Shown: positions 1-64,000 of the stretch, one piece after another | How the letters are laid out: each line of letters opens with the position of its first letter | How positions within the stretch are numbered: the first letter of the stretch is position 1 | DNA from: Planctomycetota bacterium | GTDB lineage: Bacteria > Planctomycetota > J058 | Length of the DNA stretch: 64,000 bases | Reading direction: 5' to 3' | NCBI GenBank assembly: GCA_003695705.1 | Contig: RFHU01000012.1 | Span: forward strand, 24,083-88,082 | Position numbers and translations under genes: made by a program | Notes under the pieces: generated by a model | Seen by the model: the letters and a program-made list of their open reading frames with translations, nothing else | The model's database searches: none | Told to the model about the DNA's origin: nothing

Positions 1-1
1 C

Positions 2-1519
2 ACGCCCCACTACATCTCCCCCGAACAAGTCGACGCGCAGGAAGTCGATGCCCGAACCGACATCTACTCGCTGGGCGCGACCTTCTACCACCTGCTCACG
101 GGCGCACCGCCCTTTCGAGGGGCTTCCACCATCGACCTGCTGATGAAGCACGTCAGCGAGCCCCTCGTGCCTCCGCACGAGCGCGAGGCAGAGGTGCCCG
201 CGGCCCTCTCGCAGGTGGTGTGCCGCATGATGGCCAAGGCGCCGGCCGAGCGCTACCCGAACCTAGACGCCCTCATCGCGGACCTCGAGGCCCCCTCGCG
301 CGAGCCCCCCGCGCCACCGCCCGCTTCGGCGAGCGTCCACCACCAGCCCACCCAGCTCCTCACGGGCACCCTCGAGCCCCTGCAGACCCTCTCGCGGCCT
401 CTCAAGCCCCGGCGGTCGCCCCTCCTGCAGGTGGGATTCCTCCTCTTGCTGACCGCCCTTGGCGGACTGGCGAGCACCTACCGGACCCAACTCGAGCGGG
501 TGATCTCCGACCTCGGCCTGCTCCGCTCCGCCAGAGGCCAGGAACGCGCAGACGACCTGGCCGTCTTCGAAGAAACCCTGCGCGACCTACCCCCGGCGGA
601 GGCGCGCGCCCGCTACGAAGCCCTGGCGGACGCGCGGCCGGATCTGCGCGAGGCCATCGCCGCGCGCCTCGCCGCCCTTGGACAGCGCGCCATGAGCGCG
701 CGGGAGCGCGCCCTCGCCGCCCGCCTCGCCGAGGCCAAGGGTCTGCGCGCCCAGCGGGCCCTCGGGCCAGCCCTCGACCTCCTGAACGAGACCTTGGCCG
801 CGGTCGAGGACGAACTCGCGGGCGATCCTCCCGCGCAAGGGCTCCTCGCCAAGCTGCGTGCGCTGCGCAGCAAAATCCGCGACGAGCTGAGCAAGCTGGG
901 ACTGGCCTGGGTTCCGCGCCAGGCGCACGCCGTCCTCGGAGAGGGAGAACGCTCCCGCACGCTCGAAGACGTGGGGGGGTTCTACATCGGCCTGCGCGAG
1001 GTGACCTGCGCCGAATACGCCGCCTTCCTCGCCCGCAACGACGAGGCTCCGACTCCCCTCGGTTGGTCCGCACGCTCGCCCGCGACCGACGAGGAAGAAC
1101 TGCCCGTGGGCGGCGTTTCCGCAGCCGAGGCCCTCGCCTACGCCCGTTCCCTCGGCTTCCGCCTCCCCACGCCCGACGAGTGGGAACTCGCCGCGCGGGG
1201 AAGGGAGGGGCAGACCTGGCCTTGGGGCAACGAACCGCGAGAGGACGCCTGCAACTGGAGCCGAGGACGCCGGGGTACCCCCAAACCGCCGGGCAGCTTC
1301 CCGCAAGACCGAAGCCCCTTCGGCTGCCTGGACATGGCCGGCAACCTCTCCGAGCTCGTGGCGAACGAGGACGGCGTCCAGGTTCGCGGCGGGAGCTACG
1401 CAACCCCTAGGCTCGACAACGCCCGCCCCGCCTTCTTCGTCCCCGTGCCGAAGACCCTCCGGCACCCCGCGGTCGGCTTCCGACTGGCCACGACCAAGAT
1501 CCCCGCGAGGCCTCGGTGA
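2..1519 (+). CDS. Ser/Thr kinase fused to formylglycine-generating-enzyme domain (5' partial)
   Basis: The reading frame is already open at base 2, so the N-terminus and the catalytic lysine, HRD and DFG motifs lie outside the window. The first residues visible are the activation-segment end (YISPEQ) and the helix DIYSLGATFYHLLTG, which are typical of the C-lobe of bacterial eukaryote-like kinases. A transmembrane segment follows (about nt 415-480). After it comes a coiled linker and a C-terminal domain with the FGE/SUMF1 signatures GFRLPTPDEWELAARG, WPWGNE, DMAGNLSE, VRGGSY and GFRLA. In this architecture the FGE-like domain usually sits outside the cytoplasm and probably senses or binds something rather than activating sulfatases (inference). 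It ends in TGA overlapped by the GTG of the next gene, so the two are translationally coupled. Confidence 0.88.
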   Translation, partial: TPHYISPEQVDAQEVDARTDIYSLGATFYHLLTGAPPFRGASTIDLLMKHVSEPLVPPHEREAEVPAALSQVVCRMMAKAPAERYPNLDALIADLEAPSREPPAPPPASASVHHQPTQLLTGTLEPLQTLSRPLKPRRSPLLQVGFLLLLTALGGLASTYRTQLERVISDLGLLRSARGQERADDLAVFEETLRDLPPAEARARYEALADARPDLREAIAARLAALGQRAMSARERALAARLAEAKGLRAQRALGPALDLLNETLAAVEDELAGDPPAQGLLAKLRALRSKIRDELSKLGLAWVPRQAHAVLGEGERSRTLEDVGGFYIGLREVTCAEYAAFLARNDEAPTPLGWSARSPATDEEELPVGGVSAAEALAYARSLGFRLPTPDEWELAARGREGQTWPWGNEPREDACNWSRGRRGTPKPPGSFPQDRSPFGCLDMAGNLSELVANEDGVQVRGGSYATPRLDNARPAFFVPVPKTLRHPAVGFRLATTKIPARPR

Positions 1520-4500
1520 GCGGCGAACGCACGAGTCGACGGACCGGACGCCCGGCGCAGTCCTCCTCCGCACGAGGCAGCACCAGCGGCGACGGCCGGG
1601 TCGTCGCTGGCCCGCCCGAGTTGTCGGGAGCCTGGACGCCGGACGCCTGCCTCGAGGTCCTGCGGCGCGTCCTCGAGCGCCGCGCCGTCTGCTACCTGTT
1701 GGTCACCGACGGGAAGAGCGAGAAGTGCCTCTACTTCCCCTTCGGGGGTCTGCGCCTCACCTCCCTCGGCGCGCGGCGCGGAGTTCCGCTGCGCTGGCTG
1801 ATGAGCAAACACCCGTCCTGCACGCCCGAGCTCGCCCGCCAGCTCGAGAAGGTGACCGTGGGTTCGGGAGAGCGCGCGAGCCTCGAAGACTCCCTCAGCG
1901 GACCCCTGCGGGAGATTGCGCAGGTCTGCTCCAAGCGCATCGTCCGCGACGAGCTGCTGGACCTCGTGGTCTGGGACGGCGCCGAGTACGAATTCCACGC
2001 CAGCAACCCACCTCCGGTCATTTTCGAGCCCGAGTACGAGGCGGTGAAGCTCTCCCTCGGAGTGAAGGATCTGCTCAGCGAGGTTCGCCAGGCGGTCCCG
2101 CGGTGGAAGAAGCTCCGCCGCGCCTTGGGGTCGCCCTCGCGGACGCGGGTCACCCTCCGCTCCGGATCCCCCTCCGGACATCTCGAGCGCGCGCTGCTCG
2201 GCAGCCTGCGCGAAGCGGGCGGCGAGGGGAGGACCCTCGATGAGCTCGTGCTGCGCGGACGGCGGGCGGGCGCCACGGCCCTGGAGGTGTGCGAGCGGGT
2301 GGCCGAACTCTCCGAGCGGGGAACGCTTCGCGTCGAGCCGAACGCCAAGCCCCGTCCGCGGTCCAAGGAACTCCTGCGCCGCGAGGCGGACGAGCTCGAG
2401 GCGGCCATCGAGCTCATGATCAACAAGCTCGCCGCGCACCGCCGCATCGCCAACCTCTTCCGTCAGGCCGGCGACACGGCGCGCGCGAGCGAGCACCTGC
2501 AGCAAGTGGGCCTCGAACTCGAACGCCGCGACGACGCGGAAGGCGCCATCGAGGTCTACCGAGAGATCGTGGCCATGAACCCGCAGGCCTTCGCCGCGCG
2601 GGAGCACATCGCCCTCATGCTGGAGCGCCTTGGGCGAACCGCCGACGCCGTGCGCGAATGGTTCGCCCTCGCCCGGCAGTTCGCCTCCTTCGGCTTGTTC
2701 AACCGCGCCAAGGACCGCCTCCGGAAGGCGATCCGCCTCGACCGCAGGAACCCCGACCTGCGGCGCTTCCTCATCGACGCGCTCCAGGCCCTCGGCCAGC
2801 GACGGGAGGCCGCCCAGGAATACCGCCGCCTGGCCGAGCTCTACACCGCCGAGGGACGCGAGGACGAGGCCCTGACCTGCCTGCAGCAGGTCGCCGAGCT
2901 CGACAGCGCGGACGTCGAGGCGCGCGAGGCCTTGCGCCGCGCGGCGAGCGCGCGGGGCGCAGGGAGCAAGGCGAAGGCGCTCCTCGCCCTCGCCGTGTCC
3001 GCGCTGGTCCTGGCCGGCGGAGCGTTCTGGATCCACGGCCACTACCGCATGCTCCAGGCCCTCGCGCGCGCTCGCGAGGAGGCCCTGCAGGCCGCCCAGC
3101 AGGAGCGCTTCGCCGAGGCCCGACGTGCCCTCGACGACTTCCAGGCCCGGTTCGGAGTCTCCGACGACCGCCTCGCCGGAACCCGCGACGGCATCCGGGC
3201 CCTCGAGAACCTCGCCGCGCGCAAGCGCTTCGCCCGAGCCCAGGCCCTGGAAGAAAAGCGGGAGGTACGGGCGGCGATGGATGCCTACCGCGCGGTCCGT
3301 CGCCAAGCGCCCGACTCCAAGTGGGCCCGCCGGGCGGAAGAGCGACTCGCGGCCATCGAGAAGCTCGCGCGCAAGGCCGAACGCGCCGCCCAAGCCGTGG
3401 CCGCGCTCATCGAGGTTGGCGGGCGCGAGCAGGAAGCGGCCAAGCAGGGCTTCGAGCTCATGCGCACCTACTCTTGGACCGCCGCGGCGCGGGCCACGAC
3501 GGTGCCCCTCCTCGTGGAGACCGAACCGCCCGGCGCGAGTGTGGAGGTCGAAGGGGAGCCGCAGCGCGGGGTCACGCCCTGCTTCGCCTGGCTCCCCGGG
3601 CCCGACCCGCTGCGCATCACGTGCCGCCGCGACGGCTACGAACCCACCTCCGCGGTGGTCGACCCCGCGGGCATCGTGCCCCCCCGCTGGCCCTTGCGCC
3701 TCCAACTGCAACGCAAGCTCCGCTGGCGCCAGACCACGGAGGGGCCGCTCGTCCAAGCACCCGGTGTGGCGGACGACGGGAGCATCGTGCTCGCCGGCAG
3801 CGACTACCGCCTCTACGGCCTCGACCCCACCGGAGCGCTTCGCTGGAGCCGGCTGTTGGGCCTGTTCGTCGAAACCACCGGACCCCCGGTGCTCGCCGGA
3901 CGGACCGCCGTCGTCGTACTGGACGGCCGAGAAGTGGTCGCCTTCGACGTCGACACGGGTCGCCGCCGCTGGCGGAACCGCCGCGAAGGACCCGAACTGC
4001 ACGCCGTCGGAGCGCTCTCGACTTCCCTGCTCCTCGTTGCCGCTCGCGCGCGTGTGGACGCCTTCGACCCGGTGCGGGGTCGCCTGCGCTGGAGCCGCCG
4101 CCTTCCCGGAAGCCTGGCCGGGCCCTTGACCGTCGATCCGCCGCGGCGGCGCGCCGTGGGCGCAACGACGGGGGGGTTGTTGGTCATCGTCGACGAAGCG
4201 GGCAAGGTCTACGGCCTCAAGGTCCCGGGCCGGCCGGTGGGCCGGGCCGTGCCCGGCCCCACCGGCTGCCTCGTGGCCACCGACGACGGCAAGCTCCACT
4301 TGGTGTGGCGCACGGTCCGCTGGTCCCGGGTCCTCGGCGAAGCGCCCGGCGCGACGCCACTCTGGGCTGGAGATCGGATCTACGTGCCCGTGGAGGACAC
4401 CCTGCTCTGCCTCTCCGCGGCCGACGGCGAACCCATCTGGTCGCGGCGCTTTTCGGCCAAACTCTCGACGCCGGCCTTCCGCGAGGGAAGGCTCTACGTG

Positions 4501-4668
4501 AGCACCCGCGACGGCCGCGTCCACGCCCTGGTCGCCGCGACGGGCAAGACCCGCTGGATCCACCGCGCCGGCGGCGCGGTCTACGCGCCGCCGGTCCCCG
4601 TCGACGGGGCGGTGCTCGTCGCGTCGACGGACCGGAGCCTCAGCACCATCGTCGACGAACTCCGCTGA
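1516..4668 (+). CDS. DUF4388-like / TPR / PEGA / PQQ-propeller membrane protein
   Basis: A 1050-residue protein starting at a GTG that overlaps the upstream kinase stop. Residues about 30-280 resemble the DUF4388 (PATAN) module of bacterial signalling proteins. About 294-475 are TPR-like helices (AIEVYREIVAMNPQAFAARE). One transmembrane helix spans about 485-507. A second helical region follows, then a PEGA-type domain near 664-712 (LLVETEPPGASVEVEG). The last 310 residues are PQQ-type beta-propeller blades (TGRRRWRNR, GRLRWSRRLPG, GKTRWIHRAGG, with VYAPPVP-like strands). The inferred topology is a cytoplasmic PATAN/TPR half and a periplasmic PEGA/propeller half. Coupling to the kinase-FGE gene suggests it is a substrate or partner of that kinase (inference). 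Catalysis is not expected. The exact function is unknown. Confidence 0.88.
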   Translation: MSGERTSRRTGRPAQSSSARGSTSGDGRVVAGPPELSGAWTPDACLEVLRRVLERRAVCYLLVTDGKSEKCLYFPFGGLRLTSLGARRGVPLRWLMSKHPSCTPELARQLEKVTVGSGERASLEDSLSGPLREIAQVCSKRIVRDELLDLVVWDGAEYEFHASNPPPVIFEPEYEAVKLSLGVKDLLSEVRQAVPRWKKLRRALGSPSRTRVTLRSGSPSGHLERALLGSLREAGGEGRTLDELVLRGRRAGATALEVCERVAELSERGTLRVEPNAKPRPRSKELLRREADELEAAIELMINKLAAHRRIANLFRQAGDTARASEHLQQVGLELERRDDAEGAIEVYREIVAMNPQAFAAREHIALMLERLGRTADAVREWFALARQFASFGLFNRAKDRLRKAIRLDRRNPDLRRFLIDALQALGQRREAAQEYRRLAELYTAEGREDEALTCLQQVAELDSADVEAREALRRAASARGAGSKAKALLALAVSALVLAGGAFWIHGHYRMLQALARAREEALQAAQQERFAEARRALDDFQARFGVSDDRLAGTRDGIRALENLAARKRFARAQALEEKREVRAAMDAYRAVRRQAPDSKWARRAEERLAAIEKLARKAERAAQAVAALIEVGGREQEAAKQGFELMRTYSWTAAARATTVPLLVETEPPGASVEVEGEPQRGVTPCFAWLPGPDPLRITCRRDGYEPTSAVVDPAGIVPPRWPLRLQLQRKLRWRQTTEGPLVQAPGVADDGSIVLAGSDYRLYGLDPTGALRWSRLLGLFVETTGPPVLAGRTAVVVLDGREVVAFDVDTGRRRWRNRREGPELHAVGALSTSLLLVAARARVDAFDPVRGRLRWSRRLPGSLAGPLTVDPPRRRAVGATTGGLLVIVDEAGKVYGLKVPGRPVGRAVPGPTGCLVATDDGKLHLVWRTVRWSRVLGEAPGATPLWAGDRIYVPVEDTLLCLSAADGEPIWSRRFSAKLSTPAFREGRLYVSTRDGRVHALVAATGKTRWIHRAGGAVYAPPVPVDGAVLVASTDRSLSTIVDELR

Positions 4669-4851
4669 TCGGGTAGCGCGAACGCCCTCCAAGGGGCCTC
4701 GGCGCGGAGACCATCGCCTCGGCCGAACGAGCGGCGATCGCGCCCGAAGGACTCGGGAACCAAGGCGCGAAGGCGGCGTGTATCCTTCCCCGGGCAGTCC
4801 AATGCTGCCGGGCCGAGACAGCCGCGTTCGTATGCTGGAAGGAGTTTTTTC

Positions 4852-6189
4852 GTGCGCCTCGATCGAGTTTCTCGCAGCCTCCTACTCGCCATCGCCGTCC
4901 TCGCGGCGGCGTCCCCCCTCCCCGCAGCGGAGGCGGACCTCTCCGCGAGCATTCAGGGCTTCGGGTTCGACCTCCACCGCCGCCTCGCCAGCGAGCGGAA
5001 GAGCGTCGTGTTCTCTCCCTACTCGCTCTGGCTGGCCTTCGTCACGGTTCGCGCGGGCGCGCGCGGGGAGACGGCCAAGGAGCTGGACGCTGCCTTGCAC
5101 CTCCCCGCAGGAGGTCTCGTCGACGCCCATCGCGCCCTGTCGGAGTCCCTGCGCGCGTCGATGGAGAAGGGCGTGCGGGCCTACGAGCGCGAGCGGCGCC
5201 GGTTCCAAGACGAGGAAGAAGATCGCTTCGTGGAGCGAGACCAGCCCCTCTTGCCTCCGGTCTACCAGGTCCTCAACCGCCTCTTCGTCCAGACTGGCCT
5301 CCCGCTGCAGGAGCGCTTCCTACGTCGCCTCACGGTCCACTACGACACCCCCGTGCTCCGCCTCGACTTCTCCGACCCGAGCTCGGCCAGCGCGCGGATC
5401 AACGCCTGGTTGGAGCGGGAGACGCGCGGCCAGCTTCGCGGGGCGGTTTCGCCGAGTTCCTTCGCCGCGGAGACCCGCCTCGCCTTGATCACGGCCGTCA
5501 CCTTTCGGGGGAGCTGGCACACGCTGTTCGACGAGGACGTTCGCGAGCTCCCCTTCCACGGGGTCGACGGAGAGACCTACGAGGTCCCCACGATGATGCT
5601 CGAGGAGGAGCTCCCCTACGCCGAAGATGCGCGGTTGCAGGTCCTCGAACTTCCCTACAAGGGGAAGGAGTTCAGCATGCTGCTGCTCCTCCCCCGGCGC
5701 TGGGACGGCCTGCCGGAGCTCGAGCGGCGTCTCTCCCCGGAACTTCTCTCGAGCTACGTCTCGCGGCTCCAGCGCCGCCAGGTCGTGGTGCGCATGCCCG
5801 AGTTCCAGGTGCGGAACGACCTCGATGCCCGCCGCGCTTTGCAGTCCCTTGGCGTTCGGCGCCTCTTCGTGCGCGGGAAGGCGCAGCTGGGAGACCTTTC
5901 CCCCGTGCCGGAGTTGTGCGTGAACGGGGTGGCCCACTCCGCGAGGATCGCCGTGGACCGGCGGGGGACCGTGGCCGAGGCGGTCACCGCCGTGGGGCTC
6001 GAGTTCGGCGTCGAGCCCCCGCCTCCGGTCTACTTCATCGCCGACCACCCCTTCGTGTTCGTCCTCCGGCACCCAAAGACGGGCTGCGTCCTCTTCCTGG
6101 GGCGCTTCGGGGCTCCCGAGCGAGCTCCCGTGGGGCGCAGGGCGACGCCCGCGGCGAAGAGCGACGACGCTGGCGGCGAGGGCGAGTAG
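4852..6189 (+). CDS. Secreted serpin-family protease inhibitor
   Basis: A 445-residue serpin with a cleavable signal peptide (about residues 1-25, ending PLPAAEA). The GTG start is supported by a strong Shine-Dalgarno at 4837-4844 (GGAAGGAG). Serpin hallmarks are visible: SVVFSPYSLWLAF near the N-terminus, LALITAVTFRGSW in the core, and ADHPFVFVLRHPKTGCVLFLGR at the C-terminus, here quoted from its conserved parts FVFVLR and VLFLGR. The reactive-centre loop starts with G372-T373. Small residues occupy most hinge positions and Thr379 sits at P8, so it can probably insert and inhibit. Counting from the hinge places P1 near Phe385 or Gly386. Serpins inhibit serine or cysteine proteases by a suicide mechanism. 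They are patchily distributed in bacteria, so horizontal gain is possible. It stands alone, followed by a candidate terminator. Confidence 0.93.
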   Translation: MRLDRVSRSLLLAIAVLAAASPLPAAEADLSASIQGFGFDLHRRLASERKSVVFSPYSLWLAFVTVRAGARGETAKELDAALHLPAGGLVDAHRALSESLRASMEKGVRAYERERRRFQDEEEDRFVERDQPLLPPVYQVLNRLFVQTGLPLQERFLRRLTVHYDTPVLRLDFSDPSSASARINAWLERETRGQLRGAVSPSSFAAETRLALITAVTFRGSWHTLFDEDVRELPFHGVDGETYEVPTMMLEEELPYAEDARLQVLELPYKGKEFSMLLLLPRRWDGLPELERRLSPELLSSYVSRLQRRQVVVRMPEFQVRNDLDARRALQSLGVRRLFVRGKAQLGDLSPVPELCVNGVAHSARIAVDRRGTVAEAVTAVGLEFGVEPPPPVYFIADHPFVFVLRHPKTGCVLFLGRFGAPERAPVGRRATPAAKSDDAGGEGE

Positions 6190-6199
6190 TTCCGCGCGG

Positions 6200-6219
6200 G
6201 GGGGCTCGCGCCCTCTTTC
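6200..6219 (+). terminator. Candidate terminator after the serpin gene
   Basis: A GC-rich hairpin with a G-run paired through GGGC / GCCC around a TCGC loop and G-U wobbles outside it, followed by TCTTTC. It lies 10 bases after the serpin stop and before the convergent PAP2 gene. The short U-rich tail makes a Rho-independent terminator plausible but weak. Confidence 0.35.
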
Positions 6220-6277
6220 AGCACTCCGCGCGCCGAGGTCTCCAAGACGGTTCCCTGGATGGGGGTCCAGCCGTCGC

Positions 6278-6991
6278 TCAGGCCCCAAGACGGGTCCGAC
6301 CCTCCCGCGCCTCTTCGGATCCAGAGGGGTTTTGCGTCGCGCCAGAGCCGGAGTCGGCCCGGCGGCAGGGGGCGCGGCGAAAGGCGACGAAGTAGGCCAG
6401 GGTCCCGAGGGCGAAGCCGGCGGGAACATCCACGATGTAGTGCTGCTTGACCAACACCGTGGAGGCCATGATGGCGCAGGCCTCGATCCAAGCCAGCCAA
6501 GCCCAGCGGGGAGCGTAGCGGGCGACGATCCAGGCCACGAGCACGGCGTTGGCCGTGTGGAGGCTGGGGAAGATGTTGTAGCCCGGGTCCACGCGGTAGA
6601 GCCATTCGAGGGCGGCCATCGTGAGGCCCTCGCCTCCGAGTTCGGGCCGCAGCATGCGGGTGGGAACCGCGTAGAAGAAGACGATGCTCGGTGCGTAGGT
6701 GAGGGCGTAGGCGCTGGCGATCCTTCGGAAGCGCCCCAACTCCCCGCAGAAGAAGAGAGGCACGAAGCAGAGGGGGAAGTAGGAGAGATACGGCCAGACC
6801 CACACGGGCCAGAAGGGAATCCGCCGGTCGACGGCCGGGATCTCCGTGATCCAGGGGGTCGCGCCCCGCTCGACGAGGTGCGCGTTGTGGAAGTCGACCG
6901 CGTAGAAGCCCACCCCGAGGACGACGGCGAGGACGAGACCTACCCCCACCTTCTCCAGCCATTCGAGCGCCGGGGACCGTGTCGCGACCAT
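6278..6991 (-). CDS. PAP2-family integral membrane phosphatase/transferase
   Basis: A 237-residue multi-pass membrane protein of the PAP2 superfamily, closest in motif layout to the Aur1/Ipt1-like inositolphosphotransferase branch. The motif FPSLHTAN carries the histidine of the central PAP2 motif. KQHYIVDVPAG carries the second histidine and aspartate of the C-terminal motif. At least five hydrophobic stretches are visible (LVLAVVLGVGFYAV, YLSYFPLCFVPLFF, SIVFFYAV and others). The expected role is lipid-phosphate hydrolysis or head-group transfer in the inner membrane. The ATG at 6991 is used because a hydrophobic helix follows directly. The GTG four codons upstream is an alternative. The C-terminal 25 residues are a polar tail of no recognised type. 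It is divergent from the TerB-kinase gene. Confidence 0.8.
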   Translation of the reverse strand: MVATRSPALEWLEKVGVGLVLAVVLGVGFYAVDFHNAHLVERGATPWITEIPAVDRRIPFWPVWVWPYLSYFPLCFVPLFFCGELGRFRRIASAYALTYAPSIVFFYAVPTRMLRPELGGEGLTMAALEWLYRVDPGYNIFPSLHTANAVLVAWIVARYAPRWAWLAWIEACAIMASTVLVKQHYIVDVPAGFALGTLAYFVAFRRAPCRRADSGSGATQNPSGSEEAREGRTRLGA

Positions 6992-7205
6992 CGTGGACTG
7001 CACGGGGAGGAATCCTACCCGCTCCGACCGCCTCGGGGCACTGCCGCGCGACGGCAAGGACGTCCGGACGGCTCGGTCCCACCGTCCGGGGCGCACGAGC
7101 CGGGGGGCGCGGCATCGCGGGCGGCCTCCACGGCGACGCGAGCGGGTCGGGCTGCCGTCGGCCGGCGGTCCTGAGTAGGATGTCCTGCAGGGAGGCCCGG
7201 GAGCC

Positions 7206-8588
7206 GTGACCCCAGAGGATCGCTTTCGGCTGCTCGCGGGGGTGGCCCTGGTCGACGGGCGCTTCGAGCCCGCCGAGGAGCGACTCCTCCTCCGCTGCGC
7301 CCGCTGGCTCGGGGTCGCGCCCGGCCGAGCGGGCGCCCTGCTCGAGGAACTCGCTCGCGCCGGAGGGGTCCGGGGACTCTCCCTACCCCCCGACGCCGAG
7401 GAGCGTCGCCGCCTCTTCCGAGGCGTCGTGTGGGTCGTGGCGGCCGACGGCCGCGTCACCGTTCCCGAACAGAGCCTGCTGCTGCGCCTCGCCCCCCACT
7501 TCGGCGTGGATGCCCCCGAGGTAGGGAAGTTGCTCTCCGAGGCCCTTTGCGCGGTCTCCCGCGCGGACGAACTCCCCGCGGGCTGGCGTCGGCCGACGGG
7601 CCTTCGCTCCCCTCCGCCCCGACCCCGGCGGACGACCCGGCGCCTGCTCGGCCCGGGGACGGTCCTCGCCGGGCGCTTCCGCGTCGAGGAGGTCATCGGT
7701 CGAGGCGGCTTCGGCACGGTTTACCGAGCGCGGCACCTCGACCTGGGAGAGGACGTCGCCCTCAAGATCCTCTCTCGCAGGGTCGCCAGCGACGACGCGG
7801 CGCGGGAGCGCTTCCTCGCCGAGGTCAAAGCGTGCCGCTCCTTCGCCCACCGCTACGCCGTCGCGGTGCGGGAATTCGGTCGGGACCGCGCGCACGAACT
7901 CCTCTACTTCAGCATGGACCTCGTGCGCGGACGGACCCTGGGCGACCTGCTCGCCGCGGACGGCCCGCAGCCGGCCGAGCGACTCGTCCCCCTCTTCGCG
8001 CAGGCCCTCGAAGCCCTTGCCGAGGCCCACCGCGTCGGCATCGTCCACAGCGACCTCAAGGCCGACAACTTGATGCTGACCCGAGGGCCGGAGGGCGACG
8101 AGGAGATCCGGGTACTCGACTTCGGCATCGCCCGGGCCGTCGAGCGCGCCGGCAGCACCTCGTCCGGGGAGTTGACCGCGGGAGGAGAGGTCGTGGGCAC
8201 CCTGGCGACCATGAGCCCCGAGCAGGCGCAGGGACTGCCCCTCGACGGGCGCAGCGACATCTACTCGTTGGCCGTGGTCCTCTGCCGCGCACTGACGGGA
8301 CGCCTCCCTTACGGCCGGCACCTCGAGGCCTCGGACACCAAGATCGCCGTGCTCTACCACATCATCAACGCGCCGCCGCGCACCCTGGACGAGGCGGACG
8401 GCCTTCCGCCGGCCCTGCGGCAGGTCCTCCGCCGCTGCCTCGCCAAGTCGCCCGCGGAGCGCTACCCCAGCGCCGACGCCGCCCGCGCCGCACTCCTCGA
8501 GGCGATGCGCTCCCCGGAGCCCGAACCGCTCCGGGCGCCCATCAGTCGCTGGTTCCGTCGCTGGGTGGACCCCGGAAGGTCGCCGTGA
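7206..8588 (+). CDS. Ser/Thr protein kinase with N-terminal TerB-like domain
   Basis: A 460-residue protein. Residues 1-125 form two helical repeats with the acidic pattern seen in TerB/DjlA-N-type domains (LVDGRFEPAEERLL and AADGRVTVPEQSLLLRLA). A full kinase domain spans about 157-440: glycine loop GRGGFGTVYRA, Lys187 in VALK, catalytic loop HSDLKADN with Asp283, LDFG with Asp305, MSPEQ, and DIYSLAVVL. The usual HRD arginine is serine, which also occurs in active bacterial kinases. It has no transmembrane helix, unlike the other kinases of the window, so it should be cytoplasmic. Its GTG start sits about 20 bases after a GGAGG-like sequence and is otherwise unexceptional. The stop overlaps the next gene by GTGA. 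The TerB-like part may tie it to stress or metal sensing (inference). Confidence 0.9.
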   Translation: MTPEDRFRLLAGVALVDGRFEPAEERLLLRCARWLGVAPGRAGALLEELARAGGVRGLSLPPDAEERRRLFRGVVWVVAADGRVTVPEQSLLLRLAPHFGVDAPEVGKLLSEALCAVSRADELPAGWRRPTGLRSPPPRPRRTTRRLLGPGTVLAGRFRVEEVIGRGGFGTVYRARHLDLGEDVALKILSRRVASDDAARERFLAEVKACRSFAHRYAVAVREFGRDRAHELLYFSMDLVRGRTLGDLLAADGPQPAERLVPLFAQALEALAEAHRVGIVHSDLKADNLMLTRGPEGDEEIRVLDFGIARAVERAGSTSSGELTAGGEVVGTLATMSPEQAQGLPLDGRSDIYSLAVVLCRALTGRLPYGRHLEASDTKIAVLYHIINAPPRTLDEADGLPPALRQVLRRCLAKSPAERYPSADAARAALLEAMRSPEPEPLRAPISRWFRRWVDPGRSP

Positions 8589-9097
8589 AGCCACCGAATC
8601 GGCGCAGAGCGCCGGCCGCACACCGGATCGTGGTGGCGGAGCTGCTGGTGGGGTTCGCCCCCCTCGGCTGCACGCACAACCATCTCTCGGTGGCCTTGCG
8701 GGCCGACACCGAGGCTCCGCCCCCGGCGTCCTCCGACCATCTGCGGGTCGACTTCGACGAGCTCGCCCCCTGCGACCTACGGGTGCATCGCGGACCGGGC
8801 GTCGCGGAGGTCGTGTTGCGCCCGCACTCCGGACACACCTGGAGGCTCGAGTGGCAGGGAACCGCCCGCTACTTCTTGCTCGTCGCCTGCGAGGAAGACC
8901 TGCGCCTCCTCGGCGGAAAAGGACGGGCCGCGAGCCTCCCCGCAAGCGCGGCCGTCGGTCTCCTGCTCGGACTCGACGGCCGTGTGGCGAAGCTTGGAGA
9001 GGGAGACGGCTCGGAGCCTCCTCGCTGGGAACCCTTCCTGGTCGGCCGACCCGTGAACCGATCCCGCGAGGGACATCGCCATCCCCACCACCACTGA
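8585..9097 (+). CDS. Small hypothetical protein coupled to the TerB-like kinase
   Basis: A 170-residue protein whose GTG overlaps the kinase stop (GTGA), so it is probably co-translated. The N-terminus is basic, then hydrophobic (VVAELLVGFAPLGC), which could be a signal peptide or a poor lipobox ending at that cysteine. The middle contains beta-rich segments (LRVDFDELAPCDLRVH, EVVLRPHSGHTWRLEW). The C-terminus is histidine-rich (HRHPHHH), which could bind metal. I do not recognise a family. Position suggests an accessory, target or sensor of the neighbouring kinase, which is inference from coupling only. Confidence 0.65.
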   Translation: MKPPNRRRAPAAHRIVVAELLVGFAPLGCTHNHLSVALRADTEAPPPASSDHLRVDFDELAPCDLRVHRGPGVAEVVLRPHSGHTWRLEWQGTARYFLLVACEEDLRLLGGKGRAASLPASAAVGLLLGLDGRVAKLGEGDGSEPPRWEPFLVGRPVNRSREGHRHPHHH

Positions 9098-9151
9098 ACC
9101 CCGCAGACTCCACCCACCCGCCCAACGGAAAAGGGGCCTGCCGACCTCGGC

Positions 9152-9174
9152 GCCGACCGGACGCCGCGGTCGGC
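9152..9174 (+). terminator. Candidate hairpin terminator
   Basis: A 7-bp perfect stem (GCCGACC / GGTCGGC) with a 9-base loop, about 55 bases after the small coupled gene. There is no T-tract, so it may act with Rho or be structural only. Confidence 0.25.
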
Positions 9175-9271
9175 TCGCCTCTTCCTCCGCAGGACGCGCT
9201 CGGCGAACGGGCCGGCCGTCCCGCACGGCCGCCCTCGCGCGGCGGGGCTGGGCCCGCGTAGGATCGAGGCC

Positions 9272-10570
9272 GTGAGCGCCCCCTTGGCCCTGGTCCTGGA
9301 CTACCGGCGCACGGGCAAGTACGCCTTTCACACCCTCGTCGGCTCCCTGGAAACGGACCCGGAGACGCGCGAGGTCCCCGTGGACTTCGTCCCGCGCGCA
9401 GACGACCTTGCCGAGGCGGTCGCCGCGCGGTTGCGCCGCGCGGAACGGGTTCTGGTGTGCTGGTCCTTCTACTCGGCCGACTTCCTCGCGATCGCCGCGC
9501 GGCTGGCGAGCCTGCGCGAGCGGGTGCAGGACCCCCGCGTGCTGCACCTCGCCGGTGGCGTGCACGCCAGCGCCGAACCTCGGGCCTGCCTCGAGACCGG
9601 CTTCGACCTCGTCGCCGTCGGCGAGGGGGAGGAGACGATCCGCTCCGTCGTGCGCGCCTTGCTCGCCGGGGAAGACCCGCGGGGTCTGCGCGGCGTCGCC
9701 TCCTTGGAGGAGGGGGAACTCCGCCTCGCAGGGCGAGCCCGGCCCGTGGACCTCGACGCCTTCCCGCCCTTCGCCCCCGCCCACGACCGGCTCGGCCCCA
9801 TCGAGATCACGCGCGGTTGCATCTACGCCTGCCGCTTCTGCCAGACCCCGTACATGAATCGGGCCCGCTTCCGCCATCGGTCGCCCGAGAACGTCTTCCG
9901 CTGGGTCGAGCACCTCGTCGGGCGAGGCTTCCGCGACTTCCGCTTCATCTCGCCTACCTCCCTCTCCTACGGCGCGCAGGGCCCCGAGCCTTGTCTGGAA
10001 CGCCTGGAGGCCCTCTTGGCCGGTGTGCGCGAGCGCATTGGCCCCGCGCGGCGCTTGTTCTACGGGACCTTCCCCTCCGAGCTCCGCCCCGAACACGTGA
10101 CCCCCGAGGCCTTGGCCCTCCTGCGCCGCTACGTGGACAACCGCGACATCATCCTCGGCGCGCAGTCCGGCTCCGAGGCGGTCCTGGAGCGGAGCAAGCG
10201 CGGCCACGGCGTCGACGTCATCGAGCGCGCCGTCGCCGTGTCGCTCCAGGCGGGCTTCACCCCGCACGTGGACTTCATCTTCGGCCTGCCCGGCGAAGGT
10301 CCGGCCGAGGCCGCCGCCTCCCTCGAGCTGGCGCGTTCGCTCGCGGAACGCGGAGCGCGCGTGCACGGCCACACCTTCCTCCCGCTGCCCGGAACCCCCT
10401 TTCGGGACGAGGCGCCGGGCCGGCTCTCGGCCGAAACGCGCGCTGCCCTCGAACGCCTCGCATCGCGCGGGCGCCTCTACGGGCAGTGGAAGCGGCAGGA
10501 GAGCATCGCGACGGACTTGGCCGCGCTGCGCCGGCCAGGTCCGCGACGCCTGCCGAGCACGGACTCCTGA
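9272..10570 (+). CDS. B12-binding radical SAM protein (MJ_1487-like)
   Basis: A 432-residue protein with an N-terminal cobalamin-binding-like Rossmann region (about 1-165, with VLVCWSFYSADF and HLAGGVHAS). A radical SAM core follows, whose cluster motif is Cys183, Cys187 and Cys190 (RGCIYACRFC). Later motifs include GAQSGSEAVLE, VDFIFGLPGE and HTFLPLPGTPF, which recall the TIGR04013 / MJ_1487 family of B12-dependent radical SAM proteins. Members of this subfamily have no settled substrate. Such enzymes typically perform methylation or ring-forming chemistry using a [4Fe-4S] cluster and cobalamin. It stands alone in its transcription unit, with a convergent GroES-like gene 28 bases downstream. 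The GTG start has no strong ribosome-binding site. Confidence 0.82.
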   Translation: MSAPLALVLDYRRTGKYAFHTLVGSLETDPETREVPVDFVPRADDLAEAVAARLRRAERVLVCWSFYSADFLAIAARLASLRERVQDPRVLHLAGGVHASAEPRACLETGFDLVAVGEGEETIRSVVRALLAGEDPRGLRGVASLEEGELRLAGRARPVDLDAFPPFAPAHDRLGPIEITRGCIYACRFCQTPYMNRARFRHRSPENVFRWVEHLVGRGFRDFRFISPTSLSYGAQGPEPCLERLEALLAGVRERIGPARRLFYGTFPSELRPEHVTPEALALLRRYVDNRDIILGAQSGSEAVLERSKRGHGVDVIERAVAVSLQAGFTPHVDFIFGLPGEGPAEAAASLELARSLAERGARVHGHTFLPLPGTPFRDEAPGRLSAETRAALERLASRGRLYGQWKRQESIATDLAALRRPGPRRLPSTDS

Positions 10571-10598
10571 GGGTCTGCGCGGTGGGTTGGAGAACGCC

Positions 10599-10970
10599 CT
10601 ACTCGGCGCCCTCGCGGAAGACCACGAGGACGGCGGATTGGGGAACGACGAGGTAGGTCTCGCCCTCGTAGCGCACCTCGACCGCGGCCTTCTTGAAGAA
10701 GAGCGCGAAGTCGCCGACCTCGACCTGCATGGGCAGGTAGCGCCCATCGCGACGCGGCTCCTTCCAGGGCTCGTCCTCGTCCGGGGCCTGGCTGGGAATG
10801 GGAACGCCCGGACCGCGAGCGACCACCAACCCGGAGCGGACCCCGTCGCTCTCGTGAACGCCCACGGGGAGGAAGAGCCCCGAGTGCGTGCGCCGGTCTT
10901 CGCTCGGCTTCACCAGGACGCGGTCGCCGATGACGACGATCTTCTTGCCGATGCCGCGGGGTTCGTTCAC
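10599..10970 (-). CDS. GroES-like co-chaperonin
   Basis: A 123-residue protein with the Cpn10 fold signatures GDRVLVKP, GLVVARGPGVP, VEVGDFALFFKKAAVEVRYEG and YLVVPQSAVLVVF. Normal GroES is about 95 residues. The extra length lies in an acidic and basic insertion before VEVGD (with DEDEPWKEPRRDGRY). The region corresponding to the mobile loop (RRTHSGLFLPVG) retains a GLFLP-type hydrophobic edge that could contact GroEL. No groEL gene is adjacent, so this is likely a secondary, divergent copy. It begins with GTG. Confidence 0.82.
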   Translation of the reverse strand: MNEPRGIGKKIVVIGDRVLVKPSEDRRTHSGLFLPVGVHESDGVRSGLVVARGPGVPIPSQAPDEDEPWKEPRRDGRYLPMQVEVGDFALFFKKAAVEVRYEGETYLVVPQSAVLVVFREGAE

Positions 10971-11105
10971 CGAGGCGCAGCCTACTGCCTGCGAAGCGCC
11001 CTCGCCAGGATCCGAGACAAGAAGCTCGCCGCGCAGTCGGCGCCACCGGCCTTCGGGAGGCGCCGGTCGCGACCCGGACGCCGGTCGGAGGCCGGCCGCC
11101 CCCTC

Positions 11106-13079
11106 TCAGCGGGACCCCGCGGCCTCGCCCCCGGCCGGCGGCGTCGGCCCCTCGGCCTCCAGGGCGCGGACGGCGGCAGGGTCGGGGCCGACGCTCCCCC
11201 AGCCCTCGCGGTAGATGGCCATCAGCTCTTGCCGCGCGGCCTCCCGGTCCTGCACAAAGCGCGTTGGCTTCAGCGCCAGGCGCAGCCAGCCGACGACCTC
11301 CGGAGCGCGCTCGTGCTCTCCCCGCGCACGCACGAGTCGGGCGAGGGCGAGGGCGAGGGGAGCGCGGCGCCCGGGTTCGCACGAACGCAGGCGGCGTACG
11401 CCGAGGCGCAGCGCCCCTTCGGGATCGACCCGCGCGGGGTCCTCGCGCGCGATGCGCAGCAGACGAACCGTTGCGCGCATCGCGGAGCCGACGTCGTCAT
11501 CCTTTCCCCCCTCTCCGCGCGCGGCACGCCAGTACCATTCCACCGCCTTCCGCGAGGCGTCCGGCTCCTGCCAGGTGCCCATCTCGAGATGATCGCCCAG
11601 GCGCAAGGCCGCGGCCGCAAGGCCGGCCCCGGCGGCGCGCTCGTAGCAAGCCCGCGCCGCCTGGGCGTCGCGCTCGACCCCGGCCCCTGCCAGGAAGGCG
11701 TCGCCGAGTTCCACCCAGCAGCGCGGGTCGCCGTCGCCGCGCGCTCCGGAGGCGAACCATTGTACGGCCAGGTCGGGACGACCGAGGGCGAGGAGGCTCT
11801 GCCCGTAGATGCCCGCCGTGATGGATTTCTCGTAGTTGTCGTGCCAACCCTGCTGGAACGCCGCATCGAGGTCGGCGGGAGGGACCTCGCTGGGGGCTGG
11901 GATGCGCTCTAGGAGCGCGTCGAGTCGCTCCGCGCGCTCCGCAGGGTCGGAGGCAAGCGCGCGCGCATCGGCCGCGTTGGACAGTGCCGGGTCGCGCTCG
12001 CCGCCTCCGCTCGGTGGCCGGTCGGGCAGCGGCCGGCCGGGGGCTGGCCGTCCGAGCTCCTCGGCGCTCCGCTCCCTGGGGGCGGCGTCGCTCGGCTGCG
12101 GGGAGCCCCGCAACGACGCGGGCCTCCCCGCGGCGCTTCGCTTCGTCCAGGCCAAGAACCCGAGGCCCGCGAGGGCACAAGCCCCCGCGAGGAGGAGCCC
12201 GACGGCCACGCGGCGGGCCCGGGGTCTCGCCGCCCCCTTCCGGGCAAGCCAGTCTTCGAGTGCGTCGGCGAGCGCGTCCGCGGTGGCGTAGCGGGCCGCG
12301 GGGTCCTTCTCCAGGCAGCGGAGGATGATCCGCTCCAGCCCCGCGTCCAGGGGCGCAAGCTTCCCGGGAGGAAGCGGGGGCTCGCGGAGGACGCGATCGA
12401 GCACGGAGAGCACCCCGCCGCCGACGAAAGGCAGACGCCCGGTGGCGCAGGCGTAGAGCACGGCCCCAAGTCCGTAGACATCGCTGCGCTCGTCCGCCGC
12501 CGCTGCGGACCGTACCTGCTCGGGAGGCATCGCCGCCGGGGTCCCGAGCAGCGTGCCGGTGGCGGTCAGGGCGTCCTCTCCGCGCAGCTTGCTGAGGCCG
12601 AAGTCCGAGAGGCGAGGTCGGCCTTGCTCGTCGAAGAGCACGTTCTCGGGCTTCAGGTCGCGGTGGAGCACGCCCCGGCGGTGCATGTGCGCGAGGCCGC
12701 GGGCCAGCGCGGCGCCGATCCGCGCGGTGTCGTCGGCAGGCAAGGGACCGCCGACCAGGCGCTGGGCCAGGGATCCTCCCGCCGCGTAGTCCAAGACGAG
12801 GTAGGGGCGCCCCGCCGATACCCCCGCCGAGCGAACCCGCAGGACCGCCGGATGCGCATCGGCGCGCGCCTGCGCCTCGCCCTCGCGGCGGAACCGGGCG
12901 ACGAGTTCGAGCTCGTCCAGGCAGAGCAAGGACTTGATCGCCACCTCGGCCCCGGTCGCCGTGTGCCGCGCCCGGAAGACCTCGCCCATCCCGCCTCGGC
13001 CGAGGCGTTCGAGAAGCCGGTAGCCGTCGACGGCCGCGCCGGGCGCCCAACCGGACCCTGCCTTGCCCTCGCTCCGCAC
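11106..13079 (-). CDS. Membrane Ser/Thr kinase with Sel1-like repeats
   Basis: A 657-residue protein. The kinase domain (about 20-280) has an intact glycine loop (GRGGMGEVFRA), Lys49, HRDLKPEN with Asp141, SDFG with Asp159, and MPPEQ. A transmembrane helix lies at about 290-311. The extracytoplasmic part has a Pro/Arg-rich linker and then Sel1-type repeats (YEKSITAGIYGQSLLALG, CWVELGDAFLAGAGVERDAQ, ACYERAAGAGLAAAALRLGD). The start is placed at the GTG encoding MRSEGKAGSG because the kinase fold begins directly after it and the open frame upstream does not look like protein. The repeats probably bind periplasmic partners and regulate the kinase (inference). It lies downstream of the thioredoxin gene on the same strand, with a 203-base gap. 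Confidence 0.88.
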   Translation of the reverse strand: MRSEGKAGSGWAPGAAVDGYRLLERLGRGGMGEVFRARHTATGAEVAIKSLLCLDELELVARFRREGEAQARADAHPAVLRVRSAGVSAGRPYLVLDYAAGGSLAQRLVGGPLPADDTARIGAALARGLAHMHRRGVLHRDLKPENVLFDEQGRPRLSDFGLSKLRGEDALTATGTLLGTPAAMPPEQVRSAAAADERSDVYGLGAVLYACATGRLPFVGGGVLSVLDRVLREPPLPPGKLAPLDAGLERIILRCLEKDPAARYATADALADALEDWLARKGAARPRARRVAVGLLLAGACALAGLGFLAWTKRSAAGRPASLRGSPQPSDAAPRERSAEELGRPAPGRPLPDRPPSGGGERDPALSNAADARALASDPAERAERLDALLERIPAPSEVPPADLDAAFQQGWHDNYEKSITAGIYGQSLLALGRPDLAVQWFASGARGDGDPRCWVELGDAFLAGAGVERDAQAARACYERAAGAGLAAAALRLGDHLEMGTWQEPDASRKAVEWYWRAARGEGGKDDDVGSAMRATVRLLRIAREDPARVDPEGALRLGVRRLRSCEPGRRAPLALALARLVRARGEHERAPEVVGWLRLALKPTRFVQDREAARQELMAIYREGWGSVGPDPAAVRALEAEGPTPPAGGEAAGSR

Positions 13080-13282
13080 GGAACCAGGGTACTCCGCCCA
13101 CGCGGGGCGCGCTCGCCCCTCCCCGTTCCGGAGCAGCCGAGCGTGCTTCCTCGGCCCTGCGGCCGAACGCCTCCGTGCGCCGCGCGGGCCTCCGCCCCGG
13201 ACGAGGGGAAGGTGCACTTCGCAGCCTTTCGGGAGGCCTCGGCAAGGACCTCTTCGGCGCAGCGAGGCGAGCGGCGCGCGGC

Positions 13283-14131
13283 TCAGAAGAGGAGCAAGCC
13301 GAGCTTGCGCCGGTACTCGGTGACGAGGGGGTCGCCGTGCCCGAGCGCCGCGAAGATGGCGACCATGCCCTCCCGCACGGGTCCGCGGGCGATCTCGCGG
13401 TCCGCGCTCCCCGCCGCGTAGAGCTCCTCGAGGGCCTCTGCGTAGCGCCCCTCGCCGGCGAGGCGCAGGCCGAGGGCGACGCGGCGCTCGGGGCCTTCGC
13501 CGGCGGCGAGGGCCGCGCGCAGCTCCTCTTCGGGCGGCTGCTCCCGCCCTCGCTCGACGAGGGTCATCCGCGCCCGCAGGGCCTCGGCGGCCTCGGCCTG
13601 CTCGCTCCCGCCGGGCACACGCCCGAGGAGCTCGCGGGCCTCCTCGAAGTCGCCGCGCTCGACGAGGAGCCGGGCCAGCCCGAGCAGCGCCTCGGCGTGC
13701 TCGGGCTCTTCGGCCAGGATCGCGCGGAAGCCGGCCTCGGCCTCCGCAGGGCTCTTCGCTTCCAGCGCCTCGGCGCGGCGGTCCGCCGGCGCGGGGGCGA
13801 GATCGTCGAGGAAGCGGCGCAGCTCGGGCTCGGGCAAGGCCCCTTGGAAGGAACGCACCGGCTGGGCGTCGCGGAAGGCGACCACCGTCGGAACGCTCGT
13901 GATGCCGAACACAGCCGCCAGGTCGTTCGCGCGGTCCACGTCGACCTTGGCGAGGACCACCGCGCCCTCCCGCTCGTTTACCAGTCGCTCGAGCAGGGGC
14001 CCGAGCATCCGGCACGGCCCGCACCACGTTGCCCAGAAGTCCACGATGACGGGGACTTGCAGGGACCGCTCGACCACCTCCCGCTCGAAATTGCGCGCGT
14101 CGACGTCGACGATCCAGCCTTGTTCGGACAT
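13283..14131 (-). CDS. cnoX: CnoX/YbbN-like thioredoxin-TPR protein
   Basis: A 282-residue protein. Residues 1-110 are a thioredoxin domain with the active site WCGPC (Cys37, Cys40) and the cis-proline segment SVPTVVAF. Residues 115-282 are TPR-like helices (EAGFRAILAEEPEHAEALLGLARLL is the clearest repeat, given here by its core AILAEEPEHAEALLGLA). This matches the CnoX/YbbN family, cytoplasmic chaperedoxins that protect proteins from oxidation and hand them to GroEL. E. coli YbbN has a non-canonical active site, whereas this protein keeps both cysteines and may be an active reductase. A GroES-like gene lies 2.3 kb away. ATG start. Confidence 0.9.
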   Translation of the reverse strand: MSEQGWIVDVDARNFEREVVERSLQVPVIVDFWATWCGPCRMLGPLLERLVNEREGAVVLAKVDVDRANDLAAVFGITSVPTVVAFRDAQPVRSFQGALPEPELRRFLDDLAPAPADRRAEALEAKSPAEAEAGFRAILAEEPEHAEALLGLARLLVERGDFEEARELLGRVPGGSEQAEAAEALRARMTLVERGREQPPEEELRAALAAGEGPERRVALGLRLAGEGRYAEALEELYAAGSADREIARGPVREGMVAIFAALGHGDPLVTEYRRKLGLLLF

Positions 14132-14322
14132 GCTGACCTCCGCCCGCGCACTCTACCCTCCTGCCGAAGGCAAGGCCGCCCCCGGCGAGACGGCGCCGCG
14201 CAGGCCCCCCTCGCCCTTCGTTGCCCAGAGCGGGCGACCGGCCGCCGTCGGACGCCGCCCGAAGGCGGCCGCCATCCCTGCGCTTCGTCGGGAGGTCCCG
14301 AGACGCCTGCTAGGCTGAGGGC

Positions 14323-17130
14323 GTGACGCCCGAGCGCCCGCGCCCTCCGCTCTTCCGCGCCGCCGGTCCTGAGGTCGGCTCCGTGGTCCTGGGCTGCCGC
14401 GTGGAAGCCGAACTCGGGCGGGGCGCCATGGGCGTCGTGCTCCGTGCCCGCGCTCCGAACGGCCAGCCCGTCGCCTTGAAGGTCGTCCTCGATGCGGACG
14501 CCCAGCCCAAACGCCGAGAGCGCTTCGTGCGCGAGGCACGCGCGCTGGCCGGCCTCGACCATCCCCACATCGTCCGGCTCCTCCGGGCAGACCTCGTCGG
14601 GCCCGCGCCCTGCATCGTCATGGAGCTGGTCGAGGGCGCCGACCTCGAGGCGGTCCTCGCCGCGGAGGACCGCTCGCGCGACGAGCTCCTGGGGCTCTTG
14701 GAGCAAGCCGCCCGCGCCGTGCACCACGCCCACGAGCGGGGCATCGTGCACCGCGACCTCAAGCCTTCGAACATCCTGGTGACCCCCGCCGGGGAGGCCA
14801 AGGTCGGCGACTTCGGGCTCGTGCGCGACCTGGACCGGCGCACGCGGCTCACCCGCACCGGCGCAATGCTCGGCACGCCGAGCTACATGTCCCCCGAACA
14901 AGTGCGCGGCGACCGCGATGTCGGTCCGCCCAGCGACGTCTTCTCCCTGGGCGTCGTCCTCTACGAAGTCCTCACCGGCCGGCGCCCCTTCACGGGAGAG
15001 TCGGCCCTGTCCCTGATCTCGAGCATCGTCCACGACCGCCCCACCCCACCGTCCTCGCTGCGGCGAGACCTCGGCCCGCGCCACGACGCCCTGTGCGCCC
15101 GAGCCCTTGCCAAGCGTCCTGCCGAGCGCCCCTCCGCGCTGGAACTGGCCGAGGGCATCGCGCGACTGCGCCGCGACGGCGGCGGGCGGCGCTGGGCTCG
15201 GCCCCTCCGCCCCGTGCTCGCGGTCGCAGGCCTGGCGGCCGTGGCCTGCGCGCTCGGGCTCGTCGCGCTGCGCTGGCCACGCACCCTCCCCAGCGCGGAG
15301 GTGCGCCGGCGCGCGCAGCGACTCGCCGAGCGCGCCGACGCGCTCCTCCGCAGCGAGGCCTCTCTCGCCGGCGCGCTCCGCGAAGCCGAAGCCCTGGCCG
15401 CGGAGGTCGAGCGCTTGCGCGCCGCCGCGGCGCCCGAAGATCGTCGCTTGCTCGTGGGCGCCAGCGAGCGCGTCCGCACGCTGACCGGCTTGGCGACCTT
15501 GAGCGCCGGCCGGCGAGCGCAGGCCCAGACCGCTGCCGAAGCGCTCGCGACCGCCGGCGCGCGCGGCGGCGAGGTCCTCGCCGCCGCCATCGCCGTCACG
15601 GCGAGCCCCGTCGAGCCCGCCGCCGCCACGGCGGGCGCGCGGACCCTGGGACGCGCGATCGCGGGCGGCTGGCGTGCCTGCGAACTGCGGGCCTGGCGCG
15701 CCCGCGCTCTCGGGGAGGCTGGACTGCGCGCCCGCCACGACGCGCGCCTGGCCCTCGCCGACCTCGAAGCCGTCGCGCGCCGGCGCCCGCTGCGCCCCGG
15801 CGAGCAGCGCCTGCGCGTGCGGGCCCTTCTCGCGCTCGGGCAGCAGGCAGCGGCCGAGGAGGCCTTGGCCGCCCTCCCCGACCCGCCGCTCGAACTGCGC
15901 TGGGCCGTGGCCCTTCGCTTCGCGGGCGCGGCGCACGCCGAGCATCCGCGCGAAGCCCTGGAGCGCCTGCGCGCCCTGCCTCCTCAGGTCGACCCCGCCC
16001 CCGAACGCGCCAAGCTGGCGCGGGCGGTCTACGCCCTGGCGCGTTCCCGCGCGGCCTCCCTCGAACGACAGGCCGAGCCGAACCCGGAGGCCTGCTTCGA
16101 CCTCGTGGACCGCTGCCGCCTGGCCCGCCTCCTCAGCCCCGCCGAACCACCGCCGCCGGACCTGATCCAGACCCTCCTCCGCGCGGCCCTGGGCAACTTC
16201 GAGCGCGGCGGGCCCGGGCGCGTGGGAGACCCCAAGCTCGGCCACGCGCTCTCGGAGCTCGTCCCCGACGATCACGCCGTGCAGCGACGCCTGGCGGGCA
16301 TGGTCGAGTTCGTTACGGATCACGAGGGGCGGCGGGCCCTCCTCGTCCCCGTGCGGCGTGCCATCGCGCTCGCGGCGGACCCCACCGAGCGCGTCGAACT
16401 GCAGACCGTGCTCTGCGTAACCCTGGCGGCCCTCAACGACCGCTTCGAGTGGGCGTACGACCCCGCGGAGTGCCGCGAACTCGTCGCCGTGGCCAGCGAA
16501 CTTCTGAGCACCCTGGCGCCGGGACCGAAGCAGGGCATCGCCTACGGCGCCCGCGCCGTCGGCCTGCGCCGCTTGGGCCGGCTCGAGGAGGCGTGGAAGG
16601 ACCTCGGGCGCGCCGTGGAGGCCTTGCCCACTCTGCCGCAGCTCCGCTACACGCGCATGCAGGTGGCCCGGGCCTTGGGCAAGACCGAGGAAGCCATCCT
16701 CGACGCCGCCTACCATCTGGACCGCCTGGCCGAAGCATCCCAGCGAACCAACCAGTGCGTCGTCTTTCTCTGGGAGCAGGTGGGACGGGAACGACCGGCC
16801 TTCGTGCGCCCCCGCCTGGAAGCCTTCCTCCGCAGCCGCCCCGAATACGCCGGCTGGTGGGTCCGCGCCGCCCTCCTCCAGCTCCTGGGCGGCGACGCCG
16901 CCGCGGCCGGGCGCAGCCTCGCGCACGCCGTGCACTGGCTGGAAGAGCCGGCCTCGCAGGCCTACGCGCGCCTGCGGCCAACCCACCTGGCCGCCTTCCG
17001 CGCCGCGCGGGACGCCGTCGCCGCACGCGGCGTCGCCGCGCTCGAGGAAGTGGCCCGGCTCGTGGAGGACCTCGAGGACCTGCGACGCCGGTCCGAAGCG
17101 AAACCTGGCACCCTGCCGCACCTTCCCTGA
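14323..17130 (+). CDS. Membrane Ser/Thr kinase with long TPR-like region
   Basis: A 935-residue protein starting at GTG. The kinase domain (about 25-285) is complete: GRGAMGVVLRA, Lys53, HRDLKPSN with Asp145, GDFG with Asp163, GTPSYMSPEQ and DVFSLGVVL. A transmembrane helix lies at about 297-317. The remaining 600 residues are helical and alanine/arginine rich, with TPR-like units (AARTLGRAI, ALGEAGLRARHDARLALADLE, AVGLRRLGRLEEAWKDLGRAV), consistent with a periplasmic TPR solenoid. It is transcribed divergently from the CnoX-like gene, 191 bases away. Signals sensed by the solenoid are unknown. Confidence 0.9.
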   Translation: MTPERPRPPLFRAAGPEVGSVVLGCRVEAELGRGAMGVVLRARAPNGQPVALKVVLDADAQPKRRERFVREARALAGLDHPHIVRLLRADLVGPAPCIVMELVEGADLEAVLAAEDRSRDELLGLLEQAARAVHHAHERGIVHRDLKPSNILVTPAGEAKVGDFGLVRDLDRRTRLTRTGAMLGTPSYMSPEQVRGDRDVGPPSDVFSLGVVLYEVLTGRRPFTGESALSLISSIVHDRPTPPSSLRRDLGPRHDALCARALAKRPAERPSALELAEGIARLRRDGGGRRWARPLRPVLAVAGLAAVACALGLVALRWPRTLPSAEVRRRAQRLAERADALLRSEASLAGALREAEALAAEVERLRAAAAPEDRRLLVGASERVRTLTGLATLSAGRRAQAQTAAEALATAGARGGEVLAAAIAVTASPVEPAAATAGARTLGRAIAGGWRACELRAWRARALGEAGLRARHDARLALADLEAVARRRPLRPGEQRLRVRALLALGQQAAAEEALAALPDPPLELRWAVALRFAGAAHAEHPREALERLRALPPQVDPAPERAKLARAVYALARSRAASLERQAEPNPEACFDLVDRCRLARLLSPAEPPPPDLIQTLLRAALGNFERGGPGRVGDPKLGHALSELVPDDHAVQRRLAGMVEFVTDHEGRRALLVPVRRAIALAADPTERVELQTVLCVTLAALNDRFEWAYDPAECRELVAVASELLSTLAPGPKQGIAYGARAVGLRRLGRLEEAWKDLGRAVEALPTLPQLRYTRMQVARALGKTEEAILDAAYHLDRLAEASQRTNQCVVFLWEQVGRERPAFVRPRLEAFLRSRPEYAGWWVRAALLQLLGGDAAAAGRSLAHAVHWLEEPASQAYARLRPTHLAAFRAARDAVAARGVAALEEVARLVEDLEDLRRRSEAKPGTLPHLP

Positions 17131-17265
17131 CCGCAACTGCCGGCCTCCGCCGAGACCCGGCACCGACGACCGCCAACGAGAAGCCTCGGCACGCTTCCGC
17201 GGCCCGCGTTGTACCGCTCGACCCGGGCGGAGCGACGGGCAGGCGTAGAGGAGGAAGACGCGCCT

Positions 17266-17295
17266 TCGGAGGCGCTCGACGTCGAGCGCCTCCGA
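17266..17295. repeat. 30-bp perfect palindrome between convergent genes
   Basis: The two 15-base arms are exact inverted complements, meeting at GAC/GTC at 17280/17281. It lies between the convergent TPR-kinase gene (stop at 17130) and the protoglobin gene (stop at 17347). A bidirectional terminator is the simplest reading, although there is no T-tract. A protein binding site is the alternative. Confidence 0.7.
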
Positions 17296-17346
17296 GGGCG
17301 CTGAGCCAGCGCACCGCCTCCCGCCGGAAGCGCGCTCCGGGGTTCC

Positions 17347-17943
17347 CTAGAACTCGCCCCCGCGGACGTAGGGGTGGCTCCAGAGCGTGACCTGGAGCAG
17401 CACCGACTTGAGCCAGGCCTGCTGCATGCGCTCGATCTCTTCCGGAGGAGCCCCCGTCCGGCCCAGGAAGGGCTTGAGGGTCGCGGTGATCGGGTAGGTC
17501 AGCAAGATCAGGTCGCGCAGCGGGATGAGCGGGCTGGCCTCGACTCCGTCGGTGGTGTTCTTCCCGCTGGAGTGGTGGCGCCTTCCGATCTCGAATTGGT
17601 AGTCCAGCCAGGCCTGGTCGTAGTTCGCCGCTGCGGTGTCACGAATCCACTGGCCGAACCGGCGCCGTACCGCGTTCAGATACCCCTCGAGGGGAGCTCC
17701 GGTGGTCGGGTCGCAGAAGTGGCGAACCAGGTGGGGCTGGCTGCCCACGAAGCCGTACCAGACGTCGAGGATCTCCTCGATGTGCGGCTCGAGGATCGGC
17801 GCGGAGGCGCGCAGCGCCTCCGCATCGTCTTCCCCGAAGGTGACGGACTTCTTCATCGTCTCGAAGTCGTCGAGGGAAATGGGAGCGCGCGCCAAGTCGG
17901 CGGCGCCGTACGTGTATCCAGGGATCGCGGTTTGGTTCGTCAC
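17347..17943 (-). CDS. Protoglobin-family heme protein
   Basis: A 198-residue single-domain globin of the protoglobin family. The start is the GTG at 17943, preceded by AAGGAG at a good distance. Longer frames upstream have no such site. Family signatures are ILDVWYGFVGSQPHL, YLNAVRRRFGQWI, WLDYQFEIGRRHHSS and KNTTDGV. The proximal heme histidine is probably His123 or His124 in RRHH. The length matches archaeal and bacterial protoglobins (about 195). Such proteins bind O2, CO or NO and can act as sensors or NO scavengers. There is no output domain. It is divergent from a MarR regulator with a cysteine-rich tail, and both promoters carry copies of one sequence, so gas- or redox-responsive control is likely (inference). 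Confidence 0.92.
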   Translation of the reverse strand: MTNQTAIPGYTYGAADLARAPISLDDFETMKKSVTFGEDDAEALRASAPILEPHIEEILDVWYGFVGSQPHLVRHFCDPTTGAPLEGYLNAVRRRFGQWIRDTAAANYDQAWLDYQFEIGRRHHSSGKNTTDGVEASPLIPLRDLILLTYPITATLKPFLGRTGAPPEEIERMQQAWLKSVLLQVTLWSHPYVRGGEF

Positions 17944-17973
17944 GGATCTCTCCTTCTCGAGGGTGGCGGCTCG

Positions 17974-18049
17974 CTTGTAATATCGAGTCGCTACCAATAG
18001 AGCAACCCAGGGGAGCCTGGTCCAGTCGATTTCGACTCGCTATCGTAAG
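17974..18049. promoter_or_regulatory. Symmetrical operator/promoter pair between protoglobin and MarR genes
   Basis: Two 17-base elements in inverted orientation (17974-17990 read on minus, 18033-18049 read on plus) share 13 of 17 positions, including CGACTCG, TAT and AAG. The minus copy overlaps a possible promoter for protoglobin: -35 TTGCTC at 18000-18005, 17-base spacer, -10 TATTAC at 17977-17982. The plus copy contains TATCGT at 18041-18046, which would place the MarR start point at or next to its GTG (18053), suggesting a leaderless mRNA. A small CCAGG/CCTGG hairpin lies near the centre. A MarR dimer binding both copies could repress both genes. Confidence 0.6.
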
Positions 18050-18052
18050 TAC

Positions 18053-18613
18053 GTGCAAGAACTGACCCCGAGCGAGCTGCTGGAGCGTTTGGCGACCCTG
18101 AGCCGCGCCGAGCGGCGTGCCGCGGGAGCCGAGCTCGGGCTGAACGCCGCTCAACTCGACGCCCTCTCCTACCTAGAGCGCTGCAACAAGTACAGCGACA
18201 CGCCCGCCGCGCTGGCCGACTTCTTGTGCTCGTCCCGGGGAACCGTCTCGCAGACGCTCCTCGCCCTCGAGAGAAAGGGCTTCCTCACCAAGACTCCCGA
18301 CACAGCCGACCGCCGGTCCGTGCATTGCGCCCTGACTTCCAAGGGCAGGGCTGCGCTGGCCATCGCGGCCGCCCGCGACCCGGTGGCCCGTGGCTTGGAG
18401 CAACTCGAGAAGGCGGAGCAGGCCCGGCTCGCGAGTCTGCTCCTGCCCGTCCTCCGCTCGGCGCAAGAGGCCCACGGGAGGCTTACCTTTGGAGTTTGCC
18501 GGACCTGCGCCCATTTCCGCCGACGCGGTCGGCGCTACCGCTGTGGCCTCACGGGCGAACCCCTGACCGCCGCGGACAGCGAGCGAATCTGCCGCGAGCA
18601 CGAACCCTGTTGA
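18053..18613 (+). CDS. MarR-family regulator with C-terminal cysteine cluster
   Basis: A 186-residue protein. Residues about 30-140 form the MarR winged helix: LNAAQLDALSYLERC, then SSRGTVSQTLLALERKGFL as recognition helix (core GTVSQTLLALE), then the wing TPDTADRRSVHCALTSKG. After the domain comes a cysteine-rich tail with Cys149, Cys152, Cys164, Cys180 and Cys186 (CRTCAHF, RYRCGLTGEPL, ICREHEPC). The spacing suggests Zn or Fe-S binding, so the regulator could sense NO, oxygen or redox state. It is divergent from a protoglobin and probably controls it and itself. The start codon is GTG with no visible Shine-Dalgarno, consistent with a leaderless message. Confidence 0.9.
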   Translation: MQELTPSELLERLATLSRAERRAAGAELGLNAAQLDALSYLERCNKYSDTPAALADFLCSSRGTVSQTLLALERKGFLTKTPDTADRRSVHCALTSKGRAALAIAAARDPVARGLEQLEKAEQARLASLLLPVLRSAQEAHGRLTFGVCRTCAHFRRRGRRYRCGLTGEPLTAADSERICREHEPC

Positions 18614-18655
18614 GGTCGAAGGCGCTCGACACGGACGCGTGGATCGAGCGAAGCG

Positions 18656-21600
18656 TCACTCGGGCGGTGCGCTCGCGGCCTCCTGCGCGCGCCGACGCCA
18701 TGCGTCCGCGGACTTCGGGTCCGCGGCGACGCCTTCGCCCCGCCGGTAGCAGCGCTGCAGCAAGCGCATGGCCCCAACATGGCCCGCACGGGCTGCGCGG
18801 AGGAGGTGCTGCACGGCCCGCTTCGGATCGCGCCTCCCGTTCCTCCCCTCGAGCGCCCACAGCCCGAGGACGTAGTCCGCCAGGCCGACCCCACGCTCCG
18901 CCGCGTATTCGAGCCAGCGCCGCGCCGCGGCCGGGTCGCGGGCAACGCCGTCGCCGCGCTCGCAGAGCCGGGCGAGGTGCACCGCCGCGCTCGTGGCCCC
19001 AGCGGAGATGGCGCGCCGGTACCAGGCTGCGGCCTGCGCCGGGTCGCGGGCAAGGCCCCGACCCTCCTCGCAGCGCCTCCCCAGGGCGGCCATCGCCTTG
19101 GCGTGCCCGCTCTCGGCTGCGCGACGCAGCAGGCGCAAGGCCTCGTCGGGATCGGAGGGGACTCCGTCTCCGTTCGCGAGGAGGATCGAGAGCTGGTACA
19201 TGCCCTCCGGCGAACCTTGGTCCGCGGCGCGGCGGTAGAGCTTCGCAGCTCGGACGGGATCGCGCGATACGCCCAGCCCGTGGCGATGGAGATGCGCCAG
19301 CCGGAGCAGCGCCCTCCTGCTGCTCCGCTTCGCGGCGCGCAGGTACCAGCGCGCCGCTTCCGCCGGGTCGACGGGAACCCCTTGGCCGGTCTCGTAGAAC
19401 TGCCCCATCCGATAGGCCGCGATCGGAAGGTCCGCCTGGGCGGCCAACCGGCACCAGCGCAGTGCTTCGCGCTGGTTCGCAGGAAAACCGCTCTCGCCCC
19501 CGTAGAGGCGCGCCAGGTCGTAGGCAGCTTCCGGGAGTCCCGCCTCCGCGGCCTCGCGAAAGCACCGCTCCGCGGCCTTCAGGTCCCCAGGAACGCCGAG
19601 GCCCTTCTCGTACAGGCGCCCGAGCCGGGCCAGCCCCTTGGGGTTCCCGCCGTCGGCGGCGCGACGGTAGAGGTCGGCGGCGGTCCAGGGTTCCTTCGGA
19701 ACCCCGCGGCCCTGCTCGTAGAGGCGACCGAGCGCGGCCATGCCTTCCGTGGAGCCAAGCTCGACCGCTCGGCGCAGCCAACGCACGGTCTGGGCGTCGT
19801 CCCGCGGAAGGCGGTTCCCTCGCTGATGCTCCGCCGCAAGGAAGAGGACGCGCTCGGGGGAAGCGGCGGCCGCCGCGCGCGCGAACCACCGCTCCGCCTC
19901 CGCCTCGTTGCGCACCACCCCCTCCCCGCGCGCGTAGGCCCAGGCGAGGTAGGCGGAGGCCAGGACTTCCCCTCCCTCGGCGGCGCGTCGCCACCAAGGC
20001 AAGGCCGCCTCGGGGTCCGCCGGGACGCCGTCGCCCTTCATGTAGCGCAGGGCGAGGAGCAAGGACGCCTCCGACTCGCCCCCCGTCGCGGCTCGGCGCA
20101 AGAGCCGCAGGCCCTCCCCAAGGCCCACCGCCGCCTGTTCGTCGTCGCCGGCGAGGCGCCCGAGGTAGAGCGCCGCTTTGGGCTCCCCCTCCGCAGCGGC
20201 CCGCCGCAAGAGACGCAACCCTGCCTCGGGATCGCGATCTCCGGCGAGGCCCTCCCAGAGGATCCGACCGAGGCGAAAGCTCCGTTTGCGAGAAGAGAGT
20301 CCCTCTCCCCGACGGAACCCCTCGGCGGCGCGCTCGTACCAGCGCCGGGCCGCGTCCGCGTCCCGCTCGACGCCCGTACCCGCCGCGCTGCGCACCGCCA
20401 GAACGTAGGCCGCATCGGGCTGGCCGGCTTCGGCAGCCCGGCGGTACCAGGCAAGGGCCTCCTCGTCGCCGCCTCCCCGGCGCTCTTCGAGGATCGCCGC
20501 CAGGCGCACGGCGGCCGCCGCGTGACCGGCCTCCGCGGCTCGACAAAACCAAGCCTCGGCAACGCGCGGGTCCCGCGCCACGACGTCGCCTCCTTGGTAG
20601 CGAAGTCCGAGGGCGTAGGCGGCGGGCGCGTCGCCCGCGTCGGCGGCCACCCGAAGCAACTCCAAACCCCGGGCGGTCTCGCCTGCCGCGAGCGCTCCCT
20701 GGGCCTCTTCGCGGACGGCCGCGGGCGAACGGGGAAGTGGGGAACGCGGATGGGAGGCGACGCGAAGGGCTCGGACCAGTCCAAGCGTCGCCGCAAAGGC
20801 CGCCGCGCCGACGACGACCCGACGCCACCGCACGGCGCGACCGGGCGCGCTCGGACCCGCCTCGGCCAGGGCTCGCGCCAGGGCGGCCATGTCGGGGTAA
20901 CGCGCCGCGGGCTCCTTCTCGAGGCAGCGGAGGACCACGGCCTCGAGGGCCGCGGGCACCTTCGGCGCGAGGCGCGAGGGTGGGACGGGTTGCTGGCGCT
21001 GGGTCGCGAGCAGCACCTCCAGAACCGTGGCTCCGCCCACCGGGGGCCGCCCCGTCAGGGCAGCGTAGAGGGTGGCGCCCAGACCGTAGACGTCGCTGGT
21101 GGGCCGGTGCTGGGCGGGCGACCCCGAGACTTGCTCTGGGCTCAAGAACGCGGGCGTACCGACGAGGCAACCGGTCTGGGTCAAACGCTCGGCAGCGCCG
21201 GGGCCAAGGTCCTTCGCCAGGCCGAAGTCCAAGACCACGGGCGAACCGTCGCTGCGAAGGAAGACGTTGGCGGGCTTGAGGTCCCGATGCACCACCCCGA
21301 CCGCGTGGGCGGCGGAGAGGGCCTCGGCGATCGAGCGGCCCAACGCCCGCACGGCCTCGGGGGACAGGGGACCGGACCGAGCGAGGCGGTCCTCCAGGGT
21401 CTCGCCGACGAGGCGCTCCATGGCAATCCAGGGCACGCCCCGCTCCACCCCAGCGGAGAGAATCCGAACGACGCCCGGATGCCGGAGTCGGGCGAGGACC
21501 TCCGCCTCGCGCTCGAAGCGGGCCTGTTGGGCTGGCGTCGCCTCGCCTCCGGCGAGCAGGACCTTGACGGCGACCTCGCCCCGCTCGGGATGCCGCGCGG

Positions 21601-21679
21601 CGTAGACCTGTCCCATGCCGCCACGGCCGAGGACCTCGGTGACTTCGTAGGGACCGATGCGATGCGGAGTCGCTGCCAC
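18656..21679 (-). CDS. Membrane Ser/Thr kinase with about 18 Sel1 repeats
   Basis: A 1007-residue protein starting at GTG, preceded by GGAGAGG. The kinase domain is intact (about 10-275): GRGGMGQVYAA, Lys39, HRDLKPAN with Asp133, LDFG with Asp151, LSPEQ and DVYGLGATLY. A transmembrane helix lies at about 285-305. Nearly the whole rest of the protein is an uninterrupted Sel1 array of about 18 units following the pattern A..LG.LYE.G.GV..D...A..W...AA..G (for example GMAALGRLYEQGRGVPKEP and GLARLGRLYEKGLGVPGDL). Sel1 arrays are protein-binding solenoids. Here the array should face the periplasm and could read envelope state or assembly partners (inference). It is convergent with the MarR gene, 42 bases apart. 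Confidence 0.9.
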   Translation of the reverse strand: MAATPHRIGPYEVTEVLGRGGMGQVYAARHPERGEVAVKVLLAGGEATPAQQARFEREAEVLARLRHPGVVRILSAGVERGVPWIAMERLVGETLEDRLARSGPLSPEAVRALGRSIAEALSAAHAVGVVHRDLKPANVFLRSDGSPVVLDFGLAKDLGPGAAERLTQTGCLVGTPAFLSPEQVSGSPAQHRPTSDVYGLGATLYAALTGRPPVGGATVLEVLLATQRQQPVPPSRLAPKVPAALEAVVLRCLEKEPAARYPDMAALARALAEAGPSAPGRAVRWRRVVVGAAAFAATLGLVRALRVASHPRSPLPRSPAAVREEAQGALAAGETARGLELLRVAADAGDAPAAYALGLRYQGGDVVARDPRVAEAWFCRAAEAGHAAAAVRLAAILEERRGGGDEEALAWYRRAAEAGQPDAAYVLAVRSAAGTGVERDADAARRWYERAAEGFRRGEGLSSRKRSFRLGRILWEGLAGDRDPEAGLRLLRRAAAEGEPKAALYLGRLAGDDEQAAVGLGEGLRLLRRAATGGESEASLLLALRYMKGDGVPADPEAALPWWRRAAEGGEVLASAYLAWAYARGEGVVRNEAEAERWFARAAAAASPERVLFLAAEHQRGNRLPRDDAQTVRWLRRAVELGSTEGMAALGRLYEQGRGVPKEPWTAADLYRRAADGGNPKGLARLGRLYEKGLGVPGDLKAAERCFREAAEAGLPEAAYDLARLYGGESGFPANQREALRWCRLAAQADLPIAAYRMGQFYETGQGVPVDPAEAARWYLRAAKRSSRRALLRLAHLHRHGLGVSRDPVRAAKLYRRAADQGSPEGMYQLSILLANGDGVPSDPDEALRLLRRAAESGHAKAMAALGRRCEEGRGLARDPAQAAAWYRRAISAGATSAAVHLARLCERGDGVARDPAAARRWLEYAAERGVGLADYVLGLWALEGRNGRRDPKRAVQHLLRAARAGHVGAMRLLQRCYRRGEGVAADPKSADAWRRRAQEAASAPPE

Positions 21680-21829
21680 GACGACCTCTCCAGCCTACCA
21701 CCGAGGCCGGCCGGGGTCGCGGCGCGCTGCTCGCGGAGACGCCGCCCGCGGCGATCGTCTCCGCGCGCCCGCGGGGACCGAGCCCGACCTTCGCCCCGTC
21801 GCCCCGTCGCCCCGGTATGTTCGGTGCTC

Positions 21830-23398
21830 GTGAACTCCGAGCCGCCCGAGCCGTCCGAGCCCCACCGCCCCCGCGTCCGCAAGACGCGCTGCTGCGGCTG
21901 CTTGCTGCTCTTTGCCCTCGTCGCAGCGGCCCTCTGGGTCCTGTGGGCGCTGCGCGACCGCAGCCCCGGCTACCGCGTGCAGCTCGACCTCGGAGGCCCT
22001 GCGGCGCCGGGGGAGGTCCGTGGGCTGCGCGTGGGCTTCGCCCGCGAGGCCATCACCCCCGAGGTCCCTGGCCCCGGCGGACGCCCCGTGTGGCTGGCCG
22101 GCTTCCGCGTGGGCCGAGCCGCCACCGCGGTGCACGACGACCTGTGGGCGGTCGCCTGCGTCATCGATGACGGTCGCGCCCGCGTGGGCATCGTCGCCCT
22201 CGACGCCATCGGCTTCTTCCACGACGACGTCGTCGCCGTGCGCCGCCGCGTGGCCCCGGAACTCCGGCTCGACTACGTGGTCGTGGCCTCCACCCACAAC
22301 CACTCCACCCCCGACCTCCTCGGGCTGTGGGGGGCCTTCCCCGGGCGCAGCGGCGTCGACCCCGCCTACCGGGAGCGGGTCATAGGCACCTGCGTCGAGG
22401 TACTCGCGCGCGCCACGACCGCGCTCGAGCCCGCCGAGTTGAGCCTGCGCCGCATTCCCCTCAGCCCCGCAGGGCTCGTCGAGGACACCCGCGCACCCGA
22501 AGTCTTCGACGCCGACGTGCGCATGCTCCACTTCACCCGCCCCGGCAGCGACGAGACCGTGGGCAGCATCGTGACCTGGGGCGACCATCCCGAGACCGCG
22601 TGGTCGCGAAACACCGAGATCACCGCCGACTTCCCCGGCTACCTGCGCGACGCCCTCGAGCACGGCCTCCCGCCGCGCGAACCTGGGCTCGGCGGCACCC
22701 ACCTGTTCGTGAACGGCGCCGTGGGCGGACTCATGACCACCTCGCCGCGCGTCGCGGTGCGCGATCCCCTTGGCGGCGGAGTGCTGCAGGAACCGTCCCA
22801 CGAAAAGGCGCGCGCCCTGGGCTTCTCCCTGGCCCGCGCGGTGCTCGCCCACGTCCACGGGCCCTGGACGGTTCCGCGCGACGACCGCCCCGCCCTCTCG
22901 ATCCGAGCCCGCACCGTCGCGCTGCGCGTGGACAACTGGCGCTTCCTGCTCGCGCCCGCCCTAGGGACCATCGACCGCGGGCACGTCCGCTGGCGGCACC
23001 TGCGCAGCGAGGTCGCGTTGCTCCGCCTGGGGGAAGCGAGCATCCTCTGCGTGCCGGGGGAGGTCTACCCCGAGATCGTCAACGGAGGCGTCGAGCGGGC
23101 CCCTGGCGCAGACTTCGCTCTGGACCCCGTGGAGATCCCCCCGTGGCGCGATGCCATGCCCGGCAAACTGAAGCTGGTCTTCGGACTCGCCAACGACGAG
23201 GTTGGCTACATCATTCCCAAGAGCGAGTGGGACGCAGAGCCTCCCTTCCTCTACGGCGCCTCGACCTCTCCCTACGGCGAGGTGAACTCCCTCGGCCCGG
23301 ACACGGCGCCCACGCTGCATCGGGCCGTATTGGACCTGCTCGGGCGAAGGCCCCCCGCCGGCGCCGAAGGGGTTTCGCCGCGCCCAAACGGGCACTAG
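21830..23398 (+). CDS. Membrane-anchored neutral/alkaline ceramidase-like protein
   Basis: A 522-residue protein. The N-terminus is polar, then CCGCLLLFALVAAALWVLWAL as a membrane anchor (residues about 19-40). The remainder resembles the N-terminal catalytic domain of neutral ceramidases: VGFAREAITPE at the start of the domain, LDAIGFFHDDV, ASTHNHSTPD with probable Zn-ligand histidines, WGDHPETAW, and VPGEVYPEI. Known ceramidases cleave the amide of ceramide. Many short bacterial homologues like this one lack the C-terminal domain, and their substrates are unknown. GTG at 21830 is chosen. GTG at 21824 is equally possible, and neither has a clear ribosome-binding site. It is divergent from the Sel1 kinase. 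Confidence 0.82.
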   Translation: MNSEPPEPSEPHRPRVRKTRCCGCLLLFALVAAALWVLWALRDRSPGYRVQLDLGGPAAPGEVRGLRVGFAREAITPEVPGPGGRPVWLAGFRVGRAATAVHDDLWAVACVIDDGRARVGIVALDAIGFFHDDVVAVRRRVAPELRLDYVVVASTHNHSTPDLLGLWGAFPGRSGVDPAYRERVIGTCVEVLARATTALEPAELSLRRIPLSPAGLVEDTRAPEVFDADVRMLHFTRPGSDETVGSIVTWGDHPETAWSRNTEITADFPGYLRDALEHGLPPREPGLGGTHLFVNGAVGGLMTTSPRVAVRDPLGGGVLQEPSHEKARALGFSLARAVLAHVHGPWTVPRDDRPALSIRARTVALRVDNWRFLLAPALGTIDRGHVRWRHLRSEVALLRLGEASILCVPGEVYPEIVNGGVERAPGADFALDPVEIPPWRDAMPGKLKLVFGLANDEVGYIIPKSEWDAEPPFLYGASTSPYGEVNSLGPDTAPTLHRAVLDLLGRRPPAGAEGVSPRPNGH

Positions 23399-23422
23399 GC
23401 TGGAGGCTCCTCAGGAGACGGC

Positions 23423-24562
23423 ATGGCCTGGTTGCAATTCCTCAGCGGAGAGCGAGCCGACGACTTCGTCGAGCTCAACCCCACGGCCACCCTCATCATC
23501 GGGAGCGCCCCCGACGCGCACATCCAGCTCCGCGACCCCGAGATCGCCCCGCAGCACTGCCAGGTGTATCCCGCCCAGGGCGCCTACTGGCTGCGGGACC
23601 TAGGCCAGGGAATGACGGTCCACGGCCTGCACCGCTTGGTCCAAGAAACCGAGGGCCTACGCGACCACGACGTGTTCATCCTCGGGCGGACCTTCGTGCG
23701 CTTCTGCGCGCAGCCTCCGCGCGGCGCGAGCGGGGGAAGCGGCGCGGGAGCCGATCCTGCCGCCCTCGAAGCCGCGCAGCGCGAGCTGGCGGCACTGCGA
23801 GCCGAGGTGGATCGCCTGCGCGCCTGGGGAAGCAAGGGCGAGGAGCTGACCGAGTCGCTGAGCGAGAAACTCCGCGAGGCGAAGGAACGCCTGGAGAAGG
23901 CGCGCCGCCAACTCAACGAGCGCGACGAAGAAATCGAGCGGCTGCGCGCCGAGCGCGGCGCCGCAGACAAAGAGAGCGCGCGCCTCGAAGAACGCCTGTC
24001 CGAAGCGGTGGGCGAACTTCGGGAGCTGCGAGGGAAGAGCGCGGAGCTCGAGGCGGCCCTCGAAGAAAAGGAGCGCGCGCTCGAGGCCAGCCGCAAGGAG
24101 CGGGAGACCGCACGGGTCGACGCGAAGCGCCTGGCCGTGGAGCTCGACTTGCTGGAGCGGCGCTCCGCGGAGGCCGTGGAGGAAACGCGCGTCGGGGCGG
24201 AGGAGCGGCTGGCCGAAGAACGGCGCCGGGCCGAACTCCTGGCCGAGCGGTTGGCCGCCGCCGAGGAGGCCCTGACGCGCTTGGGGGTCGCGCCGACCGC
24301 CCCGGTCGCCTCGACGCCCCTTGCGTCCAAAGGGTGGCGGGCGCTCTTGGAGGAGTTCCCCCTCGACCCTCCCCTGCGCGCGGCGCTCGAAGAGGCGATC
24401 TCGGCGGCGGTCGAAGCGGAAGCGCTCCGGCGGTACGCCGGACCGGACCTGCGCTGGGACGACCCGGCAAGCGCCGAGCAAGTGCAGCGCGCGCGGGCGC
24501 TCCGCCAACGCGGCGAGCGCGTCGCCCTGGCGCTGGCCCTCGAGCAGGAGCCGGACGCATGA
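23423..24562 (+). CDS. FHA-like domain protein with long coiled coil
   Basis: A 379-residue protein with ATG at 23423 preceded by GGAGA. Residues about 15-95 have the FHA pattern (TLIIGSAPDAHIQL, HCQVYP, LGRTFVRF). The residues usually needed for pThr contact are altered: Gly-Arg is Gly-Ser, the Ser before the xxHC segment is Ala, and the NG turn is HG. It may therefore not bind phosphothreonine. Residues about 115-285 are a charged coiled coil (ERLEKARRQLNERDEEIERL). A short helical domain ends the protein. It comes 24 bases after the ceramidase-like gene and may be co-transcribed with it and the following coiled-coil gene. Confidence 0.82.
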   Translation: MAWLQFLSGERADDFVELNPTATLIIGSAPDAHIQLRDPEIAPQHCQVYPAQGAYWLRDLGQGMTVHGLHRLVQETEGLRDHDVFILGRTFVRFCAQPPRGASGGSGAGADPAALEAAQRELAALRAEVDRLRAWGSKGEELTESLSEKLREAKERLEKARRQLNERDEEIERLRAERGAADKESARLEERLSEAVGELRELRGKSAELEAALEEKERALEASRKERETARVDAKRLAVELDLLERRSAEAVEETRVGAEERLAEERRRAELLAERLAAAEEALTRLGVAPTAPVASTPLASKGWRALLEEFPLDPPLRAALEEAISAAVEAEALRRYAGPDLRWDDPASAEQVQRARALRQRGERVALALALEQEPDA

Positions 24563-24752
24563 GGTGCGGCGCCGCGTCGGTCCCGGGGAAGGGCGCCGAG
24601 GACTTGCGGAACGACGCTGGGCGCTGGGCCGAGGGAATCTCCTTGCGTCCCCGCACGGGCTCCGACGCGACCGCGGGGGAAAGCGCCCCACGCCACGGCG
24701 AGACTTCTCGGACGGACTGCTATGGTGGCGCCGCACTCCGTGGAGGCTGGGG

Positions 24753-26420
24753 ATGGGCCTGAAGAAGCAACCAACCGGCGAACCGTCGCGCGCGGGCGAC
24801 GAAGACACCGCCAGCGACCGCTCGGCTCAGGACGCCGGCGCCGAGGCTCCTTCGCCGAGCGCCGACAACGAAGGTCCGGACGGTGGCAGCAGCCCGCGCG
24901 CGGTGGACGCCCTCCCGGTTGCCGTCGCGGCGACCGCGCAGGACGGCGCAGACGACCCCGCACGGGACGACGCAGGCGACCCCGCACGGGACGGCGCAGG
25001 CGACCCCGTGGCCGCGGCCGCGGCGAAGGCCGAATCCGCCGCCGCGCGCTGGCGAGAGCGCAGCGAGGAGACGGTCGCACGGATCCGGGCGGCGCAGGAA
25101 GCCAAGCGCGCGGAGGACGAGGCCTCCCGGCGCGGCGACGAGGCCTTCCGGGCGGCGCTCGATGCGGCCCGGCGAACGCTCGCGCAGGCGCTGCAGGAGG
25201 AGAACGCGGCGCGGCTCCGCTTGGCCTTGGCGCGAAACGCCGCCGTCGCCGCGCGGGCACGCGCCGAGCAGGCGCGGGTCGACGCTCGCGAGGCCGAGCA
25301 AGCGGCCGAACAGCTGCGGCAGGTGGCCGAAAAGGCCCGGGCCCGCGCCGACGCGAAGGCGGGCGACGAGGGCAACGCCACCACGAGCGTCAAGGACGCG
25401 GAACTGCGCGTGGAGGAGCTCACGGGCGCCCTCGCCGACGCGGAGGCCAACGTGCGCGCCGCCGAGGAGGCCGAGAAGGCGGCCCTCGAGGCGGCGCGCG
25501 CAGCCTCCCAGGACGCTGCGCAGCGTTCCAAGGCGCTCAGCGAAGCCCGCGCGCGCGTCTCCCAGAACGCGTCCGCCTTGCAGGCGGCCGAGGAAGAGGT
25601 CTTTGCCGCCGAGCAGGAGGTCGCCCGTTGCGAGCAAGCGGTGGCGGCGGCCGAGGCCGAGCTCGAGTCGAAGGCCCAGGCGACCCGGGAGGCCTCCGCG
25701 GCCGCCGAGGCAGCCAGCGAAGAAGCCCTGGAGCGTTCCCAGGCCGTCTCGCGCGCCAAGACCCTCGAGGAGCGCAAGGCGGCCGCGGAGCTGGCCGCGA
25801 AGAGTTCGGCCGCGGTGTTCGAGAAGGCCCAGGCGGAACAGGCTGCGCGCGAGGAGGAGGAGCGGGCCAAGGACGCGCTGGAGCGCGCGCGCGAGGCCAT
25901 GGCCGGTCCCCAGCGGCAACTCGTCCTGGCCAAGGAGAAGCGGACCGCGGTCCTCAAGGAGAAGGGGGAGGCGGAGAAGCGTGCCTCCGACCTCGAGGCC
26001 GAGCGAGAGGCGCTCCTCGGCGAGGCCGAGGCCAAGAACGCCGAGGCGGCGGAAGCGACCGAGCGCCGGCACCGGGCCGAGGTCGAGGCAGGGGATCTGC
26101 GCCGTTCGCTGGCGGAAGCCCGGAGCGCGCTCAACGCCGCCCGCGAGCGAGAGGCGTCGGGCCAGGCGGCGGCGAGCGACGCCGCCGAAGCCGCGCGCGC
26201 GGCCGAACGCGACGCGGAGCGGGCGGCCGAGATGGCAAAGGTCGCGGGCGAGGTCGCCGACGCGGCGGAGGCCGCGGCGGACGAGGCAGAGGCCGCGCTG
26301 CAAGAAGCCGAGGAAGAGGCGGAACGCTGCGCAGAGGAGACCCGAACCCGCGAGGCGCTCTGCCAAGAGCGCCTCGACGCGGAGGCCCGCTGGCGCCTGC
26401 GGCCTCGACCCACCCCCTGA
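24753..26420 (+). CDS. Alanine/glutamate-rich long coiled-coil protein
   Basis: A 555-residue protein. ATG at 24753 is used because GGAGG precedes it at a good distance. The longer open frame upstream lies on top of the previous gene. The first 85 residues are disordered and acidic and carry an 8-residue repeat. From about residue 85 to the end it is almost entirely predicted coiled coil with Ala, Glu, Arg and Lys (for example AAEEAEKAALEAARAASQ). Only a few Cys and Trp residues are present. There is no signal peptide or membrane helix, so it is presumably a cytoplasmic scaffold or filament-forming protein. Low complexity makes homology unreliable. It follows the FHA/coiled-coil gene in the same direction, so a shared structure is possible (inference). 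Confidence 0.75.
   Translation: MGLKKQPTGEPSRAGDEDTASDRSAQDAGAEAPSPSADNEGPDGGSSPRAVDALPVAVAATAQDGADDPARDDAGDPARDGAGDPVAAAAAKAESAAARWRERSEETVARIRAAQEAKRAEDEASRRGDEAFRAALDAARRTLAQALQEENAARLRLALARNAAVAARARAEQARVDAREAEQAAEQLRQVAEKARARADAKAGDEGNATTSVKDAELRVEELTGALADAEANVRAAEEAEKAALEAARAASQDAAQRSKALSEARARVSQNASALQAAEEEVFAAEQEVARCEQAVAAAEAELESKAQATREASAAAEAASEEALERSQAVSRAKTLEERKAAAELAAKSSAAVFEKAQAEQAAREEEERAKDALERAREAMAGPQRQLVLAKEKRTAVLKEKGEAEKRASDLEAEREALLGEAEAKNAEAAEATERRHRAEVEAGDLRRSLAEARSALNAAREREASGQAAASDAAEAARAAERDAERAAEMAKVAGEVADAAEAAADEAEAALQEAEEEAERCAEETRTREALCQERLDAEARWRLRPRPTP
24945..25007 (+). repeat. In-frame 24-bp tandem repeat
   Basis: About 2.6 copies of a 24-base unit (24945-24968, 24969-24992, then a partial copy) encode repeats of the type GA-D/G-DPARD near residues 65-85 of the coiled-coil protein. 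Copies differ at two or three positions. Copy number may vary between strains. Confidence 0.8.
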
Positions 26421-26850
26421 AGGAAGCGGAGCCACGCTGCTCCTCGCTTCGGGAGCCCTCGCGCGCCGTCGAGCCGAACTCCCCACCGTTGGCTCGGAGG
26501 CTCCGTAGGGTCGGCGAGGAGTGGGCGAACGAAGCAGCTTGGGGAGCCCTCCGGGAAGCGCCGGGCGCGCGGACGGTCCACCGTACGTGGCCGCGCGCGG
26601 GCCGAGGCGACCCCCGATCACCGCTGCCGCAGGGCTCTCGTGCTCGGGGACCGTGCCCGGTATCGGCGGCGCGGAGGGAGCCCGCGAGGCCGGGATGGAA
26701 CGCCCGCTCGCGCCCCGCCGGACGAACGTGGAGAGGTCCCGGCGGTGGGCTGAGGCGCGGCGCGGGAGGTCCAGAGGCCTTCGGGTTGGGAGCGACGACG
26801 GGCGCCGTCAGGAATCCCTTCGGCGGGCTGCTGCCTTCCGGTGGACGCGG
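26421..26850. other. Intergenic region, no gene seen
   Basis: 430 bases between the coiled-coil gene and the 37-residue gene. Open frames exist on both strands because of the high GC content, but none has a plausible start or recognisable protein. No hairpin with a T-tract was found. Confidence 0.5.
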
Positions 26851-26964
26851 TCAGTCGCCCTGGCCGTGGGCTTCGTACCAGTCGTCGGCGAAGCGCGCGG
26901 CAATCTCGCTGGGGGTGGGCTCGGGGCGATCGAGGCGGCGAATGCTGTGAGCGGAGTCTTGCAT
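26851..26964 (-). CDS. 37-residue small protein
   Basis: A short gene with ATG at 26964 and TGA at 26853-26851. An excellent Shine-Dalgarno (GGAAGGAGAAGG) sits at a good distance upstream. The peptide is MQDSAHSIRRLDRP at the N-terminus and ends ADDWYEAHGQGD. It is amphipathic, with a likely helix PSEIAARFADDWYEA. It has no signal peptide. The 100 bases upstream are relatively AT-rich for this genome, as expected for a promoter region, although I could not pick a convincing -10/-35 pair. Family unknown. The strong ribosome-binding site and sensible amino-acid composition argue for a real gene. Confidence 0.62.
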   Translation of the reverse strand: MQDSAHSIRRLDRPEPTPSEIAARFADDWYEAHGQGD

Positions 26965-27212
26965 GGACCTTCTCCTTCCGACGAGCGCGCGTCTAGCAAG
27001 CGTCTTGCCGTGCGAAAGGGACCTCTAATTCCCGAAGGCGCAGGGACCTTGGAAAGCGTCAACCAACGCTGAGATGGTGAATTTTCGTCTCGGGACAAAG
27101 AGTTGGAGGACGGCGAGCCCAAGGCCGCGAGGGGAGGAACCGGCACGCGCCTCCTCGGGGCTCGCTGCGCGGCCCATGGAGTCCTGCGGTGGGCAGCGCC
27201 GGTCGGCGTCGC

Positions 27213-27229
27213 GCGAGGCGGAGCCTCGC
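27213..27229 (-). terminator. Candidate terminator after the pseudokinase operon
   Basis: A 7-bp stem (GCGAGGC / GCCTCGC) with a GGA triloop, 19 bases beyond the stop of the 70-residue gene on the minus strand. No T-tract follows. Confidence 0.3.
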
Positions 27230-27247
27230 CGCCTCCGCCGCCCGCGG

Positions 27248-27460
27248 TCAGGCGAAGAAGCCGCCCTTCTTGCGCCCCTGCTTGAGCGGAGGCCTCCACG
27301 CGTGCTCGGGGTCGGGCAAGAAGCAGGAGCTCACTTGCTCGTCGAGTTGGAGCACGACCAGCCAGCCGCCCGGGACCCGCTGCCGGTACTGCCGGATGGA
27401 CGCGCCCGAGCCGTCGACGAGTTCCCACTCCGCGGTCTGGGCCGGCGTGTCGTCGCTCAC
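27248..27460 (-). CDS. 70-residue protein coupled to the pseudokinase
   Basis: The GTG start overlaps the TGA of the pseudokinase gene (GTGA), so translation is probably coupled. The protein has a beta-rich middle (EWELVDGSGASIRQYRQRV, GGWLVVLQLDEQVSSCFLP) and a basic end (QGRKKGGFFA). There is no signal peptide or membrane helix. I do not recognise it. Similar small proteins with a WLVV-Q core could be a beta-sheet domain. A role as partner of the pseudokinase-FHA protein is inferred from position. Confidence 0.7.
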   Translation of the reverse strand: MSDDTPAQTAEWELVDGSGASIRQYRQRVPGGWLVVLQLDEQVSSCFLPDPEHAWRPPLKQGRKKGGFFA

Positions 27461-29160
27461 GAGGCCTCCTCGAGTTCGAAGACGATCCCCACGCCGGCCA
27501 CCTCGAGGCGCTGGCCGGCGCGCAGCGGCGAGCGGTCGGGAACCGGAACGCCGTCGACCGCCAGGGTGCCCTCGCTGGGGGTCAGGTTCACCGCCCAGTG
27601 GCCTCCGGCGGAGCGCACCACGAGCGCCGCGCGACCCGGCGCATCCCGCGGGAGGCGAAGCTCGCACGACGCAGCGCTGCCGAGGGAGACCAGACTCGTC
27701 ACGCGGACGGAGGCCCCCTCGGCCAGACGGAGCCGTCCCGGAGGCGGCAGCGCAAGCTCGGCCTCGAGGGGCGCTTCGAGAAGCGCGGAAGCGACGCCGC
27801 GCGAACCGCTCGGCCGCCGAGCGCGCGAGGTCGCCTCCGTGGCGACGTCCTCCGCGCCGGCGGAACCCGTCGGACTCCGGGGCTCCGCGGCGCAAGGGCT
27901 CGCTCCGGTCGTGCGCCGTACGCAGACCGTGTCCTCGCCCACCTTCTCGGTCTCTGTTTCGGGAATGAGGTCCAGCGGGTCCACCACCTCCAGGGTGAGC
28001 CGAAAGCGTTCGGCGACGAGGAGTTCGTCCCCCGGGCGGACGTAGGAGGAGTTGCGCAGAAGTCGACCGTTGAGAAGGGTCGGGTTGCTCGCGGAGAGCG
28101 GGGTGACCTCCAGGCGATCGCCGCGGCGGCGGAATTCGAGTTGCCGGCGGGAGACCCGCGGATCGTCGATGCGCACCGCCACGCCCGGGGCACGCCCCAC
28201 CACGAATCGCTCCTGTTCCACCACCACGTCGCACAGGACCCGGTCGCCCGAGGAGGCGCGCACGCGAAGGGGTTCGCGGGCAAAGCGGCCCGTCTCCAAC
28301 AAGTAGGCGCTCGCGAGATCTTCGTCCTCCTCGCCGTCGCTCTGCGGGGCAATGGCGCGCAGGGCGTCGCGAGCCTCGGCCACCGTGGAGTAGCGCGCCC
28401 CAGGGAACCACGCGGCCAGGCGGGAAAGGACGTCGCGCACCGCCTCGGGCAGGTCGGCCGGGAGGGGGAGGCCGCGGTCGCGCAGCGCCTCGAGCCGGTC
28501 CGGCAGCGGCTGTGCTTCGTAGGGAAGCCGACCTTCGAGCGCGCGGTAGAGGGTCATGCCGAGCCCGTAGAGGTCGGCGCGACCATCGACCGGCACGTCG
28601 TCGTTCGCGGACAGTTCGGGGGCGGCGTAGAGGGGGCTGCCGATGCTGGCGGTTCCCGCCGGGCTCGCGCCGTCGGGATCGAGGACGCTCGAGAGGCCGA
28701 GCCCCGCGAGCTTGGCGCGACCGCTGCCCGCCACCAGAATGCGCTCGGGGCGCACGTCGCGATGCACCACACGCTGCTCCTCGGCGCAGGCGAGGGCCTC
28801 GGCAACGTCCGCGGCCACCGCAAGGGCCCGCGGAAGGGGCAAGCGTCCGTCGCCGTCGGAGAGGAGCGCGGAGAGCTTGCGCGCACCCGGGAGCCACTCG
28901 AAGGCCAGGTAGCGCTCCCCGGTGTCGGGGCAGGTTCCCAGGGTGTGCAAGGTCAGGACGTTGGGATGGCGCAGACGCGCGGCGACCTTGGCCTCGCGCA
29001 GGAAGCGCTCGCGGGCCTTGGGATCGGCGTTCGGGTCGAGGACCTTGAGCAGCACGTCGCGCTGGAGGCTGAGCTGACGCGCCTTGTAGAGCCGACCGCC
29101 TTCCTCGCGTCCGAGGCGTTCCAGGATCGCGTAGCCGTTGATGCGTGGATCGATCGACAC
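27457..29160 (-). CDS. Pseudokinase with two C-terminal FHA-type domains
   Basis: A 567-residue protein starting at GTG (29160). Residues about 8-270 have a kinase fold: Lys39 in DVLLKVLD, HRD at 133-135, YAAPEL and DLYGLGMTLYRALEG. Key catalytic residues are changed. The second glycine of the loop is Glu19, the metal-binding Asn of HRDxxxxN is Arg140, and DFG is replaced by GLG with the Asp missing at 153. ATP hydrolysis is therefore unlikely. A first FHA domain (about 305-385) keeps FVVGRAP, SRRQLEF and NPTLLNG, so it may bind phosphothreonine. A second FHA-like domain ends the protein (CELRLPRDAPGRAALVV). There is no transmembrane helix. It probably acts as a phospho-dependent scaffold (inference). 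Confidence 0.87.
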   Translation of the reverse strand: MSIDPRINGYAILERLGREEGGRLYKARQLSLQRDVLLKVLDPNADPKARERFLREAKVAARLRHPNVLTLHTLGTCPDTGERYLAFEWLPGARKLSALLSDGDGRLPLPRALAVAADVAEALACAEEQRVVHRDVRPERILVAGSGRAKLAGLGLSSVLDPDGASPAGTASIGSPLYAAPELSANDDVPVDGRADLYGLGMTLYRALEGRLPYEAQPLPDRLEALRDRGLPLPADLPEAVRDVLSRLAAWFPGARYSTVAEARDALRAIAPQSDGEEDEDLASAYLLETGRFAREPLRVRASSGDRVLCDVVVEQERFVVGRAPGVAVRIDDPRVSRRQLEFRRRGDRLEVTPLSASNPTLLNGRLLRNSSYVRPGDELLVAERFRLTLEVVDPLDLIPETETEKVGEDTVCVRRTTGASPCAAEPRSPTGSAGAEDVATEATSRARRPSGSRGVASALLEAPLEAELALPPPGRLRLAEGASVRVTSLVSLGSAASCELRLPRDAPGRAALVVRSAGGHWAVNLTPSEGTLAVDGVPVPDRSPLRAGQRLEVAGVGIVFELEEAS

Positions 29161-29186
29161 GAACGCGAGGGCCCCTCTCGAGGAGC

Positions 29187-30332
29187 CTAGCGCAGCGGGG
29201 CGGGCCGCACCACGGTCCCATCGAGCAAACGCGCGCGAGCCCCACCTCGCCCCCGCTCCGTCCCACGCGGGAGAAGGAGTCGGCGAAGGCAGCAGGAGCG
29301 GGCACGGCGCCCGGAACGCCAGCGCTCGGCGCAGTCTCGGGCGACCCCGAGGGCAGGGCGCGGAGCGCCGTCCGCGTAGTACGCGAACCGCCGCCCGCGA
29401 GGCTGGCGATCTTCGAGGCGCCAGGCGAAGGCCGCGGCGAGGCCGAGGCGCTCGGCGGACTGCAAGAAGCCCTCCGTGGCACGCGCCTGCAGCGGAGCGT
29501 CCTCGCGGGAGCTGGCCTGGCCGAACTCGCCTAGGACCAGGGGGAGACCGCGCGCGCGCGTCCGCAGCGCGAGAAGGACTCCCCAGGGAAGGCGTCCGCG
29601 GTCGTCGTAAGCGTGCACGTCGTGGAAGTCGAGGCCGAGGCGATCGAAGCGCCCCCAAAGGAGGTCCCGAACCGCGGTGCGGTGGCCGCTGCTCGCGGTG
29701 ACCTTGAGCCAGGGAGCCCGCGCGTGCACGAAGGCCGCCGTGCGCTGCAGCCAGCGGCGCGCTCCGCACCAACCCCGCGGCCAGACGCCGGCGCGTAGCG
29801 CGCCCTGGACCTCGTTCAGAAGGTCGAGTCCGTAGCAGGCATCAGGTTCGCGCGCAAGGACGTCGAGGATCGGCCCGATGACCTCTTGACGGAAGGCCTC
29901 GGCGCAGGGGTTCCCTTCGCAGAGGAGGCCCCGCCAGCGCTCGAAGGCGAGGCCGTCGCGCCCCCAGTGAGCCGGCCAGTTGCCGCTGAGCAGGGTCCAG
30001 TAGACGCGCAGGCCGTGGGAGCGAGCCCTCGCGGCCACCCGTCCGACGCGCTCGAGGAAGCCGGAATCGACCCCTACGGGGCGCGCGCCCTCCCAGCGGA
30101 CGCCCTCTCGGGCGCGGCCTTCGCAGAGCCACACCCGCACCGCCTCGCCCCCTCCGGACCGCGCGCGTGCGAACACCCGCTCCCAATCGCGTGGGTCGTA
30201 GGCCGCGCTCAGGTCGCGACCGTACTTCCCTTCGATCCAGGCGATGTTGTAGCCCAGCGTCGGCGGAGCCCCGACCGCGGAGGCGGCGGGGACGAACAGG
30301 AGCGCCGCCGCGAACCAAGCGCGTGGAAACAC
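29187..30332 (-). CDS. Secreted GH5-like (clan A) glycoside hydrolase
   Basis: A 381-residue protein starting at GTG with GGAGGT upstream. A signal peptide is evident (about 1-22, FAAALLFVPAASAVGAPP). The rest resembles a TIM-barrel hydrolase of clan GH-A: GYNIAWIEG, EAVRVWLCEG, LRVYWTLLSGNW, LDLLNEVQG with the presumed acid/base Glu174, DFHDVHAYDD, and LVLGEFGQ with the presumed nucleophile Glu269. GH5 enzymes cleave beta-linked glucans, mannans and related glycans. The substrate cannot be told. The C-terminal 45 residues are Arg/Cys-rich and not domain-like. It ends 26 bases before the pseudokinase start on the same strand. Confidence 0.78.
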   Translation of the reverse strand: MFPRAWFAAALLFVPAASAVGAPPTLGYNIAWIEGKYGRDLSAAYDPRDWERVFARARSGGGEAVRVWLCEGRAREGVRWEGARPVGVDSGFLERVGRVAARARSHGLRVYWTLLSGNWPAHWGRDGLAFERWRGLLCEGNPCAEAFRQEVIGPILDVLAREPDACYGLDLLNEVQGALRAGVWPRGWCGARRWLQRTAAFVHARAPWLKVTASSGHRTAVRDLLWGRFDRLGLDFHDVHAYDDRGRLPWGVLLALRTRARGLPLVLGEFGQASSREDAPLQARATEGFLQSAERLGLAAAFAWRLEDRQPRGRRFAYYADGAPRPALGVARDCAERWRSGRRARSCCLRRLLLPRGTERGRGGARARLLDGTVVRPAPLR

Positions 30333-30466
30333 CGGAGCACCTCCGCGAGCAGCCTACCCGACCGAGCGACCGGAGCGGAGCGCGTTCGCCGCCTCGACGC
30401 GCCCCCGCGGGACCGGCGCGGCGCCAGGAGGCAGCGGGCTGGCGCCCTCGCCAGGGGGAACGCGCC

Positions 30467-30697
30467 TCAGCCCTTGGGGAGCAAGCGGACGACGGGCCAG
30501 CCGACCCAGACTTGCAAGGAGCCGTCCTCCGGAGCGCGCCGCGTGCGCGCCACGCCGGCGGCCGCGCGGCGCTCCCACGTGCGCCGCAGGGGACCCTCGA
30601 GTTCGCACAGCCGCCGCCAGGCCACACCGACCTCCTCCCACCTCTTCGGCACGGGAGCGCGCACGCCTTGAACCGACGCCGGGGTAAGGTAGTGCAT
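30467..30697 (-). CDS. Possible small protein (about 76 residues)
   Basis: This lies in the 378-base gap between the GH5-like gene and the divergent coiled-coil gene. The frame ends at 30467 and uses mostly G or C at third positions. ATG at 30697 would give 76 residues. GTG at 30625, after GGAGGAGG, would give 52. The sequence is basic with several tryptophans (VAWRRLCELEGPLRRTWERR, VWVGWPVVRLLPKG). No family is recognised. Apart from this the gap holds nothing I can identify. The ATG is close to the Shine-Dalgarno of the divergent gene, which weakens the longer version. Confidence 0.35.
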   Translation of the reverse strand: MHYLTPASVQGVRAPVPKRWEEVGVAWRRLCELEGPLRRTWERRAAAGVARTRRAPEDGSLQVWVGWPVVRLLPKG

Positions 30698-30710
30698 GGG
30701 AGGTCGCGCC

Positions 30711-31598
30711 ATGGGGCTGGGCAAGTGGTTCAACCGCTACATTCTCGAAGTGCAGCGGGAGGAGGGCGAACCTCCTGCGGACCCCGAGCGCAGCCCGGAA
30801 GAAGCCGCGCGGACCGCGCCCCTCGTGCCGACCCGGCCCGCCCGCGAGGTCATCGAGGACCTCCCGCAGCCGACCTTCACCGACCTCGAGGCGGAACTCG
30901 AGGCGCGCAGGGCAGCGCGCGGGGAGAAGGACCGCCCGTCGGCGGCGTCGGCGGCGCCGGCGGACGACGCGAGCGTGGCCAACGAGACGCCCACGGCGGA
31001 CGACGGGTGCGTCGCGGCGGAAACGCCGACGCCGCCGGCGCCGGCGCGCGACCCGCTCGACGACGGAGGGCCCCCGCCGGTGACGGTCGAGCAGGTCTAC
31101 GCGGCCGCCAAGCTGAAGAAGCCCTTGCACGGCTTCACCCTGGAGAAGGTCGCCGCGATGCTCTCGGACCCGCGGCTGGAGTCCCTCGACGAGCGGTCCC
31201 GCGCCAACGCCGTGGCGGTGATGCTCGACGCAGCCGGGGTGAAGGTGACCGAGATCCTCCGCCAAGCCGCCGAGCGCGACGGCGCCCTCGACCGCTTCGA
31301 AGGCTTCCTCACCGACAAGCTGATCTCCCTCGAGGTCGCCCTCGAGAAGGAGAACTCCGAACTCGAGGCGGAGATCGAACGGCTCATCGCGCGCAAGCGC
31401 GAACAGTTGGAGAAGAACCGCCAGCGGCTGCTGGAGAAGGAGCGCGAACTGGCGCGCTTCCGACGCGTCAAGCGGGCCGAGGAGGAGCGTCTGTTCGAGG
31501 TCGTCCGCCACTTCACGACCGACAACCCCGTCAGCATCACCGCCCTCGGAGAGGGCCCGCACTCGCCAGAGGACGACGAGGAGCCCCCCGCCGCCTGA
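30711..31598 (+). CDS. Hypothetical protein with C-terminal coiled coil
   Basis: A 295-residue protein. ATG at 30711 is chosen because GGGAGG at 30698-30703 sits at the right distance. ATG at 30696 is the alternative. The N-terminus (GLGKWFNRYILEVQREEGE) is a possible amphipathic helix, followed by about 90 disordered residues rich in Pro, Ala, Asp and Thr. A helical domain follows from about residue 125 (VEQVYAAAKLKKPLHGFTLE, KVAAMLSDPRLESLDERSRA). It leads into a strong coiled coil at about 205-265 (LEAEIERLIARKREQLEKNR). The tail is acidic. There is no signal or membrane segment. The family is not recognised. A cytoplasmic scaffold or regulator is possible. Confidence 0.72.
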   Translation: MGLGKWFNRYILEVQREEGEPPADPERSPEEAARTAPLVPTRPAREVIEDLPQPTFTDLEAELEARRAARGEKDRPSAASAAPADDASVANETPTADDGCVAAETPTPPAPARDPLDDGGPPPVTVEQVYAAAKLKKPLHGFTLEKVAAMLSDPRLESLDERSRANAVAVMLDAAGVKVTEILRQAAERDGALDRFEGFLTDKLISLEVALEKENSELEAEIERLIARKREQLEKNRQRLLEKERELARFRRVKRAEEERLFEVVRHFTTDNPVSITALGEGPHSPEDDEEPPAA

Positions 31599-31853
31599 AC
31601 TCGGTCGCCGGAGAGGGTCGACGGCGTCCAGACCGGCCGCTCGCCCGGTCGCAAGGCGAGCAGCGAAGGCCTGCGGCCTCCTTGCGGGCGCGGGGGAGCC
31701 GCATCCGCCCTGCTGCTCGGCCCCGGAGAGGACGCGGTGGGTCGCGGGTCGCTGCCCGCGTCGGGAAAGCCGCGTCGCCCCTGCGGTCCGGGGAGGCGCC
31801 GGACGGTCGTCGCGGGCGGATGGGCTTCCCCCGCGCTGCGTAGGCCCCGCTCC

Positions 31854-32585
31854 TCAGGCCTTGCGTGGGTTCGGCCCCTGCCTCGCCCAGCGACGACGCT
31901 TGGCGCGACCGAGTCGGAGGACCTCCCTCCAGAGGGTGCCCGGGGAGAGCCCGCGCAGCCGACTGTATTCCTCGAGGGCGCGCCAGCGCGCCCCCGCGCC
32001 GAGGGGTCGGGGGCCGGCCTGCGCGTAGGCGTCCAGGCTCGCCAGATTGCGCAGGACCAGGTCGCGGGGTACGCGGCGCCGGCGGCGTACGTCGTCGAGG
32101 TCGACGGGGACGAGGGCGCCTCCCTCCCCTTCGGCCACGACCAAGTTCGGTGGCTTCACGTCGCGCAAGCAGAACCCCGCCTCGTGGAGGCGGGCGAGAA
32201 GGGAAGCCGTCGCTCGCGCCAGCCGACGGGCCGTGTCCGCGTCGGCCCGCGCCAGTGCCTCGGCCAAGGTCGGCCCGGGAACGTGGCGGGCGACGTACAC
32301 CGAGCGCCCGCGCTCCTCGACGACCCCCAAGGGCTCGGGTACACGAAAGCCCGCCGCGCGCAGTGCACGGGCCCCGGCCAGCGAGCGCGCGGCGCGGCTC
32401 CCGCGCAGGGCGACGCCCAGGCGCGTGCGCCAGCGCAACGTAACGCGCTCCTTGCACACCGCGTCGCTCGCCTCGTCGAAGGGGACGCGCGTCACGCGCC
32501 GGTCGGCGGCGGCACGAAGCACGGCCGCGCCTTGCGCGCGGTCGTGGGCCGCCAGGAGCTCGCGCAGGCGCTCGCGCGGGATCAC
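31854..32585 (-). CDS. WaaP/InaA-like lipopolysaccharide kinase
   Basis: A 243-residue protein. The GTG at 32585 overlaps the TGA of the upstream glycosyltransferase, giving translational coupling. It belongs to the LPS-core heptose kinase fold (Kdo/WaaP family). A lysine in AVCKERV (about residue 46) is in the position of the ATP-binding lysine. The catalytic loop is LRDVKPPNLVV with Asp142 and Asn147, and the metal-binding Asp is in PVDLDDVRR. Family members phosphorylate sugars of the lipid A core on the cytoplasmic face of the inner membrane. The neighbouring glycosyltransferases support a role in surface glycolipid assembly. Confidence 0.85.
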   Translation of the reverse strand: MIPRERLRELLAAHDRAQGAAVLRAAADRRVTRVPFDEASDAVCKERVTLRWRTRLGVALRGSRAARSLAGARALRAAGFRVPEPLGVVEERGRSVYVARHVPGPTLAEALARADADTARRLARATASLLARLHEAGFCLRDVKPPNLVVAEGEGGALVPVDLDDVRRRRRVPRDLVLRNLASLDAYAQAGPRPLGAGARWRALEEYSRLRGLSPGTLWREVLRLGRAKRRRWARQGPNPRKA

Positions 32586-33463
32586 CCCGAGCGGGTCCTC
32601 TGCGCCGGGTCTTCCCGCTCGGCGCTGGCCTCCGCGTCGGTCGCGTGGGTCGCGGCCGGGTCTTCGCCCCGCCGCCCGTAGCGCACGCGCTCCCCACGGC
32701 CGCGCGAGCGCCCTTCTACGTGCAGGAACACCCACAACTTTGCGTAGCGCAAGAACACGTAGACCGCGCCCAGGACCGCGACGATGAACCCGCGCCAGCC
32801 ATCGAGGAAGCCCGCCTTGAGGACGAACATCTTGAAGAACTTGAAGGGCGGGTTGAGGAGGAGCTGGAGGGTCACCGCGCGCTGGCCGCGGGCCAGCTTC
32901 TCTTCGGCCGCGATGGTCGAGAAGTAATCGATGGTCTTGAGGTGGTCGGAGATGCTCCGGTAGGTGTAGTGCTCGAGGTCCGCGTCCAGGCGCCCCACAC
33001 GGCTCCCGGGATCGAGGTAGACGTGGTCGTGCGGATTCACCCCGCCCCAGCGCCCCCGCGCGCGGCGAAAGAGGCGCAGCTTGCGATCGGGGTACCAGCC
33101 GCCGTGACGGATCCAGCGTCCTAGGTAGATGTTGCGTCGGTTGAGCTCGTAGCCGTCGCGGTCGGGCGCAGCCAACGCGCGCTCGATTCGCTCCCGCAGC
33201 GCGGGGGTAACCCGCTCGTCGGCGTCGATGCACAGGACCCACTCGCCGGTGGCCTGGTCGATGGCGAAGTTCTTCTGCTCGATGTGCCCTGGCCAGTCGC
33301 GCTCGATGACCCGAGCGCCGAGGGAGGCAGCGATGGCTCGGGTGCGGTCCGTGGAGTGGGAATCCACCACCACGACTTCGTCGCAGAAGGAGACGCTCTC
33401 GATGCAGGCGCCAATGTTCGCCTCTTCGTTGAAGGCGATGATGCAGGCGGTCAAGGTTGGCAC
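32582..33463 (-). CDS. Family 2 glycosyltransferase, WaaE/KdtX-like
   Basis: A 293-residue protein starting at GTG (33463), overlapping the end of the upstream GT4 gene by 13 bases. GT-A fold motifs are LTACIIAFNEEANIGACIES (core IIAFNEEANI), EVVVVDSHSTDRT, GHIEQKNFAID, and the metal-binding DxD in LCIDADERV. A membrane-associated segment near the C-terminus (FIVAVLGAVYVFLRYAKLW) resembles the LPS-core beta-1,4-glucosyltransferase group (WaaE/KdtX). The C-terminal 35 residues are charged and variable. It probably adds a hexose to a core oligosaccharide. The exact acceptor is unknown. Confidence 0.88.
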   Translation of the reverse strand: MPTLTACIIAFNEEANIGACIESVSFCDEVVVVDSHSTDRTRAIAASLGARVIERDWPGHIEQKNFAIDQATGEWVLCIDADERVTPALRERIERALAAPDRDGYELNRRNIYLGRWIRHGGWYPDRKLRLFRRARGRWGGVNPHDHVYLDPGSRVGRLDADLEHYTYRSISDHLKTIDYFSTIAAEEKLARGQRAVTLQLLLNPPFKFFKMFVLKAGFLDGWRGFIVAVLGAVYVFLRYAKLWVFLHVEGRSRGRGERVRYGRRGEDPAATHATDAEASAEREDPAQRTRSG

Positions 33464-34587
33464 GCGGCCTCCGAGCAGGTCGCGGGCGCAGGGCGGCCCT
33501 CGGCCGCCGCGCGGTAGACCTCGCTCAGGCGGGCGGCGGTGCGCTCCCAGGTGAAGGCACGCGCCCGCTCGCGACCGCGGGCCACGCGCTCGGCGCGCGC
33601 GCCGGGATCGACGGCCTCCCGCAGGGCGGCACCCAGGCCGACGGCGTCCTCCGCGTCGGCGTGCAGGGCGGCCCCGGCGGACACCTCGAGGAGGGCCGGC
33701 GCGCGCGAGGCCACCACGGGGACCTCGGCCCGGAAGGCTTCGAGCAAGGGCATACCGAACCCCTCGTAGCGCGACGGGAAGAGAAGGGCGTCTGCGCCGC
33801 GCAGGAGCGAAGCTACCGCAGCGCTCGGGAGGTAGGAAGGCCGCACGACCCGGCCGACGAGGCCGAGTCGGCCCACGGCGGCCTCGACGGCTTCCGCGCC
33901 GTAGCCTTCGGGCCCGCAGAGCACCAGGCGATGGCGCACGAGCCCCGCGGCGGCGAAGGCCTCGAGCGCCCCGACGGTGTTCTTGCGGCGCGAAAGCTCG
34001 CCCAGGCAAAGCACGTAGGGACCCTCGCCCACCCAGGCCGCCACGCGAGCGCGCGCGACGGCGGGGAGCTCGTGGGAAACGTCCGCTGCCGCGGCGAGCG
34101 GGACCACGGCAACCCGCTCGCCCGGGATGCCGAGGACCCGCTCGAGCTCCTCGCGCACGGCCTGGGTGTAGGTGACCACCAGACGCGCGCGCTCCCGCAC
34201 CCTGCGCCAGTGGGCCTCGCGGGTGCGACGAAAGCGGGCGGTGGAATAGCCGTGTTGGGCGGACAGGTCGTGGATCGTGGCAACCAGGGCCGGGCCGCGG
34301 AGCGAGGGCAGCCGGGCGTCCGGACCGTGGAACACGTCGAGCCGTCGGGCGAGGCCCGGAGTCCAGGAGTCGGCGAAGAACCGGCTCCGACCGGGAAGGA
34401 AGTGCCGCCGGCGACGCAGGCGCGAAAGGCGGTAGAGCACCTCGACGAAGATGTCGGAGCGATCGCGGAGGGCGGCGCACTGGCGGGCGATGGCAAGCCC
34501 GACGCCGGTGGGCCGCGGGACCGCCGCTGCCGAAGCGTCGATGCCCACGCGCAGGGGGCGATCGGGCGGCGGAGGAATCGGGGTCAC
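33451..34587 (-). CDS. Family 4 (GT-B) glycosyltransferase
   Basis: A 378-residue protein whose GTG at 34587 overlaps the TGA of the lipoprotein gene. GT-B features are visible: RVGIDASAAAVPRPTGVG at the N-terminus, VATIHDLSAQHG, SRRKNTVGALEAF, LVLCGPEGYGAE, and the nucleotide-sugar site SRYEGFGMPLLEAF with the E-x7-E spacing of GT4 enzymes. It probably uses a nucleotide-activated sugar at the cytoplasmic membrane face. Lying between a lipoprotein and a GT2/WaaP pair, it fits a surface glycan operon. Confidence 0.9.
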   Translation of the reverse strand: MTPIPPPPDRPLRVGIDASAAAVPRPTGVGLAIARQCAALRDRSDIFVEVLYRLSRLRRRRHFLPGRSRFFADSWTPGLARRLDVFHGPDARLPSLRGPALVATIHDLSAQHGYSTARFRRTREAHWRRVRERARLVVTYTQAVREELERVLGIPGERVAVVPLAAAADVSHELPAVARARVAAWVGEGPYVLCLGELSRRKNTVGALEAFAAAGLVRHRLVLCGPEGYGAEAVEAAVGRLGLVGRVVRPSYLPSAAVASLLRGADALLFPSRYEGFGMPLLEAFRAEVPVVASRAPALLEVSAGAALHADAEDAVGLGAALREAVDPGARAERVARGRERARAFTWERTAARLSEVYRAAAEGRPAPATCSEAACQP

Positions 34588-35153
34588 GGGCCTTCCTCGC
34601 GCGGTGGGAGGGCGGACACCAGGGCGGAGACGACCTCCTCCACGGCGACCGCGCAGGGGTCCTTGTCGACGGGCCATTCCGCCGCCAGCGAAACGCGGTG
34701 GGGCGCGAACCCGCGGTCCGCGTCGGCGCCAAGGTGCACGGCCACGCGCAGGAGGTTGCCCGCGTCGTCGGTGGTCAAGGCCACCGCGCACACGAAGGCG
34801 TCTTCGCCACGCGCTTCGCCGGGGCGCGCGGGGCGGTAGCCGAGTTCGACGAGCGCCGCGCGGGCGGCTCGGGCGGCGCGGCCGAGCAGGCCCGGGGCCT
34901 CGGCGAGGGGGCGAACGGCGTCGCGACCGGCCGCGCGCGCCGTCCCCGGGCGGTAGGCGTCCCTCAGCGCCTGCGCCCAGTCCACCGGCTCGGCGTAGGC
35001 CCAGGCGCCGCGCTCGTCGAGAAGGGGGCAGATGAGGGCAAAGCGGGCTCGCCCTTCGACGGCGAGCCGCTCGTCCCAGTCTTGGACGTAGGCCCGCGGC
35101 CCGGCGCAGCAGCCGACGAGGAGCACGGAGATCGCGAGGGCAGCGGCTTTCAC
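34584..35153 (-). CDS. Small lipoprotein of glycan operon
   Basis: A 189-residue protein starting at GTG 35153, which overlaps the TGA of the upstream gene. A lipoprotein signal is clear (KAAALAISVLLVGC with the lipid Cys at 15). The mature part has the elements DWDERLAVEGRARFAL, LVELGYRPA and LLRVAVHLGADADRG, resembling DUF4136-type lipoproteins in layout. No family is assigned. It is coupled on both sides, so it should be made in step with the PQQ-like protein and the glycosyltransferases. Confidence 0.72.
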   Translation of the reverse strand: MKAAALAISVLLVGCCAGPRAYVQDWDERLAVEGRARFALICPLLDERGAWAYAEPVDWAQALRDAYRPGTARAAGRDAVRPLAEAPGLLGRAARAARAALVELGYRPARPGEARGEDAFVCAVALTTDDAGNLLRVAVHLGADADRGFAPHRVSLAAEWPVDKDPCAVAVEEVVSALVSALPPREEGP

Positions 35154-36235
35154 GCGGCGCTCCCCAGGGCGCAGAGGATGCCGTCGCCGCGCTGCAGGAA
35201 GACTCGCCCGCCGGCGAGGAGGACCTGGCCGGTCCCCTCGGCCGCGAGGTCTTCCTCCCAAGGAGCGCGCAGGGCCCACAGCCCAGCGAGGGCCTCCGCG
35301 GGTCCTGAGTCGGTGCTCGGAGGCGGGGGACTTCCGCCCAGCCCCAGCCCGGGGGGCGCGCGACGGACCCAGAGGGGCCCCGCGGTGGTCGCGAGCGCGA
35401 AGGCCTCCGCCCTTTGAGCGGCAGAGGCGCCGGCGGGCGGCGGCGCAGGAGGAAAGGGGTCCTCCCGCCCCGGGGACCACCGCGCGGGCCCCAGCCAGGG
35501 CGGAACTCCTTGGTCGCCTCCTACCCAGTAGACCGCCCAGTCCTGGGCCTCGTCGCGCCAGCGAAGGGCGAGCTGCGGGGCGAGGAGGTCGAGGGAGAGG
35601 CTCAGGAGGTCGTCCTCCCAAGCCTCCAGGCACAGCTCGCCTCCGGCCAGGGCTTCGCCGGTCTCGGCGCGCTCCACGGCAACGCGCGGAGGGCGGGGAT
35701 CCGCCCAACTCGCGCCGCCGGGAAGGGCGACCTGGACGGCGAGCGCCACGGTCGTGGGGCCGCGACCGACCACGTCTGGTTCGGTGGTTCGACCCCGCCC
35801 CGGGTGGTAGCGACCAACGCGGCGCCGTTCGAGCGGCGCCGCGTAGTGGGCCACCGCCTCGACGGCGCCCCAGGGGGCGACCGCCCAGGGGAGGGCAAGG
35901 GCACGCTCCTCCGCTCCTCGGCTCCCCCGTTCTTCGCGCAGGCTGGGAACGCGCCAGCGCAGGCTCCCCGAGCGTGCGTCGCGCGCCTCGAGGCAGCCTC
36001 CGGGAGCCTCGAGGAGCACGGTCCCCGCGGCGATCCACAGGGCCCGGCCTTCGCAACGCCAGAGGAGCTCGAGCCGAGGGGGGAGCAGCAAGGCCGCTCC
36101 GTCGAGCTCGCGTCCGCCCGAGCGCTCCCACCGCTCGAGTCCGGGGGCTGGGCGCGGGAGTTCGACTGCTTCCGCGCGCGGCCGACACCAGGCGCCCTCG
36201 AGGGCGCACACCTCGGACGCGAGCTCTGCGCGCAC
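35150..36235 (-). CDS. PQQ-like propeller-type protein, first gene of glycan operon
   Basis: The first canonical start is GTG at 36235, giving 361 residues. The sequence has weak beta-propeller strands (LELLWRCEGRALWIAAG, ARSGSLRWRVPS, LLAGGRVFLQRGDGILCALG), as in PQQ/BamB-like repeats. No obvious signal peptide is visible. The open frame continues upstream for 36 codons with protein-like helical sequence (LRTLARALHAAP, RRLAEAYRTALRRAA) and is closed by a TAG just before. A GGAGGT Shine-Dalgarno at 36354-36349 would serve an ATC codon at 36343, so the real start may be non-canonical. It is coupled by GTGA to the lipoprotein gene. Confidence 0.68.
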   Translation of the reverse strand: MRAELASEVCALEGAWCRPRAEAVELPRPAPGLERWERSGGRELDGAALLLPPRLELLWRCEGRALWIAAGTVLLEAPGGCLEARDARSGSLRWRVPSLREERGSRGAEERALALPWAVAPWGAVEAVAHYAAPLERRRVGRYHPGRGRTTEPDVVGRGPTTVALAVQVALPGGASWADPRPPRVAVERAETGEALAGGELCLEAWEDDLLSLSLDLLAPQLALRWRDEAQDWAVYWVGGDQGVPPWLGPARWSPGREDPFPPAPPPAGASAAQRAEAFALATTAGPLWVRRAPPGLGLGGSPPPPSTDSGPAEALAGLWALRAPWEEDLAAEGTGQVLLAGGRVFLQRGDGILCALGSAA

Positions 36236-36536
36236 GCCGGTCGTCGCTGCGCGCCGCAGGGCGGTTCGGTAGGCCTCGGCAAGGCGGCGATCCTCGGGCG
36301 CGGCGTGCAGCGCCCGGGCGAGGGTCCGCAGGCGATGGTCGATGACGCACCTCCGCGCGGCATCCTACCGCCCTGCCCCGGCCCCCGAGGGGTGACGGCG
36401 AGAGGGACCGCGCAGGGCGAGCGGGATTCGCTGGCGGGCTCCTTGGCGAACGGAAGACACGCCAAGGGCTTCGTGGCCGGCGGTCGTCCGCGGCGCGCGC
36501 GCGTCCGCAACGGAGGACACCGCGACCGCGGGTCCC

Positions 36537-37280
36537 CTACAAACCCTGCCGGAGGCTGACGACGGCTGCGCCTTCGGCCGCGAGGGCCAGGAGGCAGCAA
36601 GCCAAGGAGAGGGGCTTCCAGGCGGGGTGGGGAGCGCGCCCCGGCAACGGCTGGACGAGGGCGCCGGCGAGGGCGCCGGCCACGGCGCCGGCGACGTGGC
36701 TGGCGACGTCGATGCGGGGGACCAGGGCGGTGACCGCGACGCCCACCAGGATCCACGTTTGGAGGGTGCGCGCCAGGCTGCCCAGGCGGTCGGCGTGCTC
36801 CCGCGCGTAAACGAAGCCGAGCAAGAGGAGGCCGGAGACGGCCCCCGAGGCGCCTGCGGAGACGCCGACGTGGCCAAAGGGCACCACGCCGCGCGCCACC
36901 AAGGCGCTCCAGCTCGCCGAGCCGAGGCTGCTCGCCAAAGCGAAGGCGACGTAGAGGACCCACAGGCGATGGTGGCCGTAGTGCACCTCGAGCAAGCGAC
37001 CGAGGAAGAAGAGAGCGAGCGAATTCCCCAGCACGTGCAGAAGGTCGTAGTGGAGGAAGGCGCAGGTGAAGAGACGCCACGGCTCGTGGAGGACGAGGGG
37101 GTAGACGTTGCCGCCCAGGCGGGCGATGAGGCCCGCGTCGACGTGGGGGCCGCCCGCCTTGAGCACGACGAAGGCGAAGAGGAGCACGTTGGCGAGGAGC
37201 ACCCCGTAGGTGAAGGGGTAACGCTCGAGCTGTTCGAGGGGGCCGCCTCGGCCGAGGTCGGGGCGCAAGGAACCGCGCAT
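36537..37280 (-). CDS. Rhomboid-family intramembrane serine protease
   Basis: A 247-residue multi-pass protein. The rhomboid signatures are all present: LTCAF-like FTCAFLHYDLLHVLGNS with the oxyanion Asn86, the nucleophile motif GASGAVSG with Ser145, and the catalytic His195 in DVASHVAGAVAG. About six hydrophobic helices are visible. Rhomboids cleave membrane proteins within the bilayer. The substrate is unknown. The ATG follows the TGA of the upstream Pta-like gene with no gap, so the pair is almost certainly co-transcribed, an unusual partnership. Confidence 0.93.
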   Translation of the reverse strand: MRGSLRPDLGRGGPLEQLERYPFTYGVLLANVLLFAFVVLKAGGPHVDAGLIARLGGNVYPLVLHEPWRLFTCAFLHYDLLHVLGNSLALFFLGRLLEVHYGHHRLWVLYVAFALASSLGSASWSALVARGVVPFGHVGVSAGASGAVSGLLLLGFVYAREHADRLGSLARTLQTWILVGVAVTALVPRIDVASHVAGAVAGALAGALVQPLPGRAPHPAWKPLSLACCLLALAAEGAAVVSLRQGL

Positions 37281-39386
37281 TCAGTCTCCGTCCTCTCGGG
37301 GCGGACCGAAGGCGATGCGCGGGCGAGGCGAGGAGGACGAGGGACGCGAGGCGGACTCCGCGCGGGGAAGGCCCAAGTCGATGAGCGGTCGGGCCGACGC
37401 GGTCGGCCCGGGGTCCGAGGGGGCGGGCGCCGGGTTCCGGCCTCGGTCGGGAGCGGCCACGCCCGCGGCGGCTGGGGAGCGAGGGTCCGCCGCGACGCCC
37501 GCCAACGGGTCCGCGGCGACTTCGGAGGAGGGCTCGGCGTTCGCGGCCGCGGGGCCGGCGGAGCGCAGGGCAAGGACCAGGCGGAGCGCGCCTTCGGCGG
37601 CGGCCTCGCCGCTGCCCGGAGCGAGGACGAGCAAAGGGCCCGGGCCGGAAGGGAAGAGGGGACCCACGAGCTCTCCCCCTCCGGCCGCGGCGACGCCACA
37701 AGCGAAGGCCCTGGCCGCATGGCGACCGGGGAGGACGAGGACGCACGGCAGCCCCCTGGCTTCCTCGGCCGCCTTCGCACCTTCGCTGCTTGCGCGGGGA
37801 GCCTCCGCGGTCCCCGGGGACTCGCTGCGGGGGGAGGAGGCCCGGTCCCCTCTCCGGGGACGGTCCGGCGGGGCGAGGGCCTCCGCGGCGCCCACCGGCC
37901 CATGCACGGGCTCCTCCGGTGCCGAGGCGCGCACGAGGTCCCGCGCGCGGGCGAGGCGTTCGAGGAGACGATCTCCGGGGACGGGCCCCGACGCGTGGGC
38001 GACGAAGTACACCGCGTCGGCTCCGCCGAAGCATTGGCGGGCCACTTCCCGAGCCTGGCGTGCGGCCTCGGCGAGGTCTTCGGCGGTGGGGTCCCGGGCG
38101 ACGGCCGTGTCCGCAACGACGAAGGCGCGCTGCGCGGTCGCCAAGAAGTGCACGCCCACCTGGCGACGGATCCGGCCGAGGGGAACGGCGCGCCTCGCGG
38201 CCTCGAGGAGGGCGTCCTCCTCGGCAGCGGAACAAACGACAGCGGCCGCGTCGGCGGCCCCGCACGCGAGGGCGCGCCAGGCAAAAGCGAAGGGATCGCG
38301 GCGCAGGGCTGCGCAGACGCCGGGGTCGAGGAACTCGTCGTCGACGGCTTCGGCGAGCCAGGCCAGGGCCGCGTCGCTCCCGGCGGCGGCCCAGCGCACC
38401 GCCCCCTCGGCGCCGCGCGGACCCGCGGCGGAGACGGCCGAGGCGGAGCGGTCGCTCGGAAAGGGATCCACCGCGAGCAAGTCGACGCGCGCGCGTCCGT
38501 CCCGCGCCAGAGCACGCGCGGCCGAGCGGACTCCGGCGTCCGCTTCGCAGACGACCAGGAGTCGCGGCGGCGGGCACTCCGCGTCCAGGCTCGCCGCCCG
38601 CGCCGCTCCCGTCGCGGCGGCCAGGGGCGAGGCGACGCAAGCGTAGGCCTCGGTCAGGCGGCGCGGGTCTCGACCGTCGAGGGCGCATGCCGCCGCGAGG
38701 AGCGCCGCGTCGGTCTCGAGGCCGTGCCCGCGCTCCGCGAGGACTCGTGCCGCCCGCACCAGGGCGGGGAGTCCAGGAGCGGCGCCTCGATCGGCGGCGG
38801 CTCGGGCGAGGGAGGCCGCGAGGGGGTGGATCCCACGGACGCGAGGAAGGAGCGGTGTGCCGCGGGTTCGGGCACGCTCGGCGCTTGCGGCGTCTCCGGG
38901 TGCGCAGAGCAGGTCCAGGTCCTCCGGAAGCTCGTCGTCGCCCGGCTCCAGGCAGAGGAGGCGTTCGGGGCTCGCCCCCAGCGCTTCCAGCAGGGCGAGA
39001 AGGATCGCCTCCGCCCCGCCCTCGCAAGCGATGCGCAAAGCAGGAAACTCGCGCCCCGCGGCCTCCGCCCAGGCCCACGCGCCCACGGCGGTTGCCAGGT
39101 CGGCCGCGGCCGACGCAGCGACCAGGGGAGGATCTCCCTCCTGCTCCTGGGGGGTTCGGAGCGGGGCCTGGCCCGTGTCCGCCGGGAACGCGCTCAGGAG
39201 GGCGTCGCAAGCACCACCGAGGAGCAGGCGCGCCGCGTCGTGCACTGCGGCTCCGCTCGCCGCCACGGGGACGTCGAGAAGGTGGAGGCCCAAGGCCGAC
39301 CCGGCCGAAGCAGGGAGGGGCGCAACTCCGACCGGGCGCAGGACCGCAACGGTGCGGGGGCCGAGGTCGATGCGTTCGGCGTCCAT
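37281..39386 (-). CDS. Degenerate phosphotransacetylase-like protein
   Basis: ATG at 39386 is chosen for its GGGAGG ribosome-binding site, giving 701 residues. An upstream ATG has none. The N-terminal 300 residues are unrecognised. From about residue 300 the sequence follows the phosphate acetyl/butyryltransferase fold: FAWRALACGAADAAAVVCSA, VHFLATAQRAFVVADTAV, ARDPTAEDLAEAARQAREVA and VHGPVGAAEAL. Normal Pta has NPDPTAE and a Ser-rich turn after it. Here those are ARDPTAE and VAHASGP. The segment equivalent to FPDLNAGNIGYK is LPGRHAARAFACG. A disordered insertion of about 70 residues splits the fold, and the last 100 residues are Pro/Ala-rich. Catalytic activity is doubtful. It lies directly upstream of the rhomboid gene. 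Confidence 0.68.
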   Translation of the reverse strand: MDAERIDLGPRTVAVLRPVGVAPLPASAGSALGLHLLDVPVAASGAAVHDAARLLLGGACDALLSAFPADTGQAPLRTPQEQEGDPPLVAASAAADLATAVGAWAWAEAAGREFPALRIACEGGAEAILLALLEALGASPERLLCLEPGDDELPEDLDLLCAPGDAASAERARTRGTPLLPRVRGIHPLAASLARAAADRGAAPGLPALVRAARVLAERGHGLETDAALLAAACALDGRDPRRLTEAYACVASPLAAATGAARAASLDAECPPPRLLVVCEADAGVRSAARALARDGRARVDLLAVDPFPSDRSASAVSAAGPRGAEGAVRWAAAGSDAALAWLAEAVDDEFLDPGVCAALRRDPFAFAWRALACGAADAAAVVCSAAEEDALLEAARRAVPLGRIRRQVGVHFLATAQRAFVVADTAVARDPTAEDLAEAARQAREVARQCFGGADAVYFVAHASGPVPGDRLLERLARARDLVRASAPEEPVHGPVGAAEALAPPDRPRRGDRASSPRSESPGTAEAPRASSEGAKAAEEARGLPCVLVLPGRHAARAFACGVAAAGGGELVGPLFPSGPGPLLVLAPGSGEAAAEGALRLVLALRSAGPAAANAEPSSEVAADPLAGVAADPRSPAAAGVAAPDRGRNPAPAPSDPGPTASARPLIDLGLPRAESASRPSSSSPRPRIAFGPPREDGD

Positions 39387-39671
39387 GCGGCCTCCCGGGC
39401 CACCCGCAAGGGGGGCGGCGCCCCGGTTCTCCCACGACGCCGCCGCCGCGTCAACCGGAGTCCCTCTCCGCTCCCCGACCGGTCGCGGCGTGAGCGGCTG
39501 CGGGCGGCGCAACCGGAGAACACCTCTCGCTCGAGCCCCGGGCGCAGCCGCGCTCCCGGGGAGGAAGTCCCCTGGTTTGCTTCCGCGCCCTGGGTACGTC
39601 GCGGAGAACGCGCGGGGAAGGGGCCCCGGTCCGTCGGCCGCGAGCGCTCGGGAGCCCGCCCTCGGACGGTG

Positions 39672-40229
39672 TCAGTAGGGAATTTCGGGCGCCGCGAAGG
39701 TGACGTCCTTGATCTTGGCGCGCACCACCTCGTTGAGCGCCGAGATGACGTACTTCGTCGGCACCTGCTTGCGCGCGTCGATGATGACGGGCAGTCCCTT
39801 CTCCGAGGTGCCCGAGTAGCCGTCTCGGAACGCCACCAACTTCTCGTAGAGTTTGCGCCACACGGGGTGCTTCTCGGGCAGGTAGCGCCCGCGGTAGGTG
39901 AAGTCCTCGAGTTCGCCGGCCGAATTGAAGACCTCGTCGCCGATCTTGAGGACCACGCAGCCGCCCTCGCGGGGGGTCTTTACGTTGGTGGGCCGCCCGC
40001 TGCGGTCGTACCAGAGGAGCTTGATGCGGACTTCGTTCAGGTCGATCTGAGGAGTCCCCGATCCCTGCCCGCGGTTCTTCGGCAGGAAGGCCTCGATCAT
40101 GCCCTCCTGGCTGCGAAACTTCGTCGCGCACATGAAGAAGATCAGCAGGTTGAACACGATGTCGATCATCGGGGTCATGTCCAGTTCCAGCTCTTCGGAG
40201 CCGAACCGACTGCCCTTCTTCTTGGCCAT
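39672..40229 (-). CDS. ExbD/TolR-family protein 2
   Basis: A 185-residue protein with a short cytoplasmic start (AKKKGSRFGSEELEL) and one membrane helix, TPMIDIVFNLLIFFMC, with Asp23 as the expected proton carrier. The periplasmic part has an unusual insert (PTNVKTPREGGCVVLKIGDE) and ends with the ExbD-like pattern PVIIDARKQVPTKYVISALN. It starts two bases after the stop of the first ExbD gene. ExbD dimers plug the ExbB pentamer and transmit proton-motive force to a partner. The C-terminal end EIPY differs from TonB- or Tol-type ExbD proteins, and no TonB or TolA is nearby. Confidence 0.92.
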   Translation of the reverse strand: MAKKKGSRFGSEELELDMTPMIDIVFNLLIFFMCATKFRSQEGMIEAFLPKNRGQGSGTPQIDLNEVRIKLLWYDRSGRPTNVKTPREGGCVVLKIGDEVFNSAGELEDFTYRGRYLPEKHPVWRKLYEKLVAFRDGYSGTSEKGLPVIIDARKQVPTKYVISALNEVVRAKIKDVTFAAPEIPY

Positions 40230-40231
40230 GG

Positions 40232-40741
40232 CTAGGGCCCTCCCGGATCGTCCTTCGACGCGGCGAGGGACGTCTTGTAGATCCCGTTGCGCATGCAGGC
40301 GTCGAAGACCTCCTGCACGCGCTGGAAGGCGCCGTCCTTGTCGGCGCGAATGTTCACGCGCATCTTCGACGGGCCGGGTCCGGGGGAACCTGGAATGGGC
40401 TCCTCGCGCTCGTAGCCGGTGGCCTCGATGCCGAGGAACTTCGCCAGCGAGTCGTACTTGCCCGCGGCGATGAGCTTGGCGTCGGTGGTGAAGGCGTGGC
40501 CACGGACCTTGATGAGCCCGTCCTGCTCCATGACGTTGATCTGGAGGATCTTCTCGGCTCCGGCCGTCTTCGGCGGCTTGGCCGCCTGGTCGGCGTAGGC
40601 GAGCTGAAGATCCTCGACCGTCAAGTTCGAGAGTTCCGAAACGATCATGAAGAAGATGATCAGGTTGAACACGATGTCGATCATCGGGGTGAGCTCGGGC
40701 TTCGGCTCGGGATCTTGTTCGACCCGACTCTTCTTCGCCAT
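40232..40741 (-). CDS. ExbD/TolR-family protein 1
   Basis: A 169-residue protein with ATG start. The motif ELTPMIDIVFNLIIFFMIV carries the membrane helix and the proton-carrying Asp22. The periplasmic domain contains ILQINVMEQDGLIKVRG and KMRVNIRADKDGAFQRVQEV, with an insertion GYEREEPIPGSPGPGPS. It is followed two bases later by a second ExbD, and 27 bases separate it from ExbB upstream. Two different ExbD proteins per ExbB is a common arrangement in planctomycete- and myxobacteria-like genomes. Confidence 0.93.
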   Translation of the reverse strand: MAKKSRVEQDPEPKPELTPMIDIVFNLIIFFMIVSELSNLTVEDLQLAYADQAAKPPKTAGAEKILQINVMEQDGLIKVRGHAFTTDAKLIAAGKYDSLAKFLGIEATGYEREEPIPGSPGPGPSKMRVNIRADKDGAFQRVQEVFDACMRNGIYKTSLAASKDDPGGP

Positions 40742-40768
40742 GGCGTCGCTCCGCTCCTTCTTACCCGC

Positions 40769-41491
40769 TTACTCCTTGAAGCGTTCCATGAGCTCCTCGG
40801 CGATGGCGCTCACTTCGAGGATCATGCGCTGGACCTTGTTCCGGTAATAGAAGTAGACCGGCGCGAACATGATCGAGACGAAGATCCCCATGCAGGTGGT
40901 CACCAGCGCCTGCTGGATGCCGCCGGCCAATTCGGCGGGGGTCGGCGGCGTCTTGCTGGTGGCGATGGTATTGAACGCGCCGATCATGCCCCACACCGTA
41001 CCCAGCAGACCCAACATTGGGGAGACGTTGACGATGAAATTGATGTAGGAGATCGACTGCTGCAGCTTGGTCGCTTCGAAGTCGCCGACTTCCTGCATGG
41101 CGTCGGAAATGTACTCGTAGCTGGTGCCGATCTTGGGCAGCCCGGCCGCCACGACGTTGGTGAGGAAGCAAGGGTGCATCTCGCACACCGTCATGGCCTC
41201 CTCGAAGTCCTCCTCGTCGAAGAGCTGTTCGAGCTGGCCGAGGACGTCGGGCGGGACGATGTTGTCGCGCTTGAGGTTGATGGCGCGCTCGATGGACATG
41301 CCCATGCCGATGATCGAAGCCACGATGATGAGGCCGCCGATGGCGCCGCCGTACTTGATGAACTGGAAAGCGGTCATCGTGGGCGGCGGCTCGTTGCCTC
41401 CTCCGTCCTGGGCGAGGGCGGGCACGGCCCACAGGCCGACCAGGAGCACGGCGAGGCAAGCGATGGACAGGTACCGTCCGGCGTTCTTCAC
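40769..41491 (-). CDS. ExbB/TolQ/MotA-family proton channel with signal peptide
   Basis: A 240-residue protein beginning with GTG and preceded by AAGGAG. A cleavable signal peptide (about 1-27, LVGLWAVPALAQ) places the N-terminal tail outside, a feature of some exported ExbB proteins. Three transmembrane helices follow: FIKYGGAIGGLIIVASIIGMG at residue 45 onward (core AIGGLIIVASII), then SPMLGLLGTVWGMIGAFN with the family motif GLLGTVxGMIxAF, then TCMGIFVSIMFAPVYFYY. A cytoplasmic helical segment (residues about 75-140) has the usual ExbB position. It forms the proton-driven motor with ExbD. Confidence 0.94.
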   Translation of the reverse strand: MKNAGRYLSIACLAVLLVGLWAVPALAQDGGGNEPPPTMTAFQFIKYGGAIGGLIIVASIIGMGMSIERAINLKRDNIVPPDVLGQLEQLFDEEDFEEAMTVCEMHPCFLTNVVAAGLPKIGTSYEYISDAMQEVGDFEATKLQQSISYINFIVNVSPMLGLLGTVWGMIGAFNTIATSKTPPTPAELAGGIQQALVTTCMGIFVSIMFAPVYFYYRNKVQRMILEVSAIAEELMERFKE

Positions 41492-41584
41492 GGGGCGTCG
41501 ACTCCTTCCCCGGCCTCGCCGGGGCGGTACTTGATACCTGGGCGTGGCTTAGGCCAGGTCATCCGGGTGTATTTCCTCGACCGC

Positions 41585-42700
41585 TCACTTGAGCTTGGCC
41601 GCCCAGGAGGTGCTTGGGCAGCGCGTCTTGAGCTCGCGCCGCTGGGCCTCGGCGAGCTTGGCCAGCCCGAGGCGCTCGTAGATGCGGCCCGCCTGGTAGA
41701 GGGCCTTGGGGTAGGCCTCGGGAACGCCAGCGTAGCGAACCGAGCAGGTCTGGTAGGCGATGAGCGCCTGCTTGAGCAGCGCGGGATCGCCGCGCTTCGC
41801 CTCGGCCTTGGCGTAGAGGCAATCGCCCTTGCCCACCCAGGCGTGGGCCGCCACCTCGGGATCGCTGCCCGAGGAGTTGATGATCCCTTCGAAGTATTCG
41901 ATGGCCCGGTCGTAGGCCTTGCTGAGCACGTAGCTCTTCCCGATGCCCACTTGGGCGGCCTGGCGGATTTCGGGGTAGCGCGAGGCGCGGCCCTCTGCCT
42001 TCTGGTAATGGCCCCGGGCCTTGGTCGCGTTCTTTGCTGCCAGCGCAGCATCGCCCGCGCCCAGCGCCGCGCGGGCGCGCCAGTAGTCTCCGTAGCCCTC
42101 GTCCAGCTTCGCGAAGGTCGCCTCGGCTTGGCTGGCCTTCCCCTGGGCACTCTGCGCTTGCCCAAGGCCGTAGAGGGCCGCCGGCGCGAGGAAGTGCTCC
42201 GCGTGCTTGGAGAGCAGCGCCTGGAACTCCTTCGCGGCGCCCGCCGCGTCGCCGGCCATGAGCTTGCTCTGCCCCAGCCAGTAGGTGGAGAACGGCCACA
42301 CCCAGCTCTTCTCTGGGGCCGTGGAGCGAGCGAGGGCAAAGGCCTCGGCGGCCTTCTCGAACTGGCCCGCCCGGTACTTGCTGAGCCCCGAAGAGTAGTG
42401 GCCGGGCGCACGGAGGAAGCGGATCTCGCGCACCCGTTCGGCCTTGATCTCCTGGGTGCTGCGGCCCCGCTCCTTGTACTTGACCACGTCGTGGCCAGCC
42501 TCGCGCACGCTCACCTTGCGCAGGGGCCGACCCTGCCGCAAGTAGATCGTCGCGAGGCTGCTGACGCGCGGCCCCTTGTCCTTCTGCCTTTGGCCGGACT
42601 TGCCGCGTCCACGGCGTCGGCGGCCCTGGGCCTGGGCCGGACCGGGGAGGACGAGGCAGAGGAGGAGAGCGGAGACGCTCAGGACGCGAAGGGCGCGCAT
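41585..42700 (-). CDS. Exported TPR protein 1
   Basis: A 371-residue protein with signal peptide (RALRVLSVSALLLCLVLPGPAQA, cleaved near residue 25). The basic linker RRRRGRGKSGQRQKDKG is followed by a small beta-rich module (SSLATIYLRQGRPLRKVSV, VVKYKERGRSTQEIKAERVR). TPR repeats run from about residue 110 to the end (YRAGQFEKAAEAFALARS, LKQALIAYQTCSVRYAG). Its ATG overlaps the TAA of the larger TPR gene upstream (TAATG). The N-terminal module resembles that of the upstream TPR protein. It probably acts as a periplasmic scaffold for the ExbBD/secretin machinery (inference). Confidence 0.88.
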   Translation of the reverse strand: MRALRVLSVSALLLCLVLPGPAQAQGRRRRGRGKSGQRQKDKGPRVSSLATIYLRQGRPLRKVSVREAGHDVVKYKERGRSTQEIKAERVREIRFLRAPGHYSSGLSKYRAGQFEKAAEAFALARSTAPEKSWVWPFSTYWLGQSKLMAGDAAGAAKEFQALLSKHAEHFLAPAALYGLGQAQSAQGKASQAEATFAKLDEGYGDYWRARAALGAGDAALAAKNATKARGHYQKAEGRASRYPEIRQAAQVGIGKSYVLSKAYDRAIEYFEGIINSSGSDPEVAAHAWVGKGDCLYAKAEAKRGDPALLKQALIAYQTCSVRYAGVPEAYPKALYQAGRIYERLGLAKLAEAQRRELKTRCPSTSWAAKLK

Positions 42701-45700
42701 TACTTTCCTCCCTTTCGCTCGGCTTCCTCGAGCATGCGTTCGAGCTCTTCCCGCACATCCGGCGGGGCCTTGTCGAGTCGCCCGCGGAGCTTGAGGAGGC
42801 GCAGGTCGGAGGCGACCCCGCGCCAGTTCTCCCGCGCCATCTTCACCTTGAGGAACATCGTCTCCGCCTCCCACAGACGCCGATCGAAGTCGACGGGTTC
42901 GATCTGCGAGCGCGCCGCGATGCGCGGGTAGCTGCCCTCCATGCCGCGGAGGACGTAGACGAGTTCGTTGGCGGCGGAGGTGACCTCGTTGGCGAGGAAG
43001 TTCTTGTCGTGCTTCTCCTCCCACAGGCCCCAGGCAGCGCGAGCGCGACCGTCGACCACGAAGTAGTGCCCTCGGTAGGGCAACTCGATGGTGCGCATGT
43101 CCGTGTTGATGTCGAAGCTCTTGCTCGGGTCCTTGCCTTCGATCCCGAAGAACTGTTCCTGGCCGCGCGGAGGCCGTGCGTCGAAGAACTTCGTCTCCTT
43201 GCCCCCGAGATCGAGCAGGGTGAACCAGACCTTCTCCTGGTAGGTACGCCCGGCGCGCTTGAAGCGGAAGGGTCCCTCGAGCCGTCGCTCACGGAAGCGT
43301 CCCCAGCCGACGGCCGTGCGGCGGTCGCCGCGGCCCCGGTAGACGTAGGCCGTATTGCGGGCGTCCTGAAGGCGGGCGAAGCCGTCCTCGAGCTCCCCGA
43401 GCATCACCAGGGCGTAGCCGAGGTTCAGCTCGGCCTCGTCGAAGGATTCGCTGCGCGCGAGCTGCTTGCGCTCCTTGAGCTCGGAGGCCTTCGGGCGCTG
43501 GAAGGTCTTCAAGGCGACCTCGTAGGCCTTGCGGGCCGCACGGTAGTCGCCTCCCTGAAAGAGGGTGTCCGCGACCCAGAACACCACCGGCTCGCGCTGC
43601 TTGGCCAGGTCGATGCTGTCCGCCCAGGCCCGCACGTACTTGGCCGCCTTGCGGCGCAGGGTGCGGGATCCGTCGACATCGGCCTTCTTGTTGAACAGCT
43701 TGCCTGCTTGCGAACGGAGCTTGGAGGCCATGGTGTAGGCGAACTGCCCGAAGGCCGGGTCGCTCGTCTTGTCCTTGACCTTGCGGAAGGCGGCCTCGGC
43801 GGCGGCCACGTCGCCCTTCTTGAAATACGCCAGGGCCTGCTGGTAACGGGCGCGGACGATGTACTTGGTCGTGCTTGCCAGAGCGCGATCGAAGGGGGCC
43901 AGGGCCTTGAGGGCCTCGTCGGGGTCGCCGAGGTTGTTCTCGAGTTGGCCGAGGTAGTAGCAAGCCAGGGCCTCGGACTCGCGGTCCCCCGAGCTCCGAG
44001 CAGCCTCGGTCGCCTTGCGCAGCGCCTTGCGTGCGCGCTCGAGGTGATCCTTGTTCTTCGACTCCTTGTAGGCCTGGAAGTAACAGTAGCCGGCGTTGGC
44101 AATGGAGTTGGCGTAGAAGCTGACGCGGAGTTTCTTGCCGTCCTTGTTCGTGTACTCGGGCTTGATCCGCTCGTATTCGGCGGCGGCGTTGGCCCAGCGC
44201 TGCTTGATCTGCAGATCCTTGGCGTTCTTGAGGATGAGCTTCTGCTCGTAGAGTTCGCCCGCGGCGCTCCCCGCGCCCTGCTCGATGCGCCGGGCGAACT
44301 GGACCAGCACGCCGCTCTCGTCGGTGGGGTCCTCCTTGAACTGTTCGATGGCCTTCTTGCTGGCGGCGACCGCGTAGCGCACCGCCTCCTCGGCGCTCTC
44401 GTGGTCGGGGAACTCACGCACCACGGTCTCGTAGGCGAGGGCCGCTTCGAGGTAGCGCTCTTGCTGGAAGAGCATGTTGCCGATCTCGCGCACGGCCTTG
44501 GGAACCCACTCGCGCCGCTCCTCGGGATCGCGCGCGGCGGTGAGCACGCCCTTGTAGCCGGCGACCGCCAGGTCGGGCTCGCCGCGGAGGAAATAGCCCA
44601 CGCCCACGTAGTACTGGATCTCGGGGGAGTAGATCTCGCCGCCGGTCAGGTCGGAGAGTTCGGAGAGGGCGCGGCAAGCGCCTGCGCCAATGCGGCTCAT
44701 CCCGAGGGCAGGGATCTTTTCGGACTCGGGGGCCTCGCGGGCCTTCCGAATGATGCGGAACAGCTCGGCGGCACCGCGCGCACCGCGCCCCGAGCCGGCA
44801 AGGGCCTTGGCCCGCTCGAAGGTGAGGAGGATCCCGACCGGATGGTCTTGCCAGCCCTTGACCTTCGGGTTCTCGTCGATGGCCTGAGAAACCTTGTAGG
44901 CTTCGGGCGCGCGACCCGCGAGGAGGAGGGCGCGGACCCAACCGTAGTAGGCGCGGATGATGACGTCCTTGACCATCTCCCACACCGCCTTCTGCCCTGC
45001 GGGGTCGCGGGGAAGGAAGAGCGGTTCGGCGAGGCTGAGTTCTTCGTACTGCATGACCGCGTCGTCGAACTTGCCGAGTTCGGTCAGCATCTCCCCACGG
45101 CCGAGGTAGCTGTAGAAGAGCAGCTTCTGAAAGTTGCCGCGCTCGTCGATGTACTGCTCGTAGAGCTTGAGGGCTTCTTCGAAGTTCTTCTTGCGACCGG
45201 GGTCGTCCTTCCCGAAGGTGCGCGCGTAGCTCGCGTAGGCCTCGGCGAGGAGGAACTCGCTTAGGTCGCGCTGGAACTCCTTTTCGTTCTTCTTCTTCTC
45301 CTCCTCGGGGGTCAGGTCGCGCCGCTCCCCTTCTTCGAGGAGGGCGTCGACCTCCTTGGTCATGGCGGCAATGGTCTTCTTGAAGGGCTCGAGCACCTTC
45401 TGGAAGGTCTCGCGCCCCTCTTCGAGGAGGGCCTTCTTCTTGGCGGGGTCCCCTTCTTCGTTGGCTTGGGCGATGAGCGCGAGGGCGCGGTCCTTGGCGG
45501 CCATGAAGGCGTCCACGCTCGCCAGGGCCGCCCGGCTGTGGTTGGGGTACTTCTTGCGCAAGCGCTTGAGGAGTTGCTCGTACTCGGCGAGCAAGTCGGG
45601 GTCGTTGGTGGCGCGCGCGACGACCTTCATGGCGTCGGCGCCGAGAAAGGCGAGTTCGGCCTGCTCGCCCTTCGAGGAGGCCTTCTTCTCCAGCTCGGGG

Positions 45701-46734
45701 GCGAACTTCTGCACGGCCGCGGCCGAAACGAGCTGAAGCGTGCGACGCATGAGCTCGGCGTCGGGGGTCTTCCCTGCGTAGTCGGTGTGGCGGACGGCTC
45801 CGCGCATGCCGCGGAAGCGCTGCGCGCCGCCGAGGCGCAGGCTCTCGAGCAGCTTGGCGCCGGCCTCGGCGGCGTTCGCGCGCTCGGGATTGCTCGGGTA
45901 GAGGAGGACCGAGCGCAGGTAGGCGAGGAGGGCCGGCTCCTCCTTCCCCGCCTTGGCGAGGCAGTCTCCGAGGCCTTTGTAGGCGTAGCCCCGCGCGGCC
46001 GCGCCGGCGGCGCGCCCCGCCAGCTCGCGGAAGGCGCGTTGCGCAGAGTCCGTCTTTCCGGAAAGCAGGTCGCAGTGCGCGAGGCCGCAGGCGGCGAGGT
46101 CGCGGAGCTGCTTGTCCCGCGCGCTTCGCAGGCTCGAAAAGACCTTGCGTGCGCCCGCCGCATCGCCTTGGGCCAAGAGGTGGCGCGCCCGGCCGTAGGA
46201 GCCCACCTCCTTCCAGCGCTGACCGAACTTGCCCGAGGCGAGGCGCTCGTAGCGGCTCAGGGCCTGGTCCGGTGGCAGGAGGCGGGCGGCGCGCTGCAAG
46301 GCGATGGGCGCGTAGAAATGGCCCGGATGCGCCTTCGCCACCTCGTCGTAGGCCGCAACGGCGGCAGAGGTCTTGCCGCTTTGCTCGTAGAGCTCGGCGA
46401 GGAAGAAGCGCGCGCACGGCTTGGCGAAGTCCTCCCCGCGCGCGATGGCTCGCTCGAGGATCGGCCCGAGCTTGTCGAGGTTCTTCTCCCCCTTCTTCAA
46501 CAGGCGGATGGCCCGGTCGAGGTTGCGATCGCCGAAGGGGAGGATGCGCTCCACCTCTTCGGCGAGCCGCGTCGTGGTGGAGCCGCCGAGCTTGAAGGTG
46601 ACCTTCTCGGGGGTGGCTTCCTTGATGCCCGGCGACTGCAGCACCTCGCCGCTGGTGAGCACGATCTCGTCGGCGAAGGCAGGGGCGCCGAGGGGGAGGA
46701 GCAGCAGAAACCAAGGAACCGTCGCTCGTCTCAT
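42700..46734 (-). CDS. Exported TPR protein 2 (1344 residues)
   Basis: A very large TPR protein with signal peptide (RRATVPWFLLLLPLGAPAFA). A small module follows (DEIVLTSGEVLQSPGIKEA, KVTFKLGGSTTTRLAEEVER), then a long TPR solenoid: FFLAELYEQSGKTSAAVAAY, AYASYARTFG, QYEELSLAEPL, AALAYETVVREFPDHESAEE, ALAYFKKGDVAAAEAAFRKV and others. Charge is high and Lys-rich. There is no lipobox. The C-terminal 150 residues form a distinct domain (YRGHYFVVDGRARAAWG and EVTSAANELVYVLRGMEG). It is followed by the overlapping smaller TPR gene and the ExbBD genes, so it may be the load-bearing partner in the periplasm. This is inference from context. Confidence 0.9.
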   Translation of the reverse strand: MRRATVPWFLLLLPLGAPAFADEIVLTSGEVLQSPGIKEATPEKVTFKLGGSTTTRLAEEVERILPFGDRNLDRAIRLLKKGEKNLDKLGPILERAIARGEDFAKPCARFFLAELYEQSGKTSAAVAAYDEVAKAHPGHFYAPIALQRAARLLPPDQALSRYERLASGKFGQRWKEVGSYGRARHLLAQGDAAGARKVFSSLRSARDKQLRDLAACGLAHCDLLSGKTDSAQRAFRELAGRAAGAAARGYAYKGLGDCLAKAGKEEPALLAYLRSVLLYPSNPERANAAEAGAKLLESLRLGGAQRFRGMRGAVRHTDYAGKTPDAELMRRTLQLVSAAAVQKFAPELEKKASSKGEQAELAFLGADAMKVVARATNDPDLLAEYEQLLKRLRKKYPNHSRAALASVDAFMAAKDRALALIAQANEEGDPAKKKALLEEGRETFQKVLEPFKKTIAAMTKEVDALLEEGERRDLTPEEEKKKNEKEFQRDLSEFLLAEAYASYARTFGKDDPGRKKNFEEALKLYEQYIDERGNFQKLLFYSYLGRGEMLTELGKFDDAVMQYEELSLAEPLFLPRDPAGQKAVWEMVKDVIIRAYYGWVRALLLAGRAPEAYKVSQAIDENPKVKGWQDHPVGILLTFERAKALAGSGRGARGAAELFRIIRKAREAPESEKIPALGMSRIGAGACRALSELSDLTGGEIYSPEIQYYVGVGYFLRGEPDLAVAGYKGVLTAARDPEERREWVPKAVREIGNMLFQQERYLEAALAYETVVREFPDHESAEEAVRYAVAASKKAIEQFKEDPTDESGVLVQFARRIEQGAGSAAGELYEQKLILKNAKDLQIKQRWANAAAEYERIKPEYTNKDGKKLRVSFYANSIANAGYCYFQAYKESKNKDHLERARKALRKATEAARSSGDRESEALACYYLGQLENNLGDPDEALKALAPFDRALASTTKYIVRARYQQALAYFKKGDVAAAEAAFRKVKDKTSDPAFGQFAYTMASKLRSQAGKLFNKKADVDGSRTLRRKAAKYVRAWADSIDLAKQREPVVFWVADTLFQGGDYRAARKAYEVALKTFQRPKASELKERKQLARSESFDEAELNLGYALVMLGELEDGFARLQDARNTAYVYRGRGDRRTAVGWGRFRERRLEGPFRFKRAGRTYQEKVWFTLLDLGGKETKFFDARPPRGQEQFFGIEGKDPSKSFDINTDMRTIELPYRGHYFVVDGRARAAWGLWEEKHDKNFLANEVTSAANELVYVLRGMEGSYPRIAARSQIEPVDFDRRLWEAETMFLKVKMARENWRGVASDLRLLKLRGRLDKAPPDVREELERMLEEAERKGGK

Positions 46735-46981
46735 ACCCGGGAATACCCCCTTGTTCGCTCAGGAGTTCCAGCGAGGCGCGCCGTGGGGCGGTGGGAGCGC
46801 CGCCGGGCGGACGCGCGCTCCACCGCGCGGTCGTCGTTCGCGGGAGCCGAGGTTACATCAGCGCTTACGGGCTGACCACCGACCCCGGTCGGCCCCCCCG
46901 GCACTCCGATGCGAGGCGCCCGACAAAGCGAGGCGCCCGGCAAAGGCGAACCCACCGGACGCCGCCACGGCGCTGGCTCGC

Positions 46982-49681
46982 TCAGTGGCGGCCGAAGGTG
47001 CGCTGCTCTTCTTCGCGGATGATGGTGATGTCCGCCTTGAGAAGGACCACCAAACTCGCGCGCAGCTTCTGGAAGTGCTGCCGGCGGAAGAAGTTGTTGA
47101 TGATCGGCAGCTTCATGAAGAAGGGAACGCCGCTTTCTCCCTCGAACTCGTCGTAGTTCTTGAGCCCGCCGAGGAGGACGGTTCCCCCGTCGGGGACGGT
47201 GACCACCGAGCGGAGCTTCTGGATGGTGATGACGGGGAGCTCGATGGGGATGGTCGTGAAGCCGCCGGCGAGGGTCACGGGCGCCGGGATCCGCGCGGGG
47301 AGCTCGGTGGCCAAGGTCGGCTTGACCTCGAGGCTCACGTAGCGGCGGTCGTGGCTCACGGTCGGTCGGACCTCGAGGATCGCGCCGGTGTTGAGGATGC
47401 CGATGACCGGGTTGAGGACGGGGATGACGCCGGTCTGGTTGACTTCGACGTCTTGGATGTAAGCCCGCTGGCGAATGTTGAGGATGTGGGAGCGCTGGCC
47501 GTTGAACACCGTCAGCCGGGGAGCGTTCACCAGCCGCGCCTTCTGCGTCTTGCGCACCGCCTCCAAGATCGCCTGGAGCTGGAAGTCGTCGAGGAAGTTG
47601 TACTGGAGCGCGATGCCGCCGTTGGGCGCGATGTTGAAGGGGAGTCCGGCCGGCGCCACCGAGGAGAGGGCGTTGACGATGGCCGTGCGGGCGTTCATCT
47701 GCCCCTGTGCGTCGGTGTAGTTGTAGCCCACCTGGACGTTCTGGGGGCCGCCGCCCGTTCCGCGCGGCAGGTTGATCTGGCCGAAGGTGTCCACCGGCGC
47801 CTGGGGCGGCGTGCCGGGTTGGTTGACGATGTCGACGCCGATCTGCTCGAGGAAGTTGTCCTGCACCTGAATGAAGCGGGCCTCGACCGTAACCATGATC
47901 CCGACGGTGCGGCGAAGCGCCTCGAGGAGCTTGACGATCTTGCGGTGGGCCGCCGCGGACTTGCGCACGATGAGCATCCCGCCAGAGAACTCCACCGAGC
48001 CTTCTTCGTCCTCCTCGCCGAGCTTGTTCTCGATGAGTTCGATGAGCTTGTCGGCATCCACGCCGGTGCCCGTCTCTTCGTCGCCCTCGTCGTCGAAGCT
48101 GAGGACGCCGCCCGCGGCCCCCGCGCCGCCGCCACCTCCGCCCGCGGCCAGGTTCAGGCCCAGCTCCGGGGCCGGGTAGTCGGGCGGGGTGCTGACGATC
48201 TCGTTGACGTCGTAGAAGTCGAGAATGAGTTCCTCGACCGAGTCCTCCTCGGTCCCGATCTTGATCACACCGTCTTGGATCCGGTAGGAGAGCGACTCGT
48301 TGGAGCTCAGGATCAGGTTGAGGGCGTTCTTGAGGGTGACGTTGCTGACCCGAACGTTGACGGTGACCTCCTCGTTCTCGATCAGGTCGCGCGCCTCCGA
48401 AGAGATCACGTAGTTCAGCCCCGTGATGTCCCGCAAGAAGTCGATGGCTTCGTCGAAGGGCGTCTCGGCGAAGTTGAGGGAGATCTCCTGCGACTCGAGC
48501 TTGCGGTTGATCTCGAGGGTGTCCTCGGACTGCTCCTGGCGGGCCAGCAACTCGCTGATGGGCAGCCGGCGGTTGGAGATCTCCATCCACTCCTCGCGGC
48601 TGGGGAAGCGGAAGATCTGCTGGTAGGGGATGGTCGACTCCTCGACCCACTCGATCTGACGACGCCAGGCCTCGACGCGGTCGCGGTAGTCGCGGACCCG
48701 CTGGGCGCGCAGCTCCTCGTTCTCCGCCCGCTCGGCCAGCTCGGCTGCCTCCACGTGGCCCGGCTGCTGGCGGAGAACGTCCTTGGCCAGTCGGCGGGCC
48801 TTGGCGAACTTGCCCACGCGGAAGGCCTCGCGGGCGTCCTGCAGGAGCGACTTGATGGTCGCTTCGCGGAAGCGGCGAATGTTCGCCTTCTCGTGCTCGG
48901 CCGCCTGGCGGGCAGCCTCCTGCAGCATCTGCAAGCGACGGCGCTCCTGCTCCTCGGCGAGGCGCTTGGCCGCGGCGATGCGCGCCTGCGCCTTGGCCAT
49001 CATCCCCTCGCGGTCGATGTCGTAGGGGAACCAGCGGATGGCCTCGAGGACGCGCTGGAAGCGCTCTTGCGCGGCGTCGTAGCGCTGGCGCTCCATGAGC
49101 ACCTCGCCCTCGGTGAAGATCCGCTCCATTTCGTAGCGCGCTTGGTTGATGCGGGCCAGGCGGCGCTCGGTCATCGCGCGTACGCTGTCGCGGTACTCGG
49201 CCTTGCGATCGCCGAGGATCCAGAGCACGCGGTCGCGCAGCTCGACCGCCTCGACGTTGTCGGGGTCGAGGGCGGCGGCCCGCTGCAGGTTCGCCGCAGC
49301 CTCGCGGTAGCGCAGCTCTTGGAACAGGTTCTTGCCCGTCCGGTAGTAATTCTCGGCGAGCGCCTTGCGCTCCTGCTCTTCCAGGGAGCGCTCCCGCGCG
49401 TAGTCGCCGAGGGGACCCTCGAGCCGCCCCGGACCGCCCGCGCCGCCAGGGCCGTCGTCGGGCGGTCCCAGGGGCCGCTCGGCCGCAGGCGTCTTCGGCT
49501 CTTGCGGGGCGCCGGAGCCATCCGGCCCCTGGACGACCTCGCCCGCAGCGCCGTCGGCGGCCGGCTTCCGCGCGGCCTCGGGCGGGGGCCCAGCTTCGCC
49601 GCGATGGTCGGGGGCGGCGCACGCGGCGAGGACGCCGGCACCAAGGAGAGCGGTGGCACGGAGGAGAAGGGGCAGACGCAT
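46982..49681 (-). CDS. Secretin (GspD/PilQ superfamily) lipoprotein with N-terminal TPR-like region
   Basis: An 899-residue protein. The N-terminus is a lipoprotein signal (LRATALLGAGVLAAC with lipid Cys21). A disordered Pro/Gly region follows, then TPR-like helices about 95-345 (YYRTGKNLFQELRYREAAAN, RFQRVLEAIRWF). An N0-like domain (ISLNFAETPFDEAIDFLRDI, TLKNALNLILSS) and an N-domain (VTVEARFIQVQDNFLEQIG) precede the secretin barrel. The C-terminal signature is VTVPDGGTVLLGGL and SGVPFFMKLPIINNFF. It should form a ring-shaped outer membrane pore. Unusual features are the lipid anchor and the large N-terminal TPR-like segment, which may replace separate pilotin or peptidoglycan-binding parts. 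Confidence 0.94.
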   Translation of the reverse strand: MRLPLLLRATALLGAGVLAACAAPDHRGEAGPPPEAARKPAADGAAGEVVQGPDGSGAPQEPKTPAAERPLGPPDDGPGGAGGPGRLEGPLGDYARERSLEEQERKALAENYYRTGKNLFQELRYREAAANLQRAAALDPDNVEAVELRDRVLWILGDRKAEYRDSVRAMTERRLARINQARYEMERIFTEGEVLMERQRYDAAQERFQRVLEAIRWFPYDIDREGMMAKAQARIAAAKRLAEEQERRRLQMLQEAARQAAEHEKANIRRFREATIKSLLQDAREAFRVGKFAKARRLAKDVLRQQPGHVEAAELAERAENEELRAQRVRDYRDRVEAWRRQIEWVEESTIPYQQIFRFPSREEWMEISNRRLPISELLARQEQSEDTLEINRKLESQEISLNFAETPFDEAIDFLRDITGLNYVISSEARDLIENEEVTVNVRVSNVTLKNALNLILSSNESLSYRIQDGVIKIGTEEDSVEELILDFYDVNEIVSTPPDYPAPELGLNLAAGGGGGGAGAAGGVLSFDDEGDEETGTGVDADKLIELIENKLGEEDEEGSVEFSGGMLIVRKSAAAHRKIVKLLEALRRTVGIMVTVEARFIQVQDNFLEQIGVDIVNQPGTPPQAPVDTFGQINLPRGTGGGPQNVQVGYNYTDAQGQMNARTAIVNALSSVAPAGLPFNIAPNGGIALQYNFLDDFQLQAILEAVRKTQKARLVNAPRLTVFNGQRSHILNIRQRAYIQDVEVNQTGVIPVLNPVIGILNTGAILEVRPTVSHDRRYVSLEVKPTLATELPARIPAPVTLAGGFTTIPIELPVITIQKLRSVVTVPDGGTVLLGGLKNYDEFEGESGVPFFMKLPIINNFFRRQHFQKLRASLVVLLKADITIIREEEQRTFGRH

Positions 49682-50118
49682 GGTTCGAGCTCTTCCGAGA
49701 AACCGTTTGGCCCAGCGGGCTTGCGCCCGACGATCCTGTGTTCGGCCGCGGGGCCGGGCCGGTCAACGCGCGGGCGGGCATGCTAGCACGTTGTCCCTTG
49801 AGCACCAAGCGGTTATGGACAACGCGCCGCGCGCCCCGGTGACCTGGCGATGACCGGGCGGTGACCGCGCAAGCCTTTCCAACGCAAGAGCTTCCGGCAA
49901 GGGCGCCGCCGCACGGCCGCGCGGTGCCCCTGGGGAGCCTCCCGTGCGGCCGCGCAGCGCTCCTCGCCGTCGCCCGGCGTCGGTCCTCCTCGGCGTCCGC
50001 GAAAGGGCGGGCGGGAAACGACCCGCTCCGGGGGGCTTCCCTGGCCGCAGCGCAAGACCGCAGGAGGACGGCGCGCCTCGACCGGCGACGCCTCCCCCGC
50101 CGCAGCGCGCCCTCGGCT
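49682..50118. other. Intergenic region upstream of the secretin
   Basis: 437 bases between the secretin start and the stop of the Fn3-domain gene, both on minus. A candidate promoter lies within it (separate entry). The rest shows no protein-like frame or T-rich terminator. Confidence 0.5.
49780..49808 (-). promoter_or_regulatory. Candidate sigma-70-type promoter for the secretin
   Basis: On the minus strand, -35 TTGGTG (49808-49803), a 17-base spacer and -10 TAGCAT (49785-49780). This matches three and four of six consensus bases. It lies about 100 bases upstream of the secretin ATG, giving a leader of about 90 bases. Confidence 0.4.
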
Positions 50119-51150
50119 CTACCTTCCCTTCAGTTCCTCGGGAATGTCCTTGTCGGTGGATTCCTCGACGCTGCCGTCGGGCCACTGGAACTGGATCCAC
50201 TGCACCGGCTCGTTGTGGCCGAGCTTGTGCCTCCGCTGGCGAATCTCGACGTCCTTGAGGACGGCGCCGGTGTTGAAGTCCAGCTCGCGGCGACGCTTCT
50301 TGATCTTCTTGCCGATGCGCTGCCCGACCTTCACGTTGAAGGCGTGGGAAAGGAACTTGCCCTCCTCGGAGTCCCACTTGTAGACGCGCACGTAGGCGCT
50401 CTCGGGCCCCTTGGCGCCGCGGATCCGATCCTCGTCGGTGATCTGCTGCACGGTGATGGGAACGATGTAGACGTCGCGCTGGGTCTCGACGGGGCCGACC
50501 ACTCGGCTGACCTTGCGCTCGTCTTCTTCGGGGAGCTCGAGCCCTTCGGCGTCCACCACGGCGTTGTCCCGCTCGATCTCGGCGACGGACACGACGCGGT
50601 AGTAATACTTCTTGCGGCTCTGAACGGTCGTGTCTTCGTAGCTCTCCTCGAGGCCATCGACGCTGCCCACGACCTCCCACTCGCCGTCCTCGCCCTCGCG
50701 GCGCTCGATCTCGTACTTGACGATCATGACGTAGGCGTTGTCCACCGAGGGCTTCCAGCTAAGGACGATCTTGCCCCGCTCTTCGCTGTCGAAGCTGAGC
50801 TCTTCGGGCGCCTTGTGTACGGGGGTGTGCTTGGGGCCGCTGTCGGCGACGCTGTAGATCAGCTGCGGGCGGCGGTGCATCGCCCAGTCGGGGAAACGGG
50901 CCACCGAAGGGACTTCGGCGGGGTCGAGCTGCCGGCGCAGCCGCGGAAGGAGGTCGGGGAGCTCGACCTCGGGCGGGCGGGCCGAGTTCATGTAGCTGTT
51001 GATCTGGCGCATCTGCCGGGTGAGCTGGTCGTTCTTCTGCAACTCGGCCGGCTTCATTACGAAGCCCGCGCCCACCACGGCCAGCCAGCCGACGAAGATG
51101 GCCAGGATCCCCTTCTCGAAGTGCGCGAGCGCGAGTTGCTTCGGGTCCAC
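50119..51150 (-). CDS. Single-pass membrane protein with Fn3-like domain
   Basis: A 343-residue protein starting at GTG with GGGAGG upstream. Residues about 14-32 form a membrane helix (GILAIFVGWLAVVGAGFVM). The periplasmic part has a linker, then a fibronectin type III-like domain at about 118-195 (VLSWKPSVDNAYVMIVKYEI and KKYYYRVVSVAEI). A second beta-rich region at about 225-340 (YVRVYKWDSEEGKFLSHAFN, ELDFNTGAVLKDVEI) follows. The position after the PilO-like gene and before the secretin corresponds to PilP or GspC, which link the inner-membrane platform to the secretin. I do not see their HR-domain sequence, so this is a positional analogue. Confidence 0.82.
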   Translation of the reverse strand: MDPKQLALAHFEKGILAIFVGWLAVVGAGFVMKPAELQKNDQLTRQMRQINSYMNSARPPEVELPDLLPRLRRQLDPAEVPSVARFPDWAMHRRPQLIYSVADSGPKHTPVHKAPEELSFDSEERGKIVLSWKPSVDNAYVMIVKYEIERREGEDGEWEVVGSVDGLEESYEDTTVQSRKKYYYRVVSVAEIERDNAVVDAEGLELPEEDERKVSRVVGPVETQRDVYIVPITVQQITDEDRIRGAKGPESAYVRVYKWDSEEGKFLSHAFNVKVGQRIGKKIKKRRRELDFNTGAVLKDVEIRQRRHKLGHNEPVQWIQFQWPDGSVEESTDKDIPEELKGR

Positions 51151-51163
51151 GAGCGGCCTCCCT

Positions 51164-52231
51164 TCACTCCCCCTCCGAGGAAGATTCTTCCTCGGCGGGC
51201 TTCTCGGCGGGCTTCTTGACGTTGAAGTCGAGGGCTTCGACCTCGATGGTCACGCTGATGGGGGGCTCGGGGAGGTACTCGTCGAGGTGGTCCTCGCCCT
51301 TGAAATCGTCGTGGGTCTGGAACTCGGCGGTGTAGTAGGCCTCGCCAAAGGTCGCATCGCGCCCGTCGACGCGCAGGTTGATGTCGCTCTTCTCGATCAG
51401 GAAGGGAGCCTTGGCCACCTTCAGCGAAAGGACCCGCATCGCCACCGGCTGGGCCAAGAGGCGCTCCACCACCTTGGGGACGTCGCGGAAGAGGCAGGTG
51501 AAGGAAAGGCTCGCGCCGATGGGCTCGACCAGGGGCTTCTTCTCCTTCCCCCCGGCGGCGGGGATGCCCACCGGCAGTTCCGAGAAGCGGACCGGCTCTT
51601 GGATCTTCGCGCCTTCTCGGCCGGCCTTCTTGCTCTCCGCGGTGGCCTCGCGCAGCGCCTGCAAGAGGAACTTCTGCACCCAGAAGCGCTTCTGGAAGAG
51701 GCGCACCTGCCGCTTGTCGGGCACCTGCCGGTAGACGCGGGGCGCGACGTTCTCCTCGGGCACGACGATGTCGCGGTACTCGCGGACCAGATCGTTGATC
51801 CGGTCGTTGTAGTCGGTGACGTAGTCGCTGTGCTTGGGAAGCTTCTCCCACTCGAGCCCGCGGGTCGACGAAGCGTCGGGGAACCAGCGGTCGAGCTGGG
51901 CGTCGCGCTCGGCGATGAACTCCCGCATGGCGCGAAGCTGCTCGGCGTACTTTTCGTGCAGCTCCTTGAACTTCTGGATGTGCGCCTGGGTGAAGGGCCG
52001 ATCCTTCTCCTCGGGCGCCTTGATCTTGCCCAGGAGGGTCTTGATCTGCCGTTCGCTGCGGCGCAGGAGGGCGGCCTTGGACTTGAAGCTATTGGCGCCG
52101 CGCCCGGTGGCGCCCTTGACTCCTCCGCCGACCAAGACGAACCACAGGACCACGGGGACCAGGGCCAGCACGTAGAGCAGAATGAGCGGGACGTTGCGCC
52201 GCGCGAGTTCCTTGGGATCGACGTCGGCCAT
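51164..52231 (-). CDS. PilO/GspM-like inner-membrane protein
   Basis: A 355-residue protein. Its ATG overlaps the TGA of the PilM-N gene (TGATG). One membrane helix near residues 17-38 (LILLYVLALVPVVLWFVLVG) is followed by a long periplasmic coiled coil (LLRRSERQIKTLLGKIKAPE, FKELHEKYAEQLRAMREFIA) and a ferredoxin-like beta-alpha domain (LSFTCLFRDVPKVVERLLA, MRVLSLKVAKAPFLIEKS). This topology matches PilO/GspM, although the protein is longer than the typical 200 residues. The C-terminal tail is acidic and Ser-rich. It should pair with the PilN-like half of the upstream protein. Confidence 0.8.
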   Translation of the reverse strand: MADVDPKELARRNVPLILLYVLALVPVVLWFVLVGGGVKGATGRGANSFKSKAALLRRSERQIKTLLGKIKAPEEKDRPFTQAHIQKFKELHEKYAEQLRAMREFIAERDAQLDRWFPDASSTRGLEWEKLPKHSDYVTDYNDRINDLVREYRDIVVPEENVAPRVYRQVPDKRQVRLFQKRFWVQKFLLQALREATAESKKAGREGAKIQEPVRFSELPVGIPAAGGKEKKPLVEPIGASLSFTCLFRDVPKVVERLLAQPVAMRVLSLKVAKAPFLIEKSDINLRVDGRDATFGEAYYTAEFQTHDDFKGEDHLDEYLPEPPISVTIEVEALDFNVKKPAEKPAEEESSSEGE

Positions 52232-54075
52232 CACTCGCCTCCCTCTTCGCCCTCGGCGGGCGGCTTCGGCGCCTCGGGCGGCGGGAAGCCGATCTCGAAG
52301 GACACCGTGACGAACACGCACTCCAAGGCGCCGGTGTCGCGGTCTTCCCGGTTCGCAGGGTTGAGGCCGTAGGCGATCTGCGGAGTGCTGACGGTCATGT
52401 CGCCGTACTCGCTCGCGCTGGGCCCCGTGCGCACGTAGAAGGGAGCGTCCGTCAGCCGGGAGCGGAGGCCGGCCACGAAGCTGGCCTTGATCTCTTCGCG
52501 CACCGCGCTCGGCTCCACGTTGCCGCGGTCGTAGGACTTGGCCACGGTGAGGACCACCTTGTAGCCACGGCGCTCGTCCATGCTGACCGTACCCACGTCC
52601 AGATCGAGGAGCCACAGGCGGCGGTCGTTCTTCTTGCGGCGCGCCTCCTGCTCGAGCAAGTAGTCGATCTGCTTGTTGACCGGCCCGCGGCGGAGGTCCG
52701 CAGGCAACGGCGTCAACGCACCGTTCTCCTTGGGGAGTTCCTGCCCGAGCGCGTCCAGGAAGTCGAGCATCAACAGGCGCCCCTCGCCCAGAGCCGCCAG
52801 CTCTCGGGCAGCCTTCTCTTCCTTGGCGAAGTCCTTCAGCCCCTCGGCCTCGGCCTGGATGGCCTGGTAGGCGTTGAGCTTCTTGATGGACTTCAGGGTC
52901 CGGCCCAGCGCGTCGCGGTTGCTCGTCCAGTAGGAATAGCTGAGTCCGAGGGCGAGCCAGGAGCACACGACCGTGGCGAGGGCGAGAGGGAGCTTGGCCT
53001 TGAGCTGCGCCTGCAACTGCAGCGTCTGCGGGGCGAGGTTGACGGCGCAGCGGGCCTCGCCCGCCCCCTGGACCGCGAGGCCAAGCGGAACGGCCAGACC
53101 GAGGAGGTGCTTCTTGAGCACGTCGAGGTCGACGTCGGGATCGATGATGAAGCTCTCCTCTTCGAGGCGCTGCACGCGGGTGACCGGGTAGCCCAGCTCT
53201 TCCTTGAAGAACTTGGTGAGGTTCTTCAACTTCGCTCCGTCTCCGAGGAGGATCATTCGCTTGACGTCGAGGTCCTCCGCCTGGCTCTTGAAGAAGCCCA
53301 CCGAGCGGTGGATCTCGCCGAGCAAGTCCTTGAGGACCGGCTTCATGGCGCTGAAGATCTTGCGCGCTTGCGGGCTCTTGGAGGAGGACCGCTTGAGCTT
53401 CTCCGCTTCGGCGAAGGGGATCTTGAAGCGCTCGGCGAGCGCCTTGGTGATGTCGTTGCCCGCAATGCGCAGGTTGCGGATCCAGAATCGCTCGCCGTCG
53501 ACGATGACCAAGTCCGTGTGCTCGGCCCCGATGTCGAGGATGACCGTGGCCTCGTCGAACTCCCCGCCGTTGTGGCGGACGAAGTTGTAGATGGCCAAGG
53601 GAACGATGGTCACGATGTCGGGTTGGAGCCCGTGCTCCTGCATGTCCGCGAGGAAGCCGTCGATCAGCTCGCTGCGGGTGGCGAAGATGCCCACCTCCAC
53701 CTCGCCGCCGGGCTCCTCCTGCGGCAACTGAACGAAGTCCCAGTTGACTTCCGAGATGGGGAAGGGAATCTGCTGCTGCGCCTCCATGCGGACCATCACC
53801 GCGAGCTTGCTCCTGTCCACCGGAGGAAGCTGAATGAAACGGCTCAGGGCGTGCTGCCCGGGAATTCCGACGACGACGGTGTCGGACCCGATGCGGTGCT
53901 TGCTCAGGAAGGAGCGCAGGGCGTCGTTGACGTGCTCTTGGCGCTCGTCCTCGTCGTCCTCGATGGGGTAAGGGATGTGCTCGATGGCCTGGATCTCGAG
54001 CCCTTCGCGGGTCCGGCGCAGCTTGACCGCCTTGAGCGCGGCCTTGCCGATGTCGATGCCCCAGACCGAAGCCAT
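52231..54075 (-). CDS. PilM-PilN fusion protein
   Basis: A 614-residue protein. Residues 1-345 are PilM (actin-like ATPase fold of the FtsA/PilM family): VWGIDIGKAALKAVKL and VILDIGAEHTDLVIVDG as the two phosphate loops, MILLGDGAKLKNL as the nucleoside loop, and the PilM-type VVVGIPGQHALSRFIQLPP. At about 365-385 a membrane helix begins (LPLALATVVCSWLALGLSYS), after CAVNLAPQ, which is the place where PilN starts with its conserved NLLP-like motif. The periplasmic part (about 390-610) has a coiled segment and a beta-rich domain. In most systems PilM and PilN are separate. GspL is the natural fused equivalent, so this is GspL-like in build but PilM-like in sequence. Confidence 0.9.
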   Translation of the reverse strand: MASVWGIDIGKAALKAVKLRRTREGLEIQAIEHIPYPIEDDEDERQEHVNDALRSFLSKHRIGSDTVVVGIPGQHALSRFIQLPPVDRSKLAVMVRMEAQQQIPFPISEVNWDFVQLPQEEPGGEVEVGIFATRSELIDGFLADMQEHGLQPDIVTIVPLAIYNFVRHNGGEFDEATVILDIGAEHTDLVIVDGERFWIRNLRIAGNDITKALAERFKIPFAEAEKLKRSSSKSPQARKIFSAMKPVLKDLLGEIHRSVGFFKSQAEDLDVKRMILLGDGAKLKNLTKFFKEELGYPVTRVQRLEEESFIIDPDVDLDVLKKHLLGLAVPLGLAVQGAGEARCAVNLAPQTLQLQAQLKAKLPLALATVVCSWLALGLSYSYWTSNRDALGRTLKSIKKLNAYQAIQAEAEGLKDFAKEEKAARELAALGEGRLLMLDFLDALGQELPKENGALTPLPADLRRGPVNKQIDYLLEQEARRKKNDRRLWLLDLDVGTVSMDERRGYKVVLTVAKSYDRGNVEPSAVREEIKASFVAGLRSRLTDAPFYVRTGPSASEYGDMTVSTPQIAYGLNPANREDRDTGALECVFVTVSFEIGFPPPEAPKPPAEGEEGGE

Positions 54076-54125
54076 AAGAACCCCCTAGCGACCGTGCGCC
54101 CCACCGGCGCGCGTCTCCCTCAACC

Positions 54126-54140
54126 CCTTGCGGTGCAAGG
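54126..54140 (-). other. Leader hairpin upstream of the PilM-N gene
   Basis: A stem-loop (CCTTGC / GCAAGG, 3-base loop) lies about 20-30 bases downstream of the predicted start point of the pilMN promoter and about 50 bases before the ATG. It could affect mRNA stability or translation. Confidence 0.4.
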
Positions 54141-54159
54141 AGGTATGAGGCGAGCGCGG

Positions 54160-54188
54160 ATCATAGGAGGTGCCCTGGGCGCTGTCAA
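54160..54188 (-). promoter_or_regulatory. Near-consensus sigma-70 promoter for the PilM-N gene
   Basis: On the minus strand, -35 TTGACA (54188-54183, perfect), a 17-base spacer, and -10 TATGAT (54165-54160, five of six). This is the best promoter match noticed in the window. It would start transcription near 54153 and give a leader of about 78 bases before the ATG at 54075. It could drive the PilM-N, PilO-like and Fn3 genes together. Confidence 0.75.
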
Positions 54189-54371
54189 GCAGAGCAGGGA
54201 CGCGCCGAGGCGCCGCCGTGAGGGTCCACGCGGTGGAGGAGATCACGTCCTTCGAACGACCTTTCGAGGGGCCTCCCCCTCACGCGGGCCAGGCAAGTCC
54301 CTCCGTGATGCCCTGCGGAGGTCACCGCAGCGTCACCGCGGGCGCGCGCGCCGGGCGCGCCCGGGAGCCGC

Positions 54372-55211
54372 TCAGGCTCGGGCGGACCCTGCCTCGCGAC
54401 CCGGGCGCCCGCCGATGTAGGGGAACAGCTGCTGCAGGTCGTGCCAGGCCTTCCGTTTCTCGCTCGGCGAGCGAAGCAGGTAGGCCGGGTGGTAGGTGAC
54501 CAGGGCAGGGGTACCGTGCCAGTCGTGCAGTCCTCGGTTTCGCCCCAGGCTCTGGTCGGGCGTGATGAGCCCGAGGCCGACGGCCGCCGTCTTGCCCAGA
54601 GCACAGATCACGCGCGGTTGCACGATGTCGAGCTGCTCGCGCAGGTACGGCAGGCAGGTCCCCATCTCGTCGGGCTGCGGGTTGCGGTTGCCCGGCGGAC
54701 GGCACTTGACCACGTTGCAGATGAACACCTCGTCGCGGCTCAGGCCGAGGGCCGCGATCATCTTCGTGAGCAGCTCCCCGGCGCGGCCCACGAAGGCCAG
54801 CCCCTGCTGGTCCTCGTGGTAGCCAGGCCCCTCGCCCACGAAGACCAGGTCGGCGTCGGCGGCGCCCTGGCCGAACACCAGGCGGGTGCGCCCTTCGTGA
54901 AGGCGACAGCGCGTGCAGCCGGCCATGCGGTCGGCGAGGGTGTGGAGGCGCGCTTCGCGCTCCGCGAGCGAAAGGCCCCGCGCGGGCCGAGGCTCCTTCG
55001 GCAGCGCCTTCGGACTTGCTGGCGTGGCGTCCCGCGCTCGGTTCGCCGGCGCCGCGACCGAAGGGGAACGGGGCGGAGCGAAGGCCGCGCGCAACGGCGG
55101 AAGCGGTGGCACCGGCGTGTCGCGAACGCCGAGGAGCCGGTCGAGGTCCGCCAGACCCTGCGCCTGGCGGGCGAGCGCGGCGAGTTCCGCGCGCAGCTCG
55201 TCGGGGTTCAT
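54372..55211 (-). CDS. Family 4 uracil-DNA glycosylase
   Basis: A 279-residue protein with ATG at 55211. Residues about 95-270 contain the family 4 (UdgA-type) signatures: the [4Fe-4S] cysteines in GCTRCRLHEGRT, NVVKCRPPGNRNP and VICALGKTAA, the active-site loop GEGPGYHEDQQGLAFVGRAG, and the motif TYHPAYLLR. The enzyme removes uracil from DNA. The first 85 residues are a Pro/Ala-rich extension with no known function. It lies downstream of the DUF151 gene on the same strand, with 143 bases between. Confidence 0.94.
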   Translation of the reverse strand: MNPDELRAELAALARQAQGLADLDRLLGVRDTPVPPLPPLRAAFAPPRSPSVAAPANRARDATPASPKALPKEPRPARGLSLAEREARLHTLADRMAGCTRCRLHEGRTRLVFGQGAADADLVFVGEGPGYHEDQQGLAFVGRAGELLTKMIAALGLSRDEVFICNVVKCRPPGNRNPQPDEMGTCLPYLREQLDIVQPRVICALGKTAAVGLGLITPDQSLGRNRGLHDWHGTPALVTYHPAYLLRSPSEKRKAWHDLQQLFPYIGGRPGREAGSARA

Positions 55212-55354
55212 CGCCGCCCCCGGCAGGGCGCAGCCCCGTGCGCCCCCCGGCGCACCCGCGACGCGCGGCGAAGGGACATCGAGTGCGGGGCGGGCCCGGC
55301 GCAACGTCTGCAGCCTCTCCTCGCGCCTCGAGCGAAGGTCGCCACCGGGCCCCG

Positions 55355-55924
55355 CTACGCCTCGGGGTCCTCTTCGGAGTCGTCGAGGGAGAAGTTCTCG
55401 AACTGGTCCTGCAATCCGGAGAGGTCGAGCTCCTTGAGGCCAAAGGGCCCCGAAGGCTTCTTGGGCGACGGAGTCGGCCCTTGGATCGCCTGCGAGACGT
55501 CCGGGACCGCGTCGAGGACTTGCTGGGTCGCGTAGACGTCGACCCCGGACTTGAGGGCGAGCACCAAGCAGTCGCTCGGACGGGCGTCGATGTGGACTTC
55601 GTTGCGCTTCCCGTTCCACTCCCCGTCTTCGCCGACGCACTGCTGCTCGAGCACCAGCACCGCGCAGAAGGTGTCGTTCACGATGCGCGAGATCACGATG
55701 CGCTTGATGCGGATGTCGAAGCCCAAGAGCACGTTCGCCAGCAAGTCGTGGGTCATCGGCCGTGGCGGCGGCTCGTCGTTGAGCTCGCGCAAGATGGCAG
55801 CCCCTTCGTAGGGGCCGATGGTCATGACGAAGGTCTTCTCGTCGTTGCCGAGCAGCAGGGCCGTGCCCGCCTGGATGGGGCCCAGGACCTTCTTGATGCG
55901 GATCTTCTGCAGCTCTTCAGGCAT
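55355..55924 (-). CDS. Bifunctional nuclease (BFN/DUF151) family protein
   Basis: A 189-residue protein with ATG start. The DUF151 core is visible: TIGPYEGAAILRELNDE, PRPMTHDLLANVLLGFDIRI (core RPMTHDLLANVL), and IDARPSDCLVLALKSGVDVYAT, the most conserved segment. Plant homologues have RNase and DNase activity. Bacterial roles are not established. The C-terminal 45 residues are an acidic Pro/Ser tail. It sits between RidA and uracil-DNA glycosylase genes, all on the same strand. Confidence 0.92.
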   Translation of the reverse strand: MPEELQKIRIKKVLGPIQAGTALLLGNDEKTFVMTIGPYEGAAILRELNDEPPPRPMTHDLLANVLLGFDIRIKRIVISRIVNDTFCAVLVLEQQCVGEDGEWNGKRNEVHIDARPSDCLVLALKSGVDVYATQQVLDAVPDVSQAIQGPTPSPKKPSGPFGLKELDLSGLQDQFENFSLDDSEEDPEA

Positions 55925-55969
55925 GTGGGCCCATGGTGACGGCGCGCCTGGGACCTGTCAACAAGCCGA

Positions 55970-56350
55970 TCACATGGCCTCCGCGACGGCGATGGCGTCG
56001 ATCTCCACGCGAACGTTCTTGGGAAGTCGCGAGACTTCCACCGTGGCCCGCGCGGGACGGTGATCGCCGAAGGCTTCGGCGTAGACGGCGTTCATGGCCG
56101 GGAACTCATCCATGGAGGCCAGGTAGACGGTGGTCTTCACCACCCGGTCGAGGTCCGCGCCCGCAGCCCGCAAGACCGCCTGCAGGTTGGCCAGGACTTG
56201 CCGCGTCTGCGCCTCCACCCCTGCGGGGATGTCGCCGCCGCCGGGCGAAAGCGCGATCTGCCCCGAGCAGTAGATCATGCCGCCTGCGCGGACGGCCTGC
56301 GCGTAGGGTCCGATGGCCGCCGGCGCGGCGTCGGTCGCAATGGTCTCCAC
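55970..56350 (-). CDS. ridA: RidA-family enamine/imine deaminase
   Basis: A 126-residue protein. The start is the GTG at 56350, preceded by GGAGGA. RidA motifs are IGPYAQAVRAGGMIYCSGQI, VVKTTVYLASMDEFPAMNAV (core VVKTTVYLA) and RPARATVEVSRLPKNVRVEI with the catalytic Arg. The enzyme hydrolyses reactive 2-aminoacrylate-type intermediates from PLP enzymes. Length matches the family (about 125-130). It lies 79 bases downstream of the LptD-like gene. Confidence 0.95.
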   Translation of the reverse strand: METIATDAAPAAIGPYAQAVRAGGMIYCSGQIALSPGGGDIPAGVEAQTRQVLANLQAVLRAAGADLDRVVKTTVYLASMDEFPAMNAVYAEAFGDHRPARATVEVSRLPKNVRVEIDAIAVAEAM

Positions 56351-56429
56351 GGGTCCTCCTCCGCAAACGAGCGGAGGATTCTGGCACCTCGGGCGACCGT
56401 CCGCGACCCCGACCGCGGCGCGAAGGTCC

Positions 56430-58883
56430 TCAGGAACCCGAGAGCCCCAAGGGGTCGTCGCTCGGCGCGAGCAAGGGGACGAAGTTGAGCGAGACGCTCG
56501 TGTCGTCCTGGTCGGGATCGTGTTGCACGTCACACACCAAGGCGAAACGGTGGAAGGTTCGCACCACGCGAACCGCGTGGCGGAGGAAATCGCCGCGCTC
56601 GAGGTCCACTTGCTGGGACACTGCGACGCCCCAGGAAGGGTTCAGACGCCAGGCCACGTCCCAGGCAAGCGTCCTGCGTGCGCTGAGGGCGCCGAGTTGA
56701 AGGAAGGACGCGGAGGCGCGCAGCCAAGCGACCGGGCGCAGGGACACCCGCACGTTGGCTTCGAGCGGCTTCCCGCCGTGGGTGGGTTGGTCCCAGCGCG
56801 CCCGCAGAGCGACCCAGGGAGAAAGGTCGAGCCGCAGGTCCAGGGCGACCGAACTCCACGTCCCCGCCACCGCGCGGCCGCGATCGCTGAGGAAGTGGCG
56901 GACTTCGGCCGCCAGATCGATGAGCTTGCGCGGGCGACGGTCCACGTAGGTCGAAAGGCGCGTGCGCACCCGCAGGAGCAGGTGATCGGTCTCGCGCAGG
57001 CCCTCCACCTCCTCGTCGAAGAAGAGCAGCTCGTGCGGTTCGCGGTTCATGGCGAAGCGGTGCCGGGTCCCGACCTCGAAGAGCACGTCGTGGCGGAGCA
57101 TGCCCCAGGAGCCGTCCAGCGCCGACCAGAGGGGCAGACCCAGGGTCCAACCGGCCTCCGCGGCGTGGCGCTCGATGTCGCGCGGCGAGCCGGAGCGCGC
57201 ATCCCAAAAGGTCTCGCGACCGCCGGCCCAGGCTCGGAGCAGGAAGGGACCGAGGGCGTTCTTGTAGGTGAGGCGAGCGCGGCCGTCGGCGCGAGCGGCG
57301 CGGTAGGAGCGCGCTCCGCCGCGGGGCGGGCTGCGGCGCAAGGCTCCCGCCCGCAGGGCGGCGTCGAACCCGAGGGCGCCGAGCCAGGAGTGAGCGGCGA
57401 GGGGCGTCTCGATCCAATCGAGGCGCGCCTCGGGAAAGCGCTCCACTTGGTCCTGGAAGTCGTTGACCTTCGCCCGCCCGAGGACGCGCAGTGCGAGGTC
57501 GTCCCAGCTCGCGCGCAGATGCGCGTAGGTCTCCTGCTCCTTCTCCGTCTTGGAAACGCTGCGGTGGTATTCGAGCAGGTAGCCCGGATCCGAGAAGCGG
57601 GACAGCTCGGCGTCCAGGACCACGCGGAGCGGCCTCTCCGCCTCCACGCCCCCCGCAGGCGCAAGGCGCTCGCGAAGCAGCCCGCGGAGCCAGAAGCGAT
57701 CCCGGTCGGGGAAAGGGGTCCCCACGCGGTCCTCGTCGGCGCGGTCGCGCAGCCCGTCGAAGCGGAGGAAGCCCTGGCCGCGGTCGTCGCCGGCGGCGTC
57801 CCGGCGCCGCCACTCGACGCCGCCGCTGCCGCCGACTCCGCGTCGCTCGTAGGCATCGACCGTCGCTCGCGCCGCGAGGTCCACCCCCCCCAGACTTCCC
57901 AGGTCGAGTCGGCCTAGGTCGAAGCGCGCGCCGAGGCGGCCGAAGACACCGAACTTGTTCGAGCTGCCCGCCTCGACGATGGGGCGCGGCCAGTCGGTTC
58001 CCCAGGCGACCAGCGGGCTGAGGGGTATCCGAGCGCCGAGGACGAACAGGGCGGCGCCCTCCACCCGGACCAGGCGAGGCGTCTCCCCCATGCGCGCCAG
58101 GGCGTCGGAGCCGGGCGCCGGCGTGCGCACCCGACCTCGGCGAGGGAGCAAGCCGGAGAACAGGGGGGGCGGCCGGCTCGCGAGCGCCGCGGCGGCGCCA
58201 CCGACGCCGCCGAGGGCCGCGGCAACGGGCGGCGGAGGCGGAGGCGGCGCTGCGGTGGAGCGAACGGTGACGCGCCGACCGCCCACGGCGACGTGCGGCC
58301 GACCGTGGTCGCAAGGGCTCAGGCTCGCCTCGCGGGCCTCGAGGTCGTCGGCGCCACGGGCGAGGAGCGACGTGGCGCGCAGGACGAGCGAGGTGCCCAG
58401 CCCGCCGCGACCGGCCAAGGTGCGCGGCAAGCGCAGTTCGACGTCCCGCAGGCGCGCGCGCTCGCCCACGAAGTCGAGGCCGACTTCCGCGGCCTCGAGC
58501 ACCAGGGGCGGCTCGTCTCCCTCGGCGAGTTCGAGGCGCACGAAACCGCGCGCGTAGAGCGCCCGCACGGGGAGCCGCTCCGGAGCGGGCTCGATGCCCG
58601 CGAGCGCCTCCGGCCGCTCGAAGAAGAGCACGACCGCCTCCGCCCGGAGGTCGAGCCGCTGCGTGCGCTCCCGGCCCGGCCCCTGCAGGCGGCGGGTGCC
58701 GTGCACGTGCACGTCGCTGCGCCCGTCGCCCTGGTAGACCACGACCAAGGCCTCGCCGCGCAGCGACGCGTCCACGCGACCGGCCTCGACCTCCACGCGC
58801 AGGCGCTCGTCCTGGCCGCGTGCGAGCGCGCCCGCTAGGATCGCCAGCGCCGCGATGCTCCCCCTGCGGGTCCTTCCGGCCAC
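56430..58883 (-). CDS. LptD-like outer membrane barrel protein
   Basis: An 817-residue protein starting at GTG with a signal peptide (GSIAALAILAGALARG). Residues about 25-200 resemble the OstA/LptA-type beta-jellyroll repeated as RLDLRAEAVVLFF, YARGFVRLELAEG and RARLRDVELRLP. After a Pro-rich linker and a conserved cysteine segment, the rest is an alternating beta pattern of an outer membrane barrel (FLRFDGLRDRADEDRVG, LLRVRTRLSTYVDRRPRKLI) ending in ALVCDVQHDPDQDDTSVSLN and FVPLL, as in LptD C-termini. LptD inserts lipopolysaccharide into the outer leaflet. Overall similarity looks remote, so an organism-specific LptD or another barrel is possible. Confidence 0.65.
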   Translation of the reverse strand: MAGRTRRGSIAALAILAGALARGQDERLRVEVEAGRVDASLRGEALVVVYQGDGRSDVHVHGTRRLQGPGRERTQRLDLRAEAVVLFFERPEALAGIEPAPERLPVRALYARGFVRLELAEGDEPPLVLEAAEVGLDFVGERARLRDVELRLPRTLAGRGGLGTSLVLRATSLLARGADDLEAREASLSPCDHGRPHVAVGGRRVTVRSTAAPPPPPPPVAAALGGVGGAAAALASRPPPLFSGLLPRRGRVRTPAPGSDALARMGETPRLVRVEGAALFVLGARIPLSPLVAWGTDWPRPIVEAGSSNKFGVFGRLGARFDLGRLDLGSLGGVDLAARATVDAYERRGVGGSGGVEWRRRDAAGDDRGQGFLRFDGLRDRADEDRVGTPFPDRDRFWLRGLLRERLAPAGGVEAERPLRVVLDAELSRFSDPGYLLEYHRSVSKTEKEQETYAHLRASWDDLALRVLGRAKVNDFQDQVERFPEARLDWIETPLAAHSWLGALGFDAALRAGALRRSPPRGGARSYRAARADGRARLTYKNALGPFLLRAWAGGRETFWDARSGSPRDIERHAAEAGWTLGLPLWSALDGSWGMLRHDVLFEVGTRHRFAMNREPHELLFFDEEVEGLRETDHLLLRVRTRLSTYVDRRPRKLIDLAAEVRHFLSDRGRAVAGTWSSVALDLRLDLSPWVALRARWDQPTHGGKPLEANVRVSLRPVAWLRASASFLQLGALSARRTLAWDVAWRLNPSWGVAVSQQVDLERGDFLRHAVRVVRTFHRFALVCDVQHDPDQDDTSVSLNFVPLLAPSDDPLGLSGS

Positions 58884-58911
58884 CCCGCCAGCCTAGCGCG
58901 CGCCACCCCCT

Positions 58912-58955
58912 CCGCTCGTCAGCGAGCGGTTCGAACCTGTCAAGGACTGTCAAGG
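58912..58955. promoter_or_regulatory. Stacked palindromes and tandem repeat between lptD-like and tatD genes
   Basis: A perfect 7-bp hairpin (CCGCTCG-TCAG-CGAGCGG, 58912-58929) runs into a perfect 10-base palindrome (GGTTCGAACC, 58928-58937), then two copies of CTGTCAAGG (58937-58945 and 58947-58955). The second copy runs into the tatD GTG. These lie in the 71-base gap between divergent genes and are likely protein-binding or leader elements. Confidence 0.5.
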
Positions 58956-59734
58956 TGCTCGTCGACAGCCACGCCCACGTCTCCGGAGACCGCTTCGCAG
59001 CCGACCGCGCCGAGGTCCTCGCGCGCGCGCGTGCCGCCGGCTTGGTGGGCATCGTGGACGTAGGCTGCGACGTCCCCTCCAGCGAGGCCGCCGCGGCGCT
59101 CGCGGAGGCCGACGACCTGGTCTGGGCTGCGGTGGGTCTGCATCCGCACGAGGCGCGCCGCTGGACCCCCGAGACGGGGGAGCGGCTGGCCGAGCTGACC
59201 CGGCGCCCGCGCGTGGTGGCCGTGGGGGAGTGCGGCCTCGACTTCTACTACGACCATTCTCCGCGCGAGGTGCAGCGGGAGGTGTTCGCGGCCCAACTGC
59301 GCCTAGGGATCGAGCTGGACATGCCCGTGGTCCTGCACATCCGCGACGCCTACGAGGAGGCCTTCGGCATCCTCGACGCGCACCGCGACCCGCGGCTGCG
59401 CGGCGTCGCGCACTGCTTCACGGGCGACGCCCACGCCGCCGAGGGCTTCGTGCGGCGGGGCTTCTGCGTCTCCTTCACGGGGGTGGTGACCTTCAAGAAC
59501 GCCGCGCAAGTGCGCGAGGCCGCGCGCGCCGTCCCCCGCGAACTCCTCCTCTGCGAGACGGACTGCCCCTACATGGCCCCCGTCCCGCTGCGGGGGAAGC
59601 GCTGCGAGCCGGCCTACGTCGTCCACACCGCGCGCGCCCTCGCCGAAGCGCGCGGCGAGGACCCCGCGGCGCTCGGCGCGCAGATGGCGCGGAACGCCGC
59701 GCAGGTCTTCGGCCTCGACCTCTCCTCGGCCTGA
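58955..59734 (+). CDS. tatD: TatD-family metal-dependent DNase
   Basis: A 259-residue protein. GTG at 58955 is used because the TatD fold begins with it (VDSHAHV). All metal-binding motifs are present: DSHAHVSG with the HxH, VGECGLDFYYDHSPREVQRE, VVLHIRDAYEEAF, HCFTGDAHAAE, and ETDCPYMAPVPLRGKRCEPA (core ETDCPYMAPVP). TatD proteins are cytoplasmic 3'-exonucleases or D-tyrosyl-tRNA-type hydrolases that use two metal ions. Length is standard. It is divergent from the LptD-like gene. Confidence 0.95.
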   Translation: MLVDSHAHVSGDRFAADRAEVLARARAAGLVGIVDVGCDVPSSEAAAALAEADDLVWAAVGLHPHEARRWTPETGERLAELTRRPRVVAVGECGLDFYYDHSPREVQREVFAAQLRLGIELDMPVVLHIRDAYEEAFGILDAHRDPRLRGVAHCFTGDAHAAEGFVRRGFCVSFTGVVTFKNAAQVREAARAVPRELLLCETDCPYMAPVPLRGKRCEPAYVVHTARALAEARGEDPAALGAQMARNAAQVFGLDLSSA

Positions 59735-59823
59735 GGGAGGCCGCCCACGCCTCGGTGCGGGTCCGCGGCCCGCAACGGCCCTTCGGCCCGGCGCGGGCGG
59801 AGCGCCCGTCCGGCCGTCCTCTC

Positions 59824-60510
59824 TCAGAAGGCGAGGAATCGCTCCCGATAGGCCTCGAGGTCGCTGGAGGCGGCGCCGGCCGCGCGAAGGCGTTCGTAGG
59901 TGCCGGTGGGGTCGCGCTCGATGGCCTCGGCCAGCGCGGTCGCCGAGCGGACCAGGGCCGCGAGCTTGGCGGCGAGCACGCGCTCGAGGAGGCGCTCGAA
60001 GGGGCGCGTGACCAGGTGCAAGAGGCCGCTCTCCACGCGAAAGGCCACCTCGGCGCGGGCACGCAAGCGGCGAGGATCGTCGGGGAGGGCAGCGTAGCGG
60101 ACGGTGATGACGCCCGCGCCGCGGATGGTGGGCAGGGCGCGCACGTCCAGGGTCCCGCGGGCCACGACCACGAGGAGGCCGCGCTCGTCGAGGGCACGCC
60201 GGCAGCGGGCGCGTGCCCCGGCCCGGTCGTCGACGCGGAATCCGCCCGCGGGGAGGTCCTCGATGGCGTAGTCGCCGAGGTCCAACGCCCGCAGCCAGCG
60301 GGCGGCGAGGGGGAGTTCGGCGAGGAGGCGGCGGTAGGTCGCCGGCCGACAGCGCACGCGCTGCGCGGGAACACGCGCGCGCACGGTGGGGTCCGAGGCG
60401 ATCCGGACGACCTCGGCCCGATCGCCCGCTGCGAGGCGGTCGAGGGGGAGGTCCTGCGCCGGGGCGGCGGAGGCGACGCAGAGGAGTCCGAGGGCGATGG
60501 CGGAGCGCAC
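59824..60510 (-). CDS. Exported hypothetical protein
   Basis: A 228-residue protein starting at GTG. A signal peptide is clear (RSAIALGLLCVASAAPAQ). The mature part contains RVPAQRVRCRPATYRRLLAE, WLRALDLGDYAIEDLPAGGF, GAGVITVRYAALPDDPRRLR and a helical end EAYRERFLAF. No domain is recognised. The beta-rich middle may bind lipid or act as a periplasmic chaperone (speculation). It is convergent with tatD. Confidence 0.7.
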   Translation of the reverse strand: MRSAIALGLLCVASAAPAQDLPLDRLAAGDRAEVVRIASDPTVRARVPAQRVRCRPATYRRLLAELPLAARWLRALDLGDYAIEDLPAGGFRVDDRAGARARCRRALDERGLLVVVARGTLDVRALPTIRGAGVITVRYAALPDDPRRLRARAEVAFRVESGLLHLVTRPFERLLERVLAAKLAALVRSATALAEAIERDPTGTYERLRAAGAASSDLEAYRERFLAF

Positions 60511-61015
60511 CCCGCCAGCCTACTCCGATGTCGGCGTGCGTTGGCCGCGCGCTCCGCGCGAGGCGGCCCCCCCGGCCCCCGCCGGCGCCGCTCCCACACC
60601 GCGGACTACGCGCTGGCGCTGCGCGCGGACGGGGTGCGAACCACCGCCGCCGCAGGGCGACCGACGACGGCGGACGTGGGAGGGGGCCTCGGCGGCAGGT
60701 GGCCCGTGCGCGCCGGGCGTTCGGATCGAGGACGCGCTTCGGCGAGGGGGCGGAGTGCCCGGGCCAAAGGAAGACGGGCGCCCGGGGCCCAAGGCTCCGG
60801 ACGCCCGGTGGGTACGGAAGGACGGCTCGGTTGCCGTGTCGGGGCCAACCGCGACCCCGAAGACCCACGGCCGCGCGCATGTGGTTCGCCGGGCCGTCCT
60901 TCGCTCGTCTACACGCGCGTCGAGGCGCCCTGGTTCCGCGCGGCGGGGAAGCCGGGCGACCCGGCCTCGTTCGGCGCTCTGCGGTCCCGGTCCGCGACGG
61001 CGCGCGGCGACCGCG
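60511..61015. other. Intergenic region, no gene seen
   Basis: 505 bases between the exported hypothetical gene and the secretin N-domain gene, both on minus. I find no frame with a sensible start and protein-like sequence, and no T-rich terminator. Small hairpins are expected by chance at this GC content. Confidence 0.5.
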
Positions 61016-61603
61016 TCAGTCCTCGAACTCGACCCCGTGCTTGCCCAGCCCGATCTTCGGGGCCTTGAAGTTGGGAGGGCGACGGGTGATGTCGCTGACG
61101 TCGTAGATCTCGAGGACGAGCTTGCGCTGCGCCTTCCACTCGTCGGCGGTGCCGATCCACAAGACGCCGTGTTTGAAGCCGTAGCGCAGGTCGGGGCTGA
61201 CCTGGTCGAGGACGAGGTTCAGGCAGGAGCGCAGGCGGACCTTCTTCAGCCGCAGGTTCACTTCGGCGTCTGCGAAGGCTTTGCGGGCTCGCGGCGAGAC
61301 GACGATGTTCACGCCGCTCACGTCGCGCACGAAGTCCACGGCCTCGAGGAAGGTGGTCCCGCGGAAGTTCACGCTCACCACCCGCGTGTCGAGGGCTCGC
61401 CGCAGGGCGCGCAAGGCTCCCCGCGCGCGCGCCCGGCCACGCGGCGGCGCTTCCTTGCGGCGGGCGCCGCGGCGCGGCCCCTCGGTGGCCCGCTCGATGA
61501 TCTCCTTGAGCTTCTCGCCATCGACGCCCTGGGCCTGCGCCCGCGGCGGCGCGGCGAGGAAACCCAGCGCGAGGACGAAGGTGGGGACGACGTGTCGCTT
61601 CAT
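61016..61603 (-). CDS. Stand-alone secretin N-domain protein
   Basis: A 195-residue protein with ATG at 61603, preceded by CAGGAG. A signal peptide is present (KRHVVPTFVLALGFLAAPPRAQA). After a basic linker, residues about 65-195 are an STN/N0-type secretin domain. Examples are VNFRGTTFLEAVDFVRDVSG and VRLRSCLNLVLDQVSP. The next segment, LVLEIYDVSDI, matches LILDFYDVNEI of the secretin at 46982-49681, in the same order. The protein then stops where the secretin continues. There is no barrel. It may act as a soluble partner or competitor of the secretin (inference). Confidence 0.8.
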   Translation of the reverse strand: MKRHVVPTFVLALGFLAAPPRAQAQGVDGEKLKEIIERATEGPRRGARRKEAPPRGRARARGALRALRRALDTRVVSVNFRGTTFLEAVDFVRDVSGVNIVVSPRARKAFADAEVNLRLKKVRLRSCLNLVLDQVSPDLRYGFKHGVLWIGTADEWKAQRKLVLEIYDVSDITRRPPNFKAPKIGLGKHGVEFED

Positions 61604-61791
61604 GGAAGGCTCCTGGGGCCAGATCGCCGACGGCGCCGCGACGGGCTGCGGGCCATCGTAGCGGACACGCGCGCGACCGGCGCACGGTTCCGTCGCCGAC
61701 CGGGGAAGGGGAAGAGGCGCGAGGGGATCAGACTTTACACACCTTTGGGCCTCCTCAGTCGGTGGCCTCGGCTTCGGGGTATGCTGGGCGC

Positions 61792-62469
61792 GTGGGTACG
61801 AGTGCATCCGGCCGCCGGCGCGTCCGCCGCGCGGCTCCTTTCGTTGCCTGCGGTGCCCTGACCGCAGGCGCTCTGGTCTCCTGCGGCGGAGTGGCGGTCG
61901 TCGACCGCGCCCGCGACGGGACCCCGATCCTGCTCCGCAGCTCCCAACCCGACGCCGAAGACCTCGTCGCCTGGCACCGGCAATACGGCGTGCGCACGGT
62001 GGTGAACCTGCGCGGACCGAACGAGAAGAAAGACTGGTTCGCCGAAGAGCGCGAGGGAGTCCGAAGCATCGGCGCTCGCTGGATCCAACTCCGCGTCAGC
62101 GGCAGCAAAGCGCCCGGCCCGGAAGTGATCGAGGCCTTCTTCGAGATCGTCGAGGACCCCGCGAACTGGCCGGTGCTCATCCACTGCCACGGAGGGATCC
62201 ACCGCACCGGCCTCATGGCCGCCCTCTACCGCATCCAGTACATGGGTTGGGACGCCGAACGCGCGGTGGCCGAACTCGAGAGCTACGGCTTCGACTGGAC
62301 CACCCGCGATCGCTCGGCCCTCAAGCGCTTCCTCCGCTCCTACGTGCCCGACCCCTCGCGGACCATCGACCGCGCCGCCCGCGGGGTCGGCGAGGCTCCG
62401 TGCCCGCCCGCTCCCCCCCCGGCGGCAAGCCTCGGCGCCGTGCTGGCGCCGCGCGTCGGCGACCGCTGA
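61792..62469 (+). CDS. Tyrosine/dual-specificity phosphatase lipoprotein
   Basis: A 225-residue protein. GTG at 61792 gives a lipoprotein signal (RRRVRRAAPFVACGALTAGA then LVSC, lipid Cys31). The body is a dual-specificity phosphatase-like domain: GVRTVVNLRGPNEKK, and the P-loop HCHGGIHRTG with Cys132 and Arg138, the nucleophile and phosphate-binding arginine of this family. A possible general-acid Asp/Glu is not identified. The C-terminal tail is Pro/Ala-rich. It is a membrane-anchored extracytoplasmic phosphatase, unusual for this family. A start 30 bases upstream is possible but would spoil the signal peptide. Confidence 0.85.
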   Translation: MGTSASGRRRVRRAAPFVACGALTAGALVSCGGVAVVDRARDGTPILLRSSQPDAEDLVAWHRQYGVRTVVNLRGPNEKKDWFAEEREGVRSIGARWIQLRVSGSKAPGPEVIEAFFEIVEDPANWPVLIHCHGGIHRTGLMAALYRIQYMGWDAERAVAELESYGFDWTTRDRSALKRFLRSYVPDPSRTIDRAARGVGEAPCPPAPPPAASLGAVLAPRVGDR

Positions 62470-62650
62470 CCGCGCGGGGCCCGCGCGGCCCGAGCGGCCC
62501 GCCCTCCCCGCAAACCGCGGGCGGCGTGGGGCTAAGCCGGTGGCGCCCCACCGTTTGGAGGGCCTGCGCCCCGCCGCGAAGGCCGGGACGTTCCCGTGAC
62601 CAACACCGCCCGCGCTCTTGGCGTAAAACGTGGCGTCGGAAGGTAGGCCC

Positions 62651-64000
62651 ATGCTCCGTTCGCGCCCGTTCCCGGTCCTCCTCGCCTCGCTCGTCGCCGC
62701 CGCCCTGGCGTGCCCCGCCGCATCGGCCCGCGGCGACGACGCCCTCGCCGCGCTCGCGCGACGCGTCGGCCGAGCGGTGGTCGCCCTCGACCGCAAGCCC
62801 CGGGGCGCCTTCCGCAGCGGAACCCTCATGGACGGCCAGGCCCCCGCCAGCGGCTTCCTCGTCGCGGACGGCCACGTGGTCACCCTGGCGGCGCTGGCGC
62901 GTGGCCGCCGAACCCTGGGCCTCCGCCTGGCGGGCGGCGTGCGGGCGAGCGCCCGGGTGGTGGGCCTCGACCCACTGGCCAACATCGCCCTCTTGCGCCT
63001 CGAGGAGCCCGACCAGGTCGCCGCGCGCATGGGCGGCGAACTGCCCGCCTTGCCCTTCGCCCCCGCAGGCGCGCTGCGCGTCGGGCAGAACGTGTTCAGC
63101 GTGGGCAACGCCTTCGACAGCTTGCGCCTCGACGGGCAGCCGGCGTTCTCCCAGGGGGTCGTGACCACCGTCGCCCGCGCACGGCAAGGCGTCTACCGGG
63201 GGCCGGTCATCGAAACCGACGCCGCCGTCAACCCCGGCGCCTTCGGAGGGCCGCTCGTGGACGGCCGGGGGCGCGTGGTGGGCGTGCTCGTCCCCAGCTT
63301 CTCTCCCCGCCGCTGGCTGGGTGAGGCCATTCCCGCCGGCGTCGTCTCCGCCGCCGTGAACGCCCTGAAGGCGGGCGAACCTCCGGCCCACGGCCGCCTG
63401 GGTGTGCGCTTGCGCAGCAGCGGCGGCGAGGCCCAGCCAGACGGAGTCGAGGTCGCCGAAGTCGCCGCCGACGGCCCGGCCGCGCGGGCGGGACTCCGGG
63501 CCGGCGCCCGGATCGTCGCCATCGACGGAGCCCGGGTCTACGACACCGCCGACGTGGCGCGCGAACTCGCTCCGCTGCCGCCGGGGGCGCCGGTGCGGCT
63601 CGACCTCGGGGGGCGTCGGGTGGTCTGTGTGCTCGACCGGGGGCGCCCGGTGGACCTCGCGAGCGCCTTCCGGCCGCGGCCCGAGGAGGGCACGGGCGAC
63701 GCGGCGCCGTCCCCGCGCAAGCCCCCTCGGCTCGGTCTGCGCCTGCGGGAGCGGCCGGAGCGCCGCTTCGGCCTCGAGGTGGTCGAGGTCGACCCCCAGG
63801 GCCTCGGCGCGCGCCTGGGAATTCGCACGGGCGACGTGTTGATGCTCGCGCAGCGCACCCGCCTGCGCACCCTCGACGACCTGCGCTCGGCCCTCGGGAA
63901 CCTCGCCGGGGCCAACACCCTCACCTTGGTCCTCCTTCGCGAGCGACGGCTGCACACCTTGCGGCTGCCCCTCGACCGCCCCCTCGCCGAAGGCCCCCGC
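62651..64000 (+). CDS. HtrA-like protein with two PDZ domains, catalytic triad lost (3' partial)
   Basis: The frame starts at ATG 62651 and runs to the window end (450 residues, no stop). The signal peptide is clear (FPVLLASLVAAALACPAASA). Residues about 30-230 have the S1C (DegP/HtrA) fold: ASGFLVADGHVVT, VVGLDPLANIALLRL, VETDAAVNPG-type ETDAAVNPGAFGGPL. The three catalytic positions are all changed: His of TNNHV is Ala81, the Asp is Asn111, and the Ser of NSGGP is Phe198. The protein therefore cannot be a normal protease. Two PDZ domains follow at about 250-340 and 360-445 (GPAARAGLRAGARIVAIDGA and GLGARLGIRTGDVLM). It may be a scaffold or pseudoprotease in the periplasm. Confidence 0.88.
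   Translation, partial: MLRSRPFPVLLASLVAAALACPAASARGDDALAALARRVGRAVVALDRKPRGAFRSGTLMDGQAPASGFLVADGHVVTLAALARGRRTLGLRLAGGVRASARVVGLDPLANIALLRLEEPDQVAARMGGELPALPFAPAGALRVGQNVFSVGNAFDSLRLDGQPAFSQGVVTTVARARQGVYRGPVIETDAAVNPGAFGGPLVDGRGRVVGVLVPSFSPRRWLGEAIPAGVVSAAVNALKAGEPPAHGRLGVRLRSSGGEAQPDGVEVAEVAADGPAARAGLRAGARIVAIDGARVYDTADVARELAPLPPGAPVRLDLGGRRVVCVLDRGRPVDLASAFRPRPEEGTGDAAPSPRKPPRLGLRLRERPERRFGLEVVEVDPQGLGARLGIRTGDVLMLAQRTRLRTLDDLRSALGNLAGANTLTLVLLRERRLHTLRLPLDRPLAEGPR

Follow-up and report, generated by a model that had tools for sequence, protein, structure and literature searches.

A type IV pilus-like secretin platform and an ExbB-ExbD motor are encoded by linked genes in Planctomycetota

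In a stretch of 64,000 nucleotides (the window, on contig C320) from a planctomycete draft genome of 6.6 Mb that is 88% complete, we found the genes for a secretin platform next to those for an ExbB-ExbD motor, and the conservation of this linkage among Planctomycetota is strongly supported. We consider it somewhat better than an even chance that this one locus encodes a trans-envelope secretin complex coupled to the proton-motive force. The cluster occupies positions 39672-54075 on the reverse strand, and gene calling by codon-position composition combined with Pfam returned exactly the borders and the nine genes that a first-pass annotation of this DNA had proposed. In 5' to 3' order on that strand, preceded by a candidate promoter, these are:

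54160-54188, reverse strand: candidate sigma-70-like promoter (TTGACA-17-TATGAT, 11/12 matches), about 85 bp upstream of PilM-N
52231-54075, reverse strand: PilM-N fusion (PilM_2, 3.6e-42), an actin-like PilM domain followed by a transmembrane helix and a PilN-like periplasmic part
51164-52231, reverse strand: PilO-like protein (no Pfam match) with an N-terminal transmembrane segment, a coiled coil and a ferredoxin-like domain, predicted to have an Amuc_1100-like fold
50119-51150, reverse strand: single-pass Fn3 connector (fn3, 2.5e-5), an Fn3 domain and a C-terminal beta domain
46982-49681, reverse strand: outer-membrane TPR-secretin lipoprotein (Secretin, 1.6e-22; STN, 2.3e-7; TPR_2, 3.9e-8) with lipobox LAAC and N-terminal TPRs
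42700-46734 (alternative start 46662 possible), reverse strand: large exported TPR protein of 1344 aa (TPR_2, 2.7e-16), its position kept in relatives
41585-42700, reverse strand: small exported TPR protein of 371 aa (TPR_6, 7.1e-11), a small N-terminal domain followed by TPRs
40769-41491, reverse strand: ExbB/TolQ-type proton channel (MotA_ExbB, PF01618, 1.5e-29) with an N-terminal signal-like segment
40232-40741, reverse strand: ExbD-1 (ExbD, 1.5e-17)
39672-40229, reverse strand: ExbD-2 (ExbD, 6.3e-16), distinct from ExbD-1

The first description of the cluster as mostly tightly packed, with several overlaps, holds at three junctions (a 1-base overlap between the PilM-N and PilO genes, another between the two TPR genes and 2 bp between the ExbD genes) but not around the secretin gene, which is flanked by gaps of 437 bp before and 247 bp after it. 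Likewise, only one of the two TPR proteins deserves to be called giant, the other having just 371 residues. The sigma-70-like promoter is the sole one in the region, where 0.6 would be expected by chance. A weak promoter-like stretch lies in the gap before the secretin gene (49682-50118), close to an inverted repeat (TTGTCC...GGACAA); that the gap represents a degenerate second Fn3 gene was rejected, as it gave no match. The Fn3 connector stands in the place of PilP/GspC in the platform, and its assignment to PilP/GspC itself was rejected for want of Pfam or PDB support (the PDB matches listed for its AlphaFold2 model, pLDDT 88.8, were Fn3 proteins). The TPR-secretin has the appearance of a fusion between a TPR pilotin and a secretin.

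The linkage was followed through the phylum, using profiles built from the loci. A PilM-N homologue was present in all 58 phylum genomes, in some of them as a match only to ordinary PilM, and ExbB in 35 of the 37 genomes searched. A scan of GTDB genomes gave 409 PilM-N relatives; the best 80 of them, to which the comparison of lineages was confined, are labelled as Planctomycetota lineages (Ca. Uabimicrobium amorphum, Brocadiia and Phycisphaerae among them) or simply as bacteria. The synteny of ExbB/ExbD with PilM-N and a TPR-secretin that the first-pass annotation had proposed to look for was indeed recovered: PilM-N is followed by ExbB in the same order and on the same strand, 9-15 kb away, in 21 genomes (the source genome included) from 15 families. 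All nine genes were recognised in about ten of these; in the remaining ones at least one gene fell below detection (usually one of the two least conserved, PilO and the Fn3 connector) or the contig ended. PilM-N and ExbB lie apart in 11 genomes, counting only genomes with enough downstream sequence, and related modules are usually present elsewhere in them. Four further loci are cut short. For instance, the single-contig genomes G034 and G057 have a split cluster, with PilM-N and the Fn3 connector at one site and TPR-TPR-ExbB-ExbD-ExbD at another. Chance cannot explain the recurrent linkage of PilM-N and ExbB.

The ExbB and ExbD proteins retain the residues of the proton path. T165 and T199 of ExbB are invariant in 17 sequences, and so are the transmembrane Asp22 of ExbD-1 (16 sequences) and Asp23 of ExbD-2 (17 sequences). 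Among solved chains, TolQ is closest to ExbB (1.3e-20), and the threonine motifs align to it. In TonB-ExbB-ExbD and Tol-Pal such a motor, with the same conserved residues, works with further partners, but TonB_C, the barrel of TonB-dependent receptors (TBDT) and TolB_N were not detected in the source genome, nor in G022, G034 and G057. This absence is less convincing in the source genome than in the near-complete G034 and G057, because the former is 88% complete; both G034 and G057 have the TPR-TPR-ExbB-ExbD-ExbD genes despite it. In G005, G027 and G053, TonB and TonB-dependent receptors are present. We found no transducer with a TonB-like transmembrane motif, and the downstream gene 37281-39386 was rejected as a candidate (a weak PTA_PTB match only). 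The other ExbB-family gene of the source genome, on contig C545, has a flagellar-looking neighbourhood, judged by gene sizes alone.

These observations also bear on the idea that outer-membrane maintenance, for want of a Tol-Pal system, falls to the ExbBD-TPR module, with the secretin platform as a neighbour or an anchor. TolB_N was absent from all eight genomes searched (with a positive E. coli control), TolQ proteins are the closest solved relatives of ExbB, and the small TPR protein, which has a conserved N-terminal segment, is CpoB/YbgF-like by profile (tol_pal_ybgF, 68.2 bits, 9.1e-19). That match is under the cut-off of 90.1, however, no TolA, TolB or Pal was recognised in the cluster, and the long-range synteny with the secretin and PilM-N/PilO would be left unexplained; we regard such a replacement as unlikely.

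The platform and secretin share their architecture with PilMNOPQ of type IV pili (T4P) and GspLMCD of type II secretion systems (T2SS), but no ATPase, PilC platform protein or pilin was found in the cluster by Pfam scans, which bears out the first-pass annotation as to ATPase and pilin. The ATPase is not missing from the cell, since T2SSE genes occur on other contigs of the source genome, and T2SSE ATPases were found in all 36 genomes searched. Canonical versions of both systems are encoded separately: among the eight secretin matches of the source genome is a PilQ-type secretin with canonical pilM and pilN/O-like genes on contig C503, so that the standard pilus locus has a secretin of its own, and a GspD-type secretin adjoins an ATPase on C403. 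T2SSE and T2SSF genes are found on C7 and another PilM-like gene with an ATPase on C225. The T4P ATPases of the cell could act on the platform in trans, which would make the cluster an alignment complex for a pilus or secretion filament with ExbBD as a passenger. Membership of PilM, PilO and the secretin in T4P/T2SS families and the ubiquity of the ATPases are in line with this. Set against the two separate loci, the cluster without ATPase or pilin and the ExbBD linkage kept across 15 families, it seems quite unlikely to us.

Three observations together favour a motor powered by the proton-motive force that is probably dedicated to the secretin complex: the proton-path residues are intact, TonB, TBDT and TolB were not detected in the source genome, and T4P and T2SS each have a separate locus with an ATPase drive and a secretin of its own. 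The earlier suggestion of a secretin powered in this way gains partial support from these features and from the conserved linkage, while the energy coupling itself, the action of the motor on the secretin complex, is inferred.

AglRQS-Glt and GldLM-T9SS are precedents for a proton-motive-force motor acting on a trans-envelope complex like the proposed machine, and the combination of one ExbB, two unlike ExbDs and TPR partners recalls AglRQS-Glt in particular. Homologues of the envelope parts of these two systems were not noticed. A related module (TPR-TolQ-TolR-TolR-vWA, function unknown) was flagged in 2025 in PVC bacteria, and gliding was suggested for it (PMC12204202). It shares with our cluster a TPR gene, one TolQ-like gene and two different TolR-like genes. 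It differs in that the module described here is joined to PilM-N/PilO/secretin and that no vWA transducer was identified: the neighbours scanned with Pfam contain no vWA domain, and relatives have a sulfatase-TPR gene or a second secretin at that place. A motor that serves gliding or secretion instead of uptake would agree with these two likenesses, but it is made highly unlikely by the phylum-wide distribution, by the locus showing neither an adhesin nor a T9SS gene and by the lack of a vWA gene among the scanned neighbours.

Another finding was that the platform half appears to be related to MUL2 of Akkermansia muciniphila (Amuc_1098-1102), because PilM-N fits the NCBIfam Amuc_1101 family best (246.8 bits versus 198.9 for generic pilM; family cut-off 650) and Amuc_1100 chains take all ten top places (E 1.0e-6 to 1.8e-4) among the PDB matches of the AlphaFold2 model of the PilO-like protein (pLDDT 83.8), followed by PilO. 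The canonical PilM of the source genome has the reverse preference (152.9 versus 213.3 bits). A profile match also connects the PilO-like protein to Amuc_1100 (E 0.0039), and the TPR-secretin scores about equally with the Amuc_1098 family (86.4 bits) and PilQ (84.3 bits), both under cut-off. The three Amuc families are thus closest or joint closest. On the other hand, the scores are far under the equivalog cut-offs, the Fn3 connector of the window has no NCBIfam match, and the pilin-like Amuc_1102 (MUL2A) was not recognised among the nine proteins with NCBIfam or Pfam. The description of MUL2, which contains amuc_1099-1102, mentions neither ExbBD nor any TPR gene there (PMC13174399). With a MUL2-like platform and a TPR-ExbB-ExbD-ExbD half that matches the PVC module, the system is not wholly undescribed, and the first-pass annotation went too far in calling it so; our literature search, to which most subscription papers were closed, returned no paper that joins the two halves.

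In the proposed machine, PilM-N, the PilO-like protein and the Fn3 connector would form an inner-membrane platform that meets the TPR-lipoprotein secretin of the outer membrane. The ExbB channel with its two different ExbDs would turn proton-motive force into movement, and the two exported TPR proteins would be the likely periplasmic link between motor and secretin, replacing TonB/TolA or a traffic ATPase. In Akkermansia, the accumulation of mucin products or glycans requires the MUL genes (PMC12418764, PMC13174399), and dextran binds the fibres of the crateriform structures of Planctomycetota (PMC5394234). Because of this relation and this binding, uptake of large glycans suggests itself: by analogy, the machine might bind them and import them into the periplasm, a possible but doubtful role, and the glycan link is tentative, coming from distant homology in which neither Amuc family cut-off is reached. 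The sulfatase-TPR gene adjoining the cluster in several loci fits a glycan role but does not prove it. The machine is also a candidate for a part of the crateriform structures. It is conceivable, if fairly unlikely, that the operon forms their core, a proton-motive-force-driven secretin importer of large polysaccharides or proteins that shares its outline with Akkermansia MUL. ExbBD and the TPR proteins would then replace TonB or an ATPase, and the cargo would be pulled into the periplasm. Plim_0401-0410 of P. limnophila (PMC10632474) could not be mapped onto the nine-gene locus.

Planctomycetota have crateriform structures and take up macromolecules, features that in 2017 were called unique and were awaiting characterization (PMC5394234). 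If true, our proposal adds to the known secretin machines one that runs on proton-motive force, gives testable genes for these structures and this uptake, and suggests how the Akkermansia MUL system might be energised.

Several features were noted in the surroundings of the cluster. A uracil-DNA glycosylase gene (54372-55304, reverse strand) lies directly upstream of PilM-N, and the family containing it is found there in about 18 loci, while loci of another branch have an FHA/YscD-like protein just upstream of PilM-N (L156:1955-4414, L157, L173). Downstream of the cluster the window has a rhomboid protease gene (36537-37280, reverse strand). In about seven loci ExbD-2 is directly followed by a sulfatase-family gene, often with TPRs (e.g. 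L066:15128-17089, L167:6808-8805, L165:4539-6383, L155:7084-8748 and L047:1529-3583), which was not seen at that place in the window. Often, a second TPR-secretin follows ExbD-2 in relatives; its relative in the source genome lies on contig C460 (locus L182), where genes for a coiled-coil protein and for three trypsin-PDZ proteases come after it.
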